From positions 1 through 60,471 of IMG/VR virus record IMGVR_UViG_3300028025_003339: 60,471 nucleotides of DNA; one strand, written 5' to 3'. This document shows, piece after piece, positions 1 through 60,471 of this stretch. Numbering within the stretch: the first letter of the stretch is position 1; every line of letters begins with the position of its first letter. The notes under the pieces are model-generated. The model was not told where the DNA came from, made no database searches, and worked only from the letters and a program-made list of their open reading frames with translations. The stretch is from a virus. The position numbers were made by a program, and so were the translations under genes.

Positions 1-138
1 ATATCATATGAAGAACTATATTATAACAATGGGATTGAAAAAGTAATTAATTATTTAAATATTGATTACATTGAAAATAAAGACTTTCCATATGGTAAAA
101 AATATAAAATTATACAAAATACGAATAAATTGATATGA
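1..138 (+). CDS. C-terminal fragment of an unidentified protein (5' truncated by window edge)
   Basis: Frame 1 is open from the first base for 45 codons and ends in a TGA that overlaps the next ATG (ATGA at 135-138). The fragment is rich in Tyr, Asn, Lys and Ile and I recognise no family in it. The start/stop overlap shows that it is translationally coupled to the SGNH hydrolase gene that follows, so it probably belongs to the same tail or surface-glycan module. Confidence 0.6.
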   Translation: MSYEELYYNNGIEKVINYLNIDYIENKDFPYGKKYKIIQNTNKLI

Positions 139-938
139 ACCCGTTAAAATTTTGGACACCAAATGAGTTTGAAATTTCCTCATATAAATTCAATTTATCT
201 GATAGGGTAAATAAGACATATAAAACGTCCGGTTCGGATGATACGGAAAAATGTATATATACGTATAATTCATTAGGATTCAGGGGAGATGAACCAACAA
301 AGAAAGGGTTTAAAATAATGTCAATAGGATGTTCTATTACTGAGGGGGTTGGTGTTAATGATAATGAAACATGGTCTTCACAATTTACAAAACTAATACC
401 ATATGGTGTTGATATGAATTTTGGGACGGGTGGTAGAAGTAATGATTTTATCTCCAGATGTTTATTAACTTATTATGATTTAATAAACCCCGACTTGGTT
501 TTAATAATGTACACATCACCACAAAGACGTGAAATATATACAAATGATGGGGGTATTGAACCATTTATTCCCACGGCAAAATGGGGGTACACGGAAGAAA
601 CCGACCAAGGTAAAGAGACACATGAATATTTGGTCAACTTACAAAATGATAACGAAGATTATATAAATTGGTATAAAAATCATTTATTGATAAAATATTT
701 TTTAGAATCAAAAAAATGTAATTGGTTATGGAACGGGTTTTTTGATATTCCATCGGAACATACGGAATTCAATAGATTCGATGGGGAATATAATCAACTC
801 ATAGATAAAGGGGTTGATGGGGTGCATCCAGGTCCTTTACACAATAATTCGTACGCCAAGTCATTATATGAATATATTTTACTAAAATTCCCGAATTACA
901 TACCGGTTGGTGGTATCAAATCAACCAAATTATTATAA
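135..938 (+). CDS. SGNH/GDSL-family hydrolase
   Basis: This 267-residue protein carries the blocks of SGNH hydrolases. Block I is GCSITEG (about residues 64-70, Ser nucleophile), a Gly-rich NFGTGG (block II) follows, and the C-terminal block V is DGVHPG (Asp/His). The usual GxND of block III is not obvious. The family removes acyl groups from sugars or lipids. Placed directly upstream of the tail fibre, it may deacetylate a host or virion glycan. There is no signal peptide. It is the first of three SGNH proteins in the window. The fold is a confident reading and the substrate is unknown. Confidence 0.75.
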   Translation: MNPLKFWTPNEFEISSYKFNLSDRVNKTYKTSGSDDTEKCIYTYNSLGFRGDEPTKKGFKIMSIGCSITEGVGVNDNETWSSQFTKLIPYGVDMNFGTGGRSNDFISRCLLTYYDLINPDLVLIMYTSPQRREIYTNDGGIEPFIPTAKWGYTEETDQGKETHEYLVNLQNDNEDYINWYKNHLLIKYFLESKKCNWLWNGFFDIPSEHTEFNRFDGEYNQLIDKGVDGVHPGPLHNNSYAKSLYEYILLKFPNYIPVGGIKSTKLL

Positions 939-967
939 TCAAACGAGGCAACAATCCACTTACCAAA

Positions 968-984
968 GTATTTATCTATAAATA
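968..984 (+). promoter_or_regulatory. TATTTAT-class promoter-like element before the tail fibre gene
   Basis: AGTATTTATCTATAAAT lies about 20 bases upstream of the tail fibre ATG at 997. It combines the TATTTAT element seen before many other genes here with an adjoining TATAAATA, which is identical to the phage T4 late promoter consensus. No TTTG -33 box is placed correctly upstream. It is proposed as a late promoter by analogy only. Confidence 0.4.
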
Positions 985-996
985 ATATTATTTTAG

Positions 997-3900
997 ATGA
1001 ATATATTTGATCCATTAATATCGGGTTCCCTGTCCGTATCAGGTTCGGGTAATATTTCGGGTGATTTAACGGTATTAGGAACCTTATTTGCCACGATTTC
1101 AGGAACGACACAAAATGCCGTTTCAGCATCACATGCGGCAAACTACACATTAACATCTAGTTTTGGGGAGTTTACCTCATCCTACACAACGGGTTCGTTT
1201 ACAGGTTCTTTCGAAGGAGATGGGTCTCAACTATATAACATACCCTCAAGCGGTGTTACTGGACTTAATTTAACAAGAATTGCGGATGGTAATGCCACAG
1301 CATCAATTTCTTCAGCGGACGGATTAAGAGTTAACTCAAATACTGAAATTACAGGGGCGTTAAAACTTAATGAAGTTGAATTGGGTGGTAACAACATTGT
1401 TGATATGACCCTAACAGATGGTGGTGGGAAATATTATATTAACGGAGTTAAAGCACCAAGATTATCCTTCATTAAGGGATTCAAATACAGATTCTATTAT
1501 AATAACAATGAGACTCACCCATTACTTTTCTCTTTAACTAGCGACGGGGAACACAATGGGGGTACAAGATACACCACCGGAATAACAACAAATTCTGATC
1601 CTTTCTATGTTCAAGTTGATGTTACTGATGCGACGGCCACAACATTCTATTATTGGTGTGACCATCACATTGGAATGGGTAATGCTATTTCGAAATATTC
1701 GGATTTTATGCATGGTCAATCTAACATCGGTCTCATTAATGTAGATACAACCACATTTGCCACAACCGGATCAAATAACTTTACAAATATACAAAGAACA
1801 AGTGGGTCGTTAGTAGTAACAGGTTCTGTTGATATTAGTGGTTCCCATAACGTTACAGGTTCAGTTAACATAACTGGTTCAATAACATTAAATGGTCAAG
1901 CGATTGGTACGGGTAAGTTAGATGAAACAACTTTTCAGGCGTACACATCATCAAATGATGGTAGATTGTTTGCAATTGAAAATTCCACATCATCATATAA
2001 TACGTTTACAAGTTCTATAGATACAAGAATTAAGAACGAGATAAATGAAGAAAATGTCATCTCTGGATCAATTCAGGTTTTAATAACAGGAACCACAGGA
2101 TACTCAACATTTAGTTCATCCGTTTCTTCAAGTATCGGCGAATTAAGTTCTAGTATTAGTGCAACAACATCTGGTTTAAGTTCAAGCATAGGTTCTTTAA
2201 GCTCATCTGTTGAAGGGGTGACATCGGGTCTTAGTTCATCAATAACTTCTTTAAGTTCTTCAGTAGCAACAACCACATCTGGATTAAGCTCAAGTATTGG
2301 AAGTTTATCTTCATCACTTAGTTCTACTAACGATACACAAAATGGTAGATTGGGTAGTATTGAATCTGCAACAAGTAGTTTAAATACATTTACCAGTTCA
2401 ATTGATACAACAATTAAAAATAAAATTAATACCGACTCTGTTATATCTGGTAGTATTCAAGTGTCGATTACAGGAACTACGGGGTATTCAACATTTAGCT
2501 CAAGCATATCTACAAGTTTATCTGCGAGTGTTGCGTCATTAAGTTCTAGTATCAGTACGTCAATCGATAGTTTAAGTTCATCGATTGCTACAACAACTAG
2601 TGGTTTAAGCTCAAGTATTGGAAGCGTATCGTCATCACTAAGTACAACTAACGACACCCAAAATGGTAGATTAACAAGTATTGAAACATCAACCGGTTCG
2701 TTAAACTCATTCACATCTTCTATTGATACAACAATTAAGAATAAACTTAATACTGAATCAGTAATATCTGGTAGTGTACAAGTTTTAATTACGGGAACTA
2801 CCGGTTATTCAACATTTAGTTCAAGTGTATCCACAAGCATTAGTGAGTTGAGTTCTAGTGTGGGTACCGCAATTAATGGATTAAGTTCATCAGTTGCAAC
2901 AACAACAAACGGATTAAGTTCTAGCATTGCCACAACAACAAGCGGGCTAACACTTTCAATAAGTTCTTTAAGTTCATCGGTTGCAACAACAACATCAGGA
3001 CTAAGTTCAAGTATTGGAAGTTTATCTTCATCCATAGCAACAACAAATTTAGGTCAAAATAATAGATTAGATTCTATCGAAGGTAAAACCGGAAGTTATG
3101 CAACTACGGGATCGAATACATATCAAGGTAATCAAACAATAACGGGGTCGTTATATATTTCAGAAAACTTAATAGTTGCCGGATCATCTTCGATTCAACA
3201 TATTAGTTCATCTGTTGTTAACATTGCCGATAATATTATCACAGTTAACGCACAGAACCCAGCATTAAGATTTGGGGGATTGGCGGTTATTGATAGTGGT
3301 TCATCACCACAAGTGTCCGGGTCGTTGTTATTTGACGCTACTGAGAACGAATGGGTATTTGTTCATCAAAATCAAACATCCGTTACATCCGCGTTATTAA
3401 TAATGGGTCCTGAGACTTTTGATGATTTAGGTAATGAAATTCATTTAACAAACAATAGATTAGTTAAATCAACGATTGACGAACACGTTGGTGATAGTAA
3501 TATCACAGACACCGGTACAAAGGTTTCTATAAATTCAAATACAGAAGTAACTGGAACATTAAAAGTTACAGGAAATATAACTAGTCCTAATATAACTGCA
3601 ATAGAAACGTCTACGAGCAGTTTAAATACTTTCACATCATCATTATTAACAGCTGTGGAATTAACCGGTTCTAACTTAACTGTTAGAGGTAACTTATTGG
3701 TTAAAGGAACAACAACAAACGTTAACACATCAACATTAGATGTTGATAACAATTTAATTAATCTTAATGGTGCTGGTGCATCTAATGCGGGTCTAAGAGT
3801 TAAAGATACCACCGGAGTAAGTCAAATTTCTGGCTCACTATTATGGGATGCAACAAATGATTATTGGATTGCGGGTCAATTAGGTTCTGAACAAAGATTA

Positions 3901-6237
3901 GTAAGAGAAACAGAATTCAACACACAAGTTACTAGAATTGGTAATCTTGAAACAAGTAGTGGTTCATTAAATTCATTTACATCCTCTATTAATACAACCA
4001 TTAAAAGTAAATTAAATACTGATGGTGTTATTAGTGGTTCCGTACAGGTTAATCATAATGCAACAACAAACTATGATGCAAATCAACACGTTGACCACAC
4101 AACCGTTTCAATTTCTGCTGGTAGTGGTTTAAGTGGTGGAGGTACAATTGCAGCAACAAGAACATTAACATTAGACACAGGTTCAGTACACTTTTTAGAT
4201 GGTGTTAAAAAAGAATTAAACACCGAGGGTGTTATATCGGGTTCATCACAAGTATTATCAGGAACAGGTATTTGGTCTGGTTCGGCACAATTACCATCAG
4301 GAGTTATTTCAGGATCAGCACAAGTTATTTCTTCATTACCTTCCGGTACGGTATCAGGTTCATCACAAGTTTTATCTGGTACAGGTATATGGTCCGGATC
4401 CGCACAACTACCATCGGGGGTTATTAGTGGGTCAGCACAAGTAATATCATCATTACCATCAGGTACAATATCAGGTTCAGCACAATTAACATCAACATTT
4501 GTACAAAAGGCTGGAGATACCATGACTGGTCAATTAATTGTAGGTTCGACAGGAACCGCCGGTGCGGCAACTTTAAAAGTAAACACCTCTAGTGCAATAT
4601 CGTTTATACATTCACAAGAGAACTTCTCACCAAATATGACCAATGGTCAAACAAACATTTTAGTTGTTGGTCAAGCTGGTAGTACTAAAAATGCCGGTTA
4701 CTTAGGATACAATTGGTCTAGTTCTGCATCAAATAGTAACTTCATAAGTCTTGGTCATTGGGGTTCTGATAATTTATTAAGAGTGTATGGTGATGGTACC
4801 GTTTACATGGGTACTGTTACAACAGGTGTTTGGAACGGTACAGCAATCGGCGATACATATATTAGTTCGGCATCAAATTGGAACACAGCATATAATAAAA
4901 GAATTTCTTCTTTAGGTTTTACAAGTTCAACAGTTACAATCACATTAGCGGATAGTTCAACTGTTACAGGTTCAGTCCCAACCTTTAATCAAAATACAAG
5001 TGGAACTGCGGCTAATATAACTGCGAGTTCAAATACAAGTTTAACATCGTTAGCTAATTTAGCTACGGTTGGTACAATTACAACAGGTGTATGGAATGGT
5101 ACCGCAATTGCAAACGCATATTTGGCTAATTCATCATTTAATATTGGTACAACATCAATATCATTAGGTCGGGCGAGTGCATCTCAAACATTGACAGGTG
5201 TTAGTGTTGATGGTTCTGCGGGAAGTGCAGGGGTCATAACTGCATCAGGTGGGATAACAAATCAATATGGTAATGGAACTGTTGGATATTCATATGCACA
5301 TAATAGTAGCACAACGGGGTTGTTTACAGCGGTTGATAATTCAAATGGTATCCTCACTGTTAATAGACATCCAGATAACTATTATAGCCAATTAGGTTTC
5401 AGTTCTAATGGTAATCTATATTATAGAAGTTTTTCAGCAACCGCAATTAACACGTCACAGGCTTGGAAAACAATTATTGATTCAGGTAATATTGGATCAC
5501 AAACAGTATCCAACGTTTCAGGAACGGTTGCTGTTGCAAATGGTGGAACCGGCGCAACAACTGCGGCTAATGCAAGAACAAACTTAGGATTAGTGATAGG
5601 TACGGACGTACTGGCACAAAGAACTTTTGGAACTGCGGCAAATAATAACACAGGAGATTTTGCGGCATTCAATGCAACAACATATGTTGGTACGACCGCA
5701 ATCGCACTTAACAGAGCTAGTGGGACACAAACATTAACAGGTGTCTCAATTGATGGAAACGCTGCAACTGCAACATCCGCAGACCAAATCGATGGTATCG
5801 GTATTAGAAACACAAATACAAGTGGAGTTGCCGCAAATACATTAGATTCAAACGGATTTACATATGTAACAGATGTTGATGGTAGTAGTACCAACTTAAC
5901 TGGTAACTCAACAGACGGAGCATTGTATTCTCAAATATATAGTTCTAGTTGGCAACATCAAATATATGGAGATTATCGGACGGGTATTATGTATGTTAGA
6001 GGTAAGAACAGTGGTACATGGGCTAGTTGGAAGAGAGTTGCATTAAGTAGTGCAACAACATTCTCTAACGTGTCAAGTGTAACTTTTAACCATACTTTGG
6101 GAACGGCAAATGTAACGGCACAAGTGTTTGATTCAAACGGAGACATGTTCTTCCCTTCCAATATAAGAATAACATCGACACAAGTGATATTAACTTTTGC
6201 GTCAAATAGAAGTGGAAGACTTGTAGTTACAGGATAA
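997..6237 (+). CDS. Giant tail fibre / adhesin, 1746 aa, with repeats and a cupredoxin-like insert
   Basis: This is a Ser/Thr/Gly-rich fibre with low-complexity repeats built on SGS, TGS and VTGS strands, typical of trimeric phage fibres. Residues about 160-235 look like a cupredoxin-type domain: H174, C221, H224 and M227 could form a type 1 copper site (CDHHIGM). Residues about 340-700 hold tandem SGLSSSIGSLSSS-type repeats. A 39-residue unit is duplicated at 1081-1158. VANGGTGATTAANARTNLGL is a classic tail-fibre motif. Near the C-terminus a WQHQIYG...WASWKRV segment resembles a pyocin-knob domain. The ATG at 997 follows a TATTTAT/TATAAATA element. It is probably the host-recognition fibre, and the three following genes are probable partners. 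Confidence 0.85.
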   Translation: MNIFDPLISGSLSVSGSGNISGDLTVLGTLFATISGTTQNAVSASHAANYTLTSSFGEFTSSYTTGSFTGSFEGDGSQLYNIPSSGVTGLNLTRIADGNATASISSADGLRVNSNTEITGALKLNEVELGGNNIVDMTLTDGGGKYYINGVKAPRLSFIKGFKYRFYYNNNETHPLLFSLTSDGEHNGGTRYTTGITTNSDPFYVQVDVTDATATTFYYWCDHHIGMGNAISKYSDFMHGQSNIGLINVDTTTFATTGSNNFTNIQRTSGSLVVTGSVDISGSHNVTGSVNITGSITLNGQAIGTGKLDETTFQAYTSSNDGRLFAIENSTSSYNTFTSSIDTRIKNEINEENVISGSIQVLITGTTGYSTFSSSVSSSIGELSSSISATTSGLSSSIGSLSSSVEGVTSGLSSSITSLSSSVATTTSGLSSSIGSLSSSLSSTNDTQNGRLGSIESATSSLNTFTSSIDTTIKNKINTDSVISGSIQVSITGTTGYSTFSSSISTSLSASVASLSSSISTSIDSLSSSIATTTSGLSSSIGSVSSSLSTTNDTQNGRLTSIETSTGSLNSFTSSIDTTIKNKLNTESVISGSVQVLITGTTGYSTFSSSVSTSISELSSSVGTAINGLSSSVATTTNGLSSSIATTTSGLTLSISSLSSSVATTTSGLSSSIGSLSSSIATTNLGQNNRLDSIEGKTGSYATTGSNTYQGNQTITGSLYISENLIVAGSSSIQHISSSVVNIADNIITVNAQNPALRFGGLAVIDSGSSPQVSGSLLFDATENEWVFVHQNQTSVTSALLIMGPETFDDLGNEIHLTNNRLVKSTIDEHVGDSNITDTGTKVSINSNTEVTGTLKVTGNITSPNITAIETSTSSLNTFTSSLLTAVELTGSNLTVRGNLLVKGTTTNVNTSTLDVDNNLINLNGAGASNAGLRVKDTTGVSQISGSLLWDATNDYWIAGQLGSEQRLVRETEFNTQVTRIGNLETSSGSLNSFTSSINTTIKSKLNTDGVISGSVQVNHNATTNYDANQHVDHTTVSISAGSGLSGGGTIAATRTLTLDTGSVHFLDGVKKELNTEGVISGSSQVLSGTGIWSGSAQLPSGVISGSAQVISSLPSGTVSGSSQVLSGTGIWSGSAQLPSGVISGSAQVISSLPSGTISGSAQLTSTFVQKAGDTMTGQLIVGSTGTAGAATLKVNTSSAISFIHSQENFSPNMTNGQTNILVVGQAGSTKNAGYLGYNWSSSASNSNFISLGHWGSDNLLRVYGDGTVYMGTVTTGVWNGTAIGDTYISSASNWNTAYNKRISSLGFTSSTVTITLADSSTVTGSVPTFNQNTSGTAANITASSNTSLTSLANLATVGTITTGVWNGTAIANAYLANSSFNIGTTSISLGRASASQTLTGVSVDGSAGSAGVITASGGITNQYGNGTVGYSYAHNSSTTGLFTAVDNSNGILTVNRHPDNYYSQLGFSSNGNLYYRSFSATAINTSQAWKTIIDSGNIGSQTVSNVSGTVAVANGGTGATTAANARTNLGLVIGTDVLAQRTFGTAANNNTGDFAAFNATTYVGTTAIALNRASGTQTLTGVSIDGNAATATSADQIDGIGIRNTNTSGVAANTLDSNGFTYVTDVDGSSTNLTGNSTDGALYSQIYSSSWQHQIYGDYRTGIMYVRGKNSGTWASWKRVALSSATTFSNVSSVTFNHTLGTANVTAQVFDSNGDMFFPSNIRITSTQVILTFASNRSGRLVVTG
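2040..3060 (+). repeat. Degenerate tandem repeats inside the tail fibre gene
   Basis: Three imperfect copies of a module beginning with the codons for TGTTGYSTFSSS (near 2083, 2470 and 2794) are each followed by many short SGLSSSI/SLSSSV units. They are coding, in frame and divergent at wobble positions, which fits protein-level repeat expansion in a fibre shaft. Confidence 0.7.
4237..4470 (+). repeat. Two tandem copies of a 117-base (39-residue) coding repeat
   Basis: The unit encodes SGSSQVLSGTGIWSGSAQLP followed by SGVISGSAQVISSLPSGT. It occurs at 4237-4353 and again at 4354-4470. The two copies encode nearly identical protein but differ at many third positions, so the duplication is not recent or is held by selection on protein sequence. 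Confidence 0.8.
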
Positions 6238-6256
6238 AATCCGTATATTATACAAT

Positions 6257-7396
6257 ATGTTAAGAGAAAACGTAGAAGTTAGTGGTTCATTAAATGTAAG
6301 TGGACAATATATTATACCAAGAGGGCCACGAGCAAATAGGCCATCTAGTCCTGATATTGGGTCATTATATTTGGAAGAATCTACTAGTGGTAGTTTTGTG
6401 GTTACATATACAGCCTCATCAAATTATGATGGTGGTTGGGAACCAGTTGGTTCACAAAATACAGATAGAACAGGATTTAAATATAGACAGGTTATTAATT
6501 ACTCATACTTAGCTGGTGGTTATAAATCCGCATCACCATGGAAGAATGTTCATAGAACAACAAATTCAACAGACCAAACGGTTCACTTAGGTGAACTATT
6601 AGATTATCCGGCATCATATACATCCGGTGCTTGTAGTAAAAGCATTTTATTTCTTTGGTCAACAAATACAGATGGTACATTTAAAGGGGACAGCACTATT
6701 CATTCAACATGGACTAGTGGTGTTAATATGGTAAACGAAACATCATACGCTCATCAAACCAAATGGGATTTAGCAAATGCGAGAGATGATTGTGGTACTT
6801 TACATCAAGAAACAGAATTTGCTTGGATATTTGGTGCTGGGGTAGCTGCGGTTGAGAAGTTTAATTTAACAAACGAAACAATGTATAGTGTATACTATCA
6901 AGCGGGTGTACCATACATTACTACAACATCATCAATTACTGGTAGTGGACCATCAGGTGCTTCGGGATTTTCTGACGAAAACTACGGATATGGTTGGACA
7001 CAACAAAGTGGAACTAAATTATTTTTTGCAAACGATACGTTCACAAACAATCAACAATGGGGTGCGAGTGGACAACAAAAAGGAATTAGCTCAAAGGTAG
7101 GAAAAGGATATGCAGGAAATGAAGGTACATATAATGGGGGTTACAACTTAAGAAGATGGAATGTTTTTACCGAAACCAATCTTGGTAATGTGGCAAAACC
7201 ACATGGTAACTGCGGAGAAGAAAACTTTACAATGGGACAAGATCATCAATATATGTTAGGTTGTTATGACGGTGCACAGGTAAATACTAGTTGGAAATTT
7301 GGTTACACTACGGATACTGGTACAGTAAACCCTAGTGGTTTGGCACCAGGAGTAAATGATGGAACATCATCAGGTCATTGCGGTTGGAGAACATAA
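6257..7396 (+). CDS. Tail protein paralogue 1 (putative receptor-binding), 379 aa
   Basis: It starts with MLRENVEVSGSLNVSG, which mirrors the strand repeats of the big fibre and suggests that the N-terminus docks on the same structure. It then has RANRPSSP...GSLYLEESTSGSF, which is shared with the two following genes. The conserved C-terminal half includes VGKGYAGNEG, YNGGYNLRRW and GTSSGHCGWR. The central segment (about residues 160-250) is the most divergent between paralogues. By position after the fibre and by this conserved-ends, variable-middle layout it is probably a receptor-binding or fibre-tip protein. No enzyme motif is visible. Confidence 0.7.
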   Translation: MLRENVEVSGSLNVSGQYIIPRGPRANRPSSPDIGSLYLEESTSGSFVVTYTASSNYDGGWEPVGSQNTDRTGFKYRQVINYSYLAGGYKSASPWKNVHRTTNSTDQTVHLGELLDYPASYTSGACSKSILFLWSTNTDGTFKGDSTIHSTWTSGVNMVNETSYAHQTKWDLANARDDCGTLHQETEFAWIFGAGVAAVEKFNLTNETMYSVYYQAGVPYITTTSSITGSGPSGASGFSDENYGYGWTQQSGTKLFFANDTFTNNQQWGASGQQKGISSKVGKGYAGNEGTYNGGYNLRRWNVFTETNLGNVAKPHGNCGEENFTMGQDHQYMLGCYDGAQVNTSWKFGYTTDTGTVNPSGLAPGVNDGTSSGHCGWRT

Positions 7397-7402
7397 AATT
7401 TA

Positions 7403-7410
7403 TATTTATA
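7403..7410 (+). promoter_or_regulatory. TATTTATA element before tail paralogue 2
   Basis: TATTTATA sits four bases upstream of the ATG at 7415, in the short gap after tail paralogue 1. The same element precedes other genes in this window at similar spacing. It could act as a promoter or in translation initiation, and sequence alone cannot decide which. Confidence 0.35.
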
Positions 7411-7414
7411 AGAT

Positions 7415-8521
7415 ATGCTACACGAAAATATTGAAATTAGTGGGTCCCTAAAAGCACAAGGTGTGATAAAATCACCAGTAGGCACGCGGGCAAATAGACC
7501 TAGCAGTCCACAAACTGGTTCTTTATATTTAGAACAAGCAACTAGTGGTAGTTTTTTGATGGTTTATGTTGGTTTAAGTAATAGCGATAGTGGATGGGTT
7601 AGGGTATCTTCTCAAGTAAACGCCAATGTTGGTTTTAAATTTAGACAGATAATTAGTGTTTCTTATCTTGCGGGTGGTTATAAAGATTCATCCCCTTGGA
7701 AAAATGTTCACAAAACAATTAACTCTACAGATCAAACAACACACATTGGAGAATTGTTAGATCATCCAGCATCATATACATCGGGAGCTTGTAGCAAATA
7801 TATCTTTTTTATTTGGTCGGTTAATACAGATAATACATTTAAAGGACCGAGTACTGTAGATAGTGTTAGAACCTCAGCAATTAACATGGCGAATGACACA
7901 AAATATACACATAATCAAAAATTCAATATTACCAATGCTAGAAGTGACTTAGGAACCATGCATAAAGAAACAGAAATGGCTTATATGTTTACCGGTGGTA
8001 GTACTGTTGTTGAAAGATTTGATTTAAGTACGGAAACAATAGCAACTGGTTTCCATTTAACAACGATCGATGGTAGTGATGGTGGTTCAGCATTTTCTGA
8101 TGAAAACTTTGGATATGGTTGGACGTCATCTGCAGGTATTAAAATGAGTTTTGCAACGGAAACAATTACATCAAGTGGAATGTGGGGCGCACATTCACAA
8201 CAAAAAGGAATTAGTTCAAAAGTTGGAAAAGGTTATGCTGGAAACGAAGGTTCATATAATGGTGGTTACAACTTAAGAAGATGGAGTAATGCTAATGATA
8301 CCAACATTGGAAACGTATCAAAGCCTCATCCTAATTGCGGTGAAGAAAATTTTACCATGGGTCAAGATCATCAGTATATGTTAGGTAATTATGATGGGCT
8401 ACAAAATAATACAAGTTGGAAATTCTTCTATGCAACAGATACAGGAACAACCAGTGTAAGTGGGTTAAACCCCGCAGTCAATGCTGGAACATCATCTGGG
8501 CATTGTGGATGGAGAGGGTAA
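7415..8521 (+). CDS. Tail protein paralogue 2 (putative receptor-binding), 368 aa
   Basis: It is homologous along its length to the genes on both sides: an N-terminal ENIEISGSLKAQG strand, RANRPSSP, YLAGGYKDSSPWKNVH, KVGKGYAGNEG, YNGGYNLRRW and the ending GTSSGHCGWRG. The middle region differs from its paralogues. The tandem arrangement points to gene duplication followed by diversification of a binding surface. Function is inferred from context. Confidence 0.7.
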   Translation: MLHENIEISGSLKAQGVIKSPVGTRANRPSSPQTGSLYLEQATSGSFLMVYVGLSNSDSGWVRVSSQVNANVGFKFRQIISVSYLAGGYKDSSPWKNVHKTINSTDQTTHIGELLDHPASYTSGACSKYIFFIWSVNTDNTFKGPSTVDSVRTSAINMANDTKYTHNQKFNITNARSDLGTMHKETEMAYMFTGGSTVVERFDLSTETIATGFHLTTIDGSDGGSAFSDENFGYGWTSSAGIKMSFATETITSSGMWGAHSQQKGISSKVGKGYAGNEGSYNGGYNLRRWSNANDTNIGNVSKPHPNCGEENFTMGQDHQYMLGNYDGLQNNTSWKFFYATDTGTTSVSGLNPAVNAGTSSGHCGWRG

Positions 8522-8535
8522 AAAATAATTAAATT

Positions 8536-9645
8536 ATGATATACGAGAATTTAGAAGTTAGTGGTAGTTTAACATCAGATAGGGTGGTTAATAGACCACC
8601 TAGAGGTGTTAGAGCAAGCAGACCTGGTTCACCATTATCTGGTTCTTTATATTTGGAAGAATCCACTAGTGGTAGCTTTTTAATGTTATATACCGGCGTA
8701 TCAAATATTGATAACGGATGGGAGAGAATTGCGGCACAAGAAACCATTCCAATAGCATTTAAATATAGACAAGTTTTATCATACACATATTTGGCTGGTG
8801 GTTATAAAGATTCATCACCTTGGAGAAACGTACATAAAACAACAAACTCAACGAATCAAACAACACACGTCGGTGAATTGTTAGATTATCCCGCATCATA
8901 TACATCTGGTGCATGTAATAAAACAATATTGTTTATTTGGTCAGTAAATGATGATGGGGCATGGAAAGGTCCAGAAAGTATTCATGGGACTCGGACATCA
9001 GCAATTAATTTGTTTAACGATACAAACTATGCTCATCAAGCTAAATTTAACACAGGTATTGCTAGAAGTGACGTTGCAACTATGCAAAAAGAAACGGAGT
9101 TTGCCTATTTAATTTCGGGTGGATCAACAACAATTGAAAAATTTAACCTATCTAACGAAAGTTATGTAAGTGGATTTGGTGTAACGTCAATAAGCGGTAA
9201 CGATGGTGCCGGTGCATTTTATGATGAAAGTTTTGGATATGCGTGGACAACATCTGCGGGTATAAAATTTAATTTTTCAAATGAAACACCAAGCTCATCA
9301 ACACAATGGGGAGCACACGCACAACAAAAAGGTATACCATCTAAAGTTGGGAAAGGTTATTGTGGTAACGAGGGGTCATATAATGGTGGTTACAACTTAA
9401 GAAGATGGAGTAATTCTACGGATACGAATCTTGGTAATGTTGCAAAGCCACATGCCAACTGTGGTGAAGAAAACTTCGCATTAGGACAAGACTGGCAATA
9501 TATGTTAGGAAATTATGATGGAACAGGACAAAACAATACGTCTTGGATAATGGTTTATGCAACCGACACAGGTTCAAATGCCATTACGGGATTAGCACCA
9601 CGGGTTAACGCTGGGACATCATCTGGACATTGTGGTTGGAGATAA
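8536..9645 (+). CDS. Tail protein paralogue 3 (putative receptor-binding), 369 aa
   Basis: This is the third tandem copy. It shares ENLEVSGSL at the N-terminus, RASRPGSPLSGSLYLEESTS, YLAGGYKDSSPWRNVH, KVGKGYCGNEGSYNGGY and a terminal SGHCGWR. It differs from the other copies mainly in the central third. It follows paralogue 2 by 14 bases, so the two are almost certainly co-transcribed. It closes the tail cluster, because a new promoter follows it. Confidence 0.7.
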   Translation: MIYENLEVSGSLTSDRVVNRPPRGVRASRPGSPLSGSLYLEESTSGSFLMLYTGVSNIDNGWERIAAQETIPIAFKYRQVLSYTYLAGGYKDSSPWRNVHKTTNSTNQTTHVGELLDYPASYTSGACNKTILFIWSVNDDGAWKGPESIHGTRTSAINLFNDTNYAHQAKFNTGIARSDVATMQKETEFAYLISGGSTTIEKFNLSNESYVSGFGVTSISGNDGAGAFYDESFGYAWTTSAGIKFNFSNETPSSSTQWGAHAQQKGIPSKVGKGYCGNEGSYNGGYNLRRWSNSTDTNLGNVAKPHANCGEENFALGQDWQYMLGNYDGTGQNNTSWIMVYATDTGSNAITGLAPRVNAGTSSGHCGWR

Positions 9646-9646
9646 G

Positions 9647-9677
9647 TTGACATTTTAAAAAATTTTACTTATATTAG
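9647..9677 (+). promoter_or_regulatory. Promoter, TTG-N20-TATATTAG
   Basis: TTG at 9647-9649 and TATATTAG at 9670-9677 are separated by 20 bases, the spacing of Bacteroidota -33/-7 promoters. The same AGTTGA...TTATATTAGTAT layout recurs before the tRNA at 13887-13917, which strengthens the call. It would drive the gene at 9692 and those after it. Confidence 0.55.
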
Positions 9678-9691
9678 TATAAAAAACAATT

Positions 9692-10456
9692 ATGGAACAA
9701 GGTTACAAATACGACAGGTCTAATTTCATTAACAATCCTTATGATGAAAAATTAATGCAAATATCCGAAAGTATGTCTTTCGCATTACCAAAATACAAAG
9801 CATATAATTTCGTTGGAGGTGCACAAATAACACCTTACGCGAGATTAAAACAATGGTTATTAGAGCTAAGAGGTAGAGAAGATGCGGTAGAACATTTGGA
9901 ATATACAGTTAGAAAGATGGAACTTGAAATTGAAATGGATGAAGAAAGTAAAGAATTCATAACTGACCCCAAAAGAAAGGAAATGGTTAACATAACCATT
10001 GCAGATAAAATGATTGATTTAAGAAAGTTTAATAGAAATCTTAAAGATGCATATAGAGAAAGACAGGGATTTATTGATTTGATAAAAGAATTCTTGGAAT
10101 CTGATCAGGCAACTCTACCCGACGGAACAAAACTAATTGATGTTTTTGGTAACCCTGAATTAGAAGAAAAATATGAACACGAATACTGGACCGTTCGTAT
10201 GGCAAAGCAAGCTATGTTAGATATGATTTCATATGGTAGAATTGGTACCGGTAACTTAGATTCAATTCTTATGATGGACCCAGAACAACAAAAACAAGTG
10301 TTAGCATTAGCGTCAGCATACACTATCTCAACCGATAAAAATATAAACCAATTAATGACAGAAGCAACAACAAACAATTTTACAATTGAAGAGTCATTAA
10401 AAAATCAGTTAAGATTAAGTGAACCAAATAAAACAGAAACAGAAAAATTATTATAA
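9692..10456 (+). CDS. Uncharacterised phage protein, 254 aa, mostly helical
   Basis: I do not recognise a family. The protein is acidic and rich in predicted helix. Residues about 50-140 (KQWLLELRGREDAVEHLEY onward) look like a coiled coil of charged heptads. It begins a tightly packed set with its own promoter, and its stop overlaps the next start (TAATG). Position between tail and radical SAM genes suggests an assembly or structural role, but that is context only. Confidence 0.6.
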   Translation: MEQGYKYDRSNFINNPYDEKLMQISESMSFALPKYKAYNFVGGAQITPYARLKQWLLELRGREDAVEHLEYTVRKMELEIEMDEESKEFITDPKRKEMVNITIADKMIDLRKFNRNLKDAYRERQGFIDLIKEFLESDQATLPDGTKLIDVFGNPELEEKYEHEYWTVRMAKQAMLDMISYGRIGTGNLDSILMMDPEQQKQVLALASAYTISTDKNINQLMTEATTNNFTIEESLKNQLRLSEPNKTETEKLL

Positions 10457-11196
10457 TGACACATATTCTTTTTAAACTACAAGGTAATGTTCCTGGATAC
10501 ATTCAAGTGATAGGTATGTATCTAAACTATAACTACGGAAGAATTGCCGATGAATATAACGACATGAGAGTTGAGTTAAATAAACTCGATGCAATAGTTA
10601 TTCCAGAAGAGATTGCTAAAGGATTTGTTTTTGCTGACATATATAAAGATTATATTAGTGTTAGAACAAATTCAAATATCATGGATGAGATTCCTCAGTT
10701 AGCGGAATCTAGCGAAACAGAAGCAGAAAAGGTAAAACATTTTCTTAGTGATGATGATAAACTAGCTGGTGTATTATTTAATAAAGCGGTAATGAAAAAA
10801 GTTGTTGCTGACAGGTTTTCTGAAAGATATAAAGAGCTGATGGTTGATGCTTCCATCTTAGAAAAAGATACTTGGGAAGAACAAAAAAGAGAAGCGTTTG
10901 GTTGGATGGCTGACCAAGATTATCAAACTCCAATTATTGATATATTATGTGCGGGTAGAAATATAGATAAAACATTATTTGTACAAAAGATAATTAACAA
11001 TGTTACAGCATATAATGTTAAATTAGCAAATCTATTATTAGAACAACAACTATTAGAAGAAAGAATTAAGGCATGTGTAAACATCGCAGATTGCCACAGA
11101 CTTAAGCACGAAAAATTTGGTGTTGCATTGAGCAAACAACAAAGGGAAGATGAAAATATTCCAACAACACCTCTCACATTGAAAATGGATTTTTAA
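10456..11196 (+). CDS. Uncharacterised phage protein, 246 aa
   Basis: No family is recognised. The start overlaps the stop of the preceding gene by one base (TAATG), and its own stop overlaps the next start in the same way, so the three genes are translationally coupled. The sequence is helix-rich and has two Cys near the C-terminus (KACVNIADCHRLKHEKFG). It may work with its upstream neighbour, because both abut the radical SAM gene. Confidence 0.6.
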   Translation: MTHILFKLQGNVPGYIQVIGMYLNYNYGRIADEYNDMRVELNKLDAIVIPEEIAKGFVFADIYKDYISVRTNSNIMDEIPQLAESSETEAEKVKHFLSDDDKLAGVLFNKAVMKKVVADRFSERYKELMVDASILEKDTWEEQKREAFGWMADQDYQTPIIDILCAGRNIDKTLFVQKIINNVTAYNVKLANLLLEQQLLEERIKACVNIADCHRLKHEKFGVALSKQQREDENIPTTPLTLKMDF

Positions 11197-12197
11197 TGAA
11201 TTTAGCTATTAACGGGACGTGTGCTAAAGGTTGTTCATTTTGTTTCACAAAAGAAGATGCAAGATTAAAACACACGTTAGGAGAAATGGATATAGAAATG
11301 GTCGATAAAATTATCGACCATTATCGTCTAAGTAACTCTAATGAAGAGATTACTATACTTGGAGGAGAACCAACACAACATTCAAATTTTATTGGGATAT
11401 TAGATTACATATTTTCTAAGGGATTTAAAGTAAATCTTGTTAGTAATTTTCTATTTAGTAAAACCACCAGAGAGTATATAATAGAGAATATCAAAAACAT
11501 TAGATGGGTCTTTCCAAATGCAGCAGAACTTAATGAAAAAAATAGAATGGTTTTATTTAAAAAAAACTATTTAGAAATTTATAAGGCGTATGCAAATACT
11601 TGGGGTTTTGAAAATCACCCAAGATTGTATTTGGCAATAACAATGTCAAGCGATTGGAAGAGTAGAAATTTCTATGAATATATTAAGTGGTTATATCATG
11701 AATTAGATGGTAAAATAAATGCCATTAGACTAGGTTTAGACTTAACTGGTACCTACCTAATTAATAATAAGGAGATGGGTGAGGAAATGACCAAGATACT
11801 TAAATTTGGTCTCTATAATCAAATAAAGATTACGTCCGATTGTCAAGTACCTCCATGTCTTTGGGAGGGTAAAACAAAAAAAGCGGTATTAGAAAACTCA
11901 TTAAATTTTGCAACATTTAAAATCCCCGAGTATGAAACCATATGTGGGTTTATGCCGTTAGATATCTTTCCCGATGGAAGTTCGATTCATTGTTATCCAT
12001 TGGAAGATAAAGTAAAAATAGATAATGTTTTGGAAATATCAGGAAAAAATGGTATATTAGGGTTAAGAGAGGAATTCGATAAACTTTATATTAATAATCA
12101 TAAAAATTATTCAATCCCACAAGATTGTTTAGATTGTGTTTTTTACAAGACAGAATGTAATGGAATATGTGGAGGTTGTATGGAAGGTAGCAAATGA
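11196..12197 (+). CDS. Radical SAM protein with SPASM-like C-terminal cysteines
   Basis: The N-terminus has C9-x3-C13-x2-C16 (TCAKGCSFCF), the signature that binds the catalytic [4Fe-4S] cluster and SAM. ILGGEPTQH (about residues 52-60) fits the GGE/SAM-binding strand. The C-terminus carries C311, C314, C321, C325 and C328, a pattern like the SPASM or twitch auxiliary cluster of peptide- and protein-modifying enzymes. Such enzymes make radical-based modifications on peptides. It overlaps the next gene by four bases (ATGA) and lies beside a U32-like protein and a methyltransferase. The substrate is unknown and could be a phage structural protein or host peptide. Confidence 0.8.
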   Translation: MNLAINGTCAKGCSFCFTKEDARLKHTLGEMDIEMVDKIIDHYRLSNSNEEITILGGEPTQHSNFIGILDYIFSKGFKVNLVSNFLFSKTTREYIIENIKNIRWVFPNAAELNEKNRMVLFKKNYLEIYKAYANTWGFENHPRLYLAITMSSDWKSRNFYEYIKWLYHELDGKINAIRLGLDLTGTYLINNKEMGEEMTKILKFGLYNQIKITSDCQVPPCLWEGKTKKAVLENSLNFATFKIPEYETICGFMPLDIFPDGSSIHCYPLEDKVKIDNVLEISGKNGILGLREEFDKLYINNHKNYSIPQDCLDCVFYKTECNGICGGCMEGSK

Positions 12198-13234
12198 CAA
12201 AGAAAATATTTTCAATACCATTTAATCCGATGTTAACGGAGGATATGTTCGTAAATAAATTTTATCCATTCTTAGAAAGAAACAAAGATTGGATTTATGA
12301 CATTTATTTCACGTGTAGAATACCTCCATTTACACAGGATGCTATGGGTGCTATATTCAGAGAGGAAGATAGAGATATCGTATTTGAAAACGCGATGATT
12401 ATACAAAAGGCTTTGGGTATTAAAATAAGTGCAACATTTAATAACATTAACGTTTCACCCAAGTATGAAAATTATAAATTATTTGTTGATAATTTAAAAC
12501 CATTATATGAAAAAGGGTTAAGGTGTATAACTATTCCACATGGTCATTGGGTTGCGATGGGTCTTAAGAAACACTTTCCTGAAATGGAAATCAAAAATAC
12601 TATCTTAAGAAAGGTTGCAACAGGACAAGACTTTTGGTATAATGCCGATCAAGGATTTGACTACATTAATCTCGATAGGATTTTAATGAGGGATGTTGAA
12701 GAATTAAAAAGCATTAAGAGAGCACAATTAAAATATTACGAGGAAAAAGGTAGGTATGTTAAACTATCATTACTTGTTAATGAAGGTTGTTTAGGTAGAT
12801 GTCCTGTCATGGATGAACATTACACATATAATAACTTAAGAACAAATAATGAACTACCATACTTTCATCATGAGATATCTAAAGTAACCTGTGAATATAA
12901 ATGGGAAAAAGAAATCAATGCTTTCTTTTTTAAGGCGGCAACAATACCACCATTTAAAGAAGAGTTTGATGAGTTCTTAGAGTACATCGATGTCTTTAAA
13001 ATGCATGGTAGAGATAGTTTTAATAGACTAGATGAAACAATTGAAATTGTCGAGTCGTATGTTGCAAATAGTGAAGTCCTATCCAAAACCTCTGAAACAT
13101 ATTTGGATGGCATTCCATATGACGAATTAAAAGGTTGGAGAAATAAAATAAAGAAATGTAAATTCCAATGTTGGGATTGTAATTATTGCGACATCGTTGC
13201 TGACCATAAAAAGAAATCACATGGACTTAATTAA
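12194..13234 (+). CDS. Peptidase U32-like TIM-barrel protein, 346 aa
   Basis: The layout resembles peptidase family U32 and its relatives: a beta/alpha barrel with strand-like segments ISATFNNI and RCITIPHG, a central NEGCLGRCPVMDEH motif (Cys-x3-Cys-Pro followed by His) and a C-terminal Cys cluster (CKFQCWDCNYC). U32-type proteins bind Fe-S clusters and several act in prephenate-dependent hydroxylation or collagenase-like reactions. It is translationally coupled (ATGA) to the radical SAM gene, so the two may act on the same target. Family assignment is from motif memory and is moderate. Confidence 0.5.
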   Translation: MTKKIFSIPFNPMLTEDMFVNKFYPFLERNKDWIYDIYFTCRIPPFTQDAMGAIFREEDRDIVFENAMIIQKALGIKISATFNNINVSPKYENYKLFVDNLKPLYEKGLRCITIPHGHWVAMGLKKHFPEMEIKNTILRKVATGQDFWYNADQGFDYINLDRILMRDVEELKSIKRAQLKYYEEKGRYVKLSLLVNEGCLGRCPVMDEHYTYNNLRTNNELPYFHHEISKVTCEYKWEKEINAFFFKAATIPPFKEEFDEFLEYIDVFKMHGRDSFNRLDETIEIVESYVANSEVLSKTSETYLDGIPYDELKGWRNKIKKCKFQCWDCNYCDIVADHKKKSHGLN

Positions 13235-13886
13235 ACACATTGACGACTCTATTGAATGGGGTAAACTTGAGGTGTCTAAATTAAATCAAGACATTCTTAA
13301 TATTCACGGAATAACAAGTAATAAAGTTAAATGTTTTCTTAATAACATTTGTAATATCGATAACGCCACATATCTCGAAGTCGGTGTTTTTAGAGGTGCA
13401 ACTTTTTGTTCTGCGGTATATGGTAATGACATTTACTCAATAGGTATTGACAACTTTATGTCCCCCAACTTAACACCAAAAGGTGTAAGTCAAAAAATTG
13501 GCAACTACTATAAACATAATATTGACATACCACCACAAGAGGAATTTTTATTAAATGTTAAAAGACATTGTAATGTAAATAAAACATCCATATATAAAAC
13601 TGATTATCAAACCTTTGATTTTAAATCATTACCAAATGTTGATATCATTTTTTATGACGGAGAAACAAAATTTCATGACCAATATGTTGCGTTAACAAAC
13701 ATGTTACCAATATTTTCTAAAGAAACCATAGTCATTATGGATGATTGGAATTGGAATAGTGGTGCCTTTGAAAAGTTTGTTAGTGATAACAACTTATTTA
13801 TTAGCCATTATAGGGAATTATATACATCAGGTGAAGACTCCGAAGATTTTTGGAATGGACTGGGTATATTTTTAATTGAGAGATAG
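13221..13886 (+). CDS. Class I SAM-dependent methyltransferase, 221 aa
   Basis: YLEVGVFRGATFCSA is motif I of Rossmann methyltransferases, DIYSIGIDN gives the acidic post-I residue, and DIIFYDGETKFHDQ and ETIVIMDDWN resemble Methyltransf_24-type enzymes, which include sugar O-methyltransferases. I chose the ATG at 13221, which overlaps the upstream stop by 14 bases, over a TTG at 13197. The N-terminal half of the fusion at 18397-19728 belongs to the same family. It may methylate a glycan or a tail component. Confidence 0.7.
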   Translation: MDLIKHIDDSIEWGKLEVSKLNQDILNIHGITSNKVKCFLNNICNIDNATYLEVGVFRGATFCSAVYGNDIYSIGIDNFMSPNLTPKGVSQKIGNYYKHNIDIPPQEEFLLNVKRHCNVNKTSIYKTDYQTFDFKSLPNVDIIFYDGETKFHDQYVALTNMLPIFSKETIVIMDDWNWNSGAFEKFVSDNNLFISHYRELYTSGEDSEDFWNGLGIFLIER

Positions 13887-13917
13887 TTGAATACTTAATT
13901 TTTTTTGTTTATATTAG
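13887..13917 (+). promoter_or_regulatory. Promoter, TTG-N20-TATATTAG, before the tRNA
   Basis: TTG at 13887-13889 and TATATTAG at 13910-13917 are spaced by 20 bases. The flanking context (AGTTGA at the left and TTATATTAGTAT at the right) closely matches the promoter at 9647-9677. The tRNA 5' end lies about eight bases downstream. Confidence 0.55.
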
Positions 13918-13924
13918 TATTGTT

Positions 13925-14016
13925 GGGGAGGTGGGTGAGTGGTCTAAACCAGCAACCTCCGAAGTTGTCATTGGATCTAAAAAAGTCAATCGAGGGTCCG
14001 AATCCCTTTCTCCCCG
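13925..14016 (+). tRNA. Type II (long variable arm) tRNA, serine-like body, apparent anticodon CCG
   Basis: The acceptor GGGGAGG (13925-13931) pairs with TCTCCCC (14009-14015), followed by discriminator G at 14016. The D stem is GGT/ACC. The anticodon stem GCAAC/GTTGT (13952-13956, 13964-13968) encloses a seven-base loop CTCCGAA, which reads anticodon CCG at 13959-13961. A long variable arm carries a four-base-pair stem (ATTG/CAAT). The T stem is GAGGG/CCCTT with loop TCCGAAT. Long arm and G73 are serine-tRNA features, but CCG would read the Arg codon CGG. The T loop has C where U55 is expected. CCA is not encoded. It may be a real odd tRNA, a degenerate one, or a tRNA-like RNA. Confidence 0.7.
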
Positions 14017-14047
14017 CACAATAAACTTTTCTTAAACAAAAAACAAA

Positions 14048-14932
14048 ATGAGAAAAACAATCACAATGCTATCGCTAATGTTAGCACTATTGTTTACTAC
14101 CACTATGTCATTTGGACAATATAGTAGTAGTGCAATTCAGAAAGGTTCGGAACAATCCTTAAACGTTCGAACGGACTCGGTCCCTAATCAATTACAAGAA
14201 ATCGTTGTTACAGCAAAGAAAGTACCACTAATGACCAAAGTTGGTCCTTATGGTCAACCACTTTGGACAACAATGAGAATGTTTGCATCCACAAGAGTTT
14301 ATGTGATGAACCCTCCAGGTACGGCAATGTACGAGAAGTGGTTTGACATTAGACAAAGAAGAAATGGACCAGCTCAAATCAGAATGAGAGATGAGTTTAC
14401 ATTTGGTTTAGGTAAACGACTTCAATTGGATATGTATTCACACACTGTTTATGATGGATACAATGGAGACAAAGAATTCAAATGGAGAGGTTTCTCTTGG
14501 GAATTCCGTTATGCTCTTGCTGATTGGGGTAAGTTATGGGGTAACCCAACCCTATATTGGGAAACAAAAATGTTAGATGGTCGTTGGGGTATCGAGCCTA
14601 AATTATTATTGGGAGACAGAGTTGGAGAAAGAGGTATTTGGGGATTCAACGCAATCTATGAAGGTAATTTATCAAGAATCAAAGAACTTCGTGAAGATGA
14701 ATACGCATACACTGCATCGTACGCTAACATCATCAATAATGATTTAACTTTAGGTGTGTCACATATGTTTAGATACAACGATTTTGATGGAGGTTCACAA
14801 GAATGGTATCTTGGACCACTACTTCAATATCGATTTAATAACAAGGCTTATTTGAATGTTGAACACATGCCAGGTCTTAATCAAGACGCAAAACAATCAA
14901 GAACCACAATTATATTTGCATGGAGATTTTAA
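14048..14932 (+). CDS. Outer-membrane beta-barrel-like protein with signal peptide, 294 aa
   Basis: Residues 1-24 form a Bacteroidota-style signal peptide ending MSFGQ. EIVVTAKK (51-58) resembles the plug/TonB-box-adjacent segment common in Bacteroidota outer-membrane receptors. The rest consists of alternating, aromatic-rich strands (LYWETKMLDGRWGIEPKLLL and similar) and ends in FAWRF, a typical C-terminal aromatic beta-signal for BAM insertion. It is likely a small outer-membrane porin- or receptor-like barrel made from a phage gene. It overlaps the next gene, an inner-membrane permease-like protein, by 13 bases. Superinfection exclusion or altered nutrient uptake are possible roles, both inferred. 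Confidence 0.7.
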   Translation: MRKTITMLSLMLALLFTTTMSFGQYSSSAIQKGSEQSLNVRTDSVPNQLQEIVVTAKKVPLMTKVGPYGQPLWTTMRMFASTRVYVMNPPGTAMYEKWFDIRQRRNGPAQIRMRDEFTFGLGKRLQLDMYSHTVYDGYNGDKEFKWRGFSWEFRYALADWGKLWGNPTLYWETKMLDGRWGIEPKLLLGDRVGERGIWGFNAIYEGNLSRIKELREDEYAYTASYANIINNDLTLGVSHMFRYNDFDGGSQEWYLGPLLQYRFNNKAYLNVEHMPGLNQDAKQSRTTIIFAWRF

Positions 14933-15927
14933 TCAAAGGACAAGAGTTTCTTGTCTACTTAATATTCATTATGTTCGTAACAGGTATCCTCAAAGAAAGA
15001 GGATACCTTATGGACATCTTCAGACTGCTTGAACAAAAAGTTAAGTCTAAAAGAATGGTAGTATTTTTAGTATCACTATTTGGCGGTATCTTACCAATCC
15101 CTGGTCGTGTTGCATTATCGGCATCAATGTTAAACAGCATTGCTCCTGTTGATAATAAGAAACGTAAGAAGTTTGGTATCATTGATTATTTGGCAACACA
15201 TCATTACTATCTATGGTCACCATTAGAGAAGACGGTTATCATCCCAATGGCTGTGTTAAGTTTAACTTATATGCAATTCATGTCATATATTTGGCCATTA
15301 CTTTTAATATCGGTATTGTATGTTACATATTATATCCTATCATTAAAAGATGATGAAATTGACATTGAAGTTAAAGATGAACCAATTAATATACAAAACA
15401 TAACCATGGTGGTTATACCATTCTTGGTTACCATACTAATGTGCGTATTTCTTACTGAATACTATTTTGGTTTCTTTACTGCATTCACAGCGTGGTTAGT
15501 ATATTACTCTAAGAGTTGGAATAAAATACTTAGTTACATTGATTGGGAATTAATATGGATTGTTGGTTTAGTTATTATTTTAGGTAACCTTGTTGGGTCC
15601 TATTATAGTGTGATTGAATCATATATTAAACAATATAGTAAACCTGAATATATTTTGGTTGTCTCTGTTATATCATTCCTTTCATCATTTATGTTAGGTT
15701 CTTCAGCCAAGTACGCGAGTATTGTTAGTTTACTAACGAGTGTGTTTGGTATGCAGTACTTTGTTTTATTCTTTACATTGGAATATTCAGCGTACTTGAT
15801 TTCACCGTCCCATAAGTGTTTACCGATTGGTCAAAAGTATTTTCATACTGGATTTATGACTTATTTGAAAGCACTGATTGTGTGGATATCTTTAATGATG
15901 ACGTACGCACTTTTAACAATTATATAG
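14920..15927 (+). CDS. Polytopic inner-membrane protein, DUF401/permease-like
   Basis: The 335-residue protein has about eight to ten hydrophobic helices. GGILPIPGRVALSA (about residues 47-60) and ISPSHKCLPIGQKYF near the C-terminus match the pattern I associate with DUF401 permease-like proteins of the ion-transporter superfamily. The ATG at 14920 lies inside the end of the outer-membrane barrel gene, so the two are coupled and may form an envelope-spanning pair. Membrane transporters are unusual phage cargo. The substrate is unknown, and the family call is from memory of motif layout. Confidence 0.55.
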   Translation: MEILIKGQEFLVYLIFIMFVTGILKERGYLMDIFRLLEQKVKSKRMVVFLVSLFGGILPIPGRVALSASMLNSIAPVDNKKRKKFGIIDYLATHHYYLWSPLEKTVIIPMAVLSLTYMQFMSYIWPLLLISVLYVTYYILSLKDDEIDIEVKDEPINIQNITMVVIPFLVTILMCVFLTEYYFGFFTAFTAWLVYYSKSWNKILSYIDWELIWIVGLVIILGNLVGSYYSVIESYIKQYSKPEYILVVSVISFLSSFMLGSSAKYASIVSLLTSVFGMQYFVLFFTLEYSAYLISPSHKCLPIGQKYFHTGFMTYLKALIVWISLMMTYALLTII

Positions 15928-15978
15928 TGTTTACTTTTTTAAAAATAAGATATATATTATAAAGATAATTAAAAATTT

Positions 15979-16449
15979 ATGGAAAAAATAACATTAAAAT
16001 TAGGAGACGTTCTACAATTAGAAAGTGAAATAAACGGATACACGGATCCACAAAATGGAGAACAAGTATTTGAAGGTTTTAGTAAACAAAACCTGTCGAT
16101 TATTTTGAAATATGAGTTGAGTGACTTTTCAACAGAACTTAAAGGTGAGAGAAGTAAAGTCGAAACTTTAAGAGATGAGTTAATCAAAAAATATGGAGAA
16201 GACGATGGTAATGGTGGTATCTTAGTAAAAATGTATAATGAAGTGAAAGATGAGGAGGGTAACGTAGTTGGTAAAGTCGTTAACCCACAATATCTTGAAT
16301 TCGATAAGGAATATGGTTTACTTTTAAATCAAGAAATTGAAATCGAATATCCCGAAATCACTAAAGAAGATTTAAAGGATGCTGGTAAAACCAAAGACAA
16401 ATATCAGGTTTTATTTAAATTAATCAAAAAAGAAAAAGGGACTTTATAG
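15979..16449 (+). CDS. Uncharacterised phage protein, 156 aa
   Basis: An acidic, Lys/Glu-rich soluble protein without recognised domains. It ends in KEKGTL and its last codons form the left arm of the terminator hairpin at 16435-16456. It is the last plus-strand gene before the converging glycan operon. A short AT-rich gap separates it from the permease gene. Confidence 0.6.
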   Translation: MEKITLKLGDVLQLESEINGYTDPQNGEQVFEGFSKQNLSIILKYELSDFSTELKGERSKVETLRDELIKKYGEDDGNGGILVKMYNEVKDEEGNVVGKVVNPQYLEFDKEYGLLLNQEIEIEYPEITKEDLKDAGKTKDKYQVLFKLIKKEKGTL

Positions 16450-16461
16450 TCCCTTTTTTTT
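16435..16461. terminator. Bidirectional rho-independent terminator
   Basis: AAAGGGACT (16435-16443), loop TTAT, AGTCCCTTT (16448-16456), followed by a T run. The A run on the left arm provides a U tract for the opposite strand. It stops both the plus-strand gene ending at 16449 and the long minus-strand operon ending at 16444, and it overlaps the last codons of both. Confidence 0.85.
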
Positions 16462-17292
16462 ATATTCATCAATATAGTCATATAGATTTACAATCGGTTG
16501 CCAATCTAAAATTAATCTGGCTAGTGTACTTTCACATAAAGTTTCTTGAGCTTCACCTGGCTTATCTTCAGTATAAACTCTATCTTTTTTAAACATATCG
16601 GCAACCTCGTTCAACGAGAAATTTTGACCTCTACCCAACTCAAACGTGTGACCCCACATTTCTTTATCCATTATCTTAATTAACGCATTAACAATATCAT
16701 CAACGTGTGTGAAGTCCCTTCTCTTTGAACCATCACCATATATTGTTAATGGTACATTATCATCATATTGTTTCTCCCATCTACCAATCACTGTACTATA
16801 ACCACCATCTTTTAAATGATAGGGACCATAGACATTGTAAAAGCGAGTTACTGATGACTTTAAATTAAAATGTTCCTGATAAAGTTTAACAATCTCCTCA
16901 CCAACATCTTTACTAAATGTATATGGGTTTTTAAACTTACCACTATGATGTGAACTACTTCCCGCATAAATTAATGGTATGTCATTCTTAACACAATATT
17001 GTGCCACATTTAATGTGCCATTTGTATTTGTTTGAAAATATTCAACAGGATGTTTAAATGATGGCTGTATTCTTGCGATTGCTGCTAAATGAAACACAAT
17101 ATCGTATTTCACATCATCTAATATCGATAAGTTTCTAACATCACCACATATATAATTTGCACCATCTTGATGGTTAGAACTAAAACCACTTAAGTAGTTA
17201 TCTAACGATGTCACCTCGTGACCATCTTTTAATAGTCTTTTAATTAAATTAGTACCAACAAATCCCGCACCTCCTGTAACTAGTATATTCAT
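16444..17292 (-). CDS. NAD-dependent sugar epimerase/dehydratase (extended SDR)
   Basis: VTGGAGFVG (residues 5-13) is the GxxGxxG NAD-binding motif. D52-V-R binds adenine, HLAAIAR is the family strand, and Y124/K128 with Ser112-114 form the catalytic site. FYNVYGP and the C-terminal half match UDP-glucose 4-epimerase-like and related nucleotide-sugar enzymes. At 282 residues it is slightly short for GalE (about 330). It is the final gene of the minus-strand operon, and its start overlaps the upstream stop (TAATG). It probably makes a nucleotide sugar for the neighbouring glycosyltransferases. Confidence 0.85.
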   Translation of the reverse strand: MNILVTGGAGFVGTNLIKRLLKDGHEVTSLDNYLSGFSSNHQDGANYICGDVRNLSILDDVKYDIVFHLAAIARIQPSFKHPVEYFQTNTNGTLNVAQYCVKNDIPLIYAGSSSHHSGKFKNPYTFSKDVGEEIVKLYQEHFNLKSSVTRFYNVYGPYHLKDGGYSTVIGRWEKQYDDNVPLTIYGDGSKRRDFTHVDDIVNALIKIMDKEMWGHTFELGRGQNFSLNEVADMFKKDRVYTEDKPGEAQETLCESTLARLILDWQPIVNLYDYIDEYKKKGL

Positions 17293-18395
17293 TAAATTGT
17301 ATTTCTTATAACTATCTTCATGTTACCAACCTCATATTCACCAGGTTCATAATATGGTATAGATAGTCTTATTTTTTGTAAAGTGTATAAATCTTCATCC
17401 GTAAATGGTGAAGTTTCATAAATCATAACGTCAACAGTGTCTGTAAGGGTAAATTTCGACCTTAAATCATATCGTGTATTCTTTTGTTCATTCTCAATAT
17501 AATCCTCAGGAATCTCCCCTAAATCGATTTTATCAAAGAAAAGCTCAATCTCATACATTCTACTTTTATTTCTGGTTGTTAAACCCATTGAGAATGTTTT
17601 ATATTTGAATTCCTTTTCTTCCCAATACCTAATCTCATTAAATGCTGAGAATGGTACACCCCATTTTCTAACAAAGTTTCTATTTGAACAAACCTCGTAT
17701 ATTCTTCTTTGGTCTTTATAATCATCACTAAATCTGGATGTCTGAGAAACAAAATGGTAGGTAATTGCACAATCGGTAGTTTTAAGTTCGTATCCCTTTA
17801 GTTTTGCACGAACTAAGAAATCATCATCCTCACAGAAACAAGGAACAAAACTAAATCCGTCGAAACCACCGACATCGTCAAACATCTTCTTATAACCACT
17901 CATAAAGAAAACCGCACCATCGTAAATGTTACATTTGTCTTTATTCTCTTTAACATATTGTTCAAATAAAGTATAGTTGAAATTATGAAATGATGAACCT
18001 AAATCTAATAACACTTTACCCGGCCTCTTATGTCCTTTAAAAATAGGAGGTTCGACTGTGGTATATGATAATAAAGTATTTGGGTTCTCATCTAATAACC
18101 TATCTAAGTTCTCTAAGAATTGTTCACCGATGACCATGTCATTGTGTATTAAAACTAACTTCTCGGTGTCAACTAGTTTAATTCCTGCATTATATGTGTC
18201 AGAAAATGTTAACCTTTCATCGTCGTGAATAAATGAAAGATTATCGTCCTCTAAAGATTCTAACCATTCTTTGGTTCCATCATATGAACCGCCACTACTA
18301 ATAACTAAAGGTGCATTTGGGTACACATCTCTTAATCGATTATAACATTCTTTTGTTAAATCTAATTTATTGTACACCGCGAGTACGAATGTCAT
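17292..18395 (-). CDS. Family 2-like glycosyltransferase (GT-A), 367 aa
   Basis: TFVLAVYNKLDLTKECYNRL at the N-terminus and SYDGTKEWL are typical GT2 nucleotide-binding segments. LVLIHNDMVIG supplies the DxD-like metal site, and FVPCFCEDDDFLVRAKLKGY resembles the ED acceptor-site motif. I chose the ATG at 18395, which follows the upstream TAA by one base. An in-frame ATG at 18422 would overlap the upstream gene by 26 bases. The C-terminal 130 residues are an extension without recognised domains. It is a cytoplasmic enzyme in glycan assembly. Confidence 0.8.
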   Translation of the reverse strand: MTFVLAVYNKLDLTKECYNRLRDVYPNAPLVISSGGSYDGTKEWLESLEDDNLSFIHDDERLTFSDTYNAGIKLVDTEKLVLIHNDMVIGEQFLENLDRLLDENPNTLLSYTTVEPPIFKGHKRPGKVLLDLGSSFHNFNYTLFEQYVKENKDKCNIYDGAVFFMSGYKKMFDDVGGFDGFSFVPCFCEDDDFLVRAKLKGYELKTTDCAITYHFVSQTSRFSDDYKDQRRIYEVCSNRNFVRKWGVPFSAFNEIRYWEEKEFKYKTFSMGLTTRNKSRMYEIELFFDKIDLGEIPEDYIENEQKNTRYDLRSKFTLTDTVDVMIYETSPFTDEDLYTLQKIRLSIPYYEPGEYEVGNMKIVIRNTI

Positions 18396-18396
18396 T

Positions 18397-19728
18397 TTAA
18401 TTTCTTGTGTATCCTTCTTCATCGTGTATACATGTTATTTTATTTATTAAGAGACTATTCATTTTATTTAAATTTATCCACTCACTAACCCGATCCCACA
18501 AATCCCCATCAGAAGGTAAACCAACAACGCCGGTCTCTTTAAAAATGTCTCTATAACGTAATGGTATTTGTTTAAAATTCATACAAACAGATGAATGTAT
18601 CAAACCACCACAACCAGGTGCCGTCCAAATAACTTCACCAGCACTAGCCGGTGGACTAGGTAAAGTAGATGAATGATATTTTGATTTAGTGAATATAAAT
18701 GGTGCCGACGTCCTAACAATAACTTCAAAGATTGATGACAGGTGATTATCTTCCCACATATCATCATGGTCCAAATGACAAATATATTCGAACCCCTGAC
18801 TCAACGCCACATCGACACCATGGTTAGTTGCGTTAACCCCACCATATGACCAAATTGCCCACTTATTTTTATACCTATCTCTTTCCTCGGCAAATGGTAA
18901 ATTCTCATAATATATTTTATCAGGTTCAATTATTGACGTTGCTATTTGAATAAACTCATCGTTATCTTCATACCTATCACCAATTAAAAATACCTTGTAA
19001 TCTTTAAACGTTTGATTTTTAATTGAGGTTAATGACCTCGTTAAGTAGTCAATTGTTTTCCCATCCTCTCTTCTAAATGTTGGGATAACAATACCGATTT
19101 TTAGTTTTGATTTTTTTCTCAATATGTAACAATTACCATCATTTACATCCTCTGGTCTTGCTTTGAATACATTAGGTAACGTACCAATAATCTCATAATT
19201 ATCTCCTATCGTACTTACTAACTTATCTACAGCAATTTTAACACCCGGACTATTCTGTGGATCATTATAATCATCGAATATAATATATCCATTCTCTTTC
19301 ACCAAAGGAGAATACATGTCGAAATCTTTTCTAGCACCAAATTCCGAATGGTCACCATCAATAAAAAGAATATCAATTTGATTAACACACTTTAAAACAT
19401 TATTATAAGTTTCATCTGTTTGTGAGTTACCTCTAACATATGTGTATTGGTTATTGTGTACATTAAGATTTTTAACATTATTAACAACAACACTTGGGTC
19501 AATGGGATTACCTAAATCAATACTTAAAACGTTTGTCTTCGGTCTTTGTAATAAAAGACATGCCGAACCACCAGCATAACAACCAATCTCAACATAGTTA
19601 ACTAAATAATCTGATGGATATGTGTTGGCAATATCATATAGGATATGATAGTGATGGTGAAATGTTTTATTATCGATTTTATCCGATATACTTTTAGTTA
19701 AATTTAATGATTCTTCTGTGTGTTTCAT
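18397..19728 (-). CDS. Fusion of SAM methyltransferase and family 2-like glycosyltransferase, 443 aa
   Basis: The N-terminal half (about 1-205) contains YVEIGCYAGGSACLL (SAM motif I), VLSIDLGNP, ILFIDGDHSEFGARKD and YIIFDDYNDP, a Methyltransf_24 layout. The C-terminal half (about 210-443) starts with KIGIVIPTFRREDGKT, followed by NQTFKDYKVFLIGD and ICHLDHDDMWE (DxD-type), a GT-A glycosyltransferase. A two-domain enzyme could transfer a sugar and then O-methylate it, capping chain growth. It sits head-to-tail with another glycosyltransferase. Confidence 0.8.
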   Translation of the reverse strand: MKHTEESLNLTKSISDKIDNKTFHHHYHILYDIANTYPSDYLVNYVEIGCYAGGSACLLLQRPKTNVLSIDLGNPIDPSVVVNNVKNLNVHNNQYTYVRGNSQTDETYNNVLKCVNQIDILFIDGDHSEFGARKDFDMYSPLVKENGYIIFDDYNDPQNSPGVKIAVDKLVSTIGDNYEIIGTLPNVFKARPEDVNDGNCYILRKKSKLKIGIVIPTFRREDGKTIDYLTRSLTSIKNQTFKDYKVFLIGDRYEDNDEFIQIATSIIEPDKIYYENLPFAEERDRYKNKWAIWSYGGVNATNHGVDVALSQGFEYICHLDHDDMWEDNHLSSIFEVIVRTSAPFIFTKSKYHSSTLPSPPASAGEVIWTAPGCGGLIHSSVCMNFKQIPLRYRDIFKETGVVGLPSDGDLWDRVSEWINLNKMNSLLINKITCIHDEEGYTRN

Positions 19729-19733
19729 GTGTA

Positions 19734-20459
19734 TTAAATTGTTCCTGAGTCAACAAATATATTTTGACCGGTAATTGAACTTGCGGAGTCTGACGTTAAA
19801 AATGAAATTGTTTTAATAACAGATTTTATTTCCGTAGATTGTTTTAATGATGTTCTATTATAGATTTTATTTTTTTGTTCTTCGGTAAGTGATTTACTCA
19901 TTTCAGTTTCCATAAAACCGGCAACCACACAATTTGAACGAATACCTTTAACGCCCCATTCTCTTGATGTGTTCTTCGAAAAAGCTTCTAGTGAACCTTT
20001 TGTCGATGCGTACATAGATAGTCCCTTATAACCCGTGTGAACACTTATACTTGATATGTGTACGATTGAACCTTTAGTCTTATTAAGGATGAAATTTCTA
20101 ATTGCACACTTAGTTAACATTATCGGAGCAAACACATTAACCTTATACATCTGTTCGAGTTTTTGTGGATTGGCGTTCGTGATAATATCGTCGTAAGCAA
20201 TTGCAGCGTTATTAACAAATGAATCTAGTTTTACTTTATTGGTTACCAAGTAGTCATTTATTTCTTTAGTCAGATCTTCGTATGTTTCTAAGTCACCTAA
20301 AAAATGATGGAACGTTTCTGGATACTTTGAAGATAACTCATTTAATTCATCACTCTTAGTTCTACTAATACCATAAACGAAATTACCACACTCTAATTGG
20401 TCTTTTGTAAACTCCAAACCAACCCCTCTTGAAACTCCAGTAACTAATAACTTTTTCAT
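19734..20459 (-). CDS. Short-chain dehydrogenase/reductase, FabG-like
   Basis: TGVSRGVG (7-14) binds the cofactor, VNNAAIAY is the NNAG-type strand, S137 with Y150-x3-K154 form the active site, and the C-terminal ITGQNIFVDSGT matches 3-oxoacyl-ACP reductases. The 241-residue length is standard. It overlaps the ANL ligase gene by four bases and lies two genes from an acyl carrier protein, so reduction of an ACP-bound beta-keto acyl group is plausible. It could equally reduce a nucleotide-sugar keto group. Confidence 0.8.
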   Translation of the reverse strand: MKKLLVTGVSRGVGLEFTKDQLECGNFVYGISRTKSDELNELSSKYPETFHHFLGDLETYEDLTKEINDYLVTNKVKLDSFVNNAAIAYDDIITNANPQKLEQMYKVNVFAPIMLTKCAIRNFILNKTKGSIVHISSISVHTGYKGLSMYASTKGSLEAFSKNTSREWGVKGIRSNCVVAGFMETEMSKSLTEEQKNKIYNRTSLKQSTEIKSVIKTISFLTSDSASSITGQNIFVDSGTI

Positions 20460-21487
20460 TTTCTAATAATTTTACCTGTAGTGTTGGTTTCTAACTTATC
20501 GACTAAATTTATTTTCATCGGAACTTCATATGAATTTAAAATACTCTTTAAGTCCATCTTAATTTCCTTTATTGTTTTATCATGTTTTAAGACAATATCC
20601 GTTGATACTATATGACCCATCAATGAATTTTTAACACCATAAACATATGAACTATTAACATAATCCAATTTATTTATTTTGTTCTCAACCTTAATAGGGT
20701 TTACCTTTACTCCACCCACATTTATCATATTGGACTCTCGACCAATAATCTTAAAGTGAACATCATCAACCCATTCAACCTTATCTCCTGTATAGTACCA
20801 TTCATCATTAATATTCTGTAAAACTATTGAATGATGAACAACGATTTCGTCATTTATTATCTTAACAAAAGTACTATTTTTTTCTGTAATTTTAAAGTAT
20901 TCGTTGTTTGAAGAAAACAATGTGCCGAATTCCGTTGAAGCGTATATATTGGTTATTTTACAATTAGGGAAAGATATCCTCAATTTGTTGAATAACTCCT
21001 CATCCGATGGTTCACCACCTAAAGTTAATTGAACAACCCTTTCGAATTTAACACCACCATCCATTAATAACCTATAAAAGGTAGGTGTACCTGATATGTG
21101 AGTTATGGTATTGAACCCCTCAGTAATCTCTTTTTTAGATTTACCAAATAGATTGACAATGGTAGCATTATTAAGATAGGATTGTAATATAACTTGAGAG
21201 CCTGCTATTTTATTAAAATCATAACTCAACCCCCAAATACAATCTTTTAATTTATCATCAACCTTAATATTTCTAGTTAACGAATGGTATGTGTGATTTA
21301 TTTTTTTAGGTTCACCTGTCGTACCAGAAGTTTCAAACTCGATTTCGTTATCCCTAAATGATTTTATAAATGATAATATACCCAACTCAACATTAGATAA
21401 TTCAATGTCTAGTTTTTCGTTATTTAAGTAACGATCTAAATCGGAATATTTTATCACATTCCTATCTATTAGGAATGTTTTATCCAT
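20456..21487 (-). CDS. Short ANL-superfamily acyl-activating enzyme (acyl-CoA/acyl-ACP ligase-like)
   Basis: The core motifs are complete: A3 TSGTTGEPK (53-61), A5 YASTE, A7 YTGD, A8 GRESNMINVGGVKV and a C-terminal TTGKIIRK with the catalytic Lys. At 343 residues it lacks about 100 N-terminal residues of full-size ligases, like short MenE-type enzymes. It overlaps the ACP gene by eight bases, which makes direct loading of an acid on to that ACP the simplest hypothesis (compare DltA and DltC). The acid is unknown. Seeing this in phage DNA is unusual. Confidence 0.8.
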   Translation of the reverse strand: MDKTFLIDRNVIKYSDLDRYLNNEKLDIELSNVELGILSFIKSFRDNEIEFETSGTTGEPKKINHTYHSLTRNIKVDDKLKDCIWGLSYDFNKIAGSQVILQSYLNNATIVNLFGKSKKEITEGFNTITHISGTPTFYRLLMDGGVKFERVVQLTLGGEPSDEELFNKLRISFPNCKITNIYASTEFGTLFSSNNEYFKITEKNSTFVKIINDEIVVHHSIVLQNINDEWYYTGDKVEWVDDVHFKIIGRESNMINVGGVKVNPIKVENKINKLDYVNSSYVYGVKNSLMGHIVSTDIVLKHDKTIKEIKMDLKSILNSYEVPMKINLVDKLETNTTGKIIRK

Positions 21488-21704
21488 TAATTTTCTCAGT
21501 TATTTCTGAAACCTTGGTTATTAACCCATCACTAAAAATGTCCACACCATACTCACTCTCAATCTCAACTGTTAGTTCCGCTAACATTAAACTATCAAAA
21601 CCAATATCATCCCTAAGGTTTGCATTGTTATCGATATTTGATATTTCATCAAGTCCATTACCTGATAAGACTTCATTAATTATTTCTAATAAACTCCTCT
21701 TCAT
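21480..21704 (-). CDS. Acyl carrier protein
   Basis: 74 acidic residues with the carrier motif GFDSLMLAEL. S38 in DSL is the phosphopantetheine attachment site. Length and helix layout match the family. It would need a host phosphopantetheinyl transferase, since none is seen in the window. It is sandwiched between a hexapeptide acyltransferase (29-base overlap) and the ANL ligase (8-base overlap), so a dedicated activated-acyl relay is strongly suggested. Confidence 0.88.
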   Translation of the reverse strand: MKRSLLEIINEVLSGNGLDEISNIDNNANLRDDIGFDSLMLAELTVEIESEYGVDIFSDGLITKVSEITEKING

Positions 21705-22233
21705 ATTTTAAAAATTTTTTTAAACGATTACCTACTTTTTTTGATGGATTACCCGAATATACACTAAATTCTTCACAATCTTTTGTGATTAAACTTTGAG
21801 CGTAAATGGAAACACCAGTTTCAATTGTGACATTTGGTAAAATTACACAACCACATCCAATGATACTATGTTTTTTAATGTGAACAATTCCATTAGTTAC
21901 TTTCTTATATTTGTTTGGTATCATCGGGTTTGTCATTGACATCCCCGTATAGTCATCGCTACTACTATAAATTGAAACCCTTCCCGATATCCCAACAAAA
22001 TCTTCTAATATCATTTCACCTTTCCCAATCAATGAAGCATAACAACCGATGTGTACGTAGTTACCTATCTTTAATGATGTTCCTGGAGACAGAATTGCAA
22101 AATCATCAATCCTCACATTATTCCCTATCTCAATTAAATGAGCAGAATAGATGGACACCTTATCGGATATCAATACATTTTCCCCAAAATGTTTTAATCC
22201 TAAATTTTCTAATTGTTCTTTAGTTAGATACAT
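21676..22233 (-). CDS. Left-handed beta-helix (hexapeptide repeat) acyltransferase
   Basis: The 185-residue sequence consists of hexapeptide turns such as VSIYSAHLIEIGNNVRIDDF, IGNYVHIGCY, IKKHSIIGCGCVILPNVTI and TGVSIYAQSLI, ending in SGNPSKKVG, as in sugar O- or N-acetyltransferases. A loop insert near YSSSDDYTGMSM follows the pattern of WbbJ- or VioB-like enzymes. Overlap with the ACP gene suggests an acyl-ACP donor instead of acetyl-CoA. The acceptor is probably an amino sugar or glycan hydroxyl. Confidence 0.8.
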   Translation of the reverse strand: MYLTKEQLENLGLKHFGENVLISDKVSIYSAHLIEIGNNVRIDDFAILSPGTSLKIGNYVHIGCYASLIGKGEMILEDFVGISGRVSIYSSSDDYTGMSMTNPMIPNKYKKVTNGIVHIKKHSIIGCGCVILPNVTIETGVSIYAQSLITKDCEEFSVYSGNPSKKVGNRLKKFLKYEEEFIRNN

Positions 22234-22236
22234 AAA

Positions 22237-22950
22237 TTACGCTTCGAAATTATGACTACTAACCAATCCACCGTCATAATTACCTTTATATTTTAAAACA
22301 AAATTATCATATACTACACCCATATAACTTAATATAATGTTACCCTGTATGTGTTTGGTATATTCCTCATAAAGATGTTTGGACATCTCATCGTACATTG
22401 GATGGTGAGTGTTCCAACCAAAATACTTTGCAGAACAAACACCGATTGAATTAACATCTACACCTAAATTACTAAAAATTTTTACATATTCGTCTTTGGA
22501 ATTTCTTATACTTTCGTATGAATATTCCCACCTTGGTTGAGATGATGCCAAATATTCAGATACGATGTTATTCCGATCACCATCATACCAGTCAGTCGTT
22601 GTGAATAAACATTTATCGTCAGTACATTTGTTTACAAATTTAACATAATCTTTCCAAAGAGTTATAACATTTGAATCACAAATAAAAATATTTTTAAACT
22701 CAGATAACTTTGGTATGAACTTAAGTGGAAAACAATTAATTTCGGATATTATTAATCTTCTTTCTCTTAAGTCAGTTACATTAACATAATCTGTAATGAC
22801 ACTAACCATATCCCAACCCATATCCAATAAAGGTTTTTCATACTCTTTGTTGTCAGTAACATAAATTGTCTTCATGTTATCCGGTAAGTTTTTTGGTGGC
22901 GGATTTAATTGTTCATACCCCCAAAAATGTTTTGTTAAATAGATGTTCAT
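22237..22950 (-). CDS. Putative glycosyltransferase-like protein (DUF616-like?), 237 aa
   Basis: No confident family. Segments YVTDNKEYEKPLLDMGWDMV and FKNIFICDSNVITLWKDYVK are reminiscent of the DUF616/TOD1-type glycosyltransferase-like proteins, which carry a short DxN or DxD in that position. It overlaps the DegT-like gene by four bases (ATGA) and lies in the glycan operon, so a transferase role fits the context. Treat the family as a guess. Confidence 0.35.
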   Translation of the reverse strand: MNIYLTKHFWGYEQLNPPPKNLPDNMKTIYVTDNKEYEKPLLDMGWDMVSVITDYVNVTDLRERRLIISEINCFPLKFIPKLSEFKNIFICDSNVITLWKDYVKFVNKCTDDKCLFTTTDWYDGDRNNIVSEYLASSQPRWEYSYESIRNSKDEYVKIFSNLGVDVNSIGVCSAKYFGWNTHHPMYDEMSKHLYEEYTKHIQGNIILSYMGVVYDNFVLKYKGNYDGGLVSSHNFEA

Positions 22951-23591
22951 TGTTTGTATATTTCAAATTTACTCAAATCAGGATATGGTAATTCTAAATC
23001 CATGTTATGTTTTTTAGTACCATCTATGTTGTAGAACTGGTTCATTAACAACATACCCCTCGCGGCTAATTCAGGCATCATATAAAAATTCCAACCTAAC
23101 ATATCTAAGTTATCATCATGGTACGAACATTCTCTTCTACCACTATATCTTGCTCTCTTAAACCAAAGATAAGCCTCGTGACTATCTGTTAGTATAGCAC
23201 CACCTTTACTCAGTTTAAAATGTTTATAAGGACCCGTAAAGGATACACACATATGCGTTCCTTGTTCGTACATATCTGCAGTGAATCTTAATGCACTATC
23301 CCAAACATTACTTCCTTTTAAATTATATGCACCCTTAATTGTTTTCCCCTCCACAGGTTCAAAGTTCACCTTTAACCCTGCGTGAATAATTTCACAAGGT
23401 ACAGATGGGTAAGTTCTACATGGTATTGAAATGGATTTAGATGTTATTGTTTTTGTAATGTTCTTTTCATAATAAAGAGCTAAAAATAAAGCGTTGCTCA
23501 TGTTATCTAAAGTAACCACATATTTGGCACCAGTATAGTCTGATAATGCCTTTTCGAAATCCTCCGTTATTTTGTATATTCCGTTTGCCAT
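22947..23591 (-). CDS. Truncated DegT/DnrJ-like PLP aminotransferase homologue, 214 aa
   Basis: The sequence matches the N-terminal PLP fold of DegT/DnrJ/EryC1 enzymes: FEKALSDYTGAKYVVTLDNM, NVWDSALRF (D98 would contact the pyridine nitrogen) and VSFTGPYKHFKLSKGGAILT, where a Lys (K123, K126 or K129) would carry PLP. The family is normally about 370 residues and this protein ends after about 210, so the C-terminal domain is missing. It may be a compact active form, a half-enzyme or a non-catalytic relative. An active form would make an amino sugar for the acyltransferase. Confidence 0.65.
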   Translation of the reverse strand: MANGIYKITEDFEKALSDYTGAKYVVTLDNMSNALFLALYYEKNITKTITSKSISIPCRTYPSVPCEIIHAGLKVNFEPVEGKTIKGAYNLKGSNVWDSALRFTADMYEQGTHMCVSFTGPYKHFKLSKGGAILTDSHEAYLWFKRARYSGRRECSYHDDNLDMLGWNFYMMPELAARGMLLMNQFYNIDGTKKHNMDLELPYPDLSKFEIYKQ

Positions 23592-23596
23592 TGATA

Positions 23597-24235
23597 TTAA
23601 ATTGAACTATAAAATTTATTTTGTTTCTCCTGTTTGTTAATTGTTTTGTGATGTTGGATACAATATTCCTCATCTAATGGAAATGATGAAAATTTCTGAC
23701 CACCTATGATTCTTTCGTGTACCTTACCATACCAACCCATACCTTTACGATATATTCTTCCTTGTGCATCTGGAAAGTTGATGTATCCCTTTTCGTTAAC
23801 CACCCATCCCCATTTTTTAATGTGTTCTTCGGTTATATCTTGTACCGTATTAATTCTAGGAACAAATATTAAATCAACATCTTTATTCATTTCTAAAATA
23901 GTGTGAATATTTTGTACCATATATTCACTTATCATTTCATCGGCATCTATTTGATAAATGTAGTCACCGGTACAATATCCATTCAATATGTTTTTCCAAT
24001 CCGCAAAGTTATCATTCCAATCAAAACATCTCCATGTTTGAACGTTAGGTAATTTATTGTATGGTAATAAGAATTCTAAAACTTCTTTGTTACCATTCTT
24101 TTCATCATAGAGAACTACTATCTCGTCTATGGGTCTCTTGAGTTTCAATAAGAATGGAACCAGAGTCTTTATCTCCTCCAATTCGTTGCAAACTGTTATT
24201 GCGTAACTTATCTTCATATTTTTGTTTATTTTCAT
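23597..24235 (-). CDS. Family 2-like glycosyltransferase, 212 aa (WaaE/KdtX-like)
   Basis: ISYAITVCNELEEIKTLVPF is a GT2 N-terminus, YIYQIDADEMIS gives the DxD motif, and WGWVVNEKGYINFPDAQGRI followed by WYGKVHERI resembles the lipopolysaccharide GT2 subgroup. The protein is short, so it is a single-domain enzyme. The start could also be the ATG at 24217 (MKISYAITV). It overlaps the small upstream reading frame at 24105-24308. Confidence 0.75.
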   Translation of the reverse strand: MKINKNMKISYAITVCNELEEIKTLVPFLLKLKRPIDEIVVLYDEKNGNKEVLEFLLPYNKLPNVQTWRCFDWNDNFADWKNILNGYCTGDYIYQIDADEMISEYMVQNIHTILEMNKDVDLIFVPRINTVQDITEEHIKKWGWVVNEKGYINFPDAQGRIYRKGMGWYGKVHERIIGGQKFSSFPLDEEYCIQHHKTINKQEKQNKFYSSI

Positions 24236-24308
24236 TTAACGTTAATTCCTCACATTTCCAACACCACTCTCTATCGTCCGTGTCCCAACTATGTCTTTCA
24301 CATCTCAT
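24105..24308 (-). CDS. Small Cys/His-rich protein overlapping the glycosyltransferase start
   Basis: 67 residues with CERHSWDTDDREWCWKCEE near the N-terminus, a C-x2-H...C-x2-C arrangement that could bind zinc. Its ATG overlaps the stop of the upstream gene (ATGA), which favours real translation. The last 30-40 residues run out of frame through the start of the GT2 gene and may be non-functional tail. No family is recognised. Confidence 0.45.
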   Translation of the reverse strand: MRCERHSWDTDDREWCWKCEELTLNENKQKYEDKLRNNSLQRIGGDKDSGSILIETQETHRRDSSSL

Positions 24309-24571
24309 GCTACATTATCTCCTATTCTTAACCAATGGTTTAAATAATCAATACCATGATTACTACCACCATTTATTCTTCTTGTTAGTTCTTGAATAAT
24401 ATTATTATCAATTTCTCTAGATATTTCCTCTGACATCATATCAATACTATGGTATGAATTTAGTTGTTCAATAGGTTCAGGCTGCCAATGAGCACGTAAT
24501 CTCCTGACCATACCTTGAATCTCATTAGATTTAATAGTTATCCCATGAAAAAATTTAAATTCTCTAACCAT
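24305..24571 (-). CDS. Small uncharacterised protein, 88 aa
   Basis: I chose the ATG at 24571, which overlaps the upstream stop by eight bases. The protein begins MVREFKFFHGITIKSNE and contains EEISREIDNNIIQEL, a helix reminiscent of segments in phage head proteins, though I cannot assign it. Its first residues (FKFFHGIT) resemble those of its upstream neighbour (FKFFQGKT), which hints at a shared N-terminal element. Confidence 0.5.
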   Translation of the reverse strand: MVREFKFFHGITIKSNEIQGMVRRLRAHWQPEPIEQLNSYHSIDMMSEEISREIDNNIIQELTRRINGGSNHGIDYLNHWLRIGDNVA

Positions 24572-24824
24572 TTTGTCTCTCCCTTGCAAATAATTTAAAT
24601 ACGTTATCGTTATCTGTGAATGACATTTCAGAACTACTAGTTGGACTTAAATGTATACTACATTCGTTAGGACCAGTGGCAAATACAACCGGTTCATTGT
24701 TCCCGAACTGAAAACAAAATTCAACATCCTCAGGAATAAATGATTGTCGTGTTAATGTTAATATTTGTGTTGGTTCCAATTCCAAAAACAAATTAGTTTT
24801 TCCTTGAAAAAATTTAAATCCCAT
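24564..24824 (-). CDS. Small uncharacterised protein, 86 aa, beta-rich
   Basis: No family is recognised. It begins MGFKFFQGKTNLFLELEP and looks like an all-beta domain by its alternating pattern. It shares the FKFFxGxT start with the following gene and lies between the GT-B enzymes and the GT2 gene in the glycan operon. Confidence 0.5.
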   Translation of the reverse strand: MGFKFFQGKTNLFLELEPTQILTLTRQSFIPEDVEFCFQFGNNEPVVFATGPNECSIHLSPTSSSEMSFTDNDNVFKLFARERQNG

Positions 24825-24828
24825 AACT

Positions 24829-26076
24829 TTATTTAATTTTAGTAAGTTTAGGTAGTATAAGTTTCTTTTCCTTCGGTATGGATGAGAATGGTGATATGAT
24901 ATCCTTAAACTTATCTTTCATTTTCTCCATTGAGAACTTTTCTAAATTCTCCTCCTTTAATATTTTAGACTTCTCTAAAAATTTATCATAATCTTTGTAG
25001 ACTAATTTAAAAACCTCAACAACCTCATTATAGTTTGCAGTAAACCACTTTGAATCTTTAAGAATAAAAGTGTCGACAGCACTTTCATGAACATCAGTCA
25101 ACCTACCACCAATCATTATTGCTTTATCCATTGGTAAGAAATCCTTATGTCCTGACCAGTTAGAAGCAATAACTGGTTTACCTGTCATGCTAAACTCTAA
25201 TAATGGTCTACCAAATCCCTCACCTTTTGTGATGGACACCATTGATTTAATCTTAGGGTGGTTATATAAATTATTCATCTCATCATTAGATAAATCACCG
25301 AATAACAAATAGATAGATGGAGGATTTTTTACACCCTTAACTAACTCCTCAATTCTTTTTCTAAAATTTTCTCTTTCTTTAATAGAGAACGATGCTGATG
25401 ATGTTTTCAATACAAGACCTGGTCTATCTTCGGTATCTTTAAATGCTTCAGCAAAACATTTAATTAACATACCGACATCTTTTCTATCTTGACCGGTGTC
25501 ACCCTTCAACCAATGACCAACAAACAAATATGCAAAATCTTCTTTAATATCGATATCGATGTTATCATATTTATCATTGAATATTTGTGGGTCAACACCT
25601 TCAAATAAAACTTCTATTGGTGTAGTTATCTTATATTGTTTAATTAACTTACCAGTATTTTTTTCATTCTCATTATAAACTGTTTGTAATAAAACATCTT
25701 TTGAAAATGACGATGTTGTTATAACCAAATCCATTCTATTACATCCGTCCACCCATTCTTTAGGTGCAACCGTTGTTTCAATACCTGCAGTAATTCCAAT
25801 ATTAAACTTACCAACTTTTTGGAATTCGTTTGGAACCGTAACCTGAACATAGATGTCTGGTGTTTGATTTAAACTTGTAATGATATTGGACTCAATCCAT
25901 TTATGAAAAAAATTATCCTCTAATGCAGTTGTTGGAGTACTTCCCCAAGAACAACTATCAATCTTAATATCAAACAAGTCCATTTCATACAATGTTTGTA
26001 ATAAATCTCTTGAGTGGGCACCATACCCACTTCTTGTTTTCACTGGTCCTCTAAATAATAAAAACGGTCTACTCAT
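24829..26076 (-). CDS. GT-B glycosyltransferase (family 4-like), 415 aa
   Basis: The protein starts with FRGPVKTRSGYGAHSRDLL, like the Gly-rich N-terminal loop of GT4 enzymes. YLFVGHWLKGDTGQDRKDVG and MVSITKGEGFGRPLLEFSMT with TGKPVIASNWSG give the C-terminal nucleotide-sugar domain with the E-x7-E motif. The length is standard. It abuts a second GT-B enzyme (one-base gap), so the pair probably adds successive sugars. Confidence 0.85.
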   Translation of the reverse strand: MSRPFLLFRGPVKTRSGYGAHSRDLLQTLYEMDLFDIKIDSCSWGSTPTTALEDNFFHKWIESNIITSLNQTPDIYVQVTVPNEFQKVGKFNIGITAGIETTVAPKEWVDGCNRMDLVITTSSFSKDVLLQTVYNENEKNTGKLIKQYKITTPIEVLFEGVDPQIFNDKYDNIDIDIKEDFAYLFVGHWLKGDTGQDRKDVGMLIKCFAEAFKDTEDRPGLVLKTSSASFSIKERENFRKRIEELVKGVKNPPSIYLLFGDLSNDEMNNLYNHPKIKSMVSITKGEGFGRPLLEFSMTGKPVIASNWSGHKDFLPMDKAIMIGGRLTDVHESAVDTFILKDSKWFTANYNEVVEVFKLVYKDYDKFLEKSKILKEENLEKFSMEKMKDKFKDIISPFSSIPKEKKLILPKLTKIK

Positions 26077-26077
26077 A

Positions 26078-27439
26078 TTATATAATCTTGTATAAATTAA
26101 ACTTATCTTTTGGTTTAAAATTTTCTAAGGTTTGTTCAATACCCTCAATCATCTTATCACACATTATTTTATTTGATAGATTGTTTAACATAAACTCTCT
26201 ACCTTTTAATCCTTTTTCTTTTCTTTTCTTTTTACCCAACTTATATATTTTCATAATCGAATTTGCAACATCGTTGTCGTTAACTCTGTCATCAAATATG
26301 TAAGGTGTTGGTACTGAACCATTTAAATTAATTGCTGACGACCATACCGGTTCAACCCATTCTCCATGTAATGTAGAACCATGTGTTCTTTTATCGTGTA
26401 ATGAACCAAATGTAATGTAGTTTTCTGCGGTATAATCAAATCCACATTGGTCTTGTAAACCACCCGTAACATTAACAATAATTGGTACACCCGCCATTAA
26501 ACTTTCGGCAGTCGTTAACCCGAATCCTTCATTGTTTGCAATGTTAATTGTGCAATCAACACCATTATAAATCTCATTTAATTTATCCTGTTCTAATTTT
26601 AAGTTAGTAAACTTAACATCATAATCTTTACAAATGGCATCAACTACTGCAGGTAAGTCCGTACCATTCTCATCGACAGGATTTGTGTGCATTAATAATA
26701 AACATTTCTCAGCCTTTTCTTTTGGTAACATATCACAGAATAATTTAAACGAATAAATTACATCACTCGGTTGTTTCCTTCTAATGTTTCTGTTATTATA
26801 AAATAAAACAAAATCATATTTCTTATCACCATGAATTAAATTATTAACATCATCTGATATTCTGTCTAATGGTTTAAACAAATCTGGATTAATTCCATGA
26901 GGTACGTAACTAATTTGCCAATCTTCTAAAGGTTTAAATGTTACTTTATCTGTCCTTTTACCAACACGATGTACGATACCATATGTTTGTTTAGATATAC
27001 AACCTAACCAATCACAAGATTCATAGAAATCTCTATTATATTGTGGGTCGGGTAAATCATCCCATATGTGATAATATAATATTGGGGTGTGTTGTCTTAT
27101 CTCATGCTCCACATCATATAACCATTGCCAATAGTGTGGATCAGTAAAGTGTAAAATTGCGTCAGGTTTCTCCTCCTCAATTAATTTACGAAGTATACCG
27201 ACATCACCATAACCATTGTATGGTATGATTTTTAAATTAGCATCCTTAACTCCAGTTCTTGCTCTAACATCATCATTGATGTCAACGATTTTTCCATATT
27301 CAGGATGCTTTATAGCTGCACCTAATTGTACCCAATCGTATTTGTGTAATGTACCCAATACAATTTCCTTTGACATTGTGGCAATACCCGATGTCATTCT
27401 TAAATCGTCAGATAATAATAATATTTTCTTCTTCTTCAT
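26078..27439 (-). CDS. GT-B glycosyltransferase (family 4-like), 453 aa
   Basis: KKILLLSDDLRMTSGIATMS is the N-terminal Rossmann strand and acceptor loop. ILYYHIWDDLPDPQYNRD and NNEGFGLTTAESLMAGVPII (E-x7-E) complete a GT-B fold. I chose the ATG at 27439, just after the upstream stop at 27441. The more distal ATG at 27472 would overlap the RHH gene. With its neighbour it makes up the first enzymatic part of the minus-strand operon. Confidence 0.85.
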   Translation of the reverse strand: MKKKKILLLSDDLRMTSGIATMSKEIVLGTLHKYDWVQLGAAIKHPEYGKIVDINDDVRARTGVKDANLKIIPYNGYGDVGILRKLIEEEKPDAILHFTDPHYWQWLYDVEHEIRQHTPILYYHIWDDLPDPQYNRDFYESCDWLGCISKQTYGIVHRVGKRTDKVTFKPLEDWQISYVPHGINPDLFKPLDRISDDVNNLIHGDKKYDFVLFYNNRNIRRKQPSDVIYSFKLFCDMLPKEKAEKCLLLMHTNPVDENGTDLPAVVDAICKDYDVKFTNLKLEQDKLNEIYNGVDCTINIANNEGFGLTTAESLMAGVPIIVNVTGGLQDQCGFDYTAENYITFGSLHDKRTHGSTLHGEWVEPVWSSAINLNGSVPTPYIFDDRVNDNDVANSIMKIYKLGKKKRKEKGLKGREFMLNNLSNKIMCDKMIEGIEQTLENFKPKDKFNLYKII

Positions 27440-27440
27440 T

Positions 27441-27638
27441 TTAAAATTTAGATCCTGTCGTTGCCAATCCAACGTGATTGTTTATTGTGTTTCTAAAGTT
27501 TTCATCTTTATTGTATAAATCCATAGAACGATTTACTAATTTTTGTAAATTAATAGACCCCTCGATTGATTTAATTTTAAATTTCTTGTAAACGTCATCT
27601 AATATATTGACGCTTGTTAGTTTTTGTTCTGTTTTCAT
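27441..27638 (-). CDS. Small ribbon-helix-helix-like DNA-binding protein, 65 aa
   Basis: KLTSVNILDDVYKKFKIKSI and NLQKLVNRSMDLY follow the strand-helix-helix pattern of Arc/CopG regulators. I chose the ATG at 27638. As first gene of the glycosyltransferase run it is a natural candidate for autoregulation of the operon. The upstream DNA holds AT-rich inverted repeats (TATATATAAG...GTATATAT) that could be operator sites, but that is speculation. Confidence 0.6.
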   Translation of the reverse strand: MKTEQKLTSVNILDDVYKKFKIKSIEGSINLQKLVNRSMDLYNKDENFRNTINNHVGLATTGSKF

Positions 27639-27672
27639 GTTAATAATATATACACTTATATATATCAAGTAT

Positions 27673-27715
27673 AAAAAAAATATCGGACAAAACGAAATGA
27701 TTCTGCCCGATATTT
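27673..27715 (-). terminator. Rho-independent terminator after the MGCGCKK gene
   Basis: On the minus strand AAATATCGG (27715-27707) pairs with CCGATATTT (27686-27678) across a 20-base loop, followed by a run of eight T. It would separate the tiny gene at 27720-27881 from the RHH gene and glycan operon, so the operon probably has its own promoter between 27640 and 27680. Confidence 0.7.
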
Positions 27716-27719
27716 TTAC

Positions 27720-27881
27720 CTATGCTTGAGGTTCTTCGTTTTCAGACGGGGGAGTTTGGTCAACCTTTACTGAAAATAAATCATCTTGCTGAGAGGTTTG
27801 TGCCGACTCCTCAATTTTAATTGTTAATGGTACCGATTGAATCGGTTGTTCTTCATTTCTTTTTTTACATCCGCATCCCAT
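27720..27881 (-). CDS. Small phage protein MGCGCKK..., 53 aa
   Basis: A complete minus-strand frame from ATG (27881-27879) to TAG (27722-27720). It begins MGCGCKKRNEEQP and continues as an acidic, Gln/Glu-rich, probably disordered tail. Similar short MGCGC-starting proteins are common in large phages. The CxC could bind metal. The start is not a lipoprotein signal, since there is no hydrophobic segment. A terminator follows directly. Confidence 0.7.
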   Translation of the reverse strand: MGCGCKKRNEEQPIQSVPLTIKIEESAQTSQQDDLFSVKVDQTPPSENEEPQA

Positions 27882-27904
27882 AGTTTTGCTTTTTTTATAA
27901 ATAT

Positions 27905-27936
27905 TTTGGTTTATTGGTTTTTATTTCTTAACTTTA
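27905..27936 (+). promoter_or_regulatory. Promoter, TTTG-N20-TAACTTTA
   Basis: TTTG (27905-27908) and TAACTTTA (27929-27936, one mismatch to TAnnTTTG) have the 20-base spacing of host-type promoters. It lies in the divergent gap between the MGCGCKK gene and the methylase at 27970. Confidence 0.45.
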
Positions 27937-27969
27937 GTAAAAATATATAAAAATTAAATCAAAAAAGAA

Positions 27970-28713
27970 ATGGAAAAAGATTTTAAACCCGTAAAAAGTG
28001 TATACAATTCAAATGATGAGGTGATTAAAAACATCATGGAGCTGTACAATATAGAACAATTTGACCTAGATTGCACATACTCAACAGGTAATTTTTGGAA
28101 GAATTTACCTCCACCAAAGATTAAGTCGGACCTTTTTCCAAAAAATGATACCATTATTAAGGCTAGTTCCGAAAGTTTACCATTTGACGATAATTCAATG
28201 AAGAGTGTGATGTACGACCCCCCATTCGTAATTGCAGGTAAATCTTACAAAGATAATAAAGAAGGAAGTTCAATCATAGCAAAAAGATATGAAGGTTATG
28301 AAACTTATGGACATTTAATGAAAAATTATTATAATACCCTAAAGGAATTATATAGAATTACTGAAAAAGACGGAATTGTGGTCTTTAAGTGTCAAGATAC
28401 TGTGTCAGGAGGTAAAAATCATTTTACACATTCAATGGTTATGAATATGGCTATGGAATTTGGGTTTTATCCGAAAGACTTGTTTATCTTGGTGGCAAAC
28501 TTAAGAATTAATAGTTTTGGAACTAAGTGGACAAAACAAGAACATGCACGTAAGTACCATTCATATTTTTGGGTGTTCCAAAAAACTAAACCAAAGGTGA
28601 AATACGATTTCTCAAATATTGAACCTTATTTGGATGAGGTAACTATCGAACAGGATTCTGAGGTGTCCCAAGATACATTGCAACACGATCACCTACTTTC
28701 CAACCCTCTGTAG
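27970..28713 (+). CDS. DNA methyltransferase-like protein with DPPF motif
   Basis: MYDPPFVIAG (DPPF at 83-86) is the catalytic motif IV of amino-methyltransferases acting on N6-adenine or N4-cytosine. SSESLPFDDNSMKSV precedes it as in the COG0863 type, and DGIVVFKCQDTVSGGKNHF forms later core strands. The FxGxG SAM motif is not evident, so the order of motifs or the cofactor site is unusual. It may protect phage DNA from host restriction. Its 3' end overlaps the convergent DUF192 gene by 71 bases. Confidence 0.7.
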   Translation: MEKDFKPVKSVYNSNDEVIKNIMELYNIEQFDLDCTYSTGNFWKNLPPPKIKSDLFPKNDTIIKASSESLPFDDNSMKSVMYDPPFVIAGKSYKDNKEGSSIIAKRYEGYETYGHLMKNYYNTLKELYRITEKDGIVVFKCQDTVSGGKNHFTHSMVMNMAMEFGFYPKDLFILVANLRINSFGTKWTKQEHARKYHSYFWVFQKTKPKVKYDFSNIEPYLDEVTIEQDSEVSQDTLQHDHLLSNPL

Positions 28714-29008
28714 TTCCGGCGGGAAATTCGATGACATGGTCACCAATACCTGTGTATTTCGGTGGGTTCATACGATGTGGGTCAGGTGTGGGACAATTAG
28801 AATGAATTTGATTTATTCTATTGTTGAGAACAAAGACAATATCAAGTGGGATAAGGCAATTCTTCATCCAAAATGAATGATGACCCTTACCCATTTTGAA
28901 TACCATACAACCATCTAATGAATGTCTACCCATCATACCCTTACGGATATCTTCAGGGTTAGATAAGTACTCGGCTTGAAACGTTTTGTTATTAATGTGA
29001 ACTGACAT
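28643..29008 (-). CDS. DUF192 protein, 121 aa
   Basis: RKGMMGRHSLDGCMVFKMGK, FWMKNCLIPLDIVFVLNN and HVIEFPAGTTEGWKVGD are the conserved blocks of DUF192 proteins. Those are often secreted in bacteria, but this one lacks a signal peptide. Function of the family is not established. It is a lone minus-strand gene that runs into the end of the methylase, giving a 71-base antisense overlap. Confidence 0.8.
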   Translation of the reverse strand: MSVHINNKTFQAEYLSNPEDIRKGMMGRHSLDGCMVFKMGKGHHSFWMKNCLIPLDIVFVLNNRINQIHSNCPTPDPHRMNPPKYTGIGDHVIEFPAGTTEGWKVGDRVAMYLGTPQNPVR

Positions 29009-29019
29009 AACTATAATTA

Positions 29020-29051
29020 TTTGGAATTACCAAAAGAATTTTATATATTTG
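29020..29051 (+). promoter_or_regulatory. Promoter, TTTG-N20-TATATTTG, giving a leaderless start
   Basis: TTTG (29020-29023) and a perfect TATATTTG (29044-29051) are spaced by 20 bases. The ATG at 29056 lies only four bases beyond the -7 box, so the mRNA probably begins at or next to the start codon. It would drive the long small-gene operon up to about 33.7 kb. Confidence 0.7.
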
Positions 29052-29055
29052 ACAT

Positions 29056-29262
29056 ATGGAAAGAATATTCGGTGGTTTAATTGAATTTGACAATATCGAT
29101 GAGTTTGACCAATTCGTACATGATATTGATAAAGAATCGGCGTTAGCTATAATAGGAAAGGCGTTAGACTTTTGTAATCAAAATAGAATGTTTAACCTAA
29201 TGGAAGCCAATACGTTATATAAATGTTTAACTAAATTAAAAGAAGATGCAAATAAAGATTAA
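29056..29262 (+). CDS. Small uncharacterised protein, 68 aa
   Basis: An acidic, helical protein (DNIDEFDQFVHDIDKESALA) without recognised family. It is the first gene after a strong host-type promoter and overlaps the next small gene by 17 bases. Confidence 0.6.
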   Translation: MERIFGGLIEFDNIDEFDQFVHDIDKESALAIIGKALDFCNQNRMFNLMEANTLYKCLTKLKEDANKD

Positions 29263-29425
29263 AGAAATTATCTACATCATGATGATATTAACTGGAATCT
29301 TAGTTCAGAAGTACGGGCTTAAGGGAGCTGACCCCGAGTTAGTAAAGTACTTTGGATGGGGTAGTATATCACTCGGTTCATTTAACCTTGTGTTAGATTA
29401 TATTAGAAAACCTAAAAAGAAATAA
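29246..29425 (+). CDS. Small two-helix membrane protein, 59 aa
   Basis: A complete frame from ATG (29246) to TAA, starting inside the end of the upstream gene. Residues about 8-21 and 37-52 are hydrophobic helices, and the tail DYIRKPKKK is basic and probably cytoplasmic. It opens a run of small membrane proteins whose position suits envelope functions such as lysis control or exclusion, though no homology is recognised. Confidence 0.6.
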   Translation: MQIKIKEIIYIMMILTGILVQKYGLKGADPELVKYFGWGSISLGSFNLVLDYIRKPKKK

Positions 29426-29426
29426 T

Positions 29427-29717
29427 ATGGACTTAACAGCAGAAATGGAAAACTACAACAAGGTTAAAGATGTTGTACTTAACAAATTAGTAAGTGAGGG
29501 ACTATTGGAACAATCTGATTCAGAAGAATTTTCTGAAAGATGTCAGGTTTTAGCTTACAAAGGTAAGTGGTTTAGTAAGTGGTTTGATAAGAATGTAAAA
29601 TCGGAAAACTCCGACGCAAACCCCAATAGTTACTACATTCGTATAATCGAATTAAAAGAGCGCGAAGATGATGTTGATAAATTATTAAGAAGAACAACCG
29701 GAAATTACGATGATTAA
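29427..29717 (+). CDS. Uncharacterised protein, 96 aa
   Basis: A soluble, charged protein with an aromatic patch (YKGKWFSKWFDKNV). No family recognised. Its stop overlaps the next start by eight bases. Confidence 0.55.
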   Translation: MDLTAEMENYNKVKDVVLNKLVSEGLLEQSDSEEFSERCQVLAYKGKWFSKWFDKNVKSENSDANPNSYYIRIIELKEREDDVDKLLRRTTGNYDD

Positions 29718-30012
29718 TTATTTATTAATTCTATTCTTTCAAATTATGTTTAACATCTTCAAAGTAATGGAGATAAAATTTACATATGAAAATAATATTA
29801 AAAGCTTATTAGTTAATAGTTTTTGGATTAGCCTCGTATCATTAGGTGCCACGTATTATTCATTGGATGGATTATTCAAAGGTGATTACTTAGGTGTTGT
29901 ATTTTATATTGCTGGAAGTATCATCGGTAAATGGTTTGCAATGACTCACTACGAACCAATCAAAGATAAATTAAAACCATTCTTTAAGAAAAATGAAAAA
30001 GAAATATTATAA
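29710..30012 (+). CDS. Small integral membrane protein, 100 aa
   Basis: There are three hydrophobic segments (about residues 3-19, 33-52 and 60-76), with a basic C-terminus (KDKLKPFFKKNEKE). Coupled to genes on both sides by overlaps. No family recognised. Confidence 0.55.
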   Translation: MINYLLILFFQIMFNIFKVMEIKFTYENNIKSLLVNSFWISLVSLGATYYSLDGLFKGDYLGVVFYIAGSIIGKWFAMTHYEPIKDKLKPFFKKNEKEIL

Positions 30013-30181
30013 AGATTTTTTTATCTATAAAAAGAAACATCATTGGTATATTTTACCAGCGTTTATATTTTACTACGATAAAGATGAATACTTAGAAGAT
30101 GGTAAAACATCACCATCTTGGGGATTAACTATTAGATGGTTACAATATATGATCGGATTTCAAATTCAAGAAGCAATATGA
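29993..30181 (+). CDS. Small uncharacterised protein, 62 aa
   Basis: An aromatic and basic protein (KKKHHWYILPAFIFYYDKDE) that overlaps both neighbours; the stop TGA is part of the next ATGA. The aromatic segment could lie at a membrane surface. Confidence 0.5.
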   Translation: MKKKYYKDFFIYKKKHHWYILPAFIFYYDKDEYLEDGKTSPSWGLTIRWLQYMIGFQIQEAI

Positions 30182-30546
30182 TAAATAGAAAAGACACATT
30201 GATTAGATTTTTTGGTGGTGTAATTATTATTGTCTTGTTGACAATAATTGCATTAAGAAAACCACATGATATGGTACCTCCCGCAATTGAAACTTGTAAA
30301 GAAGATTCTCTACAAAATGTAATTAATCAGTTGAAAATTGAGTCTGAAAACGAGGAAGATGGATGGGACAATAAAGAGAAAAGATATGAAGAAGTGTTAT
30401 TTGAGTATGAACTCGGATTAGACCATTTAAAACATTATCACCCGACCGCATATAAAGAATTCCATAGAATTGTTGGTTTTAGAGAAAACTATTCACACGA
30501 AACTGAACGTGAAAACAAAAAAAGATTACAAGTAGAAAAATGGTAA
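30178..30546 (+). CDS. Single-pass membrane protein with soluble C-terminal domain, 122 aa
   Basis: I chose the ATG at 30178, which overlaps the upstream stop (ATGA), over an earlier in-frame ATG. Residues about 10-26 (GGVIIIVLLTIIAL) form a membrane anchor, followed by a charged helical domain, probably periplasmic. This layout resembles phage spanin- or antiholin-type anchors, but I see no specific signature. Confidence 0.55.
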   Translation: MINRKDTLIRFFGGVIIIVLLTIIALRKPHDMVPPAIETCKEDSLQNVINQLKIESENEEDGWDNKEKRYEEVLFEYELGLDHLKHYHPTAYKEFHRIVGFRENYSHETERENKKRLQVEKW

Positions 30547-30547
30547 T

Positions 30548-31177
30548 ATGAGGTTGTTTACATTTGGTGATAGTTTTACTGAAGGATATTGTGATTATTC
30601 TATTTGGTCAACCTCCTACATTAAATGGAAAGGTTACAAACCAAAAATATTTTCAGAATTAATTTCTGAAAATATGAATATTGAATTAATCAATTACGGA
30701 GTGGGTGGATATGATAACTATTCAATTTTAGAATCGTTTTTTAAACATTATTCTGAGATAAATGAAGATGATTTAGTTTTAATAAATTGGTCTTCCTTTC
30801 AGAGATTTAGAGTAGTTAAAAAAAGTGGAGGATGGATTACAATCATACCAAATTTCGAAAATATAATAGATGATATAGATATCTCACAAACAACAATTGA
30901 AGAGATTTTAGTAAATAGAGATTCGGATGAATTAATAGATGAAGTAAATCATTGGATAGATTATATTAATGTAACTAATAAAAAAATTAGAATAATTAAT
31001 TGGACTCCGTTTACCAATAAATTAAATTGTTATTTTTTTGGTGGATATGAAACCATTTTAGACGAAACGAATGGTAAAATTTCCGATGGTCATTTTTCAG
31101 AAAATGGTCAAATTCAATTGTACAAAGATATTATTAGGATAATAAAAGAAGACCCAAGTAAAAAAAAATTAATATGA
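30548..31177 (+). CDS. SGNH/GDSL-like hydrolase, 209 aa
   Basis: LFTFGDSFTEGY holds the GDS block I serine, INYGVGGYDNYSI is block II, and DGHFSENG near the C-terminus is the Asp/His block V. The Asn block is weak (LINWSSFQRFR). It resembles the SGNH protein at 135-938, so the phage carries related copies. It lacks a signal peptide. A glycan esterase or deacetylase role is likely and could be linked to the acylated glycans predicted from the minus-strand operon. Confidence 0.7.
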   Translation: MRLFTFGDSFTEGYCDYSIWSTSYIKWKGYKPKIFSELISENMNIELINYGVGGYDNYSILESFFKHYSEINEDDLVLINWSSFQRFRVVKKSGGWITIIPNFENIIDDIDISQTTIEEILVNRDSDELIDEVNHWIDYINVTNKKIRIINWTPFTNKLNCYFFGGYETILDETNGKISDGHFSENGQIQLYKDIIRIIKEDPSKKKLI

Positions 31178-32382
31178 ATATGAATACATTGGATTCCAAA
31201 TATCAAGATCTATTACAAGACATTTTAGATAACGGAGTTGTTAAATCAGATAGAACAGGAACTGGTACTATATCGGTATTTGGTAGACAAATTAAACATA
31301 AGATGTCACAAGGGTTTCCATTACTTACAACAAAGAAGATGGCTTGGAAGACAATGGTAACGGAGTTGTTATGGTTTCTTAAAGGAGATACTAATATCAA
31401 ATATCTTGTTAATAATGGTTGTAACATTTGGAATGGTGACGCATTTAAAAACTACACTAAAGAAGTAAATCAACTTATTGATGGATATATGTGTGGTGAT
31501 ATAATGGGAATGCAACCACACATTGAGGATATGTTTAGCAATCCGGATGACTTAACACCATTAACCCAAGAGGAGTTTATTGATAAGATAAAAACTAATG
31601 ATGAGTTTGCTGAGGAGTGGGGTGAGTTGGGTCCAATATATGGTGCGCAGTGGAGAGAGTGGCACACAAAGACACTTATTAAAACTACATTAAAAGATCC
31701 TTTAACCGGAAACGACACATATGTTCAGGGTGACAAATGGATAGACCAAATTGAAAATCTAATTGAAGAACTAAAAACAAATCCTGATAGTAGAAGATTA
31801 ATGGTTTCTGCTTGGAATGTTGGTGAGTTAGATAAAATGGTTTTACCACCATGTCATTATGGGTTCCAAGTTTACACAAGAGAATTGACAGGTGAAGAAA
31901 GATGGGATTTGTTAAAGAATAAAGTTGGAGAAGTTAAGTTCCAATTGATGGTCGAAGATATTGTTCCATTCGGTGGAGGTTTGAGTGAGGAATTACAAAT
32001 ATATAATATCCCTAAACGAGCAATATCGTTAATGTGGAATCAAAGATCCGTAGACACCTTTTTAGGTTTACCATTCAATATCGCATCGTATGGTTTGTTA
32101 TTGGAGATTATTGCCAGAGAAGTTAATATGGTTACAGAAGATTTGATTGGTAACTTAGGTGACGTTCATCTATATAAAAACCATATTGAACAAGCAAAGG
32201 AACAAATCGGTAGAGAACCATATAAGAACTTACCTACATTAAATTTTAGCCCAATACCATCGGCACATTTTGAACACCATTTGGATAGTTTTATTGATTT
32301 TGTAAAAGAACTACAACCTTACCAATTCATTATTGATGAGTACGAAAGCCACCCAACTATTAAAGCGCCATTAAGTAATTAA
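31174..32382 (+). CDS. thyA: Thymidylate synthase (ThyA type) with an internal insertion, 402 aa
   Basis: Converts dUMP to dTMP with methylene-tetrahydrofolate, raising dTTP for phage replication. SDRTGTGT near the N-terminus binds phosphate, C227 in LPPCHYGFQVY is the nucleophile, and LMWNQRSVDTFLGLPFNIAS is the dUMP/folate site. Family members are usually about 265-320 residues. This one has an extra stretch at roughly residues 90-150 before GPIYGAQWREW and a further insert before the catalytic segment. It overlaps the upstream gene by four bases. Confidence 0.92.
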   Translation: MNMNTLDSKYQDLLQDILDNGVVKSDRTGTGTISVFGRQIKHKMSQGFPLLTTKKMAWKTMVTELLWFLKGDTNIKYLVNNGCNIWNGDAFKNYTKEVNQLIDGYMCGDIMGMQPHIEDMFSNPDDLTPLTQEEFIDKIKTNDEFAEEWGELGPIYGAQWREWHTKTLIKTTLKDPLTGNDTYVQGDKWIDQIENLIEELKTNPDSRRLMVSAWNVGELDKMVLPPCHYGFQVYTRELTGEERWDLLKNKVGEVKFQLMVEDIVPFGGGLSEELQIYNIPKRAISLMWNQRSVDTFLGLPFNIASYGLLLEIIAREVNMVTEDLIGNLGDVHLYKNHIEQAKEQIGREPYKNLPTLNFSPIPSAHFEHHLDSFIDFVKELQPYQFIIDEYESHPTIKAPLSN

Positions 32383-32383
32383 C

Positions 32384-32623
32384 ATGTTTATTCACATTAC
32401 GCCAGACGAATTAGAAGAAGAGTTTAGAGAGTCGTGGAAATTAGGATTCATTACTCAACCATCAATAGATTATGCGGATAATGCAATCTATGCTATTTTT
32501 GAAAGTAGACAAGTAATAATATTCAGATTTAAAAACTATGGATGGATAAATGATAATAGATTCAACACCTATAAAATAAGTGCCGGATCGGCAGGAATTA
32601 CAATTAACATAATAAAAAAATGA
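32384..32623 (+). CDS. Small uncharacterised protein, 79 aa
   Basis: A compact alpha/beta protein with no recognised family. Its TGA overlaps the next ATG. Found between thymidylate synthase and a secreted hydrolase. Confidence 0.55.
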   Translation: MFIHITPDELEEEFRESWKLGFITQPSIDYADNAIYAIFESRQVIIFRFKNYGWINDNRFNTYKISAGSAGITINIIKK

Positions 32624-33207
32624 AAACAATTATTATAACATTATTATTTACAATTTTAACGGGGTTTACATTTCTACCTGATTATAAAATTCTATTTGTG
32701 GGAGATTCATTAACAGCATATAGTAAAGGTTGGCAACATCAATATTCAAAAATGAGAGGAGCTGATTACGATAACATATCGAAAGGAGGTAAACGAACTA
32801 AATGGATGTTAGAACAAATGAAAAAATATCCAACCGAATCGTACAAATATAATGAAGTAGTGATCTATGGAGGTATCAACGATTCATTTAGTTATGTGAG
32901 TGAAGATGAGACAATACACAACATTCAGGAGATGGTCTACATTGCAAAAAGAATGGGTGCAGTACCTATTGTAATTGTAGGATATGATCCGAATAAAGTA
33001 ATTAAGAACACATCATATTCGAATGAAGTTGAAACACGATGTCGAAATCGATATATCAAACTACAAAAAAGAATGATAAGGGATTTGAAGTGGTGTGTTG
33101 TAGTTCCGATGGATACCACAATAAATAGAAATGACTCCGATGATGGTGTTCATTTAAGGGGAAGTGGACATAAGAAGTTCTCAAAATGGGTTGTAGAAAA
33201 TTTATAA
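32620..33207 (+). CDS. SGNH/GDSL hydrolase with N-terminal signal or anchor, 195 aa
   Basis: All four catalytic blocks are present: GDSLTAY (I), ISKGG (II), YGGINDS (III, GxND) and DGVHLRGSGH (V). Residues 1-19 are a hydrophobic signal peptide or anchor, so this copy probably acts in the periplasm or on exported glycans. It is adjacent to an exported NlpC/P60 hydrolase, which suggests cell-envelope degradation or remodelling. Confidence 0.8.
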   Translation: MKTIIITLLFTILTGFTFLPDYKILFVGDSLTAYSKGWQHQYSKMRGADYDNISKGGKRTKWMLEQMKKYPTESYKYNEVVIYGGINDSFSYVSEDETIHNIQEMVYIAKRMGAVPIVIVGYDPNKVIKNTSYSNEVETRCRNRYIKLQKRMIRDLKWCVVVPMDTTINRNDSDDGVHLRGSGHKKFSKWVVENL

Positions 33208-33211
33208 TATT

Positions 33212-33703
33212 ATGAAAAAGAAATTAAAAAAAATTATTCTGTTAGGTACAACACTAACACTATTGACAACGATGTCATTTGGTCAAAACCAATTTTCAGA
33301 TTATGTGACTTATTTAAAAAATAACACCTCAAACCTAAAACCATTGGAATCATTTGTTATGGAATGGTATGGGGTTAGATATAAGTTAGGGGGGTCCACC
33401 AAAAAAGGTATAGATTGTTCACAATATACCAAAAAACTATATTGGGAGGTTTATGGAAAGAAATTGGGAAACAATTGTGCAGAACAATGGAAACAAACCA
33501 CAAGAATTGAAAAGGTTAATTTGGTGGTTGGGGATATTGTGTTTTTTAGAAGTAAAGAGAGTCCAAGTGGTTGGCATTGTGGTCTTTATTTGGGAAATGA
33601 TACGTTCTCACACGCGGCGAATAAAAAAGACGGGGTCAAGATAAGTAGCTTATCCGAACCCCGTTACCTTCGTTCATATAAGGGTGCAGGACGTTTGAAT
33701 TAA
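33212..33703 (+). CDS. Exported NlpC/P60 peptidoglycan hydrolase, 163 aa
   Basis: The signal peptide (about residues 1-25) ends in TTMSFGQ, as in the barrel protein at 14048. The NlpC/P60 domain follows: KKGIDCSQYTK (Cys69 nucleophile), GWHCGLYLGN (His122) and TFSHAA (third polar residue, His134). Such enzymes cleave peptide cross-links or stem peptides in peptidoglycan. It is a candidate signal-dependent endolysin or entry/exit muralytic enzyme. It converges with the tiny basic-protein gene, sharing three bases at the stops. Confidence 0.85.
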   Translation: MKKKLKKIILLGTTLTLLTTMSFGQNQFSDYVTYLKNNTSNLKPLESFVMEWYGVRYKLGGSTKKGIDCSQYTKKLYWEVYGKKLGNNCAEQWKQTTRIEKVNLVVGDIVFFRSKESPSGWHCGLYLGNDTFSHAANKKDGVKISSLSEPRYLRSYKGAGRLN

Positions 33704-33834
33704 CGACCCTGACCTCTATACTTCTTCGGTTTTTGAGCTTTTGGACCCCAAGATTTTTGAGCTTTTCCGCTCTTTCTCTTACCGAAAGTGACCTTCATTG
33801 AAGATGCTGCACCTTTACCTTTAGCTTTTGCCAT
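33700..33834 (-). CDS. Very basic small protein, 44 aa
   Basis: A complete minus-strand frame from ATG at 33834 to TAA at 33700. It begins MAKAKGKGAASS and is packed with Lys, Arg, Gly and Gln, ending KKYRGQGR. Comparable short Lys-rich proteins are frequent in phages and may bind DNA or RNA. It is alone on its strand, converging on the NlpC gene. Confidence 0.7.
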   Translation of the reverse strand: MAKAKGKGAASSMKVTFGKRKSGKAQKSWGPKAQKPKKYRGQGR

Positions 33835-33876
33835 AATATTTACGTTTTTATATAAGTATTTTATTATTTTTTTTCA

Positions 33877-33884
33877 TATATTTG
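33877..33884 (+). promoter_or_regulatory. Host-type -7 box TATATTTG
   Basis: A perfect TATATTTG lies 20 bases upstream of the ATG at 33904. A T-rich stretch upstream is in place of a clear TTTG -33 box. It probably drives the PcfJ-like pair. Confidence 0.5.
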
Positions 33885-33903
33885 TTGAAATTAATTTAAT
33901 CCA

Positions 33904-35796
33904 ATGGAAGACATTATCACTCAAAAGTTCAATTACGCAACCATTACTTTGTTTAAGGACTATTCTAAATTAATTGACAAGAAAAAGTCGTTAAACTCCG
34001 TTTCAACCAATTTAGATTTATTTGATGACGATGAGGATTTATTTGAAAAAAATAAAAAAAATATTAGGTTTTTCATTGATAACATAAGGAAACCATCAGT
34101 TGGTATGATGGTCGATTTTCCAGAAAAAATAGGTAAAAGAAAAACTAAGTTCTTTTATGGTGAACAAGGCGTAAACGAAACAAGCACCATAAATTATGCA
34201 ATTAAAGATTTCCAAACAAGGGACGACAGACACATTAAACGACACTATGGTAATCCATTTAGTAAGATTTCCGTAACCACGATAGAACGTTCAGTCAGAA
34301 AACATGGTGATAAAGTAACAATAAAGATTTATCGTAATCATAGTTATAGGGATTTTAATAACATTTATTTCAGAAAATCATCGAGTGTTGAATCGGTAAC
34401 TTTCAACCTTAAAACAGGTAATTTTACTACACTTACCATGAATAAAAGTGGTAAAACCACAAACAAAACATTTAGAACTAACAACTTCAATTTTTTGGAG
34501 ATGATATTCAAAGATGGTGGCATTTTAAACATGAGAAAGTGTTTAGATGATAACTCAGTTCTTTTGAAAGAATATAATGAAACATTTAACAATACTGACT
34601 TTATTTATGAGATTGATAAAGTATTTAACCTCAATCAAAATTTTAGTTTTAATGGTATATGGTTCTGTCAATTAATGTTAGAACGTTTTGTTGAATTTAA
34701 AAAAATTAAAGTATCCAACAACTACAATTATTGGATTAAAAAATATTACCCAACTGAAAAATTCCTAAAGAAAAACGACAGGAAACTTATCGCTTCAATT
34801 TTAGATATATTTGAAATCAAATCTAAAATTACAATTAAATTAATGCACGAGAATGGTAAAATGGATATTAATTCATTGGCTCGTCTATGTTATCTTTTTG
34901 GTGATAACTTCTCAAAATACATTGGTAGTATTGAATCACGACACTTTTTGAACACATCATATGAAAGTAGTTATTCTGGAGGAGAATACCCTAAATTTAA
35001 GTTTGCTAAAGAATTTAAAAATCACGGATATCAAATTAGTAATAATGAAAAAGAAAATATTGTTAAAATTATTAACAATTTAAATTGTGAAGTAAAAGGT
35101 TATCAAAGATTAACTAATGAAAAAGAAACACTAATTAATCCAAGGTTTGTTGGTGATTTACATGACCATTTTAATATGATTAAAAAGTTACGTCAATTCA
35201 TTCCTGATTTACAATTAAGGTCTAAGAATATTGATGACTTTGATAAGGAACATCTTGAACTATCTAAAATGATGAAGTTCATTAAAAAGGGTTATGTAAC
35301 TGAATATCGTTTTGCCGATAAAATGGTTGAGGATATTGAATCCCCAATTAAAGTTAAAATTAATTTAGGAGATACCGATAACCCCACATGGGTCACACCC
35401 GAATACTATCCCCACATTCTAAAACGAGAAGAAGAATACGATGAAGAGGGTAAGTTCATGCACCATTGTGTTGCTTCATATTCCGATAAAGACAAGTCAA
35501 TCATTATTTCAGTAAGAACTGAAGATAGTAAAGACAGGGTAACTTGTGAGTTTGATTGTCAAACAGGTAATATGATTCAAGCAAGACATTTTTGTAACGC
35601 TCAACCACCGGAGGATATTGCTTTAGCAATTGAACAATTGAGGAAGAAAGCAAAAACCTATGCGAGAATGGGCATTTTACATTGTATTGAGAGTAGAAAA
35701 GTTCCTGTAAAAATTAATGGGATTGAGGTTGTTCCTGAAAAGAAAGAGCCCATAGCACAAAGTGCGTTTGATAGGTTGTTTGAACATCAGTTTTAA
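33904..35796 (+). CDS. PcfJ-like protein, 630 aa
   Basis: The C-terminal part (about residues 495-600) contains EEYDEEGKFMHHCVASYSDK (H520, H521, C522) and CEFDCQTGNMIQARHFCNAQ, the core of the PcfJ-like domain found in conjugative elements and phages. The rest is charged and helical. PcfJ function is not established. It is followed by a shorter paralogue and has a relative at 51815. It may be an early protein, given its host-type promoter. Confidence 0.65.
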   Translation: MEDIITQKFNYATITLFKDYSKLIDKKKSLNSVSTNLDLFDDDEDLFEKNKKNIRFFIDNIRKPSVGMMVDFPEKIGKRKTKFFYGEQGVNETSTINYAIKDFQTRDDRHIKRHYGNPFSKISVTTIERSVRKHGDKVTIKIYRNHSYRDFNNIYFRKSSSVESVTFNLKTGNFTTLTMNKSGKTTNKTFRTNNFNFLEMIFKDGGILNMRKCLDDNSVLLKEYNETFNNTDFIYEIDKVFNLNQNFSFNGIWFCQLMLERFVEFKKIKVSNNYNYWIKKYYPTEKFLKKNDRKLIASILDIFEIKSKITIKLMHENGKMDINSLARLCYLFGDNFSKYIGSIESRHFLNTSYESSYSGGEYPKFKFAKEFKNHGYQISNNEKENIVKIINNLNCEVKGYQRLTNEKETLINPRFVGDLHDHFNMIKKLRQFIPDLQLRSKNIDDFDKEHLELSKMMKFIKKGYVTEYRFADKMVEDIESPIKVKINLGDTDNPTWVTPEYYPHILKREEEYDEEGKFMHHCVASYSDKDKSIIISVRTEDSKDRVTCEFDCQTGNMIQARHFCNAQPPEDIALAIEQLRKKAKTYARMGILHCIESRKVPVKINGIEVVPEKKEPIAQSAFDRLFEHQF

Positions 35797-35832
35797 CTAC
35801 ACAATGTCAATAAATCCATATATATTTTGTAT

Positions 35833-37221
35833 ATGGATTTATTATTTAAATACAATCAAGAGAAGAACGATAAGTACAATTCAAAATCTACCTGTGATTT
35901 AAAATTGTTCTATGATGGTACCACAATCATATACGATTCATTATTTGATTTTGAATACCAAAGATATGGTAACAAAAAAAAAGTTCAATTTCATCATAAC
36001 TTATCCTTTAGTACAACTACGGGAGATGTTATCGTCACATATAAAATCATCAACGATAATTTAACGAACGAAAAATCATATAACAACAAAACAAAAACTA
36101 AAAAGAATGATTTTAATTTATTGTTTGAGTTAACCGATAATGGATTTATTAGGGGTGAGAAAAGAATTGGATATTGGGGGGTAAAATACCACAGAGCTCA
36201 AGACACAATATGTGAGATGATGATGAATATATTGAGACCTAAATTCACATCATCATTTTTAAAAGATAAGGAGTACGATAAACCAGCACTTAATCGAATG
36301 TACGATATGTTGGTTGATTTTCATTTAGATTGTAAAAATATTAAATCTCATGATGGGATTTATTACGATATACAAAACGATTATCCAAAGAAGAAATGGT
36401 TAGTGAAGAATGACTATAAGTTTTTACCTGCAGTTTTAGATTCGTATGGAATAAAATCCAGATACTTAATTGGTGAACTAAACAAATACGAAGGTAAACC
36501 AATACATATCAGTTCTTTAAATTACATTTGTAAATTATTCGGTGAAAATTATATTGACTACATTAAAAAAATAGTGTGGGAAAATCACTGCTTCGATTTA
36601 CCACCAAACAAAAAGATACACCAACTTAAAAATGAATCTGAAAAAGATTGTATGGTAAAGGCAATCAATAATTGGGAAACCGAAACGTTAAGATCAGACA
36701 CTCTCATTTATTCATTAAATAAGTTATTTACGATACGAGATTTATTGGAGTCTAAGAAAATAGATTTAAAGTTTAAGGCAAAGAACGACAACGAATTTGA
36801 AAACCATATGGAAACTTGGTTAGGATATAAATTACACTTTGCTAGAGGGTATAGGGTTAGATATTCAATACCAACAGATGTTGTTAATGATATGGAGATG
36901 GACATCGTCCTTAATGGTGAAACATATAAACCAAACGTATTGTTAACAGAAGAAGATTATAGGGTTGAGGGGTTCACTATGAAGAATTGTATGGCTAAAC
37001 AATTTCCTCACGGATCTATCTACATTTTTATATCTTTACATCACGGAAGAAAAAGGATTAACCTACAATATAGAAAAGGTAATCTAATACAATCGTATGG
37101 TAAGGCCAATACAACCGTTCCTGATTCATATAACGAGGTAATCGATATATTAACACAAAGAATGAAAAAACACCACAACATTGAGTGGAAAAAAGAGAAA
37201 TACGATTTCTTAACTTATTGA
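35833..37221 (+). CDS. PcfJ-like paralogue, 462 aa
   Basis: It shares layout with the preceding gene: an N-terminal beta-rich half (YDGTTIIYDSLFDFEYQRYG), a central helical part (KKWLVKNDYKFLPAVLDSYG resembling KKYYPTEKFLKKNDRK...SILD) and a C-terminal core YRVEGFTMKNCMAKQF with C386. I chose the ATG at 35833 over a TTG at 35827. The tandem pair shows duplication followed by shortening. Confidence 0.6.
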   Translation: MDLLFKYNQEKNDKYNSKSTCDLKLFYDGTTIIYDSLFDFEYQRYGNKKKVQFHHNLSFSTTTGDVIVTYKIINDNLTNEKSYNNKTKTKKNDFNLLFELTDNGFIRGEKRIGYWGVKYHRAQDTICEMMMNILRPKFTSSFLKDKEYDKPALNRMYDMLVDFHLDCKNIKSHDGIYYDIQNDYPKKKWLVKNDYKFLPAVLDSYGIKSRYLIGELNKYEGKPIHISSLNYICKLFGENYIDYIKKIVWENHCFDLPPNKKIHQLKNESEKDCMVKAINNWETETLRSDTLIYSLNKLFTIRDLLESKKIDLKFKAKNDNEFENHMETWLGYKLHFARGYRVRYSIPTDVVNDMEMDIVLNGETYKPNVLLTEEDYRVEGFTMKNCMAKQFPHGSIYIFISLHHGRKRINLQYRKGNLIQSYGKANTTVPDSYNEVIDILTQRMKKHHNIEWKKEKYDFLTY

Positions 37222-37254
37222 TTATCAACACCTAAAAAATATTTTAAGCTAAAT

Positions 37255-37285
37255 TTTGCGTTGTCGATTTGATTACTTATATTTG
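37255..37285 (+). promoter_or_regulatory. Promoter, TTTG-N19-TATATTTG
   Basis: TTTG (37255-37258) and TATATTTG (37278-37285) are separated by 19 bases, a full match to the host-type consensus. The ATG at 37306 follows by 20 bases. It drives the small-gene run from 37.3 kb. Confidence 0.7.
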
Positions 37286-37305
37286 TTTTATAAAACATCA
37301 AAATC

Positions 37306-37470
37306 ATGCAAGAAAAAGAATCAAAAACAAACAGACATTTTTGGATTAGTATTGTAAAGTCGGGTATTAGAATCGGGGCTTGCTATTTTCTATTCCACGA
37401 ACAATTTGGTAACACCGCAATTTCATTGGCATTAGCTGAGGTATTGGGAATTGCAGAAGAAGTATTTTAA
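37306..37470 (+). CDS. Small membrane-associated protein, 54 aa
   Basis: A complete frame from ATG to TAA. Residues about 12-30 (ISIVKSGIRIGACYFLF) form a possible membrane helix, with an acidic C-terminus. No family recognised. First gene after a consensus promoter. Confidence 0.6.
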   Translation: MQEKESKTNRHFWISIVKSGIRIGACYFLFHEQFGNTAISLALAEVLGIAEEVF

Positions 37471-37515
37471 TTATGAATTTTTATTTAACCATAGCATTCA
37501 CTAAAAAAGTAAAAG

Positions 37516-37815
37516 ATGAACTCAACAATCAGACCAACAAACAACTTCGACACGACCGCGTTCGAAGAACTAAACTTTCAAGCACATCCAATGGGAATGG
37601 GAAAACAATGTGTGGTCCAATTTCTAAATGGTTACGGGGCTAGTATTGTACAAACTCCATACACCTATGGTGGTGATAAAGGTTTGTACGAATTGGCAGT
37701 ATTAAATGGATATGGTGAAATCACTTATGAAACACCAATCACCGACGACGTACTTGGATACCTTACAGAAGAAGAAGTTGAAAGAACATTACTTGACATT
37801 AAAAATTTAGATTAA
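37516..37815 (+). CDS. Uncharacterised conserved-looking phage protein, 99 aa
   Basis: A soluble beta-rich protein ([20 protein letters not shown]) with acidic C-terminus. No assigned function. Its stop overlaps the next start (TAATG). Confidence 0.6.
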
Positions 37816-38108
37816 TGACAACCGAAAGTAAATTCAGGGCCGGAATTATGACATCTTTATTGGGGTTGGTGATGATGACATTTGCATATCTTGAAAAAGA
37901 TAGGAAGTACAATGAAACCTATAATAAATTAACCCATACGAGAGATAGTTTATTAATTCAAAAAATGTTATCGGATAGTTTACATGATGAGTTATTTATT
38001 TCAAATGTTGAGATTAATAGACACGAACTAACTAGAGATTATTTCTTTAAGAAACATTCAAACCTACAAATAGAATACGAAAATTATTTACACCTCGAAA
38101 CAGAATAA
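37815..38108 (+). CDS. Single-pass membrane protein with coiled-coil domain, 97 aa
   Basis: Residues about 10-26 (GIMTSLLGLVMMTFAYL) are a transmembrane helix, followed by a charged helical segment likely to form a coiled coil. The layout would suit a spanin-like or exclusion protein, but no specific motif is visible. Confidence 0.55.
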   Translation: MTTESKFRAGIMTSLLGLVMMTFAYLEKDRKYNETYNKLTHTRDSLLIQKMLSDSLHDELFISNVEINRHELTRDYFFKKHSNLQIEYENYLHLETE

Positions 38109-38109
38109 C

Positions 38110-38433
38110 ATGTCAGACGAAGATTTTAAAAAACATATTAGTGGTGACCTAAATTTAGGTGGAACAAAATACTTGAACATTAAAGCGAGTACCATTATTA
38201 GTATGAACGAACAATTTACCGTTTACACACAAGACGGGCCAAAGTATTTAAATGTTAACATTAGTGCAGATTTTGACGAGATACCAAAAAAATATCATGA
38301 GGTATTTTTAAATGTATTGACCTCAAAGTATTCAAACTCAGTTTCATTTGGAAACAACCCATTTTCAGAATGTAAACCAGTTCAAAAAAAGAAATGGTGG
38401 CAGTTTTGGAAGACACAATATTTCTCAAAATAA
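38110..38433 (+). CDS. Uncharacterised protein, 107 aa
   Basis: No family recognised. The C-terminus KKKWWQFWKTQYFSK is strongly aromatic and basic and could be amphipathic. Separated from its neighbours by only a few bases. Confidence 0.55.
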   Translation: MSDEDFKKHISGDLNLGGTKYLNIKASTIISMNEQFTVYTQDGPKYLNVNISADFDEIPKKYHEVFLNVLTSKYSNSVSFGNNPFSECKPVQKKKWWQFWKTQYFSK

Positions 38434-38437
38434 AAAT

Positions 38438-38596
38438 ATGTATATGAAGTATGTTGCGTTATTAATGATTTTTACAGGTTTATGGATGGCTTACGAAATT
38501 TGGAGAGCACCATTACTTGAGGAAACTGAAAATGGTAATTACAAAACTAAAAGACCGACCAAAAAATTAAGTGACTTATGGCGAAAGCGAAACTAG
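38438..38596 (+). CDS. Small membrane protein, 52 aa
   Basis: The ATG at 38438 (or 38444) follows the previous stop. Residues about 4-20 (YVALLMIFTGLWMAYEIW) form one membrane helix, followed by a basic soluble tail. The end overlaps the next gene by 19 bases. Confidence 0.55.
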   Translation: MYMKYVALLMIFTGLWMAYEIWRAPLLEETENGNYKTKRPTKKLSDLWRKRN

Positions 38597-38823
38597 TTTA
38601 TGATTTAAACGAACCAGATGATGTAATGGCACATAAAAGGGCGGTTAAATCATTGGATTTAGCTTTGGCACTATGGAGCATAACTCACAACACTAAAAAG
38701 AGTTTAGAGTGGTCTATGGAAGGAAAAGAGATGGATAAGTACGATGCTCTTGAAATGGTATTTGAAAAGATACATGAAATCATATCCGAACATAATATTG
38801 ATTTAGATGATTTAATAGAGTAA
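38578..38823 (+). CDS. Conserved phage protein of unknown function, 81 aa
   Basis: KLVYDLNEPDDVMAHKRAVK is a recurring pattern in short proteins of large phages, but I know of no function. It is helical and acidic at the C-terminus (HNIDLDDLIE). It lies immediately before the Fe-S carrier gene. Confidence 0.6.
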   Translation: MAKAKLVYDLNEPDDVMAHKRAVKSLDLALALWSITHNTKKSLEWSMEGKEMDKYDALEMVFEKIHEIISEHNIDLDDLIE

Positions 38824-38830
38824 TATTTAT
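38824..38830 (+). promoter_or_regulatory. TATTTAT element before the Fe-S carrier gene
   Basis: TATTTAT directly follows the upstream stop. If it is a promoter, the second ATG at 38835 (four bases downstream) is the better start. The layout TATTTAT-N4-ATG is the same as at 52924-52935 and 55245-55256. Confidence 0.35.
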
Positions 38831-39164
38831 GAATATGATTACAATTTCTGAAAAAGCTTTAGAACATTTACTTACACTAATGGTATCTGAGCAATTAACA
38901 CCTGACACACATAACTTGAGAGTCGGAGTTAAAGGTGGTGGATGTAGTGGTCTTTCATATGAGATGGACTTTGATGATACTATGACCGATATGGATGAGA
39001 TTGTTGATTTAGGTCCATTAAAGGTCGTTATCGATAAGAAATCCATATTATATCTATTTGGTACTGAGTTACAATACTCTGACGGATTAAACGGAAAGGG
39101 GTTCCATTGGGTTAATCCTAATGCAAGTAGAACTTGTGGATGTGGGGAAAGTTTTAGTCTTTAA
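38829..39164 (+). CDS. A-type Fe-S cluster carrier (IscA/ErpA/HesB family), 111 aa
   Basis: The three conserved cysteines are present: C39 in GVKGGGCSGLSY and C103 and C105 in SRTCGCGESFSL. The length matches the family, which carries Fe-S clusters to apoproteins. The start may instead be the ATG at 38835 (MITISEKALEHL). With two radical SAM enzymes and a U32-like protein in the same window, a role in supplying phage Fe-S proteins is plausible. Confidence 0.9.
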   Translation: MNMITISEKALEHLLTLMVSEQLTPDTHNLRVGVKGGGCSGLSYEMDFDDTMTDMDEIVDLGPLKVVIDKKSILYLFGTELQYSDGLNGKGFHWVNPNASRTCGCGESFSL

Positions 39165-39221
39165 ATTTTTTATTTTCAATTTTATTTTGTATCTTTCTAT
39201 TAAACATTTAAAAATAATATT

Positions 39222-39503
39222 ATGCCAGAATTTACAGCAGAAGTGGACATTGATCCAAGTGAATTTATCGACTCTTGTAATAGTCGAGAATTAAAAAGAT
39301 TGGTTGAAATTTTAGAGGAAGATGGACACATCCAACCCTCAGAAGAAACCACAAATAAAAATAACGGAGTTCGCAGACCCAACATCAATGACTTAACATT
39401 TTGGGATAGTCTTGATAGGTTAGCAAAGTGTAGAGATTTGTTATCTTTGGAAGAAGAGAATTTCATCAACAATCTTGCAAACAAATACAAATACATTAGA
39501 TGA
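39222..39503 (+). CDS. Uncharacterised phage protein, 93 aa
   Basis: An acidic protein (MPEFTAEVDIDPSEFIDSCN) with helices at the C-terminus (FWDSLDRLAKCRDLLSLEEE). No function known to me. Its TGA overlaps the next ATG. A weak TATCTTTC box lies about 25 bases upstream. Confidence 0.6.
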   Translation: MPEFTAEVDIDPSEFIDSCNSRELKRLVEILEEDGHIQPSEETTNKNNGVRRPNINDLTFWDSLDRLAKCRDLLSLEEENFINNLANKYKYIR

Positions 39504-39607
39504 AAGACTTATTAATTATACTTGGGTTTATATTTTTCGCAGCAACATCGGTTTTCGGTGTTGTTGATTTATTAAGACAAATTAAAAAATTACCAAATGA
39601 AAATTAA
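39500..39607 (+). CDS. Tiny membrane protein, 35 aa
   Basis: A complete frame coupled to both neighbours (ATGA at its start and an 11-base overlap at its end). Residues 3-24 (DLLIILGFIFFAATSVFGVV) are one hydrophobic helix and the tail is basic. A candidate small regulator or holin-like peptide. Confidence 0.55.
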   Translation: MKDLLIILGFIFFAATSVFGVVDLLRQIKKLPNEN

Positions 39608-40277
39608 ACACCCTTTAGTCAAAGGGAAAGTCAAAGAAATTAAACCAAGAATTTATTGTGTACTAGTTGATGACGACTATGACAGAGCAATGTTATTCTG
39701 TCGATATCAAGAATTATACGAATCTCCATACAAAGAATTTAGAGGTAAAAAATTTAGTTGGATGGAGTATATGAGATTCTATAAAGATGCTTGGAAGAAG
39801 AGGGTATTCACTTATCCTGAAGATTGGTCAGGTTACAACATCCCAAGTAACGTAGTGGAAAGGGGAGTGGATACTTTTTATAAAGAAACTGAATACGATT
39901 ACATTATGAACGACATTTATTTCTATTGTGCGAATGACTCAATGGAAAAGAATAGTGGAACAAGATGTGATTGGTATTTGATTGGGGCTAGTAGTAAAGA
40001 CCTAAAAACTTTGGACCACGAGATAGCACATGGTTTATACTTTACAAATAAAGATTACAAGAAAAAGGTTGTTGAATTAATTAAACACATTAAACCAACC
40101 CATTACGAAAAGTTGAAAAAGAAACTAATCAAGATGGGTTATGTTGACGATAAAAAAATAATCGACGACGAAATCCAAGCATTTATGTCCACGGGTTTAT
40201 ACAATGGACTAGATACGAAGGAGTTAAAAAAATATGAAGATAAATTTAAAAGTAATTTTAAAAAGTTTAACAAGTAG
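39597..40277 (+). CDS. HExxH putative metallopeptidase, 226 aa
   Basis: LDHEIAHGLYF carries H141-E-x-x-H145, the zincin zinc site, and E192 in DDEIQAFMST may be the third ligand. The protein has no signal peptide, so it acts in the cytoplasm or virion. The family is not identified. Small HExxH proteins of this kind occur in many large phages. Confidence 0.65.
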   Translation: MKIKHPLVKGKVKEIKPRIYCVLVDDDYDRAMLFCRYQELYESPYKEFRGKKFSWMEYMRFYKDAWKKRVFTYPEDWSGYNIPSNVVERGVDTFYKETEYDYIMNDIYFYCANDSMEKNSGTRCDWYLIGASSKDLKTLDHEIAHGLYFTNKDYKKKVVELIKHIKPTHYEKLKKKLIKMGYVDDKKIIDDEIQAFMSTGLYNGLDTKELKKYEDKFKSNFKKFNK

Positions 40278-40280
40278 ATT

Positions 40281-40700
40281 ATGTTCTCAACAGGAAGCAA
40301 TGAAAAATATATGTTTGAAGAAGGTGATAAATACATACAATTCACCAAATACGGTAGTATTAACAAAGGAGTTATTAAACATTGTGGGGTCGTTAATTGT
40401 ATAGACACAAATAATGGTGTGTCATATCAAAAACCATATATTGTAAATGAAAAGAACATACATTATGATTTGGATGGTGCTGATGGTAGATTTTATAAAG
40501 TAACTGTTGAGTACACTAAAGAAGAATGTGAACAGATGGTTCAGGCATATAAAAAATTAATGGAGTTAAAGGACAACAGGAGACAAAAAATCATGGAACC
40601 ATTTAAAAAAACGAGACCTAAAAAAAATAAAAAGGATTTAGTCGAAACTAAACTTGACGATGTAATTAAAACACAATTCAATGAAGATAATATTTCTTGA
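40281..40700 (+). CDS. Uncharacterised protein, 139 aa
   Basis: The beta-rich N-terminal half (KYIQFTKYGSINKGVIKHCG) resembles a small SH3- or KOW-like fold by its pattern, and the C-terminus is a Lys-rich helix. It overlaps the following HAD gene by 20 bases. Confidence 0.55.
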   Translation: MFSTGSNEKYMFEEGDKYIQFTKYGSINKGVIKHCGVVNCIDTNNGVSYQKPYIVNEKNIHYDLDGADGRFYKVTVEYTKEECEQMVQAYKKLMELKDNRRQKIMEPFKKTRPKKNKKDLVETKLDDVIKTQFNEDNIS

Positions 40701-41268
40701 CCACGATGGAGTAATATGTCTATCAACTGAATGGGGAGGTAGGGTTAAAAAACAACAAAAGGCAGGACGTAAGTTAAGTCAATCTGTATTATCACTACCC
40801 GTCGATGCTCGTTTCGATAACTTCAATAAGAAAGCAATTGAAACACTAAATGAAATTTTGGAAGAAACTAACGCTGAGATTGTTGTCTCATCTGATTGGA
40901 AAAGATGGGCCTCTGTTGAGGAGATGGGTGAATATTATGAGTCACAGGGAATCAAAAAGAAACCAATAGCATTCACTAAAAAAGTTGGTGAGTGCACTTG
41001 TTATAATGAACATACATTTGTATGGTCACCAAGATTGATGTTGGAGCAGGAACGTTCAATCGAAATTAATCAATATATTCAAGACCATCCAGAAATTACA
41101 CATTGGGTTGCGGTTGATGATTTAAACATGGGTATTCCACAAACACATGAAAGTTGGGGGGAGATGGAGATGGATTGGGGATTAACTAACTTTGTTCTAA
41201 CACCAAAAGGTAGTGAAGGGATTAAACAAACAGGAATTAAAGAGAAAATTTTAAAGTATTTATTATAA
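40681..41268 (+). CDS. HAD-like phosphatase (Swiss-Army-knife RNA-repair HAD-like), 195 aa
   Basis: FLDHDGVICL is HAD motif I (DxD), IVVSSDWKRW supplies motif II Ser, and HWVAVDDLNMG is motif IV. The short cap and layout match HAD domains found beside RNA-repair enzymes. It could act on nucleotides or on RNA 2',3'-phosphates. A second HAD protein, of a different subgroup, lies at 50541. Confidence 0.7.
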   Translation: MKIIFLDHDGVICLSTEWGGRVKKQQKAGRKLSQSVLSLPVDARFDNFNKKAIETLNEILEETNAEIVVSSDWKRWASVEEMGEYYESQGIKKKPIAFTKKVGECTCYNEHTFVWSPRLMLEQERSIEINQYIQDHPEITHWVAVDDLNMGIPQTHESWGEMEMDWGLTNFVLTPKGSEGIKQTGIKEKILKYLL

Positions 41269-41441
41269 TGGCAGTTTTAATATTATTTTTAGTAATCTGT
41301 ATCTCACTAACCCCAATAGTATATCTTTGGGTAAGAGGTATAGATTTTATGCATAAAAACCATCCTGACTATAAAGGGGAAGATTTTCTTAATTGGGGAA
41401 ATGATAAAGATAATGAAGAAGATAAGAATCAGATTATGTAA
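41268..41441 (+). CDS. Small single-pass membrane protein, 57 aa
   Basis: The ATG overlaps the upstream TAA (TAATG). Residues 2-22 are a membrane helix, followed by an acidic, Asp/Glu-rich tail (NWGNDKDNEEDKN). No family recognised. Confidence 0.6.
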   Translation: MAVLILFLVICISLTPIVYLWVRGIDFMHKNHPDYKGEDFLNWGNDKDNEEDKNQIM

Positions 41442-41448
41442 TTTCTGA

Positions 41449-41457
41449 GTATTTATA
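41449..41457 (+). promoter_or_regulatory. GTATTTATA element before the lysin gene
   Basis: AGTATTTATA lies six bases upstream of the ATG at 41463 with no TTTG box upstream. It has the same core as elements at 968, 50042 and 55245, all of which precede candidate virion genes. Confidence 0.45.
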
Positions 41458-41462
41458 TTAAT

Positions 41463-43040
41463 ATGAAAAGGACACTACGAGAAGATTTAGAAAGAATCCA
41501 TTCAATCACATATGGCAATAAAATACTCCAAGAACAAGGGTTTCTAGATGATATATTAAAAAAGGTCGGTTTATCAAAAATAGACGAACCCAAAAAGGCT
41601 GATTTAGTTTCTCCCGATGTTGAGGAGTTCTTCAATACATTACAAAGATCTTCCGAGCAAGGTGGTATTTCCCAACAGGAAAGGGGATCCATGACATTCC
41701 AAAAAGAAGTTGAAACAATGCAAATTGGTTTGGTTCTACTTGGATATGAGTTACCATCTCATGGAATTGATGGTTTATTTGGACCTGAAACCGCATCCGC
41801 TGTCGGTAAATTTATAAGTGAAAAAGTAAGCGGTGACACCAAAACCTCAATTAGTGAGGCGTTTGTTCAATTGAATAGCACGAATTATTCTCATGTAAAA
41901 TATGACAAAGATGCAACACAATATGACCAATTAAATCAAGCATTATTGGATGATTTACAAACGGCAGCATCTAAAGCAAATGTGGTTGTTACAATAACAA
42001 CCGCAAAATCTGGACACGGAAATCTAACTATTAATGGAAGACCAAGTAGACACGCTACAAATACTGCAGTTGATATTGCATTGTTAAATGGTATTGGTGC
42101 GGGTGGTGCATCGAGTGGAAGTAATGGTAATCCTGAATTTAGAGAGTTAGGTAATAGAGTAAAGGATGAGTTACTTAATATCGGTTATTCATTAAATGCT
42201 GAAGGTGGTAATCAAAAAGCTGTTTTATGGCAAACAAATACGGGTGGTAATCACTTTAATCATTTACACGTATCTAATAAAGAAGGAGTTTCAGGTTCCG
42301 CAGGACCATCCGAAACAATGATTAAAGCAACTCCTGAGATGCTTAACAAGTTAATTGAATTATTAAAACAAAAAGGAGTTAAATCTGAGGATTTAAAAAA
42401 ATATATTGACGCCACCAAAAGAGATAGTAATTACAATGTTAATGTAAATGATTGGCAGGGGATGGTTAACTTAGTCATCAATAACTTAGAGGGTGGTTAT
42501 TATCATCCAGACATGTTAAAAGATGGTAGAGTTAGTGACGGGAGATATGGTGGTTCGGGTGAAACCATGTTTGGTTTAGATAGAGAGGCGGGTGCAACCG
42601 AATCAACAGGACCAGCGGGTAGAGAGTTTTGGTCATTCATAGATTCCCAAAATGCAAGAACAAATTGGAAATGGAATTATATGGGTAAAGACAACCCAGC
42701 ATTAGAAAGTAAATTAAGACAATTAGCTGGAGATGTGATGAAACCACAATATATTGACAATACCCGTAGGTATTTGAGTCCTGAAGCTGCAGATATCATC
42801 AGTAAAGACCCCGCATTAACCTTCAATTTCGTATATGCAACATGGAATGGACCAGGATGGTTCCAAAGATTTGCTAAAATAATCAATCAAGAGGTTGCAA
42901 ATGGAAATACAGACCCTAAATCGTTATTACGAATTGCGGTTGATAGAAGAATTAGTAGTGGTAATAGTTTAATCGCTCAAGGAGGACCTAAAGTCGATAA
43001 AATCACAAATCGAATTGCGTCTTCTTCTTCAGTAGCTTAA
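41463..43040 (+). CDS. Modular virion-type lysin: PG-binding, M15-like peptidase, lysozyme-like domains
   Basis: 525 residues. After an N-terminal helix (MKRTLREDLERIHSITYG), a peptidoglycan-binding domain spans about 78-122 (LVLLGYELPSHGIDGLFGPE). An M15-like peptidase follows with H197 and D204 (SRHATNTAVDIA) and H267/H269 (HFNHLHV) as zinc ligands. The C-terminal domain (about 335-515) begins NNLEGGYYHPDM with a Glu-Gly-Gly start like GH108-type muramidases. It probably cleaves both peptide and glycan strands during DNA entry. A TATTTATA element lies directly upstream. Confidence 0.8.
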   Translation: MKRTLREDLERIHSITYGNKILQEQGFLDDILKKVGLSKIDEPKKADLVSPDVEEFFNTLQRSSEQGGISQQERGSMTFQKEVETMQIGLVLLGYELPSHGIDGLFGPETASAVGKFISEKVSGDTKTSISEAFVQLNSTNYSHVKYDKDATQYDQLNQALLDDLQTAASKANVVVTITTAKSGHGNLTINGRPSRHATNTAVDIALLNGIGAGGASSGSNGNPEFRELGNRVKDELLNIGYSLNAEGGNQKAVLWQTNTGGNHFNHLHVSNKEGVSGSAGPSETMIKATPEMLNKLIELLKQKGVKSEDLKKYIDATKRDSNYNVNVNDWQGMVNLVINNLEGGYYHPDMLKDGRVSDGRYGGSGETMFGLDREAGATESTGPAGREFWSFIDSQNARTNWKWNYMGKDNPALESKLRQLAGDVMKPQYIDNTRRYLSPEAADIISKDPALTFNFVYATWNGPGWFQRFAKIINQEVANGNTDPKSLLRIAVDRRISSGNSLIAQGGPKVDKITNRIASSSSVA

Positions 43041-43052
43041 TCCCAATATTTT

Positions 43053-43083
43053 TTGGTATTATCAAATAAATTTACTATTTTAG
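43053..43083 (+). promoter_or_regulatory. Promoter, TTG-N20-TATTTTAG
   Basis: TTG (43053-43055) and TATTTTAG (43076-43083) are spaced by 20 bases, and TATTTTAGTAT is close to the TATATTAGTAT boxes at 9670 and 13910. The ATG at 43101 follows by 17 bases. Confidence 0.5.
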
Positions 43084-43100
43084 TATTCTAAATTATAGTT

Positions 43101-43340
43101 ATGCCAAATGAAAAATGTGTCCTTTGCGGTAAAGAAACCGATATTGACATTACAACACACATCGATTCAAGAGTAGGTTATGAAGAAGGATTAGGTCAAT
43201 TATGTGTGACCTGTTATTTAAAGGGGACCAGTCGAGAACAAATGGTTATCCCAACGTACCTAATCAACTTATACCCAAACAATCAAGAGTTGGGTTCAAA
43301 GGTTAGACAAATATTTTACGACCTATTCCATAAAAAATAA
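43101..43340 (+). CDS. Small zinc-finger-like protein, 79 aa
   Basis: KCVLCGKETDI and QLCVTCYLKGT form two C-x2-C knuckles, as in small zinc ribbons. It may bind nucleic acid or protein. It has its own promoter and lies between two long virion-candidate genes. Confidence 0.6.
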   Translation: MPNEKCVLCGKETDIDITTHIDSRVGYEEGLGQLCVTCYLKGTSREQMVIPTYLINLYPNNQELGSKVRQIFYDLFHKK

Positions 43341-43379
43341 TTAACCGACTAAGGTACAAGATTATTCTGGAAAAATTTA

Positions 43380-43387
43380 TATTTATA
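43380..43387 (+). promoter_or_regulatory. TATTTATA element before the 43408 gene
   Basis: The context AAATTTATATTTATA is the same as that before tail paralogue 2 (7396-7410). Here a longer leader (20 bases) containing AAGGA separates it from the ATG, the nearest thing to a Shine-Dalgarno sequence in the window. Confidence 0.35.
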
Positions 43388-43407
43388 TCTAAGGAATAAT
43401 TAAAATT

Positions 43408-44796
43408 ATGAAAGAAATATCTAAAAAAAATCTTTTATCTATCATTCAGGAGTCACATTTTGAGATGGATGAAATGGCTTTTGATGACCAACTACAGGGC
43501 ATAAGAGCAATCAGAGGAAAGGGACCGAAGGCCGAAAAACGCGGCTCAAAAACAGCTATTGAAAAACCAATTCCTTGGTTAGATGATGAAAAAGGTCTCC
43601 AATCTTTTTACATTCAAAACCCGTTTCAAAAACCGGGAGAGCAAATTGGAATTCATTTATTAAAAGGTGGTCAAACCGCCGAAGATATCTTGAACAATCC
43701 AAAATATGATGAATGGTTAGAAAATAAAGTAAACCCATATCTTGAGGGTAATCGGATTATTTTTATCCCCGTTGAAGAACTTTTTCCTAGATCTGGAGGT
43801 AAAATACCTAAATGGTTTAGATTAACTCCTGTAGATAGTAAGGGTAACCCATCACCTGGTTGGGAGAAATATAAGGAGTATACCGGTATTCCTTTTAGAG
43901 ATACTAGTAAAGAATCCAAACCAACGAGTTCAAGAGATAAATTATTAAGAGATTTCCGTAAACCGGTTACTAGTATTTTGGTTAACGATAACATTAATAA
44001 AAAAATGATTTTATCGGGATTTGCCCCTTTAGATTACCCAACGCAAGATCCGGGACACCAAAAAAGAAATATTGATAGATATTCAGAGAAAGAAAATGAA
44101 AGTTTTCAATTCACATCGTTTAATATATTACCATTTCCTAACTTCTCTAAGTTTGCTGAAAACGCGGATAAGTTGTTGGATTTAAATGGCGTTCCTTTTG
44201 ATGAGGCTGACACGACCTCTGTTGGTATAAAACCTGAAGGTATGGCTCGCCAATTCAATAAAATTAAAGCTAATTGGGCGATACAAAGAAAAAATGCTAA
44301 AATGCCTCCTGAGTTTGCTAGTAGAGCGTTAACTCCAATTCATAAAAACGAGAGAGGTGGGTATAAAATTCAAGATCAAGATTATTTATTAACCACATGG
44401 TTAACAATTACCGGTAAATTATATGTTAATAACGACACAGGTAATCAAAAATATGTTTGGACTGTTGAAATTAAAACGGAAATTGGTGAGAAGTTGAGAG
44501 AAGATAATTATGGTCCAATAAATCCAGATAAAAACTTCTTTGCGGATGCCGAAACTCCTGAACTTCCAGAAATTAAATATGATCCAAATGGAAGTATTTT
44601 AAAGAATCCTAAAGTTTATAGAGCATTAGAAGAAGCACTTAGAAAAGTTAGTAATAGTATTCAGGGTTATAATCCTATTCCAGATTTAGAGGATCGTATA
44701 TTCAAAACAATGAGTGCAACAACAAAGAAAGTAAAATTAGACGAAAGTAGAATTAATAGTATTGTTGATGGTATCATTAGTCGATTAAAAAAATAA
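43408..44796 (+). CDS. Uncharacterised virion-candidate protein, 462 aa
   Basis: No family recognised. It starts MKEISKKNLLSIIQESHFEM, which matches the short helix motif shared by several proteins here, and ends LDESRINSIVDGIISRLKK, a second similar helix. The middle is a mixed alpha/beta domain (LYVNNDTGNQKYVWTVEIKT). It has a TATTTATA element upstream and a structured 3' region with a terminator. A packaged or structural protein is my inference from motif and context. Confidence 0.6.
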   Translation: MKEISKKNLLSIIQESHFEMDEMAFDDQLQGIRAIRGKGPKAEKRGSKTAIEKPIPWLDDEKGLQSFYIQNPFQKPGEQIGIHLLKGGQTAEDILNNPKYDEWLENKVNPYLEGNRIIFIPVEELFPRSGGKIPKWFRLTPVDSKGNPSPGWEKYKEYTGIPFRDTSKESKPTSSRDKLLRDFRKPVTSILVNDNINKKMILSGFAPLDYPTQDPGHQKRNIDRYSEKENESFQFTSFNILPFPNFSKFAENADKLLDLNGVPFDEADTTSVGIKPEGMARQFNKIKANWAIQRKNAKMPPEFASRALTPIHKNERGGYKIQDQDYLLTTWLTITGKLYVNNDTGNQKYVWTVEIKTEIGEKLREDNYGPINPDKNFFADAETPELPEIKYDPNGSILKNPKVYRALEEALRKVSNSIQGYNPIPDLEDRIFKTMSATTKKVKLDESRINSIVDGIISRLKK

Positions 44797-44806
44797 AATA
44801 ACCTCT

Positions 44807-44850
44807 CCTTGGTAATTTCCAAGGACTGACCTACGTAGGGTTTCAGTTAG
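44807..44850 (+). other. Tandem hairpins and alternative pairing upstream of a terminator
   Basis: CCTTGG/CCAAGG (44807-44812, 44819-44824) is followed by ACTGA/TCAGT (44825-44829, 44843-44847) around the palindrome CCTACGTAGG (44830-44839). GGACT (44823-44827) can instead pair with AGTCC (44849-44853), whose last bases belong to the terminator stem. The alternatives exclude each other, as in attenuators or mRNA 3' regulatory elements. Confidence 0.45.
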
Positions 44851-44851
44851 T

Positions 44852-44879
44852 CCCCAAAATTTATTTTGGGGATTTTTTT
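44852..44879 (+). terminator. Rho-independent terminator
   Basis: CCCCAAAA (44852-44859), loop TTTA, TTTTGGGG (44864-44871), then ATTTTTTTG. It ends the transcript of the 43408 gene. The last TTTG of its T run is also the -33 box of the next promoter. Confidence 0.9.
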
Positions 44880-44907
44880 GTTTTATCATAAATAATATCT
44901 ATATTTG
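44877..44907 (+). promoter_or_regulatory. Promoter TTTG-N19-TATATTTG fused to the preceding terminator
   Basis: TTTG (44877-44880) is the end of the terminator T tract and TATATTTG (44900-44907) lies 19 bases later, a perfect host-type promoter. It drives the gene at 44930. Confidence 0.75.
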
Positions 44908-44929
44908 AGTCAATATACTTATAGATATC

Positions 44930-45430
44930 ATGAGCACTAACTATTACAGAGTACCAACACATGAGGAGATGGAAACTCGTAAACAAACACTAATTGGATT
45001 TGTAAATAATCTTGATTTATCACCTGAAAACATTGAAAGTGGATTTAGATTCATTAGCCCAAGAAAAGATTGGGAGTGGTTTTCACCTTGGGAAATGTTT
45101 TTAGAGGGTACTAACATACATCTTGGTAAACGAAGTATGGGTTGGAAGTTTTGTTGGAATTTTCATAAAGACAAATATTATCACGATAAAGAAAGTTTAC
45201 TTGAGTTTATTCGTTCGGGTCGTGTGGTTGACGAATATGGTGAGGAACAAGATATGGAAGAGTTCATTACAATGGCACTTGAATGGGGAGAACCAGACGG
45301 AATGATAGTAAACGAAATATATCGAATTCAACAACGTCAGAAAGGCATGGGTTCTTTCTTTGATAAACCAGAATATGACGACAGAATTGTGGATGGTTTA
45401 AGAGTTTCATCTTCGGATGACTTTTGTTAA
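44930..45430 (+). CDS. Uncharacterised conserved-looking phage protein, 166 aa
   Basis: The sequence is rich in Trp and Phe (DWEWFSPWEMFLEG, LGKRSMGWKFCWNFH). I have the impression of seeing this pattern in other phage proteins but know of no function. It carries no catalytic motif I can name. First gene after a consensus promoter, with a 52-base gap to the radical SAM gene. Confidence 0.6.
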   Translation: MSTNYYRVPTHEEMETRKQTLIGFVNNLDLSPENIESGFRFISPRKDWEWFSPWEMFLEGTNIHLGKRSMGWKFCWNFHKDKYYHDKESLLEFIRSGRVVDEYGEEQDMEEFITMALEWGEPDGMIVNEIYRIQQRQKGMGSFFDKPEYDDRIVDGLRVSSSDDFC

Positions 45431-45482
45431 TGTGAATAATGATTCACCACCAAATAAAATACTTTAAATTTTTTAGAAACTA

Positions 45483-47621
45483 ATGGGAGAACTTTACGAA
45501 CATAGAAAAGAGTCGGTTAAACCTAGACCAATTGGAACAAATCCCGACGATAAACATATGGCTATGATGTTAGCCATTGCCCCATTTGCTAAAACTAAAG
45601 TACAAACAAATGTTACGACTATTGATTTTGTTCCAAGTACTAAGAAGACAAAATTAATGTTGATTTTATTACCCGAATGGTCACCAAATTTTCCACCATT
45701 TAATGTTGCAAGATTGGCTGCAGTGTCAAAAAAAGCGGGATACGAAACAAAATGTTTAGATTTAAACGCAAAAATACATAACGAATCAAGAAAATGGATT
45801 TTAGATGGAAAAATTGATTTCGATCCATTTGATGGTGCGAGAGAATGGAAATGGTTAAAAGCGGATTATTATAAAGAATTACATCCTTTGATTGAACCAT
45901 TTGTTCAAACATATATTCAACAAATTCTTGAATATAAACCTGATGTTGTTGGATTTACAATGTACTATTGTAATGAGGAACCAGTTTTATGGATGGCTCA
46001 AGAACTAAAAAAATTAATGCCAGATCTTAAAATTCTATTAGGTGGTCCAAACGTTGGTCTTAGAACTTGGCAAATAGCAAATGAATACCCTAAAGGAGTG
46101 TTTGATTATGCGGTTAATGGTGAAGGTGAGTTGATTTTACTTCAGATATTAGGTGAGGTTGAGAGAGGGGTTAAACACGACACCGTACAAATAATGGCTC
46201 AACCTGAGGAACAAAGATTGAACATTAATAATTTACCACTACCTGATTATACTGATTTTGATTTTAATGAATATGTTTTTCCAAACGGGATAAATACAGA
46301 ATTCAGTAGAGGTTGTGTGGCTAAATGTACATTTTGTGAAGAGACTCACTTTTGGAAATATAGACAAAGAAATGCAACTGACGCAATTTCAGAAATTGAA
46401 AACTTATACTACTCGAAAGGTACTGACGTTGTTTGGTTTATTGATAGTTTAGTGAATGGAAACTTAAATGAATTAAGAGCATTTTGTAAAGCGGTTGTTG
46501 CAAAAGAATTGGAGATACATTGGACGGGATATTGTCGATGTGATGGTAGAATGGATTTAGAATACTATAAAGATTTAAAAGCATCCGGATGTGAAATGTT
46601 AAATTATGGTATTGAATCAGGAAGTCAAAAGGTACTTGATGATATGGCAAAGAATGTTACCATTGATGAAATGGAACAAAACTTTGAATCAGGTAAAATA
46701 GTTGGTATCAGTGCATTCACCAATTGGATTGTCGGATTCCCAACGGAAGATTACCAAGATTTTGCTGATAGTTTAAGTTTCATTTGGAGAAATAGAAATC
46801 AAAACGTATTGGTAATTGCTGCAGGATTTGGATTTGGTTTAGGTATGAATACGGTTGCGGGACAAAACCCTGAAAGATATAATTTACAACCATTTGAGTA
46901 TATGGGTAGTTGGGTTACAAACGATTGGAGATTAACCAAATTACATGTGTTGAATCGAGTTAAATCTTTTGCAATATTTTTACAACAACTGGTTACCGAA
47001 AAACACGTCCATATACCACATAGACCAAATTTACAAAAAGAACATTACACGATTAACTTTCATAATCCAAAACTATTGAAAGAAATCAAATATGAAAAAT
47101 TTGATTACAATATTATACAACCAAATATTAATCCTTTAGCAGATTCGTTAGTGAATGAAATGTTTGTTTTGTTTAGAATGATATGGAGAACTAGAGGTGG
47201 TTTTGATATGGAAATTAAATACGATGAGGATATAGATATGAAAGAATTTGGGATTAGAAACGCGGCTCCCTATTGGTCAGAACATTCGTTTACAATTGAT
47301 AAGAATGGTAATTGGAAGGGAAAGTTTAAATTCAAGTTTATCCAACCAAGACATGAGGACCCAAATATGTTAATACCATTTAAAGTTATGGATTTTTCAC
47401 ATAATGATTTAAATGCATCTAAAAGAGCAAGAAAAATTGCGAAACCGAGATGGGGAGAAGTTGGTAGAACATCTGAAGAATTCCAAGAACTAATTGCTTT
47501 ACAAAACAAATTGAATACGGAACACGATTATAGTTTTGAATATGAATGGGAGGGTGAAGGTAAATGGGAAGACCCGACAGCTGTGGTGAATTTTGATTTA
47601 ATGAAAGTAAAGGTTATATGA
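45483..47621 (+). CDS. B12-binding-domain radical SAM protein, 712 aa
   Basis: The N-terminal region (about 55-235) looks like a cobalamin-binding Rossmann domain (LPEWSPNFPPFNVARLAAVS, VVGFTMYYCNEEP, ILLGGPNVGL). The radical SAM core has C278-x3-C282-x2-C285 in SRGCVAKCTFCEETHFW, followed by YGIESGSQKVLDDM and NWIVGFPTEDYQDF, typical of this class. A 200-residue C-terminal domain is of unknown type. Such enzymes often do methylations at unactivated carbons or ring rearrangements. It needs host cobalamin. It overlaps the next gene by four bases. Confidence 0.88.
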   Translation: MGELYEHRKESVKPRPIGTNPDDKHMAMMLAIAPFAKTKVQTNVTTIDFVPSTKKTKLMLILLPEWSPNFPPFNVARLAAVSKKAGYETKCLDLNAKIHNESRKWILDGKIDFDPFDGAREWKWLKADYYKELHPLIEPFVQTYIQQILEYKPDVVGFTMYYCNEEPVLWMAQELKKLMPDLKILLGGPNVGLRTWQIANEYPKGVFDYAVNGEGELILLQILGEVERGVKHDTVQIMAQPEEQRLNINNLPLPDYTDFDFNEYVFPNGINTEFSRGCVAKCTFCEETHFWKYRQRNATDAISEIENLYYSKGTDVVWFIDSLVNGNLNELRAFCKAVVAKELEIHWTGYCRCDGRMDLEYYKDLKASGCEMLNYGIESGSQKVLDDMAKNVTIDEMEQNFESGKIVGISAFTNWIVGFPTEDYQDFADSLSFIWRNRNQNVLVIAAGFGFGLGMNTVAGQNPERYNLQPFEYMGSWVTNDWRLTKLHVLNRVKSFAIFLQQLVTEKHVHIPHRPNLQKEHYTINFHNPKLLKEIKYEKFDYNIIQPNINPLADSLVNEMFVLFRMIWRTRGGFDMEIKYDEDIDMKEFGIRNAAPYWSEHSFTIDKNGNWKGKFKFKFIQPRHEDPNMLIPFKVMDFSHNDLNASKRARKIAKPRWGEVGRTSEEFQELIALQNKLNTEHDYSFEYEWEGEGKWEDPTAVVNFDLMKVKVI

Positions 47622-48271
47622 TAAAGATAGATAACAATAGAAAGGTTTGGATAACATCCGATACACATTACAACCACACAAACATATGTCGTGGTGTAAC
47701 TAAATGGAGAATGTTAGATGGTTCTATACCTGAATCACAAACTAGAGATTTCATGAATTTAGATAAAATGAACGCCGCAATTGTAAACAACATCAATGAG
47801 TATGTTGGTCAAGATGATGTGTTGATTCATTTGGGTGATTGGTCGTTTGGTGGGTTTGAACAAATAGAAGAGTTTCGTAATAGAATCATCTGTAAAGAGA
47901 TTCATTTAACTTTTGGTAATCACGACCATCATATCGAAAAGAATCGTGAGGATTGTCAAAGACATTTCGCGTCATCACAATGGTTCTTACAATTAAATTA
48001 TTTAGGTGAGACACTTGAACTAATGCACTATCCAATTGCTTCGTGGAATGGACTTAATAAAGGACGTATTCACCTTCATGGTCATTGTCACCTACCTAAC
48101 AATAAAAAGTTCGGTAATGGTCGTAGAATGGACGTAGGAATGGATGGTAATCCTAACTTTGCACCATATGATTTAAGAATGGTTATAAACGATATGAGGA
48201 AAAGACCGATTGGTTCCGAACTTGGGGTTGATGATCATCATACGGATGAAATGTTAAATGTTGATAGATAA
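47618..48271 (+). CDS. Calcineurin-like metallophosphoesterase, 217 aa
   Basis: SDTHYNHTNI, IHLGDWSFGG, TFGNHDHHIE, LMHYPIASW and LHGHCHLP are the metal-binding blocks (DxH, GDx2, GNHD, H, GHxH). It is a cytoplasmic phosphoesterase of the small bacterial/phage type. It is coupled to the radical SAM gene (ATGA). The substrate could be a nucleotide or modified product of that enzyme, but this is unproven. Confidence 0.85.
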   Translation: MIKIDNNRKVWITSDTHYNHTNICRGVTKWRMLDGSIPESQTRDFMNLDKMNAAIVNNINEYVGQDDVLIHLGDWSFGGFEQIEEFRNRIICKEIHLTFGNHDHHIEKNREDCQRHFASSQWFLQLNYLGETLELMHYPIASWNGLNKGRIHLHGHCHLPNNKKFGNGRRMDVGMDGNPNFAPYDLRMVINDMRKRPIGSELGVDDHHTDEMLNVDR

Positions 48272-48272
48272 T

Positions 48273-48303
48273 TTTGTATTATCAAAAATATTGTTTATAT
48301 TAT
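48273..48303 (+). promoter_or_regulatory. Promoter, TTTG-N19-TATATTAT
   Basis: TTTG (48273-48276) and TATATTAT (48296-48303) are spaced by 19 bases upstream of the ATG at 48322. Confidence 0.5.
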
Positions 48304-48321
48304 ATCAATATAAAACTAATC

Positions 48322-48675
48322 ATGAAAGAAACATTAAAAAAAACATTTAACACAGACGTATTGGCCGTTGTGGGAATTGTATTCGGAATCGGCCTAATTT
48401 TTCAATTTATTGTATTTCCAGGTTTAACTGCATCAGATACAATATTAAACATTCTATCGATATTGGTGGGAATTTTTTCACTTCTATTTGCTTTTCATTT
48501 TATACAATGGAAAAAACTATTCGACTTTTTATCTGAAGACGACACTACGATTGAACCAGGTGAAACGGAATTAGATTACATTCCACAAGAAGAAATCGTT
48601 AAGAAGAAAAGAACATATAAGAAGAAAATCGAACCACATATCGTACATCCAAAAGTAAAAACAAAAAAGAAATAA
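48322..48675 (+). CDS. Small membrane protein with basic C-terminus, 117 aa
   Basis: I chose the ATG at 48322 (MKETLKKTFNTDV). Two hydrophobic helices (about 14-33 and 40-62) are followed by an acidic stretch and then a Lys-rich tail (KKKRTYKKKIEPH...KVKTKKK). It lies just before a phage protein of unknown function and the SPFH gene. A holin-like or nucleic-acid-tethering role is conceivable. Confidence 0.6.
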   Translation: MKETLKKTFNTDVLAVVGIVFGIGLIFQFIVFPGLTASDTILNILSILVGIFSLLFAFHFIQWKKLFDFLSEDDTTIEPGETELDYIPQEEIVKKKRTYKKKIEPHIVHPKVKTKKK

Positions 48676-48676
48676 T

Positions 48677-48943
48677 ATGGCAAAATTTAGAAAAAAACCC
48701 GTAGTAATAGATGCGGTACAGTATGATGGTAATTTTAGATGTTTAGATTGCTTCTCAATTAGTGAAGTGTCACATTTTATTGTGTCAAAAGATTCGGAGG
48801 GTAATCAATGTATTAAGATACCAACATTAGAAGGTGAGATGACAGCTTCGATTGGGGATTATATCATTAGAGGAGTACAAGGTGAATACTATCCATGTAA
48901 ACCCGATATTTTTGAAATGACATACGAAATGGTAGAAAACTAA
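48677..48943 (+). CDS. Conserved phage protein of unknown function, 88 aa
   Basis: FRKKPVVIDAVQYDGN near the N-terminus and IGDYIIRGVQGEYYPCKPDI near the C-terminus are the signature of a widespread small phage protein without known function. The length is typical. Confidence 0.75.
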   Translation: MAKFRKKPVVIDAVQYDGNFRCLDCFSISEVSHFIVSKDSEGNQCIKIPTLEGEMTASIGDYIIRGVQGEYYPCKPDIFEMTYEMVEN

Positions 48944-48955
48944 AACAAAAATAAT

Positions 48956-49870
48956 ATGGCATTCGAATCGTTTGAAGAAAGGTATGCTCGCCAAATGAAA
49001 GAGCGTGATGAAGAACAATTAAAAGCAAAATTAAAACTAAAAAAAATTATGAGAAACATTTTAATCGGAGTAGGATTATTTTTTACATTAACATTTTTAT
49101 TCTTCTCTTGTGAGAGAATTGATGCGGGTCACGTTGGAATCAAAGTAAATCAATATGGTGATAATAAAGGAGTTGATGATGTGGTGGCAGTTACCGGTAT
49201 GGTATTCTACAATCCAATCACAACTGCAGTATACGAGTTCCCAACATATATTCAACATAAAGAATACAAAGGTGAGAATTCATTTATTGTAAACAGTAAA
49301 GATGGTTCTGAATTTAGTGTGTCTCCTATTATGAACTATTCAGTTCAAAGAGATAAAGTACCCGCAATATTCAGTAAGTATCGTAGACCATTGGAAGACA
49401 TTGAAGAAGGATTTTTAAAGACCGCAGTATATGATGCGTTCCGTTTAGCAACTAACAAATATACTGCGGATGAATTAATCAGCAATAGAGCGGTGTTTGA
49501 AATCGAAGTTCGTAGATTGTTAGATGGACAATTATTGAAGGAAGGGTTTATTATCAATCAATTCACATCCAATTTGATTTATCCTGAGACATTTAAGAAG
49601 TCTATTGAAGCTAAGAACAATGCGGTTCAGGCGGCGTTAAGAGCTGAGAATGAGGTTAAAACAGCTGAGGCTCAAGCTAAAATTAAAGTAGCAACTGCTG
49701 AGGGTAACGCCCAAGCTTTAATTACATCTGCAAAGGCGGAAGCTGAGGCGAATAGAATGAAACAACAAACATTGACACCTTTACTTATTCAGTTAGAATA
49801 TGTTCAAAAATGGGATGGTAAGTTACCTGTTTATGGAACGGTACCTCAAATGTTTAAAAACATTCAATAA
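48956..49870 (+). CDS. SPFH/prohibitin (band 7) family membrane protein, 304 aa
   Basis: One N-terminal membrane helix (about 31-52) is followed by RIDAGHVGIKVNQYGD and a band 7 domain, then by a long Ala/Glu/Lys helix (KNNAVQAALRAENEVKTAEA), as in prohibitins. These proteins form large membrane rings and modulate proteases such as FtsH. In a phage it may shield early or late proteins, or control membrane stability before lysis. The length is standard. It ends at a strong terminator. Confidence 0.85.
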   Translation: MAFESFEERYARQMKERDEEQLKAKLKLKKIMRNILIGVGLFFTLTFLFFSCERIDAGHVGIKVNQYGDNKGVDDVVAVTGMVFYNPITTAVYEFPTYIQHKEYKGENSFIVNSKDGSEFSVSPIMNYSVQRDKVPAIFSKYRRPLEDIEEGFLKTAVYDAFRLATNKYTADELISNRAVFEIEVRRLLDGQLLKEGFIINQFTSNLIYPETFKKSIEAKNNAVQAALRAENEVKTAEAQAKIKVATAEGNAQALITSAKAEAEANRMKQQTLTPLLIQLEYVQKWDGKLPVYGTVPQMFKNIQ

Positions 49871-49876
49871 TATTAT

Positions 49877-49911
49877 AACCCCGATATTGTAATCTTTATC
49901 GGGGTTTTTTT
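49877..49911 (+). terminator. Rho-independent terminator after the SPFH gene
   Basis: AACCCCGATA (49877-49886) pairs with TATCGGGGTT (49897-49906) across a ten-base loop, followed by a T run ending TTTG. Confidence 0.9.
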
Positions 49912-49924
49912 GTCTTATTTGTTA

Positions 49925-49931
49925 TATTTAT
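49925..49931 (+). promoter_or_regulatory. TATTTAT element before the small basic gene
   Basis: TATTTAT four bases upstream of the ATG at 49936, immediately after a terminator, so it must start a new transcript if the small gene is expressed separately. Confidence 0.4.
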
Positions 49932-49935
49932 TTAC

Positions 49936-50034
49936 ATGACAAAAAGAGAACAAAAAGCAAAGAATCGTCTTAAAATGGCGAAAAAAACCACTAAGATGAA
50001 CCAAAAGAAGGGGATTCACAAGAAGAAATCATAA
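49936..50034 (+). CDS. Very basic peptide, 32 aa
   Basis: A complete frame encoding MTKREQKAKNRLKMAKK and a Lys-rich end. About half of all residues are Lys or Arg. Together with the minus-strand protein at 33700 it forms a pair of tiny polycationic proteins that could bind nucleic acid, perhaps packaged DNA. Its isolated position between a terminator and another TATTTATA element supports real expression. Confidence 0.5.
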   Translation: MTKREQKAKNRLKMAKKTTKMNQKKGIHKKKS

Positions 50035-50041
50035 TAAAGAG

Positions 50042-50049
50042 TATTTATA
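50042..50049 (+). promoter_or_regulatory. TATTTATA element before the 50061 gene
   Basis: AGTATTTATATATAAAA precedes the ATG at 50061 by 11 bases. It resembles the double element at 968-984 in front of the tail fibre. No -33 box is visible. Confidence 0.45.
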
Positions 50050-50060
50050 TATAAAAGAAT

Positions 50061-50459
50061 ATGTCAAAAGTAGTAAAATTAACACAATCAGATATTGAAA
50101 ACATTGTAACTAATATCGTGAATGAACAAGAAACGGGAACATACCAATTACCTGATGGTGAGATTACATACGATACTCCGGAAGATGAAGATTTTAGTGC
50201 TGAACTTGACGAGGTTGAGTTTGTCGGTTCAGATGAGAAAGATTTTAGTGCTGAACTTGACGAGGTTGAGTTCCTTAATTCTGATGAAAATGAACCGATG
50301 GATGAACCAACAGACGAACCAACAGATGAACCGATGGATGAACCAACAGACGAACCAACGGGTGAACCTGCAGGAGTTGCGTTAGGAATTGGACAAGACG
50401 GATTTCTTTATGCGATTGATGCAAAAACAATGTCAGTTGTATCTCGAATTAAAATGTAA
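50061..50459 (+). CDS. Acidic repeat protein with shared N-terminal helix motif, 132 aa
   Basis: It starts MSKVVKLTQSDIENIVTNIV, a member of the terminal helix motif set. The middle has two copies of DFSAELDEVEF 17 residues apart, then EPMDEPTDEPTD repeats. The C-terminal part (VALGIGQDGFLYAIDAKTMS) could be a small beta domain. The protein is strongly acidic and mainly disordered, so a scaffold, decoy or packaged role is possible. It ends at a strong terminator. Confidence 0.65.
   Translation: MSKVVKLTQSDIENIVTNIVNEQETGTYQLPDGEITYDTPEDEDFSAELDEVEFVGSDEKDFSAELDEVEFLNSDENEPMDEPTDEPTDEPMDEPTDEPTGEPAGVALGIGQDGFLYAIDAKTMSVVSRIKM
50190..50272 (+). repeat. Perfect 32-base direct repeat, 51 bases apart
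   Basis: The identical sequence occurs at 50190-50221 and 50241-50272 and encodes DFSAELDEVEF in frame. Perfect nucleotide identity points to a recent duplication. Confidence 0.85.
50292..50363 (+). repeat. 36-base tandem repeat encoding EPMDEPTDEPTD
   Basis: Two near-identical units start at 50292 and 50328, each made of 12-base sub-repeats. In-frame length changes here would alter only the acidic linker. Confidence 0.75.
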
Positions 50460-50481
50460 ATTAAATTATAATATTAAACGT

Positions 50482-50508
50482 CCCCGAAGAAATTCGGGGA
50501 TTTTTTTT
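50482..50508 (+). terminator. Rho-independent terminator
   Basis: CCCCGAA (50482-50488), loop GAAA, TTCGGGG (50493-50499), then A and eight T. A GNRA-type loop makes it especially stable. The T tract ends in TTTG, the -33 box of the next promoter. Confidence 0.92.
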
Positions 50509-50536
50509 GCTATTTAAAATATTATATGTATATTTG
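50506..50536 (+). promoter_or_regulatory. Promoter TTTG-N19-TATATTTG fused to the preceding terminator, leaderless
   Basis: TTTG (50506-50509) overlaps the terminator T run and TATATTTG (50529-50536) follows 19 bases later. The ATG at 50541 lies four bases beyond the -7 box, so transcription should begin at about the start codon. Confidence 0.7.
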
Positions 50537-50540
50537 TTTT

Positions 50541-51014
50541 ATGAAGAAAACAGATTACAAAATATATTGTGATATGGACGGAGTCTTGGTCGACTTCGAT
50601 AAGGGTTATTTTAAATTAACCGGCCATAAATTAGATGGTATACATCGAGAAGACGTAGGGTTTTGGAACCCGATTAATGACGCGGGTAAACCTTTTTGGG
50701 TTGATTTAGAATGGATGAGTGATGGTAAACGTTTATGGGATTATATTAAAAAATATAAACCAAAATTATTATCGGCACCATCAAGACAAGACGATTCAAG
50801 AGTTGGTAAACACGAATGGGTTGAAAGGGAATTACCTGGTGTTCCGTTATTGTTAAGAAGTGCCAAAAATAAAAAAGATTTCGCCACACCAAAATCAATT
50901 TTAATTGATGATAGATTGGATAATATTCAAGGGTGGAGAGATGCTGGAGGTATTGGTATTCATCATGTTAGTACAAAACACACTATTGACCAATTAAAGG
51001 TTTTAGATTTATAA
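50541..51014 (+). CDS. HAD-like 5'-nucleotidase (deoxyribonucleotidase-like), 157 aa
   Basis: YCDMDGVLVDFDKGY is motif I of 5'(3')-deoxyribonucleotidases, LLSAPSRQ fits motif II, and SILIDDRLDNIQGWRDAGG is motif IV. The ATG at 50541 is favoured because an earlier ATG (50526) lies upstream of the -7 box. It may adjust dNMP pools alongside thymidylate synthase. Confidence 0.8.
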   Translation: MKKTDYKIYCDMDGVLVDFDKGYFKLTGHKLDGIHREDVGFWNPINDAGKPFWVDLEWMSDGKRLWDYIKKYKPKLLSAPSRQDDSRVGKHEWVERELPGVPLLLRSAKNKKDFATPKSILIDDRLDNIQGWRDAGGIGIHHVSTKHTIDQLKVLDL

Positions 51015-51023
51015 ATTATTTTT

Positions 51024-51266
51024 ATGTTATTCAAATACACAATTAGTTTGGAGGTTGAAGTAGAGTTCGAAGCACCATTGTTAGGTGCCGACAATACAAA
51101 ACACAAAAGAAAATATGTCGGATCGATTGCTAAGAAAACACTTCAAGAAATGGTAAGTCTTAATAGTACATCATTGATTGTTGATAGGAATATTGAGGAG
51201 GATAACTTTAATGGAACAATTAAAGGTCGAGCACATTTGGGAAAATCCGAAAAAAACAAATACTAA
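51024..51266 (+). CDS. Uncharacterised protein, 80 aa
   Basis: A beta-rich N-terminus (FKYTISLEVEVEFEAPLLG) and basic C-terminus. No family recognised. It lies between the nucleotidase and a putative DNA-binding protein. Confidence 0.5.
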   Translation: MLFKYTISLEVEVEFEAPLLGADNTKHKRKYVGSIAKKTLQEMVSLNSTSLIVDRNIEEDNFNGTIKGRAHLGKSEKNKY

Positions 51267-51267
51267 T

Positions 51268-51474
51268 ATGACTGAGACATTAAACATAGATTATCATAGA
51301 TGTAGATTGATTTTAAAATCATTAAACACATCTAAAACAATGAAAGAGGCGTCGTTAAAATGTGGTATCAGCGTAAGAACAATGCGTTTATGGTGTTTTA
51401 ACTACAACATTATAAAGACCAAAGATAAGAAGTATGAACGTAAAGCAATTACGTGGAACATATCAGAACAATAA
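51268..51474 (+). CDS. Small helix-turn-helix-like protein, 68 aa
   Basis: TMKEASLKCGISVRTMRLWC looks like a helix-turn-helix in which SVRTMRLW would be the recognition helix. I chose the ATG at 51268, right after the upstream stop. It may be a phage regulator acting on one of the promoter classes described here. Confidence 0.55.
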   Translation: MTETLNIDYHRCRLILKSLNTSKTMKEASLKCGISVRTMRLWCFNYNIIKTKDKKYERKAITWNISEQ

Positions 51475-51759
51475 ATGAAAAAGTTAACTATATTTTTAAT
51501 GTTATCGGGAGTGTTAACATTAGAAGCTAAACCAAAGTATCGAATTGAGACTTGGGTTTTAGATGGATACACACAATACCTACCACAAAGAAAAGTTTGG
51601 GCTAAAACAAATTACTTTACATTACCTTATAAGGTATGGGAATCTGGTTCATACCCATTCCAACATAAAAAACAAGCAGAAGAGATTATTGAGAATTGGA
51701 AAAATGCTGAGGAGGCAAAAAAATTATATAATAAATCAGAATTTTATTATTATAATTAA
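51475..51759 (+). CDS. Small exported protein, 94 aa
   Basis: Residues 1-18 (KKLTIFLMLSGVLTLEA) form a signal peptide. The mature part is short, aromatic and mixed alpha/beta (YRIETWVLDGYTQYLPQRKV). No family recognised. It would be exported to the periplasm or envelope. Confidence 0.6.
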   Translation: MKKLTIFLMLSGVLTLEAKPKYRIETWVLDGYTQYLPQRKVWAKTNYFTLPYKVWESGSYPFQHKKQAEEIIENWKNAEEAKKLYNKSEFYYYN

Positions 51760-51765
51760 ATAAAA

Positions 51766-51797
51766 TTTGGTATTGTGATTATATTTCTCTATATTTT
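51766..51797 (+). promoter_or_regulatory. Promoter, TTTG-N20-TATATTTT
   Basis: TTTG (51766-51769) and TATATTTT (51790-51797, one mismatch) are spaced by 20 bases, before the ATG at 51815. Confidence 0.55.
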
Positions 51798-51814
51798 ATT
51801 AAAAAGAATAACTC

Positions 51815-52909
51815 ATGTCTAAAATTAGAGATTTAAAAACCAATCCAGATAATTCAATAAACATCGTTAACATTGTGGAGATGTTTAGTCCCGACGCAAA
51901 ATCTAAGTATACCGATCTTTTACTTAGATTAATGAAGTCGACACCAAACCTAAAAGAACACACAAAAGAAATTAGGTCAGAAATTTTGAAGGAATATTCT
52001 TTCATCCCATCAACTAAGTTAGATGAATTTTCTGATTTACAAATAATGTTAATTTGGAAATTTATTGATGGATTTTTTGAATCAAAAGATTTACAAAATT
52101 TTAGAAAATTCTGTGAGTTAAATGAAAGAGGATTAGTTGCTCAGAACGACTTATCAAAATACAACACAATTGAAGAGGTGATGTCATCTTTAAGTATCGC
52201 TGAGATGGCTTTAGATATTAAATTACTTGAGAAGCAAACTAAAGTAGTTTATGAAGATGATGAGTGGTTATTAGTTAGACCACTAACATATGAATCATCT
52301 AAAAAGTATGGTGCAAATACGAAGTGGTGTACAACCCAAAGTGATAATCCTGAATATTTTTTAAAGTACTCCACTAAAGGTGTTTTAATCTATTGTATCA
52401 ATAAGAAGACCGGTTATAAAGTTGCTAGCTTTAATTCTTTAGATAAGAACGATCCAGAATTCTCATTTTGGAATCAGAAAGATTCTCGTATTGATTCATT
52501 ACAAACTGAATTAACAGACGAATTAAGAATTATTATTAAGAACGAATCTACAATCAAGGCTTATACCAACAGATATCTATTATCTGACGATGAACGTACA
52601 AAAGAGGATAAGATATATAGTAAATCTTCATTAAAGAATTACATTACAAGAAGTTCAGAGATTGACATGGTGGAACCTATCCCACCACCTACGGACACCG
52701 CTCGTGAACGTTACATTCGTAGAGCCTTAGAAAGGGCTAACTTGGAATATGATAACCAAGTTCAAGAAGAACCTGTTTCTGAACAAATGTTAGAGGAACG
52801 CGCAGAAGAAGAATCTTACGAAAATAGAGATAATATTGTATCAGAAGGACCCATCAATTATGGAGGGGATACAGATTCTAATATTAGAAATATCTTATAC
52901 GGAAATTAA
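51815..52909 (+). CDS. Phage protein with KWCTT (PcfJ-like) domain, 364 aa
   Basis: The central part (about residues 145-240) reads WLLVRPLTYESSKKYGANTK then WCTT (C172), YFLKYSTKGVLIYCINKKTG and YKVASFNSL, which resembles the Cys-centred core of PcfJ-like proteins. The N-terminal 140 residues are helical. The C-terminal 80 are acidic and Glu/Arg-rich, with a SARERYIRRALE-like helix (residues TARERYIRRALE). It may be structural or a regulator. Function is unknown. Confidence 0.5.
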   Translation: MSKIRDLKTNPDNSINIVNIVEMFSPDAKSKYTDLLLRLMKSTPNLKEHTKEIRSEILKEYSFIPSTKLDEFSDLQIMLIWKFIDGFFESKDLQNFRKFCELNERGLVAQNDLSKYNTIEEVMSSLSIAEMALDIKLLEKQTKVVYEDDEWLLVRPLTYESSKKYGANTKWCTTQSDNPEYFLKYSTKGVLIYCINKKTGYKVASFNSLDKNDPEFSFWNQKDSRIDSLQTELTDELRIIIKNESTIKAYTNRYLLSDDERTKEDKIYSKSSLKNYITRSSEIDMVEPIPPPTDTARERYIRRALERANLEYDNQVQEEPVSEQMLEERAEEESYENRDNIVSEGPINYGGDTDSNIRNILYGN

Positions 52910-52923
52910 GTTATAGTTCGTAA

Positions 52924-52930
52924 TATTTAT
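52924..52930 (+). promoter_or_regulatory. TATTTAT element before the RelE-like gene
   Basis: TATTTAT-N4-ATG, as at 38824 and 55245. No TTTG box upstream. Confidence 0.35.
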
Positions 52931-52934
52931 TGGT

Positions 52935-53327
52935 ATGGAAATAGTATTTACATCAAGATTTTTAAAAGATTTAAAGGACATTAGGATGCCAAAACATAAA
53001 AAGGCAACCGATGAAGTCATTGAAACCATTAAAAATGCACCTGATTTTGTTAAACTACACGAACTATTAGATATTAAGAAATTAAACCCTGGATTGGGTG
53101 GATATCGTATTAGATACACAAACAACCCAGAATATAGAATTAGATTTGACATTTTAGAAGACGCGAGTGATAAATCAGTAAAGAAAGTGGAGTTACAAAG
53201 ATGTTTAACTCGTGAGGATTATGAGAAATATGCTCACAGAAAGATAAACGAATCAACCACACCTAAGTCACGTAAACAATTGATGGTTATAAGTGAATCT
53301 CAGTATAAAAGGTTATTTAAACTATGA
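52935..53327 (+). CDS. RelE/ParE-like toxin-fold protein with a C-terminal tail motif, 130 aa
   Basis: FTSRFLKDLKDIRMPK, FVKLHELLDIKKLNPGLGGY, RIRYTNNPEYRIRFDIL and the charged last strand are the RelE/ParE superfamily layout (mRNA interferase or gyrase poison). No antitoxin gene is adjacent. After the toxin-like domain a tail of about 20 residues ends QLMVISESQYKRLFKL, which matches the helix motif at the N-terminus of other proteins here (for example LLITESQYTKIL at 53488). That fusion suggests delivery or anchoring of a toxin-fold protein. Confidence 0.7.
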   Translation: MEIVFTSRFLKDLKDIRMPKHKKATDEVIETIKNAPDFVKLHELLDIKKLNPGLGGYRIRYTNNPEYRIRFDILEDASDKSVKKVELQRCLTREDYEKYAHRKINESTTPKSRKQLMVISESQYKRLFKL

Positions 53328-53485
53328 AAAAATGGACAATAATAACTTTAATTACCTTGTTTTTACTGTATGGCTTTGTATACCACACATTCATGATGTT
53401 TGCAATATTACTAGCTACGTTCGGGCTTGGGTATTTAATGTTAAGGGGAGGTTCCAACATTAGAGATTTATTTAAAGACTTATAA
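53324..53485 (+). CDS. Small two-helix membrane protein, 53 aa
   Basis: A complete frame starting at the ATGA overlap with the RelE-like gene. Almost the whole of residues 3-42 is hydrophobic (TLITLFLLYGFVYHTFMMFA), with a basic/acidic tail (SNIRDLFKDL). No family recognised. Confidence 0.6.
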   Translation: MKKWTIITLITLFLLYGFVYHTFMMFAILLATFGLGYLMLRGGSNIRDLFKDL

Positions 53486-53487
53486 CT

Positions 53488-53718
53488 ATGAAATTACTTA
53501 TTACTGAATCACAATATACTAAAATACTATCGGAATATTACAATTCAGAACAGTTACATTCAAGAGAATATATTGTCAAAAGATTATCAAAAGGTCCAAA
53601 ATATATGAAGGAATATATTAAAAATTTACCTTATATTGATTGTACCAAAAATGGTGAACCTCACGTTTGTACCTATATTCCCGAAGTAGTTTATCAATTT
53701 TTATTTGGAGATTTCTAA
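53488..53718 (+). CDS. Small protein with shared N-terminal ITESQY motif, 76 aa
   Basis: It begins MKLLITESQYTKILSEYYNS, the clearest example of the shared motif. The rest is a compact helical domain (KRLSKGPKYMKEYIKNLPYI) of unknown type with two Cys. Co-transcribed with the RelE-like and membrane proteins upstream. Confidence 0.6.
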   Translation: MKLLITESQYTKILSEYYNSEQLHSREYIVKRLSKGPKYMKEYIKNLPYIDCTKNGEPHVCTYIPEVVYQFLFGDF

Positions 53719-53722
53719 TTTA

Positions 53723-53754
53723 TTTGGTGGATTGATTTAATATCGATATATTTG
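53723..53754 (+). promoter_or_regulatory. Promoter, TTTG-N20-TATATTTG
   Basis: TTTG (53723-53726) and a perfect TATATTTG (53747-53754) are spaced by 20 bases. The ATG at 53775 follows by 20 bases. Confidence 0.75.
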
Positions 53755-53774
53755 TAAACCAAATCAACATTAAC

Positions 53775-54335
53775 ATGTCAAAAACATTAATCATCCACCC
53801 AAAGGATGACTCAACAACCTTTTTAGATATTGTCTATAAGGATGTACCAAATCAAACCCTTGTTCAAGGAGGTCTTAGTAAGTTAGAAATAATGAAACTA
53901 ATTGAATCACATGATAGGGTTATGATGATGGGACACGGGAGTCCGCATGGTTTATTCCATGTTGGTCAATTCTTTCATTGCGGACCTACATACGGGGGTT
54001 ACATCATCGATGAGACAATGGTATCATTATTAAAAGAAAAGGACAACAGCGTCTTTATTTGGTGTAATGCTGACCAATTTGTGGAGTACCATGGTTTAGA
54101 AGGTTTTTATAGTGGAATGTTCATTAGCGAGGTGGGTGAAGCAAACTATTGTGGGTTACCCGGTATGGACCAATCGGAGGTTGACGAATCAAATTACGCG
54201 TTTGTTAATATCATTTCAAAATACATTAATGAAGATAAGAATATCATTCACGAGAATGTTAAAAAAGAATATGGTATCTTGGCTGAAGAAAATCCAATTG
54301 CATTATACAACAATAATAGATTATATAAATCATGA
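53775..54335 (+). CDS. Clan CD (caspase-like) cysteine peptidase-like protein, 186 aa
   Basis: DRVMMMGHGSPHGLF places H54-G55 after a hydrophobic strand, and NSVFIWCNADQFVEYHGLEG places C97 at the end of the next one. This His-Gly...Cys dyad layout is that of clan CD peptidases (caspase, gingipain, CHAT). The protein is a single compact domain without a signal peptide. In a phage it might process virion proteins, a host factor or an antiphage effector. The fold assignment is from motif order only. Confidence 0.5.
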   Translation: MSKTLIIHPKDDSTTFLDIVYKDVPNQTLVQGGLSKLEIMKLIESHDRVMMMGHGSPHGLFHVGQFFHCGPTYGGYIIDETMVSLLKEKDNSVFIWCNADQFVEYHGLEGFYSGMFISEVGEANYCGLPGMDQSEVDESNYAFVNIISKYINEDKNIIHENVKKEYGILAEENPIALYNNNRLYKS

Positions 54336-54844
54336 TTACAGAAAAACTATACAAAGTACAATTGTTAGATGGTAAAGAAACCACTACACTTTACGAAACA
54401 AGACAAGATGCTCTAAGAGCACATCGTGGTAATGTGGCGAAACTTATTGAGGTTCTACCTAAAGCAACTAAAACAAAACCAGCACCGACCATTGACGAGT
54501 TGGTGATTGTTATTAGTGCACGTAGTAACGAAGATTTAGAGATATCTAAAGATTGTGGTTACGCGGTAATGTACAATTGCCCAAAGAGAGATAAGATTTA
54601 CGAAGGTATGAAATATCTTGAAGTGTCCGAGAATTACGTATTGGAGGCCACAATTACGAAGTTAGAGAAATACGAGAAGGGTGCACATCATCATTGGAAA
54701 GGACCCGGATATAAACCAGACAAGGTTTGGAAGTGGGCATTATTCCATAAAAATGGTAGAATTATCCCAAGAAAAAATGTGGAGGAAAGATATAGTAATC
54801 CACTAAAGGGAACCCAAGGAGGTATTAGTTATATTAAAATTTAA
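54332..54844 (+). CDS. Uncharacterised phage protein, 170 aa
   Basis: No family recognised. It starts in the ATGA overlap with the peptidase-like gene, so they are coupled. KGAHHHWKGPGYKPDKVWKW is a His- and Trp-rich loop. The sequence reads as a mixed alpha/beta protein of moderate size. Confidence 0.6.
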   Translation: MITEKLYKVQLLDGKETTTLYETRQDALRAHRGNVAKLIEVLPKATKTKPAPTIDELVIVISARSNEDLEISKDCGYAVMYNCPKRDKIYEGMKYLEVSENYVLEATITKLEKYEKGAHHHWKGPGYKPDKVWKWALFHKNGRIIPRKNVEERYSNPLKGTQGGISYIKI

Positions 54845-54847
54845 TTT

Positions 54848-55021
54848 ATGGATAATTTCCCAAAAGGACTTGCAAGATTTTTAAGTCTTGTGTCAGCATT
54901 TATCTTAGGTGCATATGTTACCCAAGAGTTTAGATTTGGTCAACCAGTTGAGTTTTATAGGTATTTTTTGACCTTTATGTTTGGTTGGATGTTTTATATT
55001 CAAGGTAATAAAAACGATTAA
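54848..55021 (+). CDS. Small membrane protein, 57 aa
   Basis: A complete frame from ATG (54848) to TAA. Two hydrophobic helices (about 10-24 and 38-52) with a short polar link. No family recognised. Confidence 0.6.
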   Translation: MDNFPKGLARFLSLVSAFILGAYVTQEFRFGQPVEFYRYFLTFMFGWMFYIQGNKND

Positions 55022-55022
55022 A

Positions 55023-55244
55023 ATGAAGAGATATTCAGGTTATTTAATTATTGGGTCTGAAACCAGATCGGTTGAGATTATTGCAGATACCGTCCATCCC
55101 GATTCAACGTGTGCAACAAGATTCCACAGGAAAATTAAAGTTCGTGGGGAGTATGGGGCACCCGAAACAGGATTTGAATTGGTGGCGCAGTATCCATCGG
55201 ATAGATTAGTTATCGATTCAATAGAAGAAATCGAGGAAGAGTAG
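55023..55244 (+). CDS. Uncharacterised protein, 73 aa
   Basis: I chose the ATG at 55023, just after the upstream stop. A beta-rich protein (YSGYLIIGSETRSVEIIADT) with acidic end. No family recognised. Confidence 0.55.
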   Translation: MKRYSGYLIIGSETRSVEIIADTVHPDSTCATRFHRKIKVRGEYGAPETGFELVAQYPSDRLVIDSIEEIEEE

Positions 55245-55252
55245 TATTTATA
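55245..55252 (+). promoter_or_regulatory. TATTTATA element before the 55256 gene
   Basis: AGTATTTATA is placed right after the upstream stop, with TATTTAT-N4-ATG spacing. It is the shortest form of the element seen in this window. Confidence 0.4.
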
Positions 55253-55255
55253 GAT

Positions 55256-55780
55256 ATGTCCAAAACAATCAAAGTTACTAAAAGTCAATTAAAGCAAATG
55301 ATCAAAGAATCGTTAGCCATTAGAATTGACCCTAATCAATTACCTAAGTACACACAAGAAGTTGTGAAACTAATACATGATGGTAAGAAATTTGGTAACC
55401 AATTATTAAACATTATCAAGGATTTGAGTATCGGTGAGATTATTAACGACGCACAAAGATACCACAAAATGTTTACTGATGTTGAGGCAATGGCAAGTCA
55501 CTATTATAAGAAGTCCCACGAATATTATGATATTCATTCAGCACTTGAAGGTGACGAAGAAAATGAAGATGCAATTGAGGAATACTATCATTTGGTTTCG
55601 GATTTAGATACTGTTGCAACTGATTTGGATGACATGAAAGACATGTTTGAAAATATCATGGAGATGGTTACCGAAGCTGGCGGACAAATTAAAGACAAAA
55701 TTAATTATTTTGATAAACAATATCCAACACAAACAATAAATGTTGGTGAACCTAACAAAACAAATGAATATGAAAATTAA
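55256..55780 (+). CDS. Helical protein with shared N-terminal motif, 174 aa
   Basis: It begins MSKTIKVTKSQLKQMIKESL, one of the motif set. Most of the rest is acidic helix that could form a coiled coil (EDAIEEYYHLVSDLDTVATD, DDMKDMFENIMEMVTEAGG). It overlaps the next gene, which has the same motif, by 11 bases. A core, scaffold or packaged protein is plausible. Confidence 0.6.
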   Translation: MSKTIKVTKSQLKQMIKESLAIRIDPNQLPKYTQEVVKLIHDGKKFGNQLLNIIKDLSIGEIINDAQRYHKMFTDVEAMASHYYKKSHEYYDIHSALEGDEENEDAIEEYYHLVSDLDTVATDLDDMKDMFENIMEMVTEAGGQIKDKINYFDKQYPTQTINVGEPNKTNEYEN

Positions 55781-55973
55781 ATTAACTAAAACACAATTAG
55801 ATAAAATGATTTTGGAATCTCTTGATGAGAAAATTAAATCAGGTGTTGAAGAATCATTTGATGAGACTAGTCCTGAAGAGGATCTTTTTGCTCCAACTCC
55901 ACAAACAAAAGGAACAATTAGTATTGAAAAGTTACTTACGCCAGGAAGATTCTATAAAGGAGACGATGTCTAA
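55770..55973 (+). CDS. Small acidic protein with shared N-terminal motif, 67 aa
   Basis: I chose the ATG at 55770 (MKIKLTKTQLDKMILESLDE), which puts the motif at the very N-terminus and overlaps the upstream stop. The rest is acidic (VEESFDETSPEEDLFAPTPQ) and probably disordered. It is followed by a terminator. Confidence 0.6.
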   Translation: MKIKLTKTQLDKMILESLDEKIKSGVEESFDETSPEEDLFAPTPQTKGTISIEKLLTPGRFYKGDDV

Positions 55974-55999
55974 ACAAAAACTATTCTAATACGTATATA

Positions 56000-56027
56000 A
56001 AACCCTTAATAAAATAAGGGTTTTTTT
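56000..56027 (+). terminator. Rho-independent terminator
   Basis: AAACCCTTA (56000-56008), six-base loop, TAAGGGTTT (56015-56023) and a T run. It ends the transcript carrying the two motif proteins. Confidence 0.88.
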
Positions 56028-56028
56028 A

Positions 56029-56060
56029 TTTGTTTAAATCGATAAAATTATTTATATTTT
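56029..56060 (+). promoter_or_regulatory. Promoter TTTG-N20-TATATTTT just after a terminator
   Basis: TTTG (56029-56032) and TATATTTT (56053-56060) are spaced by 20 bases. A TATTTATA (56049-56056) overlaps the -7 box, so both promoter classes coincide here. The ATG at 56064 is three bases downstream, again leaderless. Confidence 0.5.
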
Positions 56061-56063
56061 AAC

Positions 56064-56375
56064 ATGAGATGTTATGGGTTTATTGAATATAAAAATAGTA
56101 TAGAATGGAATCTCTCTGATAAATTTTTATTGGATTCAGATTTTTTTAAAGATTGTAAACCCACAGGTTTACCCATTGATGTATCCGATAGTGTGTTAGA
56201 GTTTAACAAAGGTACGGCACACTTACACTCGTATCTCACATATAATCAATTTAAAACATTAATCGAAAAAAAAGAATTTGTTGAAATAAAATACCACATG
56301 ATTCTTAGTTTTATGAGATGTTTTGAGGAAGTCAAATGTCCCACCAGATTAGTATTCTGGTCGGTTTTAATATAA
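56064..56375 (+). CDS. Uncharacterised protein, 103 aa
   Basis: No family recognised. It contains four Cys (MRCYGF, DCKPTG, MRCFEEVKC) and is otherwise a mixed alpha/beta protein. One base separates it from the LpxH-like gene. Confidence 0.55.
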   Translation: MRCYGFIEYKNSIEWNLSDKFLLDSDFFKDCKPTGLPIDVSDSVLEFNKGTAHLHSYLTYNQFKTLIEKKEFVEIKYHMILSFMRCFEEVKCPTRLVFWSVLI

Positions 56376-56376
56376 A

Positions 56377-57066
56377 ATGTCACAAGTAGTTGAAGCTTTA
56401 TTTGTCAGCGATTTACATTTAGGAAGTAAACATTCAAACGTCGATAAAATAATATCATTGTTAGATGATTATATACCAAAACATTTATTTTTAGTCGGTG
56501 ACATTATTGATGGTTGGATATTAAATTTAAAGTGGAACATAAAACATTCCATGGTTTTGGATAGAATCAAATATCTTTCTAATAATGGAACGAAGGTAAT
56601 ATGGATTCCTGGTAACCATGATAACTTTATGAGAGATTTCAAATCATTTGGAAACATTGAAATTCATAATGAGTATGTTTGGAACGAGACTTTAATTACC
56701 CACGGAGACCTTTACGATGGTATTGTGTGGATAAAGAGAATTACACCTAAATTAAGAATGGTTAAGTTTCACGAAGAACTTAACAAACGAGCAATCAAAT
56801 TAGGTTGTAAATCAATAATATGTGGACATATTCATAGGTCTGAAGACAAAGTGGTAAATGGGATTAGATACATTAACACAGGAGATTGGATTTATAGTAA
56901 TAGTTATGTAACTTTCAACGACGGAAAGTATATTCTACACAGACCAATAATAAAAAAGGTTCCTTATTATTTTGATTATTCAAAATTTTATTATAAATTT
57001 GGGTGTAAACAAGAACAAAATGGACAAATTCAATTACGTCATTGCGAGAAAGTGGTTCGACGATAG
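56377..57066 (+). CDS. LpxH/UDP-2,3-diacylglucosamine-hydrolase-like metallophosphoesterase, 229 aa
   Basis: FVSDLHLGSKHSN, FLVGDIIDGW, WIPGNHDNFM, LITHGDLYDG and IICGHIHRSED are the five metal-binding blocks, in the spacing of the LpxH/UDP-diacylglucosamine pyrophosphatase subgroup (about 240 residues). That enzyme makes lipid X in lipid A synthesis. A phage copy could divert or alter lipid A precursors, but substrate cannot be read from motifs alone. It overlaps the next small gene by 47 bases. Confidence 0.75.
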   Translation: MSQVVEALFVSDLHLGSKHSNVDKIISLLDDYIPKHLFLVGDIIDGWILNLKWNIKHSMVLDRIKYLSNNGTKVIWIPGNHDNFMRDFKSFGNIEIHNEYVWNETLITHGDLYDGIVWIKRITPKLRMVKFHEELNKRAIKLGCKSIICGHIHRSEDKVVNGIRYINTGDWIYSNSYVTFNDGKYILHRPIIKKVPYYFDYSKFYYKFGCKQEQNGQIQLRHCEKVVRR

Positions 57067-57220
57067 TAATCAATTAAATTGTTACACCTATCACAATGAT
57101 GTCTTTTATGGAGACATTGAAGATGCCAGAAACACATTAGAGTTTATCAAAGGTAGAGCGGACGAAGATAAAAAACATCAATATCAAATCCACAAAATTA
57201 ATGATAGACCATTAAAATAA
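57020..57220 (+). CDS. Small uncharacterised protein, 66 aa
   Basis: I chose the ATG at 57020 (MDKFNYVIARKWFDDSNQLN), which overlaps the end of the phosphoesterase gene. A mixed alpha/beta protein with no family recognised. It directly precedes the DUF262-like cassette with a four-base gap. Confidence 0.55.
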   Translation: MDKFNYVIARKWFDDSNQLNCYTYHNDVFYGDIEDARNTLEFIKGRADEDKKHQYQIHKINDRPLK

Positions 57221-57224
57221 AAAT

Positions 57225-58229
57225 ATGACACCAAATCAGTACCACGAACTTCAAAGACAAGCCGATGTAATTGATGCACACAAAAAAAATAGTATGAAAT
57301 TTGATTTCGAACTAGAAGTGTGGACAATATCTAAGTTGTTAAATAAATTAGAGGAAGGTAAGTTTGTAAAGTTACCACACCAAAGACCATTAACACTTAA
57401 AAAGAATTCAGCTAAAAGATTTATTGAATCGGCACTTAATAAAGATTTGCTCGTACCTTTTACTTTTGCTGACATTCAATCAAGTTTTTCTTGCTCAATC
57501 GGTCATGAAGATATGACCTTCTTTAGAAAGTATCTAAATAAGGGTTTTGAATTGTCCATCGAGGATTGCCAACATAGAATGGCAAGTTTAGAATCAGTTA
57601 CAGATGATGATTTTGTTGATGAATTTGAAGGTAAGAAAGAAGAATTTTTAAATACAAAAGTTATCGTTCTTATTTTGAAACATGCAACAAAAGATGAATT
57701 GATTAGAAAGTTTGGTAGAGTTAATAGTGGTAAAACCGTTACTAACGATAACTTAATTTGGGGTGAGAATAATTCATTCAATGACTACATTAAAGAACGT
57801 TTTATTAATGATGATAGATTACTACGTCTATATAAAACGAAAAAGAAAAGTGAATCTATTGAAAGGATTTTATATGGTAATGTGTTGAAGATTATTAAGG
57901 TATGTTCATCTCACGATGGTATTATTAATTCATCAAGCACGGGTGCCGACCAGATGATGTCATTTGTTAAAGATAATATGGACACCACTCAATTTCAAAA
58001 CATCGTCGGGTTATTCGATATGTGGTATGAATACATCAAAGACAATCCAACTAAAGATTCATTTACAACTCAATCAAATCTATTCTTTATTTTACATATC
58101 TTAAATAAAAAAGAATTAGATATGAGTGAAGATAATGTTAATAATATTCTTGTAAGATTTACTGACTCTCGTTCAAGATCCGAATCAAGATACATTGAGA
58201 TTTTAAATACAATTGAGAATGAAGAATAA
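57225..58229 (+). CDS. DUF262-like (GmrSD/ParB-like N-domain) protein, 334 aa
   Basis: The layout follows DUF262 proteins: KLPHQRPLTLKK (HQRP at 52-55, equivalent to YQRP), IEDCQHRMASLE (DCQHR at 114-118, equivalent to DGQQR) and FGRVNSGKTVTNDNLIWGE (equivalent to the FxRxN-x-G segment). Family members include the GmrS/BrxU modification-dependent nucleases. No DUF1524 HNH domain follows, so a partner must supply any nuclease. It heads a three-gene cassette with overlapping ends that includes a nuclease-like protein and an adenine methylase. Confidence 0.65.
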   Translation: MTPNQYHELQRQADVIDAHKKNSMKFDFELEVWTISKLLNKLEEGKFVKLPHQRPLTLKKNSAKRFIESALNKDLLVPFTFADIQSSFSCSIGHEDMTFFRKYLNKGFELSIEDCQHRMASLESVTDDDFVDEFEGKKEEFLNTKVIVLILKHATKDELIRKFGRVNSGKTVTNDNLIWGENNSFNDYIKERFINDDRLLRLYKTKKKSESIERILYGNVLKIIKVCSSHDGIINSSSTGADQMMSFVKDNMDTTQFQNIVGLFDMWYEYIKDNPTKDSFTTQSNLFFILHILNKKELDMSEDNVNNILVRFTDSRSRSESRYIEILNTIENEE

Positions 58230-59061
58230 TGAGATGCAACAACACCTCATTAAAATTTTTAATCGATATTCAATGAGGAAAGATGTTATCAATCGATTGG
58301 TTGTTAACACCGACACCTATGAATTCAGAGATGATGTGACAGAAGAAGGTCAATGGGTTTACTATAATTGGGTGTGTAAAGAATTAAAAGTAAAAGATAG
58401 AATTACTCGTTCACACGGAATGGATAGTGAATTGGCGTTATCAAAAAAGGTTGGTGGTCACGATGAAGAAACATTCTTTGAACGATTTGGTTATGTGGTT
58501 CAGAAAGGAACTAATAAAACTGATTTAACACTTAATGGAGAATCATTCGCCTCATTAAAGGGTGGAACAAAGATACAATATGGTATGCATGTTCTTAGTA
58601 AACTAATTCAAAGAGTTCAGGATTTATTTCGTGATTGGATTTCCACTTTTGAAGATAATTTCGTATCTTTAGAAGAAAGAAGAGAGTTTGCAAACATCAT
58701 CATTGATAAATTAAACGATAGGGATGAAAGATATTTTCTATTAAACTATTTTTTGAGAAAGGATGAGAACATACCTTTTCTAATTGTTAAGGATGTGTCC
58801 GATGGAATATACTATCGAATTAAATACGATACTTTAATTAACATCTTAGTTGATAACATTGAATTCTATACAACGAAAGATAAGGTTAAGATTGTTGCAA
58901 GAATTAATATGGGGGACAAGTCCGAAGTTGTTTTCGAATTTGAACCAAGAACAGATAAGAACAATGCTTTGTTAATGCACGGACAAAGCAAGGTAATAAT
59001 AAACGTGATTAAATATTTTAATATCAATGTCGAAGAAACTTATGAACAAGACCCCAATTAG
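58219..59061 (+). CDS. Putative restriction-endonuclease-fold protein, 280 aa
   Basis: I chose the ATG at 58219 over a TTG at 58213. GTNKTDLTLNGESFASLKGG holds D102 and S112-x-K114, with E88 upstream (FFERFGYVV), a layout like PD-(D/E)xK nucleases in which Ser replaces the second acid. The remainder is mixed alpha/beta without further motifs. It overlaps both the DUF262-like gene (11 bases) and the methylase gene (35 bases). Nuclease activity is an inference. Without the missing acidic residue it might only bind DNA. Confidence 0.45.
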   Translation: MKNNEMQQHLIKIFNRYSMRKDVINRLVVNTDTYEFRDDVTEEGQWVYYNWVCKELKVKDRITRSHGMDSELALSKKVGGHDEETFFERFGYVVQKGTNKTDLTLNGESFASLKGGTKIQYGMHVLSKLIQRVQDLFRDWISTFEDNFVSLEERREFANIIIDKLNDRDERYFLLNYFLRKDENIPFLIVKDVSDGIYYRIKYDTLINILVDNIEFYTTKDKVKIVARINMGDKSEVVFEFEPRTDKNNALLMHGQSKVIINVIKYFNINVEETYEQDPN

Positions 59062-59935
59062 GTACGCTGGCGGAAAAACGAGAGCCATTAAACACATTAT
59101 GCCTTATTTCCCAACGGATTTAACGAATGTGATATCACCATTTATGGGAGGTGGGTCTTTGGAGGTTTACCTTACAAATTTAAACATCAATGTTCATGGG
59201 TTTGACATCTTTAAACCATTGGTTACATTTTGGGATGAGATGATTAACGACAATGAAAACTTTGTTAACTTTCTAAGAACTATCGAACCCACAGCGGATA
59301 ACTATAAAGTAGTTAAAGATAAATTAGTTAATTGGGAATATACTCAAGAGATGTTAAAAGGTTGGAAGACTGACTTTTATATTAGAGAAAATCCAATCAC
59401 ATTAACTCCTGTTGAGATTGCATCTTATTATTATTTTAATCATAACACATCATATGGACCAGGTTATCTTGGTTGGCCATCTTCAGTTTACTTGACACAA
59501 ACTAAGTGGAATAAAATGATTGATGACATTTCTAAATTTGATGGTAGTAAACTACAAGTTTCACAATCAGATTTCTCCGATGTTATTTCTGGTCATCCAA
59601 ATGATTTCATTTACTTAGACCCACCATACTTTATGGGTAAAGATAGTGATAATAAAATGCATGCAGCAATCTATCCAATGAAGAACATACCGGTTCATCA
59701 CGAAGGATTTAATCATGAGTTGTTAAGAGACTTACTACACTCACATCCTGGCAAGTTTATTATGTCATATAATAATTGTGAAACGATTAGAGAGTACTAT
59801 AAAGACTTTAGACTCGAGTACCCAACTTGGAATTATTCAATGGGTAATGGAGAAACAAGGATTGGAGAGAACAGAACAAGAGAGGGAATTGTAAATCACA
59901 AAGAGTCTCACGAAATATTAATTATTAAAGAGTAA
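59027..59935 (+). CDS. Dam-like N6-adenine DNA methyltransferase (D12 class), 302 aa
   Basis: IRYAGGKTRAIKHI (12-17 core), SPFMGGGSLEVYL (FMGGG at 39-43, SAM binding) and FIYLDPPYFM (DPPY at 198-201, catalytic) are the motifs of class D12 (Dam/DpnM) methylases in the right order. It methylates adenine in a target that cannot be read here. It overlaps the nuclease-like gene. It may protect phage DNA from that protein or from host restriction. A second, different methylase is encoded at 27970. Confidence 0.9.
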   Translation: MSKKLMNKTPIRYAGGKTRAIKHIMPYFPTDLTNVISPFMGGGSLEVYLTNLNINVHGFDIFKPLVTFWDEMINDNENFVNFLRTIEPTADNYKVVKDKLVNWEYTQEMLKGWKTDFYIRENPITLTPVEIASYYYFNHNTSYGPGYLGWPSSVYLTQTKWNKMIDDISKFDGSKLQVSQSDFSDVISGHPNDFIYLDPPYFMGKDSDNKMHAAIYPMKNIPVHHEGFNHELLRDLLHSHPGKFIMSYNNCETIREYYKDFRLEYPTWNYSMGNGETRIGENRTREGIVNHKESHEILIIKE

Positions 59936-59936
59936 T

Positions 59937-60471
59937 ATGATTAACAATATTGAATTGATTAAACCATTATTGAACTTCGATAACGAGGGAGACTTCTATA
60001 TGCTTTATGTTTTTAAACGCAAGAAGGATCAACCTGAAGGCGAGAGAGACAATCATCAATCAGTTCGTACAATTAAATCATATTGTGTCACATCAATAGA
60101 GTATCTTGAAAAAAGATACGACGAGATTATTCAACTATGTGAAGTGTTTAAAGCAAGAGCGTACATTCACGTAGTTAAACAAAACCATATGGACGTGTCG
60201 TTGAATATGATTACTGAAATTGTGACTCGAATTCAATCAGGACAAATTAATCAACAACATGTATTTGATTCGGTTGTTGGTCAGATAAAAACAATTGAGA
60301 AGAGATGGATCATTGATGTGGATGATAAAAATGTTAGAGGATTAGTACCAATTACTTCATTCATCCATTCGTTGAGACCTGAAGGTGATAAACTGGAAGC
60401 CTGTATACCAACAAGGAATGGTTATCATCTAATAACAAAAAGGTTTGATACTCAAATGTTTAAAACAGAGT
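59937..60471 (+). CDS. Primase-like (archaeo-eukaryotic primase-like?) protein, 3' truncated by window edge
   Basis: The frame is open from ATG 59937 to the end (178 codons). RWIIDVDD followed about 40 residues later by IPTRNGYHLITKRFD resembles motif I (DxD) and motif II (SxH-like) of the archaeo-eukaryotic primase fold. This pairing also occurs in phage proteins of unknown function. The N-terminal part (FYMLYVFKRKKDQPEG) reads as alpha/beta. Assignment is tentative because the protein is incomplete. Confidence 0.45.
   Translation, partial: MINNIELIKPLLNFDNEGDFYMLYVFKRKKDQPEGERDNHQSVRTIKSYCVTSIEYLEKRYDEIIQLCEVFKARAYIHVVKQNHMDVSLNMITEIVTRIQSGQINQQHVFDSVVGQIKTIEKRWIIDVDDKNVRGLVPITSFIHSLRPEGDKLEACIPTRNGYHLITKRFDTQMFKTE

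What the first reader, a model, noticed from the sequence alone, without database searches (positions are those of the whole stretch)
16444..27439. Phage-borne operon for acylated-glycan synthesis
About 15 minus-strand genes run with overlaps from an RHH-like regulator to an NAD-dependent epimerase. They encode two GT-B and at least three GT-A glycosyltransferase domains, a DegT-like PLP protein, a hexapeptide acyltransferase, an acyl carrier protein, a short ANL ligase, an FabG-like reductase and a methyltransferase-glycosyltransferase fusion. Seen directly: motifs, overlaps and one terminator. Known: P. syringae flagellin glycosylation uses a viosamine island with aminotransferase, acyltransferase, ACP-type reductase and methyltransferase genes. 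Inferred: the phage makes an amino sugar, loads an acid on its own ACP and transfers it to the sugar, to decorate its virion or to alter host surface glycan and block rivals.
Basis: partly seen in the sequence, partly recalled or inferred. Interest (0 to 1): 0.9.

Follow-up and report, generated by a model that had tools for sequence, protein, structure and literature searches.

The report
Phage locus with swappable sugar-coat genes
A large phage, probably of Bacteroidota bacteria, carries a fixed set of sugar-transfer genes around a slot whose sugar-making genes differ from phage to phage, much as bacteria swap the genes for their surface sugars; here the slot holds a self-contained kit that looks made to attach an acid to an amino sugar.

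Summary
Sixteen minus-strand ORFs (16444-27668) encode two GT-B and three GT-A domains, an epimerase, a DegT-like protein, a hexapeptide acyltransferase, an acyl carrier protein, an ANL ligase, an SDR and a methyltransferase-glycosyltransferase fusion. New here is the architecture. In 42 IMG/VR relatives the outer genes are conserved under purifying selection, while the 5.2 kb between two glycosyltransferases (18402 to about 23595) is absent. In six relatives examined, homology stops at the same bases; 30 complete relatives hold 19 other gene sets or none. Two relatives 99% identical beside the slot carry unrelated cassettes. The window's acyl-ACP module recurs, carrier-ligase-reductase in order, in nine other phage contigs. 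Its DegT is a roughly 214-residue form found in at least 582 viral contigs. The host is probably Bacteroidota; cultured Flavobacterium phage immuto carries the same locus. Most likely a cytosolic, acylated-amino-sugar glycan is built on a protein, probably of the virion: no flippase, polymerase or DNA-hydroxymethylating enzyme was found. Target and chemistry are inferred. Verdict: real, new variant of phage glycan islands.

The parts
27676..27717 (-). terminator-like hairpin just upstream of the operon; stem sequence differs but pairing is kept in most relatives read
27441..27638 (-). A: small RHH-like putative regulator (ATG start taken; first ORF start is TTG 27668); an AT-rich near-palindrome precedes it
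   Evidence: homologues in relatives, 34% to immuto gp182; no Pfam hit
26078..27439 (-). B: GT-B glycosyltransferase, chassis
   Evidence: 61-92% in relatives, dN/dS 0.05-0.10; 47% to immuto gp181
24829..26076 (-). C: GT-B glycosyltransferase, chassis
24564..24824 (-). D: small protein of unknown function with N-terminal FKFFxG motif
24305..24571 (-). E: small FKFF-motif protein resembling a segment of T4-type major capsid protein Gp23; fast-evolving
24105..24308 (-). F: small ORF overlapping the start of G; may not be a gene
23597..24235 (-). G: GT-A glycosyltransferase, chassis; last chassis gene before the cassette
18402..23595 (.). swapped cassette: no nucleotide homology to six relatives examined, flanks 74-88% identical
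22947..23591 (-). H: short DegT-type PLP protein (214 aa), member of a large viral family
22237..22950 (-). I: unknown, possibly a GT-A-like enzyme (weak)
   Evidence: no Pfam or PHROG hit; 53% homologue in L094; poor AF2 model
21676..22233 (-). J: hexapeptide-repeat acyltransferase
21480..21704 (-). K: acyl carrier protein with DSL serine
20456..21487 (-). L: short ANL adenylating ligase (MenE/DltA-like core, N-terminal part missing)
19734..20459 (-). M: FabG-like SDR ketoreductase
18397..19728 (-). N: methyltransferase-GT-A fusion; two separate genes in L093 and L094
17292..18422 (-). O: GT-A glycosyltransferase, chassis
16444..17292 (-). P: NAD-dependent nucleotide-sugar epimerase/dehydratase family, chassis (62% to immuto gp170)
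16433..16458 (-). operon-end terminator

Best explanation
This is a glycan-synthesis locus of a T4-like phage lineage that probably infects Bacteroidota. A conserved chassis (putative regulator A, GT-B pair B-C, GT-A enzymes G and O, epimerase P) would build or extend a short glycan in the cytosol, and a swappable cassette between G and O would supply the distinguishing sugar. In this phage: ligase L activates a small acid with ATP and loads it on carrier K; reductase M reduces it, for example a 3-oxo to a 3-hydroxy acyl group; acyltransferase J moves it to an amino sugar, which the DegT-type protein H may help make; N methylates and transfers the sugar. The glycan is most likely attached to a protein, probably of the virion, giving each phage strain its own coat. 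Cassettes are exchanged between phages by recombination in the flanking glycosyltransferase genes. Shown: gene content, motifs, chassis/cassette structure, recent exchange, purifying selection, module mobility. Inferred: enzyme order, acyl identity, sugar, target, benefit.
For: Family matches and intact ACP, ligase and SDR motifs. Chassis in 42 IMG/VR loci without the window's cassette. Homology ends at 18401-18402 and resumes at 23590-23608 in six relatives. Thirty complete relatives show 19 cassette contents, including a KASIII+SDR+acyltransferase+DegT+methyltransferase set, a UDP-galactopyranose mutase/deacetylase set and a C-methyltransferase set. L007 and L011 are 98.9% identical right of the slot and 93.6% left, with nothing shared inside. 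The module recurs in phages with distant chassis: L094 has H 77% but C 41%. dN/dS 0.05-0.14 for most chassis comparisons and 0.06-0.28 for cassette genes, synonymous sites near saturation. No polytopic membrane protein in the operon or cassettes. E resembles the capsid protein (E=1.2e-14). No Shine-Dalgarno signal, A-rich leaders, excess Bacteroidota-type promoters in G001 and the window; cultured Flavobacterium phages carry the locus.
Against: No biochemical evidence. No sugar nucleotidyltransferase or clear 4,6-dehydratase here, so the sugar precursor must come from the host or elsewhere in the genome. H lacks the DegT C-terminal domain. The phage late-promoter-like motif (AAGTATTTAT) is absent upstream of the operon, so late co-expression with virion genes is not shown. 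GT-B enzymes could act on host lipid-linked glycans instead. The window is a 60 kb fragment; other genes may matter.
Confidence: 0.55

Rival explanations
1. The locus alters the host's surface polysaccharide during infection (superinfection exclusion), by adding phage-specified sugars to lipopolysaccharide, capsule or cell-surface glycoproteins.
For: Glycosyltransferases of families common in O-antigen synthesis. Zaragoza-Solas et al. propose this for glycosyltransferases in the hypervariable island of pelagimyophages (PMC7029224). Cassette diversity also fits competition between phages.
Against: No flippase, polymerase, bactoprenol-linked transferase or other polytopic membrane protein in the operon or any cassette; host machinery would have to be used. 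The benefit is short-lived for a lytic phage.
Confidence: 0.27
2. The sugars are attached to phage DNA as in T-even phages, to resist restriction.
For: Phages of this size often hypermodify DNA (own knowledge); glycosyltransferases and a thymidylate-synthase-family gene (31174-32382) are present.
Against: One thymidylate-synthase-family gene per record in eight records, of the thymidylate-synthase type with FNIASY asparagine in the window, so no dCMP hydroxymethylase was seen; the glycosyltransferases match PF00534/PF00535, not T4 alpha/beta-GT models. Records are incomplete.
Confidence: 0.07
3. The cassette genes make a small acylated metabolite or regulate the host rather than a glycan coat.
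For: ACP, ligase and SDR also occur in small-molecule pathways (for example petrobactin or cispentacin carriers).
Against: Cassettes lie between glycosyltransferases in all complete relatives, and alternative cassettes contain sugar-specific enzymes such as UDP-galactopyranose mutase.
Confidence: 0.05

Closest known systems
Hypervariable host-recognition cluster of pelagimyophages (PMC7029224)
   Same: T4-like aquatic phages with a variable island that mixes tail fibres and glycosyltransferases
   Different: There described as a non-syntenic island of SAR11 phages; here a defined chassis with one slot, cassette edges at gene boundaries, dedicated acyl-ACP enzymes, probable Bacteroidota hosts
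Viosamine island of Pseudomonas syringae flagellin glycosylation (PMC3927599)
   Same: Aminotransferase, hexapeptide acyltransferase, SDR reductase, ACP, methyltransferase, glycosyltransferase; cytosolic protein glycosylation. Sister cassettes also have the KASIII (vioS) step
   Different: Phage-encoded; ANL ligase in place of KASIII in this window; short DegT; no VioT-size transferase; target unknown
Clade-specific glycosylation clusters of Megavirinae giant viruses (PMC10117803)
   Same: Virus-encoded rare amino-sugar clusters differing between clades, proposed to aid competition for one host
   Different: Eukaryotic viruses, fibrils chemically analysed; no acyl-ACP ligase module reported in the passages read
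Virion glycosylation of mycobacteriophages (Freeman et al. 2023, cited in PMC12619734)
   Same: Phage-encoded glycosyltransferases decorating capsid and tail proteins
   Different: I know of no comparable sugar-making or acylation cassette there (own knowledge); no homology tested
Flavobacterium phage vB_FspM_immuto_2-6A gp182-gp169 (NC_055915)
   Same: Same chassis order A-B-C-G-cassette-P-O; short DegT 87% identical
   Different: Different cassette (full-length DegT plus PglD-like acyltransferase, no ACP or ligase)

Membership tests
Viosamine-type acyl-amino-sugar island | sugar aminotransferase (vioA, ~372 aa) | tested here: inconclusive
   H is DegT-fold but 214 aa, without the C-terminal domain; full-length DegT occurs in sister cassettes
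Viosamine-type acyl-amino-sugar island | hexapeptide acyltransferase, ACP and SDR reductase (vioB, acp, vioR) | tested here: met
Viosamine-type acyl-amino-sugar island | 3-oxoacyl-ACP synthase III (vioS) | tested here: not met
   absent in the window, ligase instead; present in sister cassettes such as L003
Viosamine-type acyl-amino-sugar island | glycan on flagellin or other protein with acylated viosamine | not testable with these tools
   needs mass spectrometry
Hypervariable glycan/host-recognition island of T4-like phages | T4-like phage backbone | tested here: inconclusive
   Gp23 in relative G008 and T4-like tail-fibre paralogues; no capsid gene within the 60 kb window
Hypervariable glycan/host-recognition island of T4-like phages | variable gene content with glycosyltransferases near tail fibres | tested here: met
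   tail-fibre paralogues at 6257-9645
T-even type DNA glucosylation | dCMP hydroxymethylase | tested here: not met
   (incomplete genomes)
Phage serotype conversion (gtrABC) or Wzx/Wzy O-antigen locus | membrane flippase, bactoprenol transferase or polymerase | tested here: not met
   hydropathy scan; only an unrelated 8-TM DUF401 gene lies outside the operon
Phage virion glycosylation system | glycan on virion proteins | not testable with these tools
   only indirect hint: capsid-like gene E

The most novel reading that the evidence does not exclude
Phages of this lineage have 'serotypes': a conserved glycosyltransferase chassis with exchangeable sugar cassettes (including a phage-borne ligase-ACP-reductase-acyltransferase line and a virus-associated short DegT enzyme) that give each strain a different glycan coat on its virions, swapped by recombination during co-infection, with a capsid-like adaptor or acceptor gene encoded in the operon.
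Probability: 0.4. Interest if true: 0.92.

Novelty: new variant of a known kind. Interest (0 to 1): 0.8.

Why it matters
Bacteria diversify surface sugars by swapping the middle of a conserved locus. If phages do the same for their own particles, virion surface chemistry becomes a fast-evolving trait like tail fibres, with consequences for adsorption, competition and recognition. The self-contained acyl-loading module would be a phage-borne carrier-protein assembly line. Because a cultured Flavobacterium phage has the locus, the long-standing question of what phage glycosyltransferase islands decorate can be tested directly.

Tried and rejected
Host-DNA chimera: rejected, the chassis is contiguous in dozens of independent contigs and in a complete isolate genome. 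Pelagibacter host: suggested by low GC and cyanophage-like tail proteins, but the absence of Shine-Dalgarno sites, the promoter type and the immuto relatives point to Bacteroidota. DNA hypermodification: weakened. Pseudogene reading of the short DegT: rejected, most of 86 homologues have about the same length and share invariant residues. Single-protein scans with L and I found nothing because only near-exact peptides are searched. Bacterial donor of the module: a genome scan with H gave only five metagenome-assembled contigs, none shown to carry the full module. AF2 of gene I failed (pLDDT 43). No plasmid carries H. I first noted that Rhodothermus phage RM378 has the B-C pair; a check found only distant B- and G-like genes there.
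Full report
What is there. The window is a 60,471-base IMG/VR viral record. Between two terminator-like hairpins (16433-16458 and 27676-27717) lie sixteen minus-strand ORFs, nearly all overlapping or a few bases apart. Letters used below run from the 5' end of the operon: A putative RHH-like regulator, B and C GT-B enzymes, D-F small proteins, G GT-A, H DegT-like, I unknown, J hexapeptide acyltransferase, K ACP, L ANL ligase, M SDR, N methyltransferase-GT-A fusion, O GT-A, P epimerase.

Chassis and cassette. A scan of IMG/VR with C found 42 loci at 63-87% identity. Across these loci the order DUF192 - A - B - C - (D,E,F) - G ... O - (P) and the opposite-strand genes beyond it largely recur where the contig reaches. 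None carries an orthologue of the window's cassette genes H to N. Blastn against six relatives shows flanking identity of 74-88% that stops at window position 18401-18402 and resumes at 23590-23608, that is, at the start of O and the stop codon of G. Thirty relatives with both edges visible have 19 different gene contents by a 40% identity clustering; three of them are empty. Contents include methyltransferase - full DegT - methyltransferase - hexapeptide acyltransferase - PhyH - KASIII - SDR - GT2 (L003, L007 and others); epimerase - GT2 - methyltransferase - deacetylase - PhyH - GT2 - UDP-galactopyranose mutase (L005, right edge not seen); and epimerase - phosphorylase - cytidylyltransferase - C-methyltransferase (L041). 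L007 and L011 are 93.6% identical left of the slot and 98.9% right of it, with nothing in common inside; L007 and L010 are 95-98% identical up to the slot and then differ. These are recent exchanges.

The acylation module. A scan with M, then with an alignment of L, found K-L-M in order in nine other contigs (L182-L190, partly the same contigs as L091-L094 and L180), seven of them with J and all with an H homologue upstream. One contig is 334 kb long. In L094 the module sits directly after G in a chassis only 41-50% identical to the window's, while H is 77% and M 66% identical, so the module moves separately from the chassis. N is two genes in L093 and L094, a fusion in the window. The ACP serine, the ligase's TSGTTG loop and C-terminal lysine, and the SDR triad are conserved; J in L094 has an internal deletion. 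dN/dS is 0.06-0.28 for module genes and 0.05-0.14 for most chassis comparisons; synonymous sites are near saturation, so these are rough.

Short DegT. H matches only the PLP domain of sugar aminotransferases (GDP-perosamine synthase, probability 1.00, TM-score 0.57 over the query; AF2 pLDDT 84). The profile alignment puts K123 at the PLP lysine. Only five bacterial metagenome contigs and no plasmid had it. It is a coherent virus-associated family of unknown activity.

Host. Genes of the window and of relatives G001, G003 and G008 show little or no Shine-Dalgarno excess and A-rich leaders; Bacteroidota-type promoters (TTTG-N-TANNTTTG) are in excess in G001 (20 against about 5) and in the window (11 against 4.1; one of 100 shuffles reached 11), though not clearly in G003. 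The capsid protein of G008 is closest to Rhodothermus, uncultured, Flavobacterium and Microcystis phage records. The complete isolate genome of Flavobacterium phage immuto 2-6A has the locus as gp182-gp169. Host is therefore probably Bacteroidota; this is inference for the window itself.

How it probably works. L plus K plus M resembles acid activation, carrier loading and beta-keto reduction; J would pass the acyl group to an amino sugar. In sister cassettes KASIII plus SDR, without an ACP of their own (motif search), would reach the same kind of acyl group from host malonyl-ACP. P. syringae has vioS, vioR, acp and vioB in the island that makes 3-hydroxybutyryl-modified viosamine, which is transferred to flagellin glycan (PMC3927599). 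Convergence on an N-(3-hydroxyacyl) amino sugar is my inference. The operon and all cassettes lack polytopic membrane proteins, unlike O-antigen or serotype-conversion loci, so the glycan is probably built directly on a cytosolic acceptor. The thymidylate-synthase gene is of the ordinary type and single, so DNA is a weak candidate.

A clue to the acceptor. Gene E and its homologues resemble residues 341-391 of the T4-type capsid protein; a profile of E finds that protein as the only long ORF in the sequence then held (E=1.2e-14; pairwise score 95 against 30 +/- 4 for shuffles). E evolves fast (dN/dS 0.57-0.68 against two relatives). Two relatives have a further small gene with a tail-fibre-like VGIGT-N-P motif in the same place, and these proteins share an N-terminal FKFFxG tag. 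They could be acceptors, adaptors or decoys. I cannot tell.

Regulation. A hairpin with changed but still paired stems precedes A in most relatives read, followed by an AT-rich repeat that could be the operator of A. The phage's late-promoter-like motif AAGTATTTAT, found before tail and endolysin genes, is absent here, so timing is open.

Comparison and verdict. The nearest known things are the hypervariable islands of pelagimyophages (PMC7029224), bacterial acyl-amino-sugar islands, and giant-virus glycan clusters (PMC10117803). None of them, as far as I read, describes a chassis with exchangeable cassettes in phages, or a phage ligase-ACP acylation module. I rate it a new variant of a known kind; architecture about 0.95 certain, virion target about 0.5.

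Noticed in passing
window 24305-24824; L013 6175-6354; L014 2181-2360; L077 16849, 18381, 19174: Family of small proteins with N-terminal FKFFxG tag followed by pieces resembling virion proteins (capsid segment, tail-fibre motif) or unknown sequence.
   Followed up: partly
window 967, 41255, 41448, 50040, 55243; G001, G003, G008: Probable phage late-promoter motif AAGTATTTAT (GTATTTAT in 26 upstream regions against about 1.5 expected) beside an early, Bacteroidota-like TATATTTG motif.
   Followed up: partly
window 9692-13886: Conserved cluster (86-98% identical in G001 and G003) with a radical SAM protein (11196-12197), a methyltransferase (13197-13886) and three genes without Pfam hits; possibly another modification pathway.
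   Followed up: no
window 14920-15927: 8-TM DUF401/citrate-transporter-like membrane protein, 73-96% identical in relatives, unusual cargo for a phage.
   Followed up: no
window 6257-9645: Three tandem paralogues related to 'sericin 1 precursor-like' proteins of cyanomyoviruses.
   Followed up: no
window 45483-47621; 33904-35796: B12-binding radical SAM protein and a PcfJ-like protein.
   Followed up: no
L066 3660-15870 (relative G008, 269 kb): Array of 22 tRNA genes plus a tmRNA gene on a relative that carries the KASIII cassette.
   Followed up: no
L180 11064-12068: By eye, a sulfotransferase-like domain fused to a nucleotidyltransferase-like domain next to the acyl-ACP module; not tested.
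   Followed up: no
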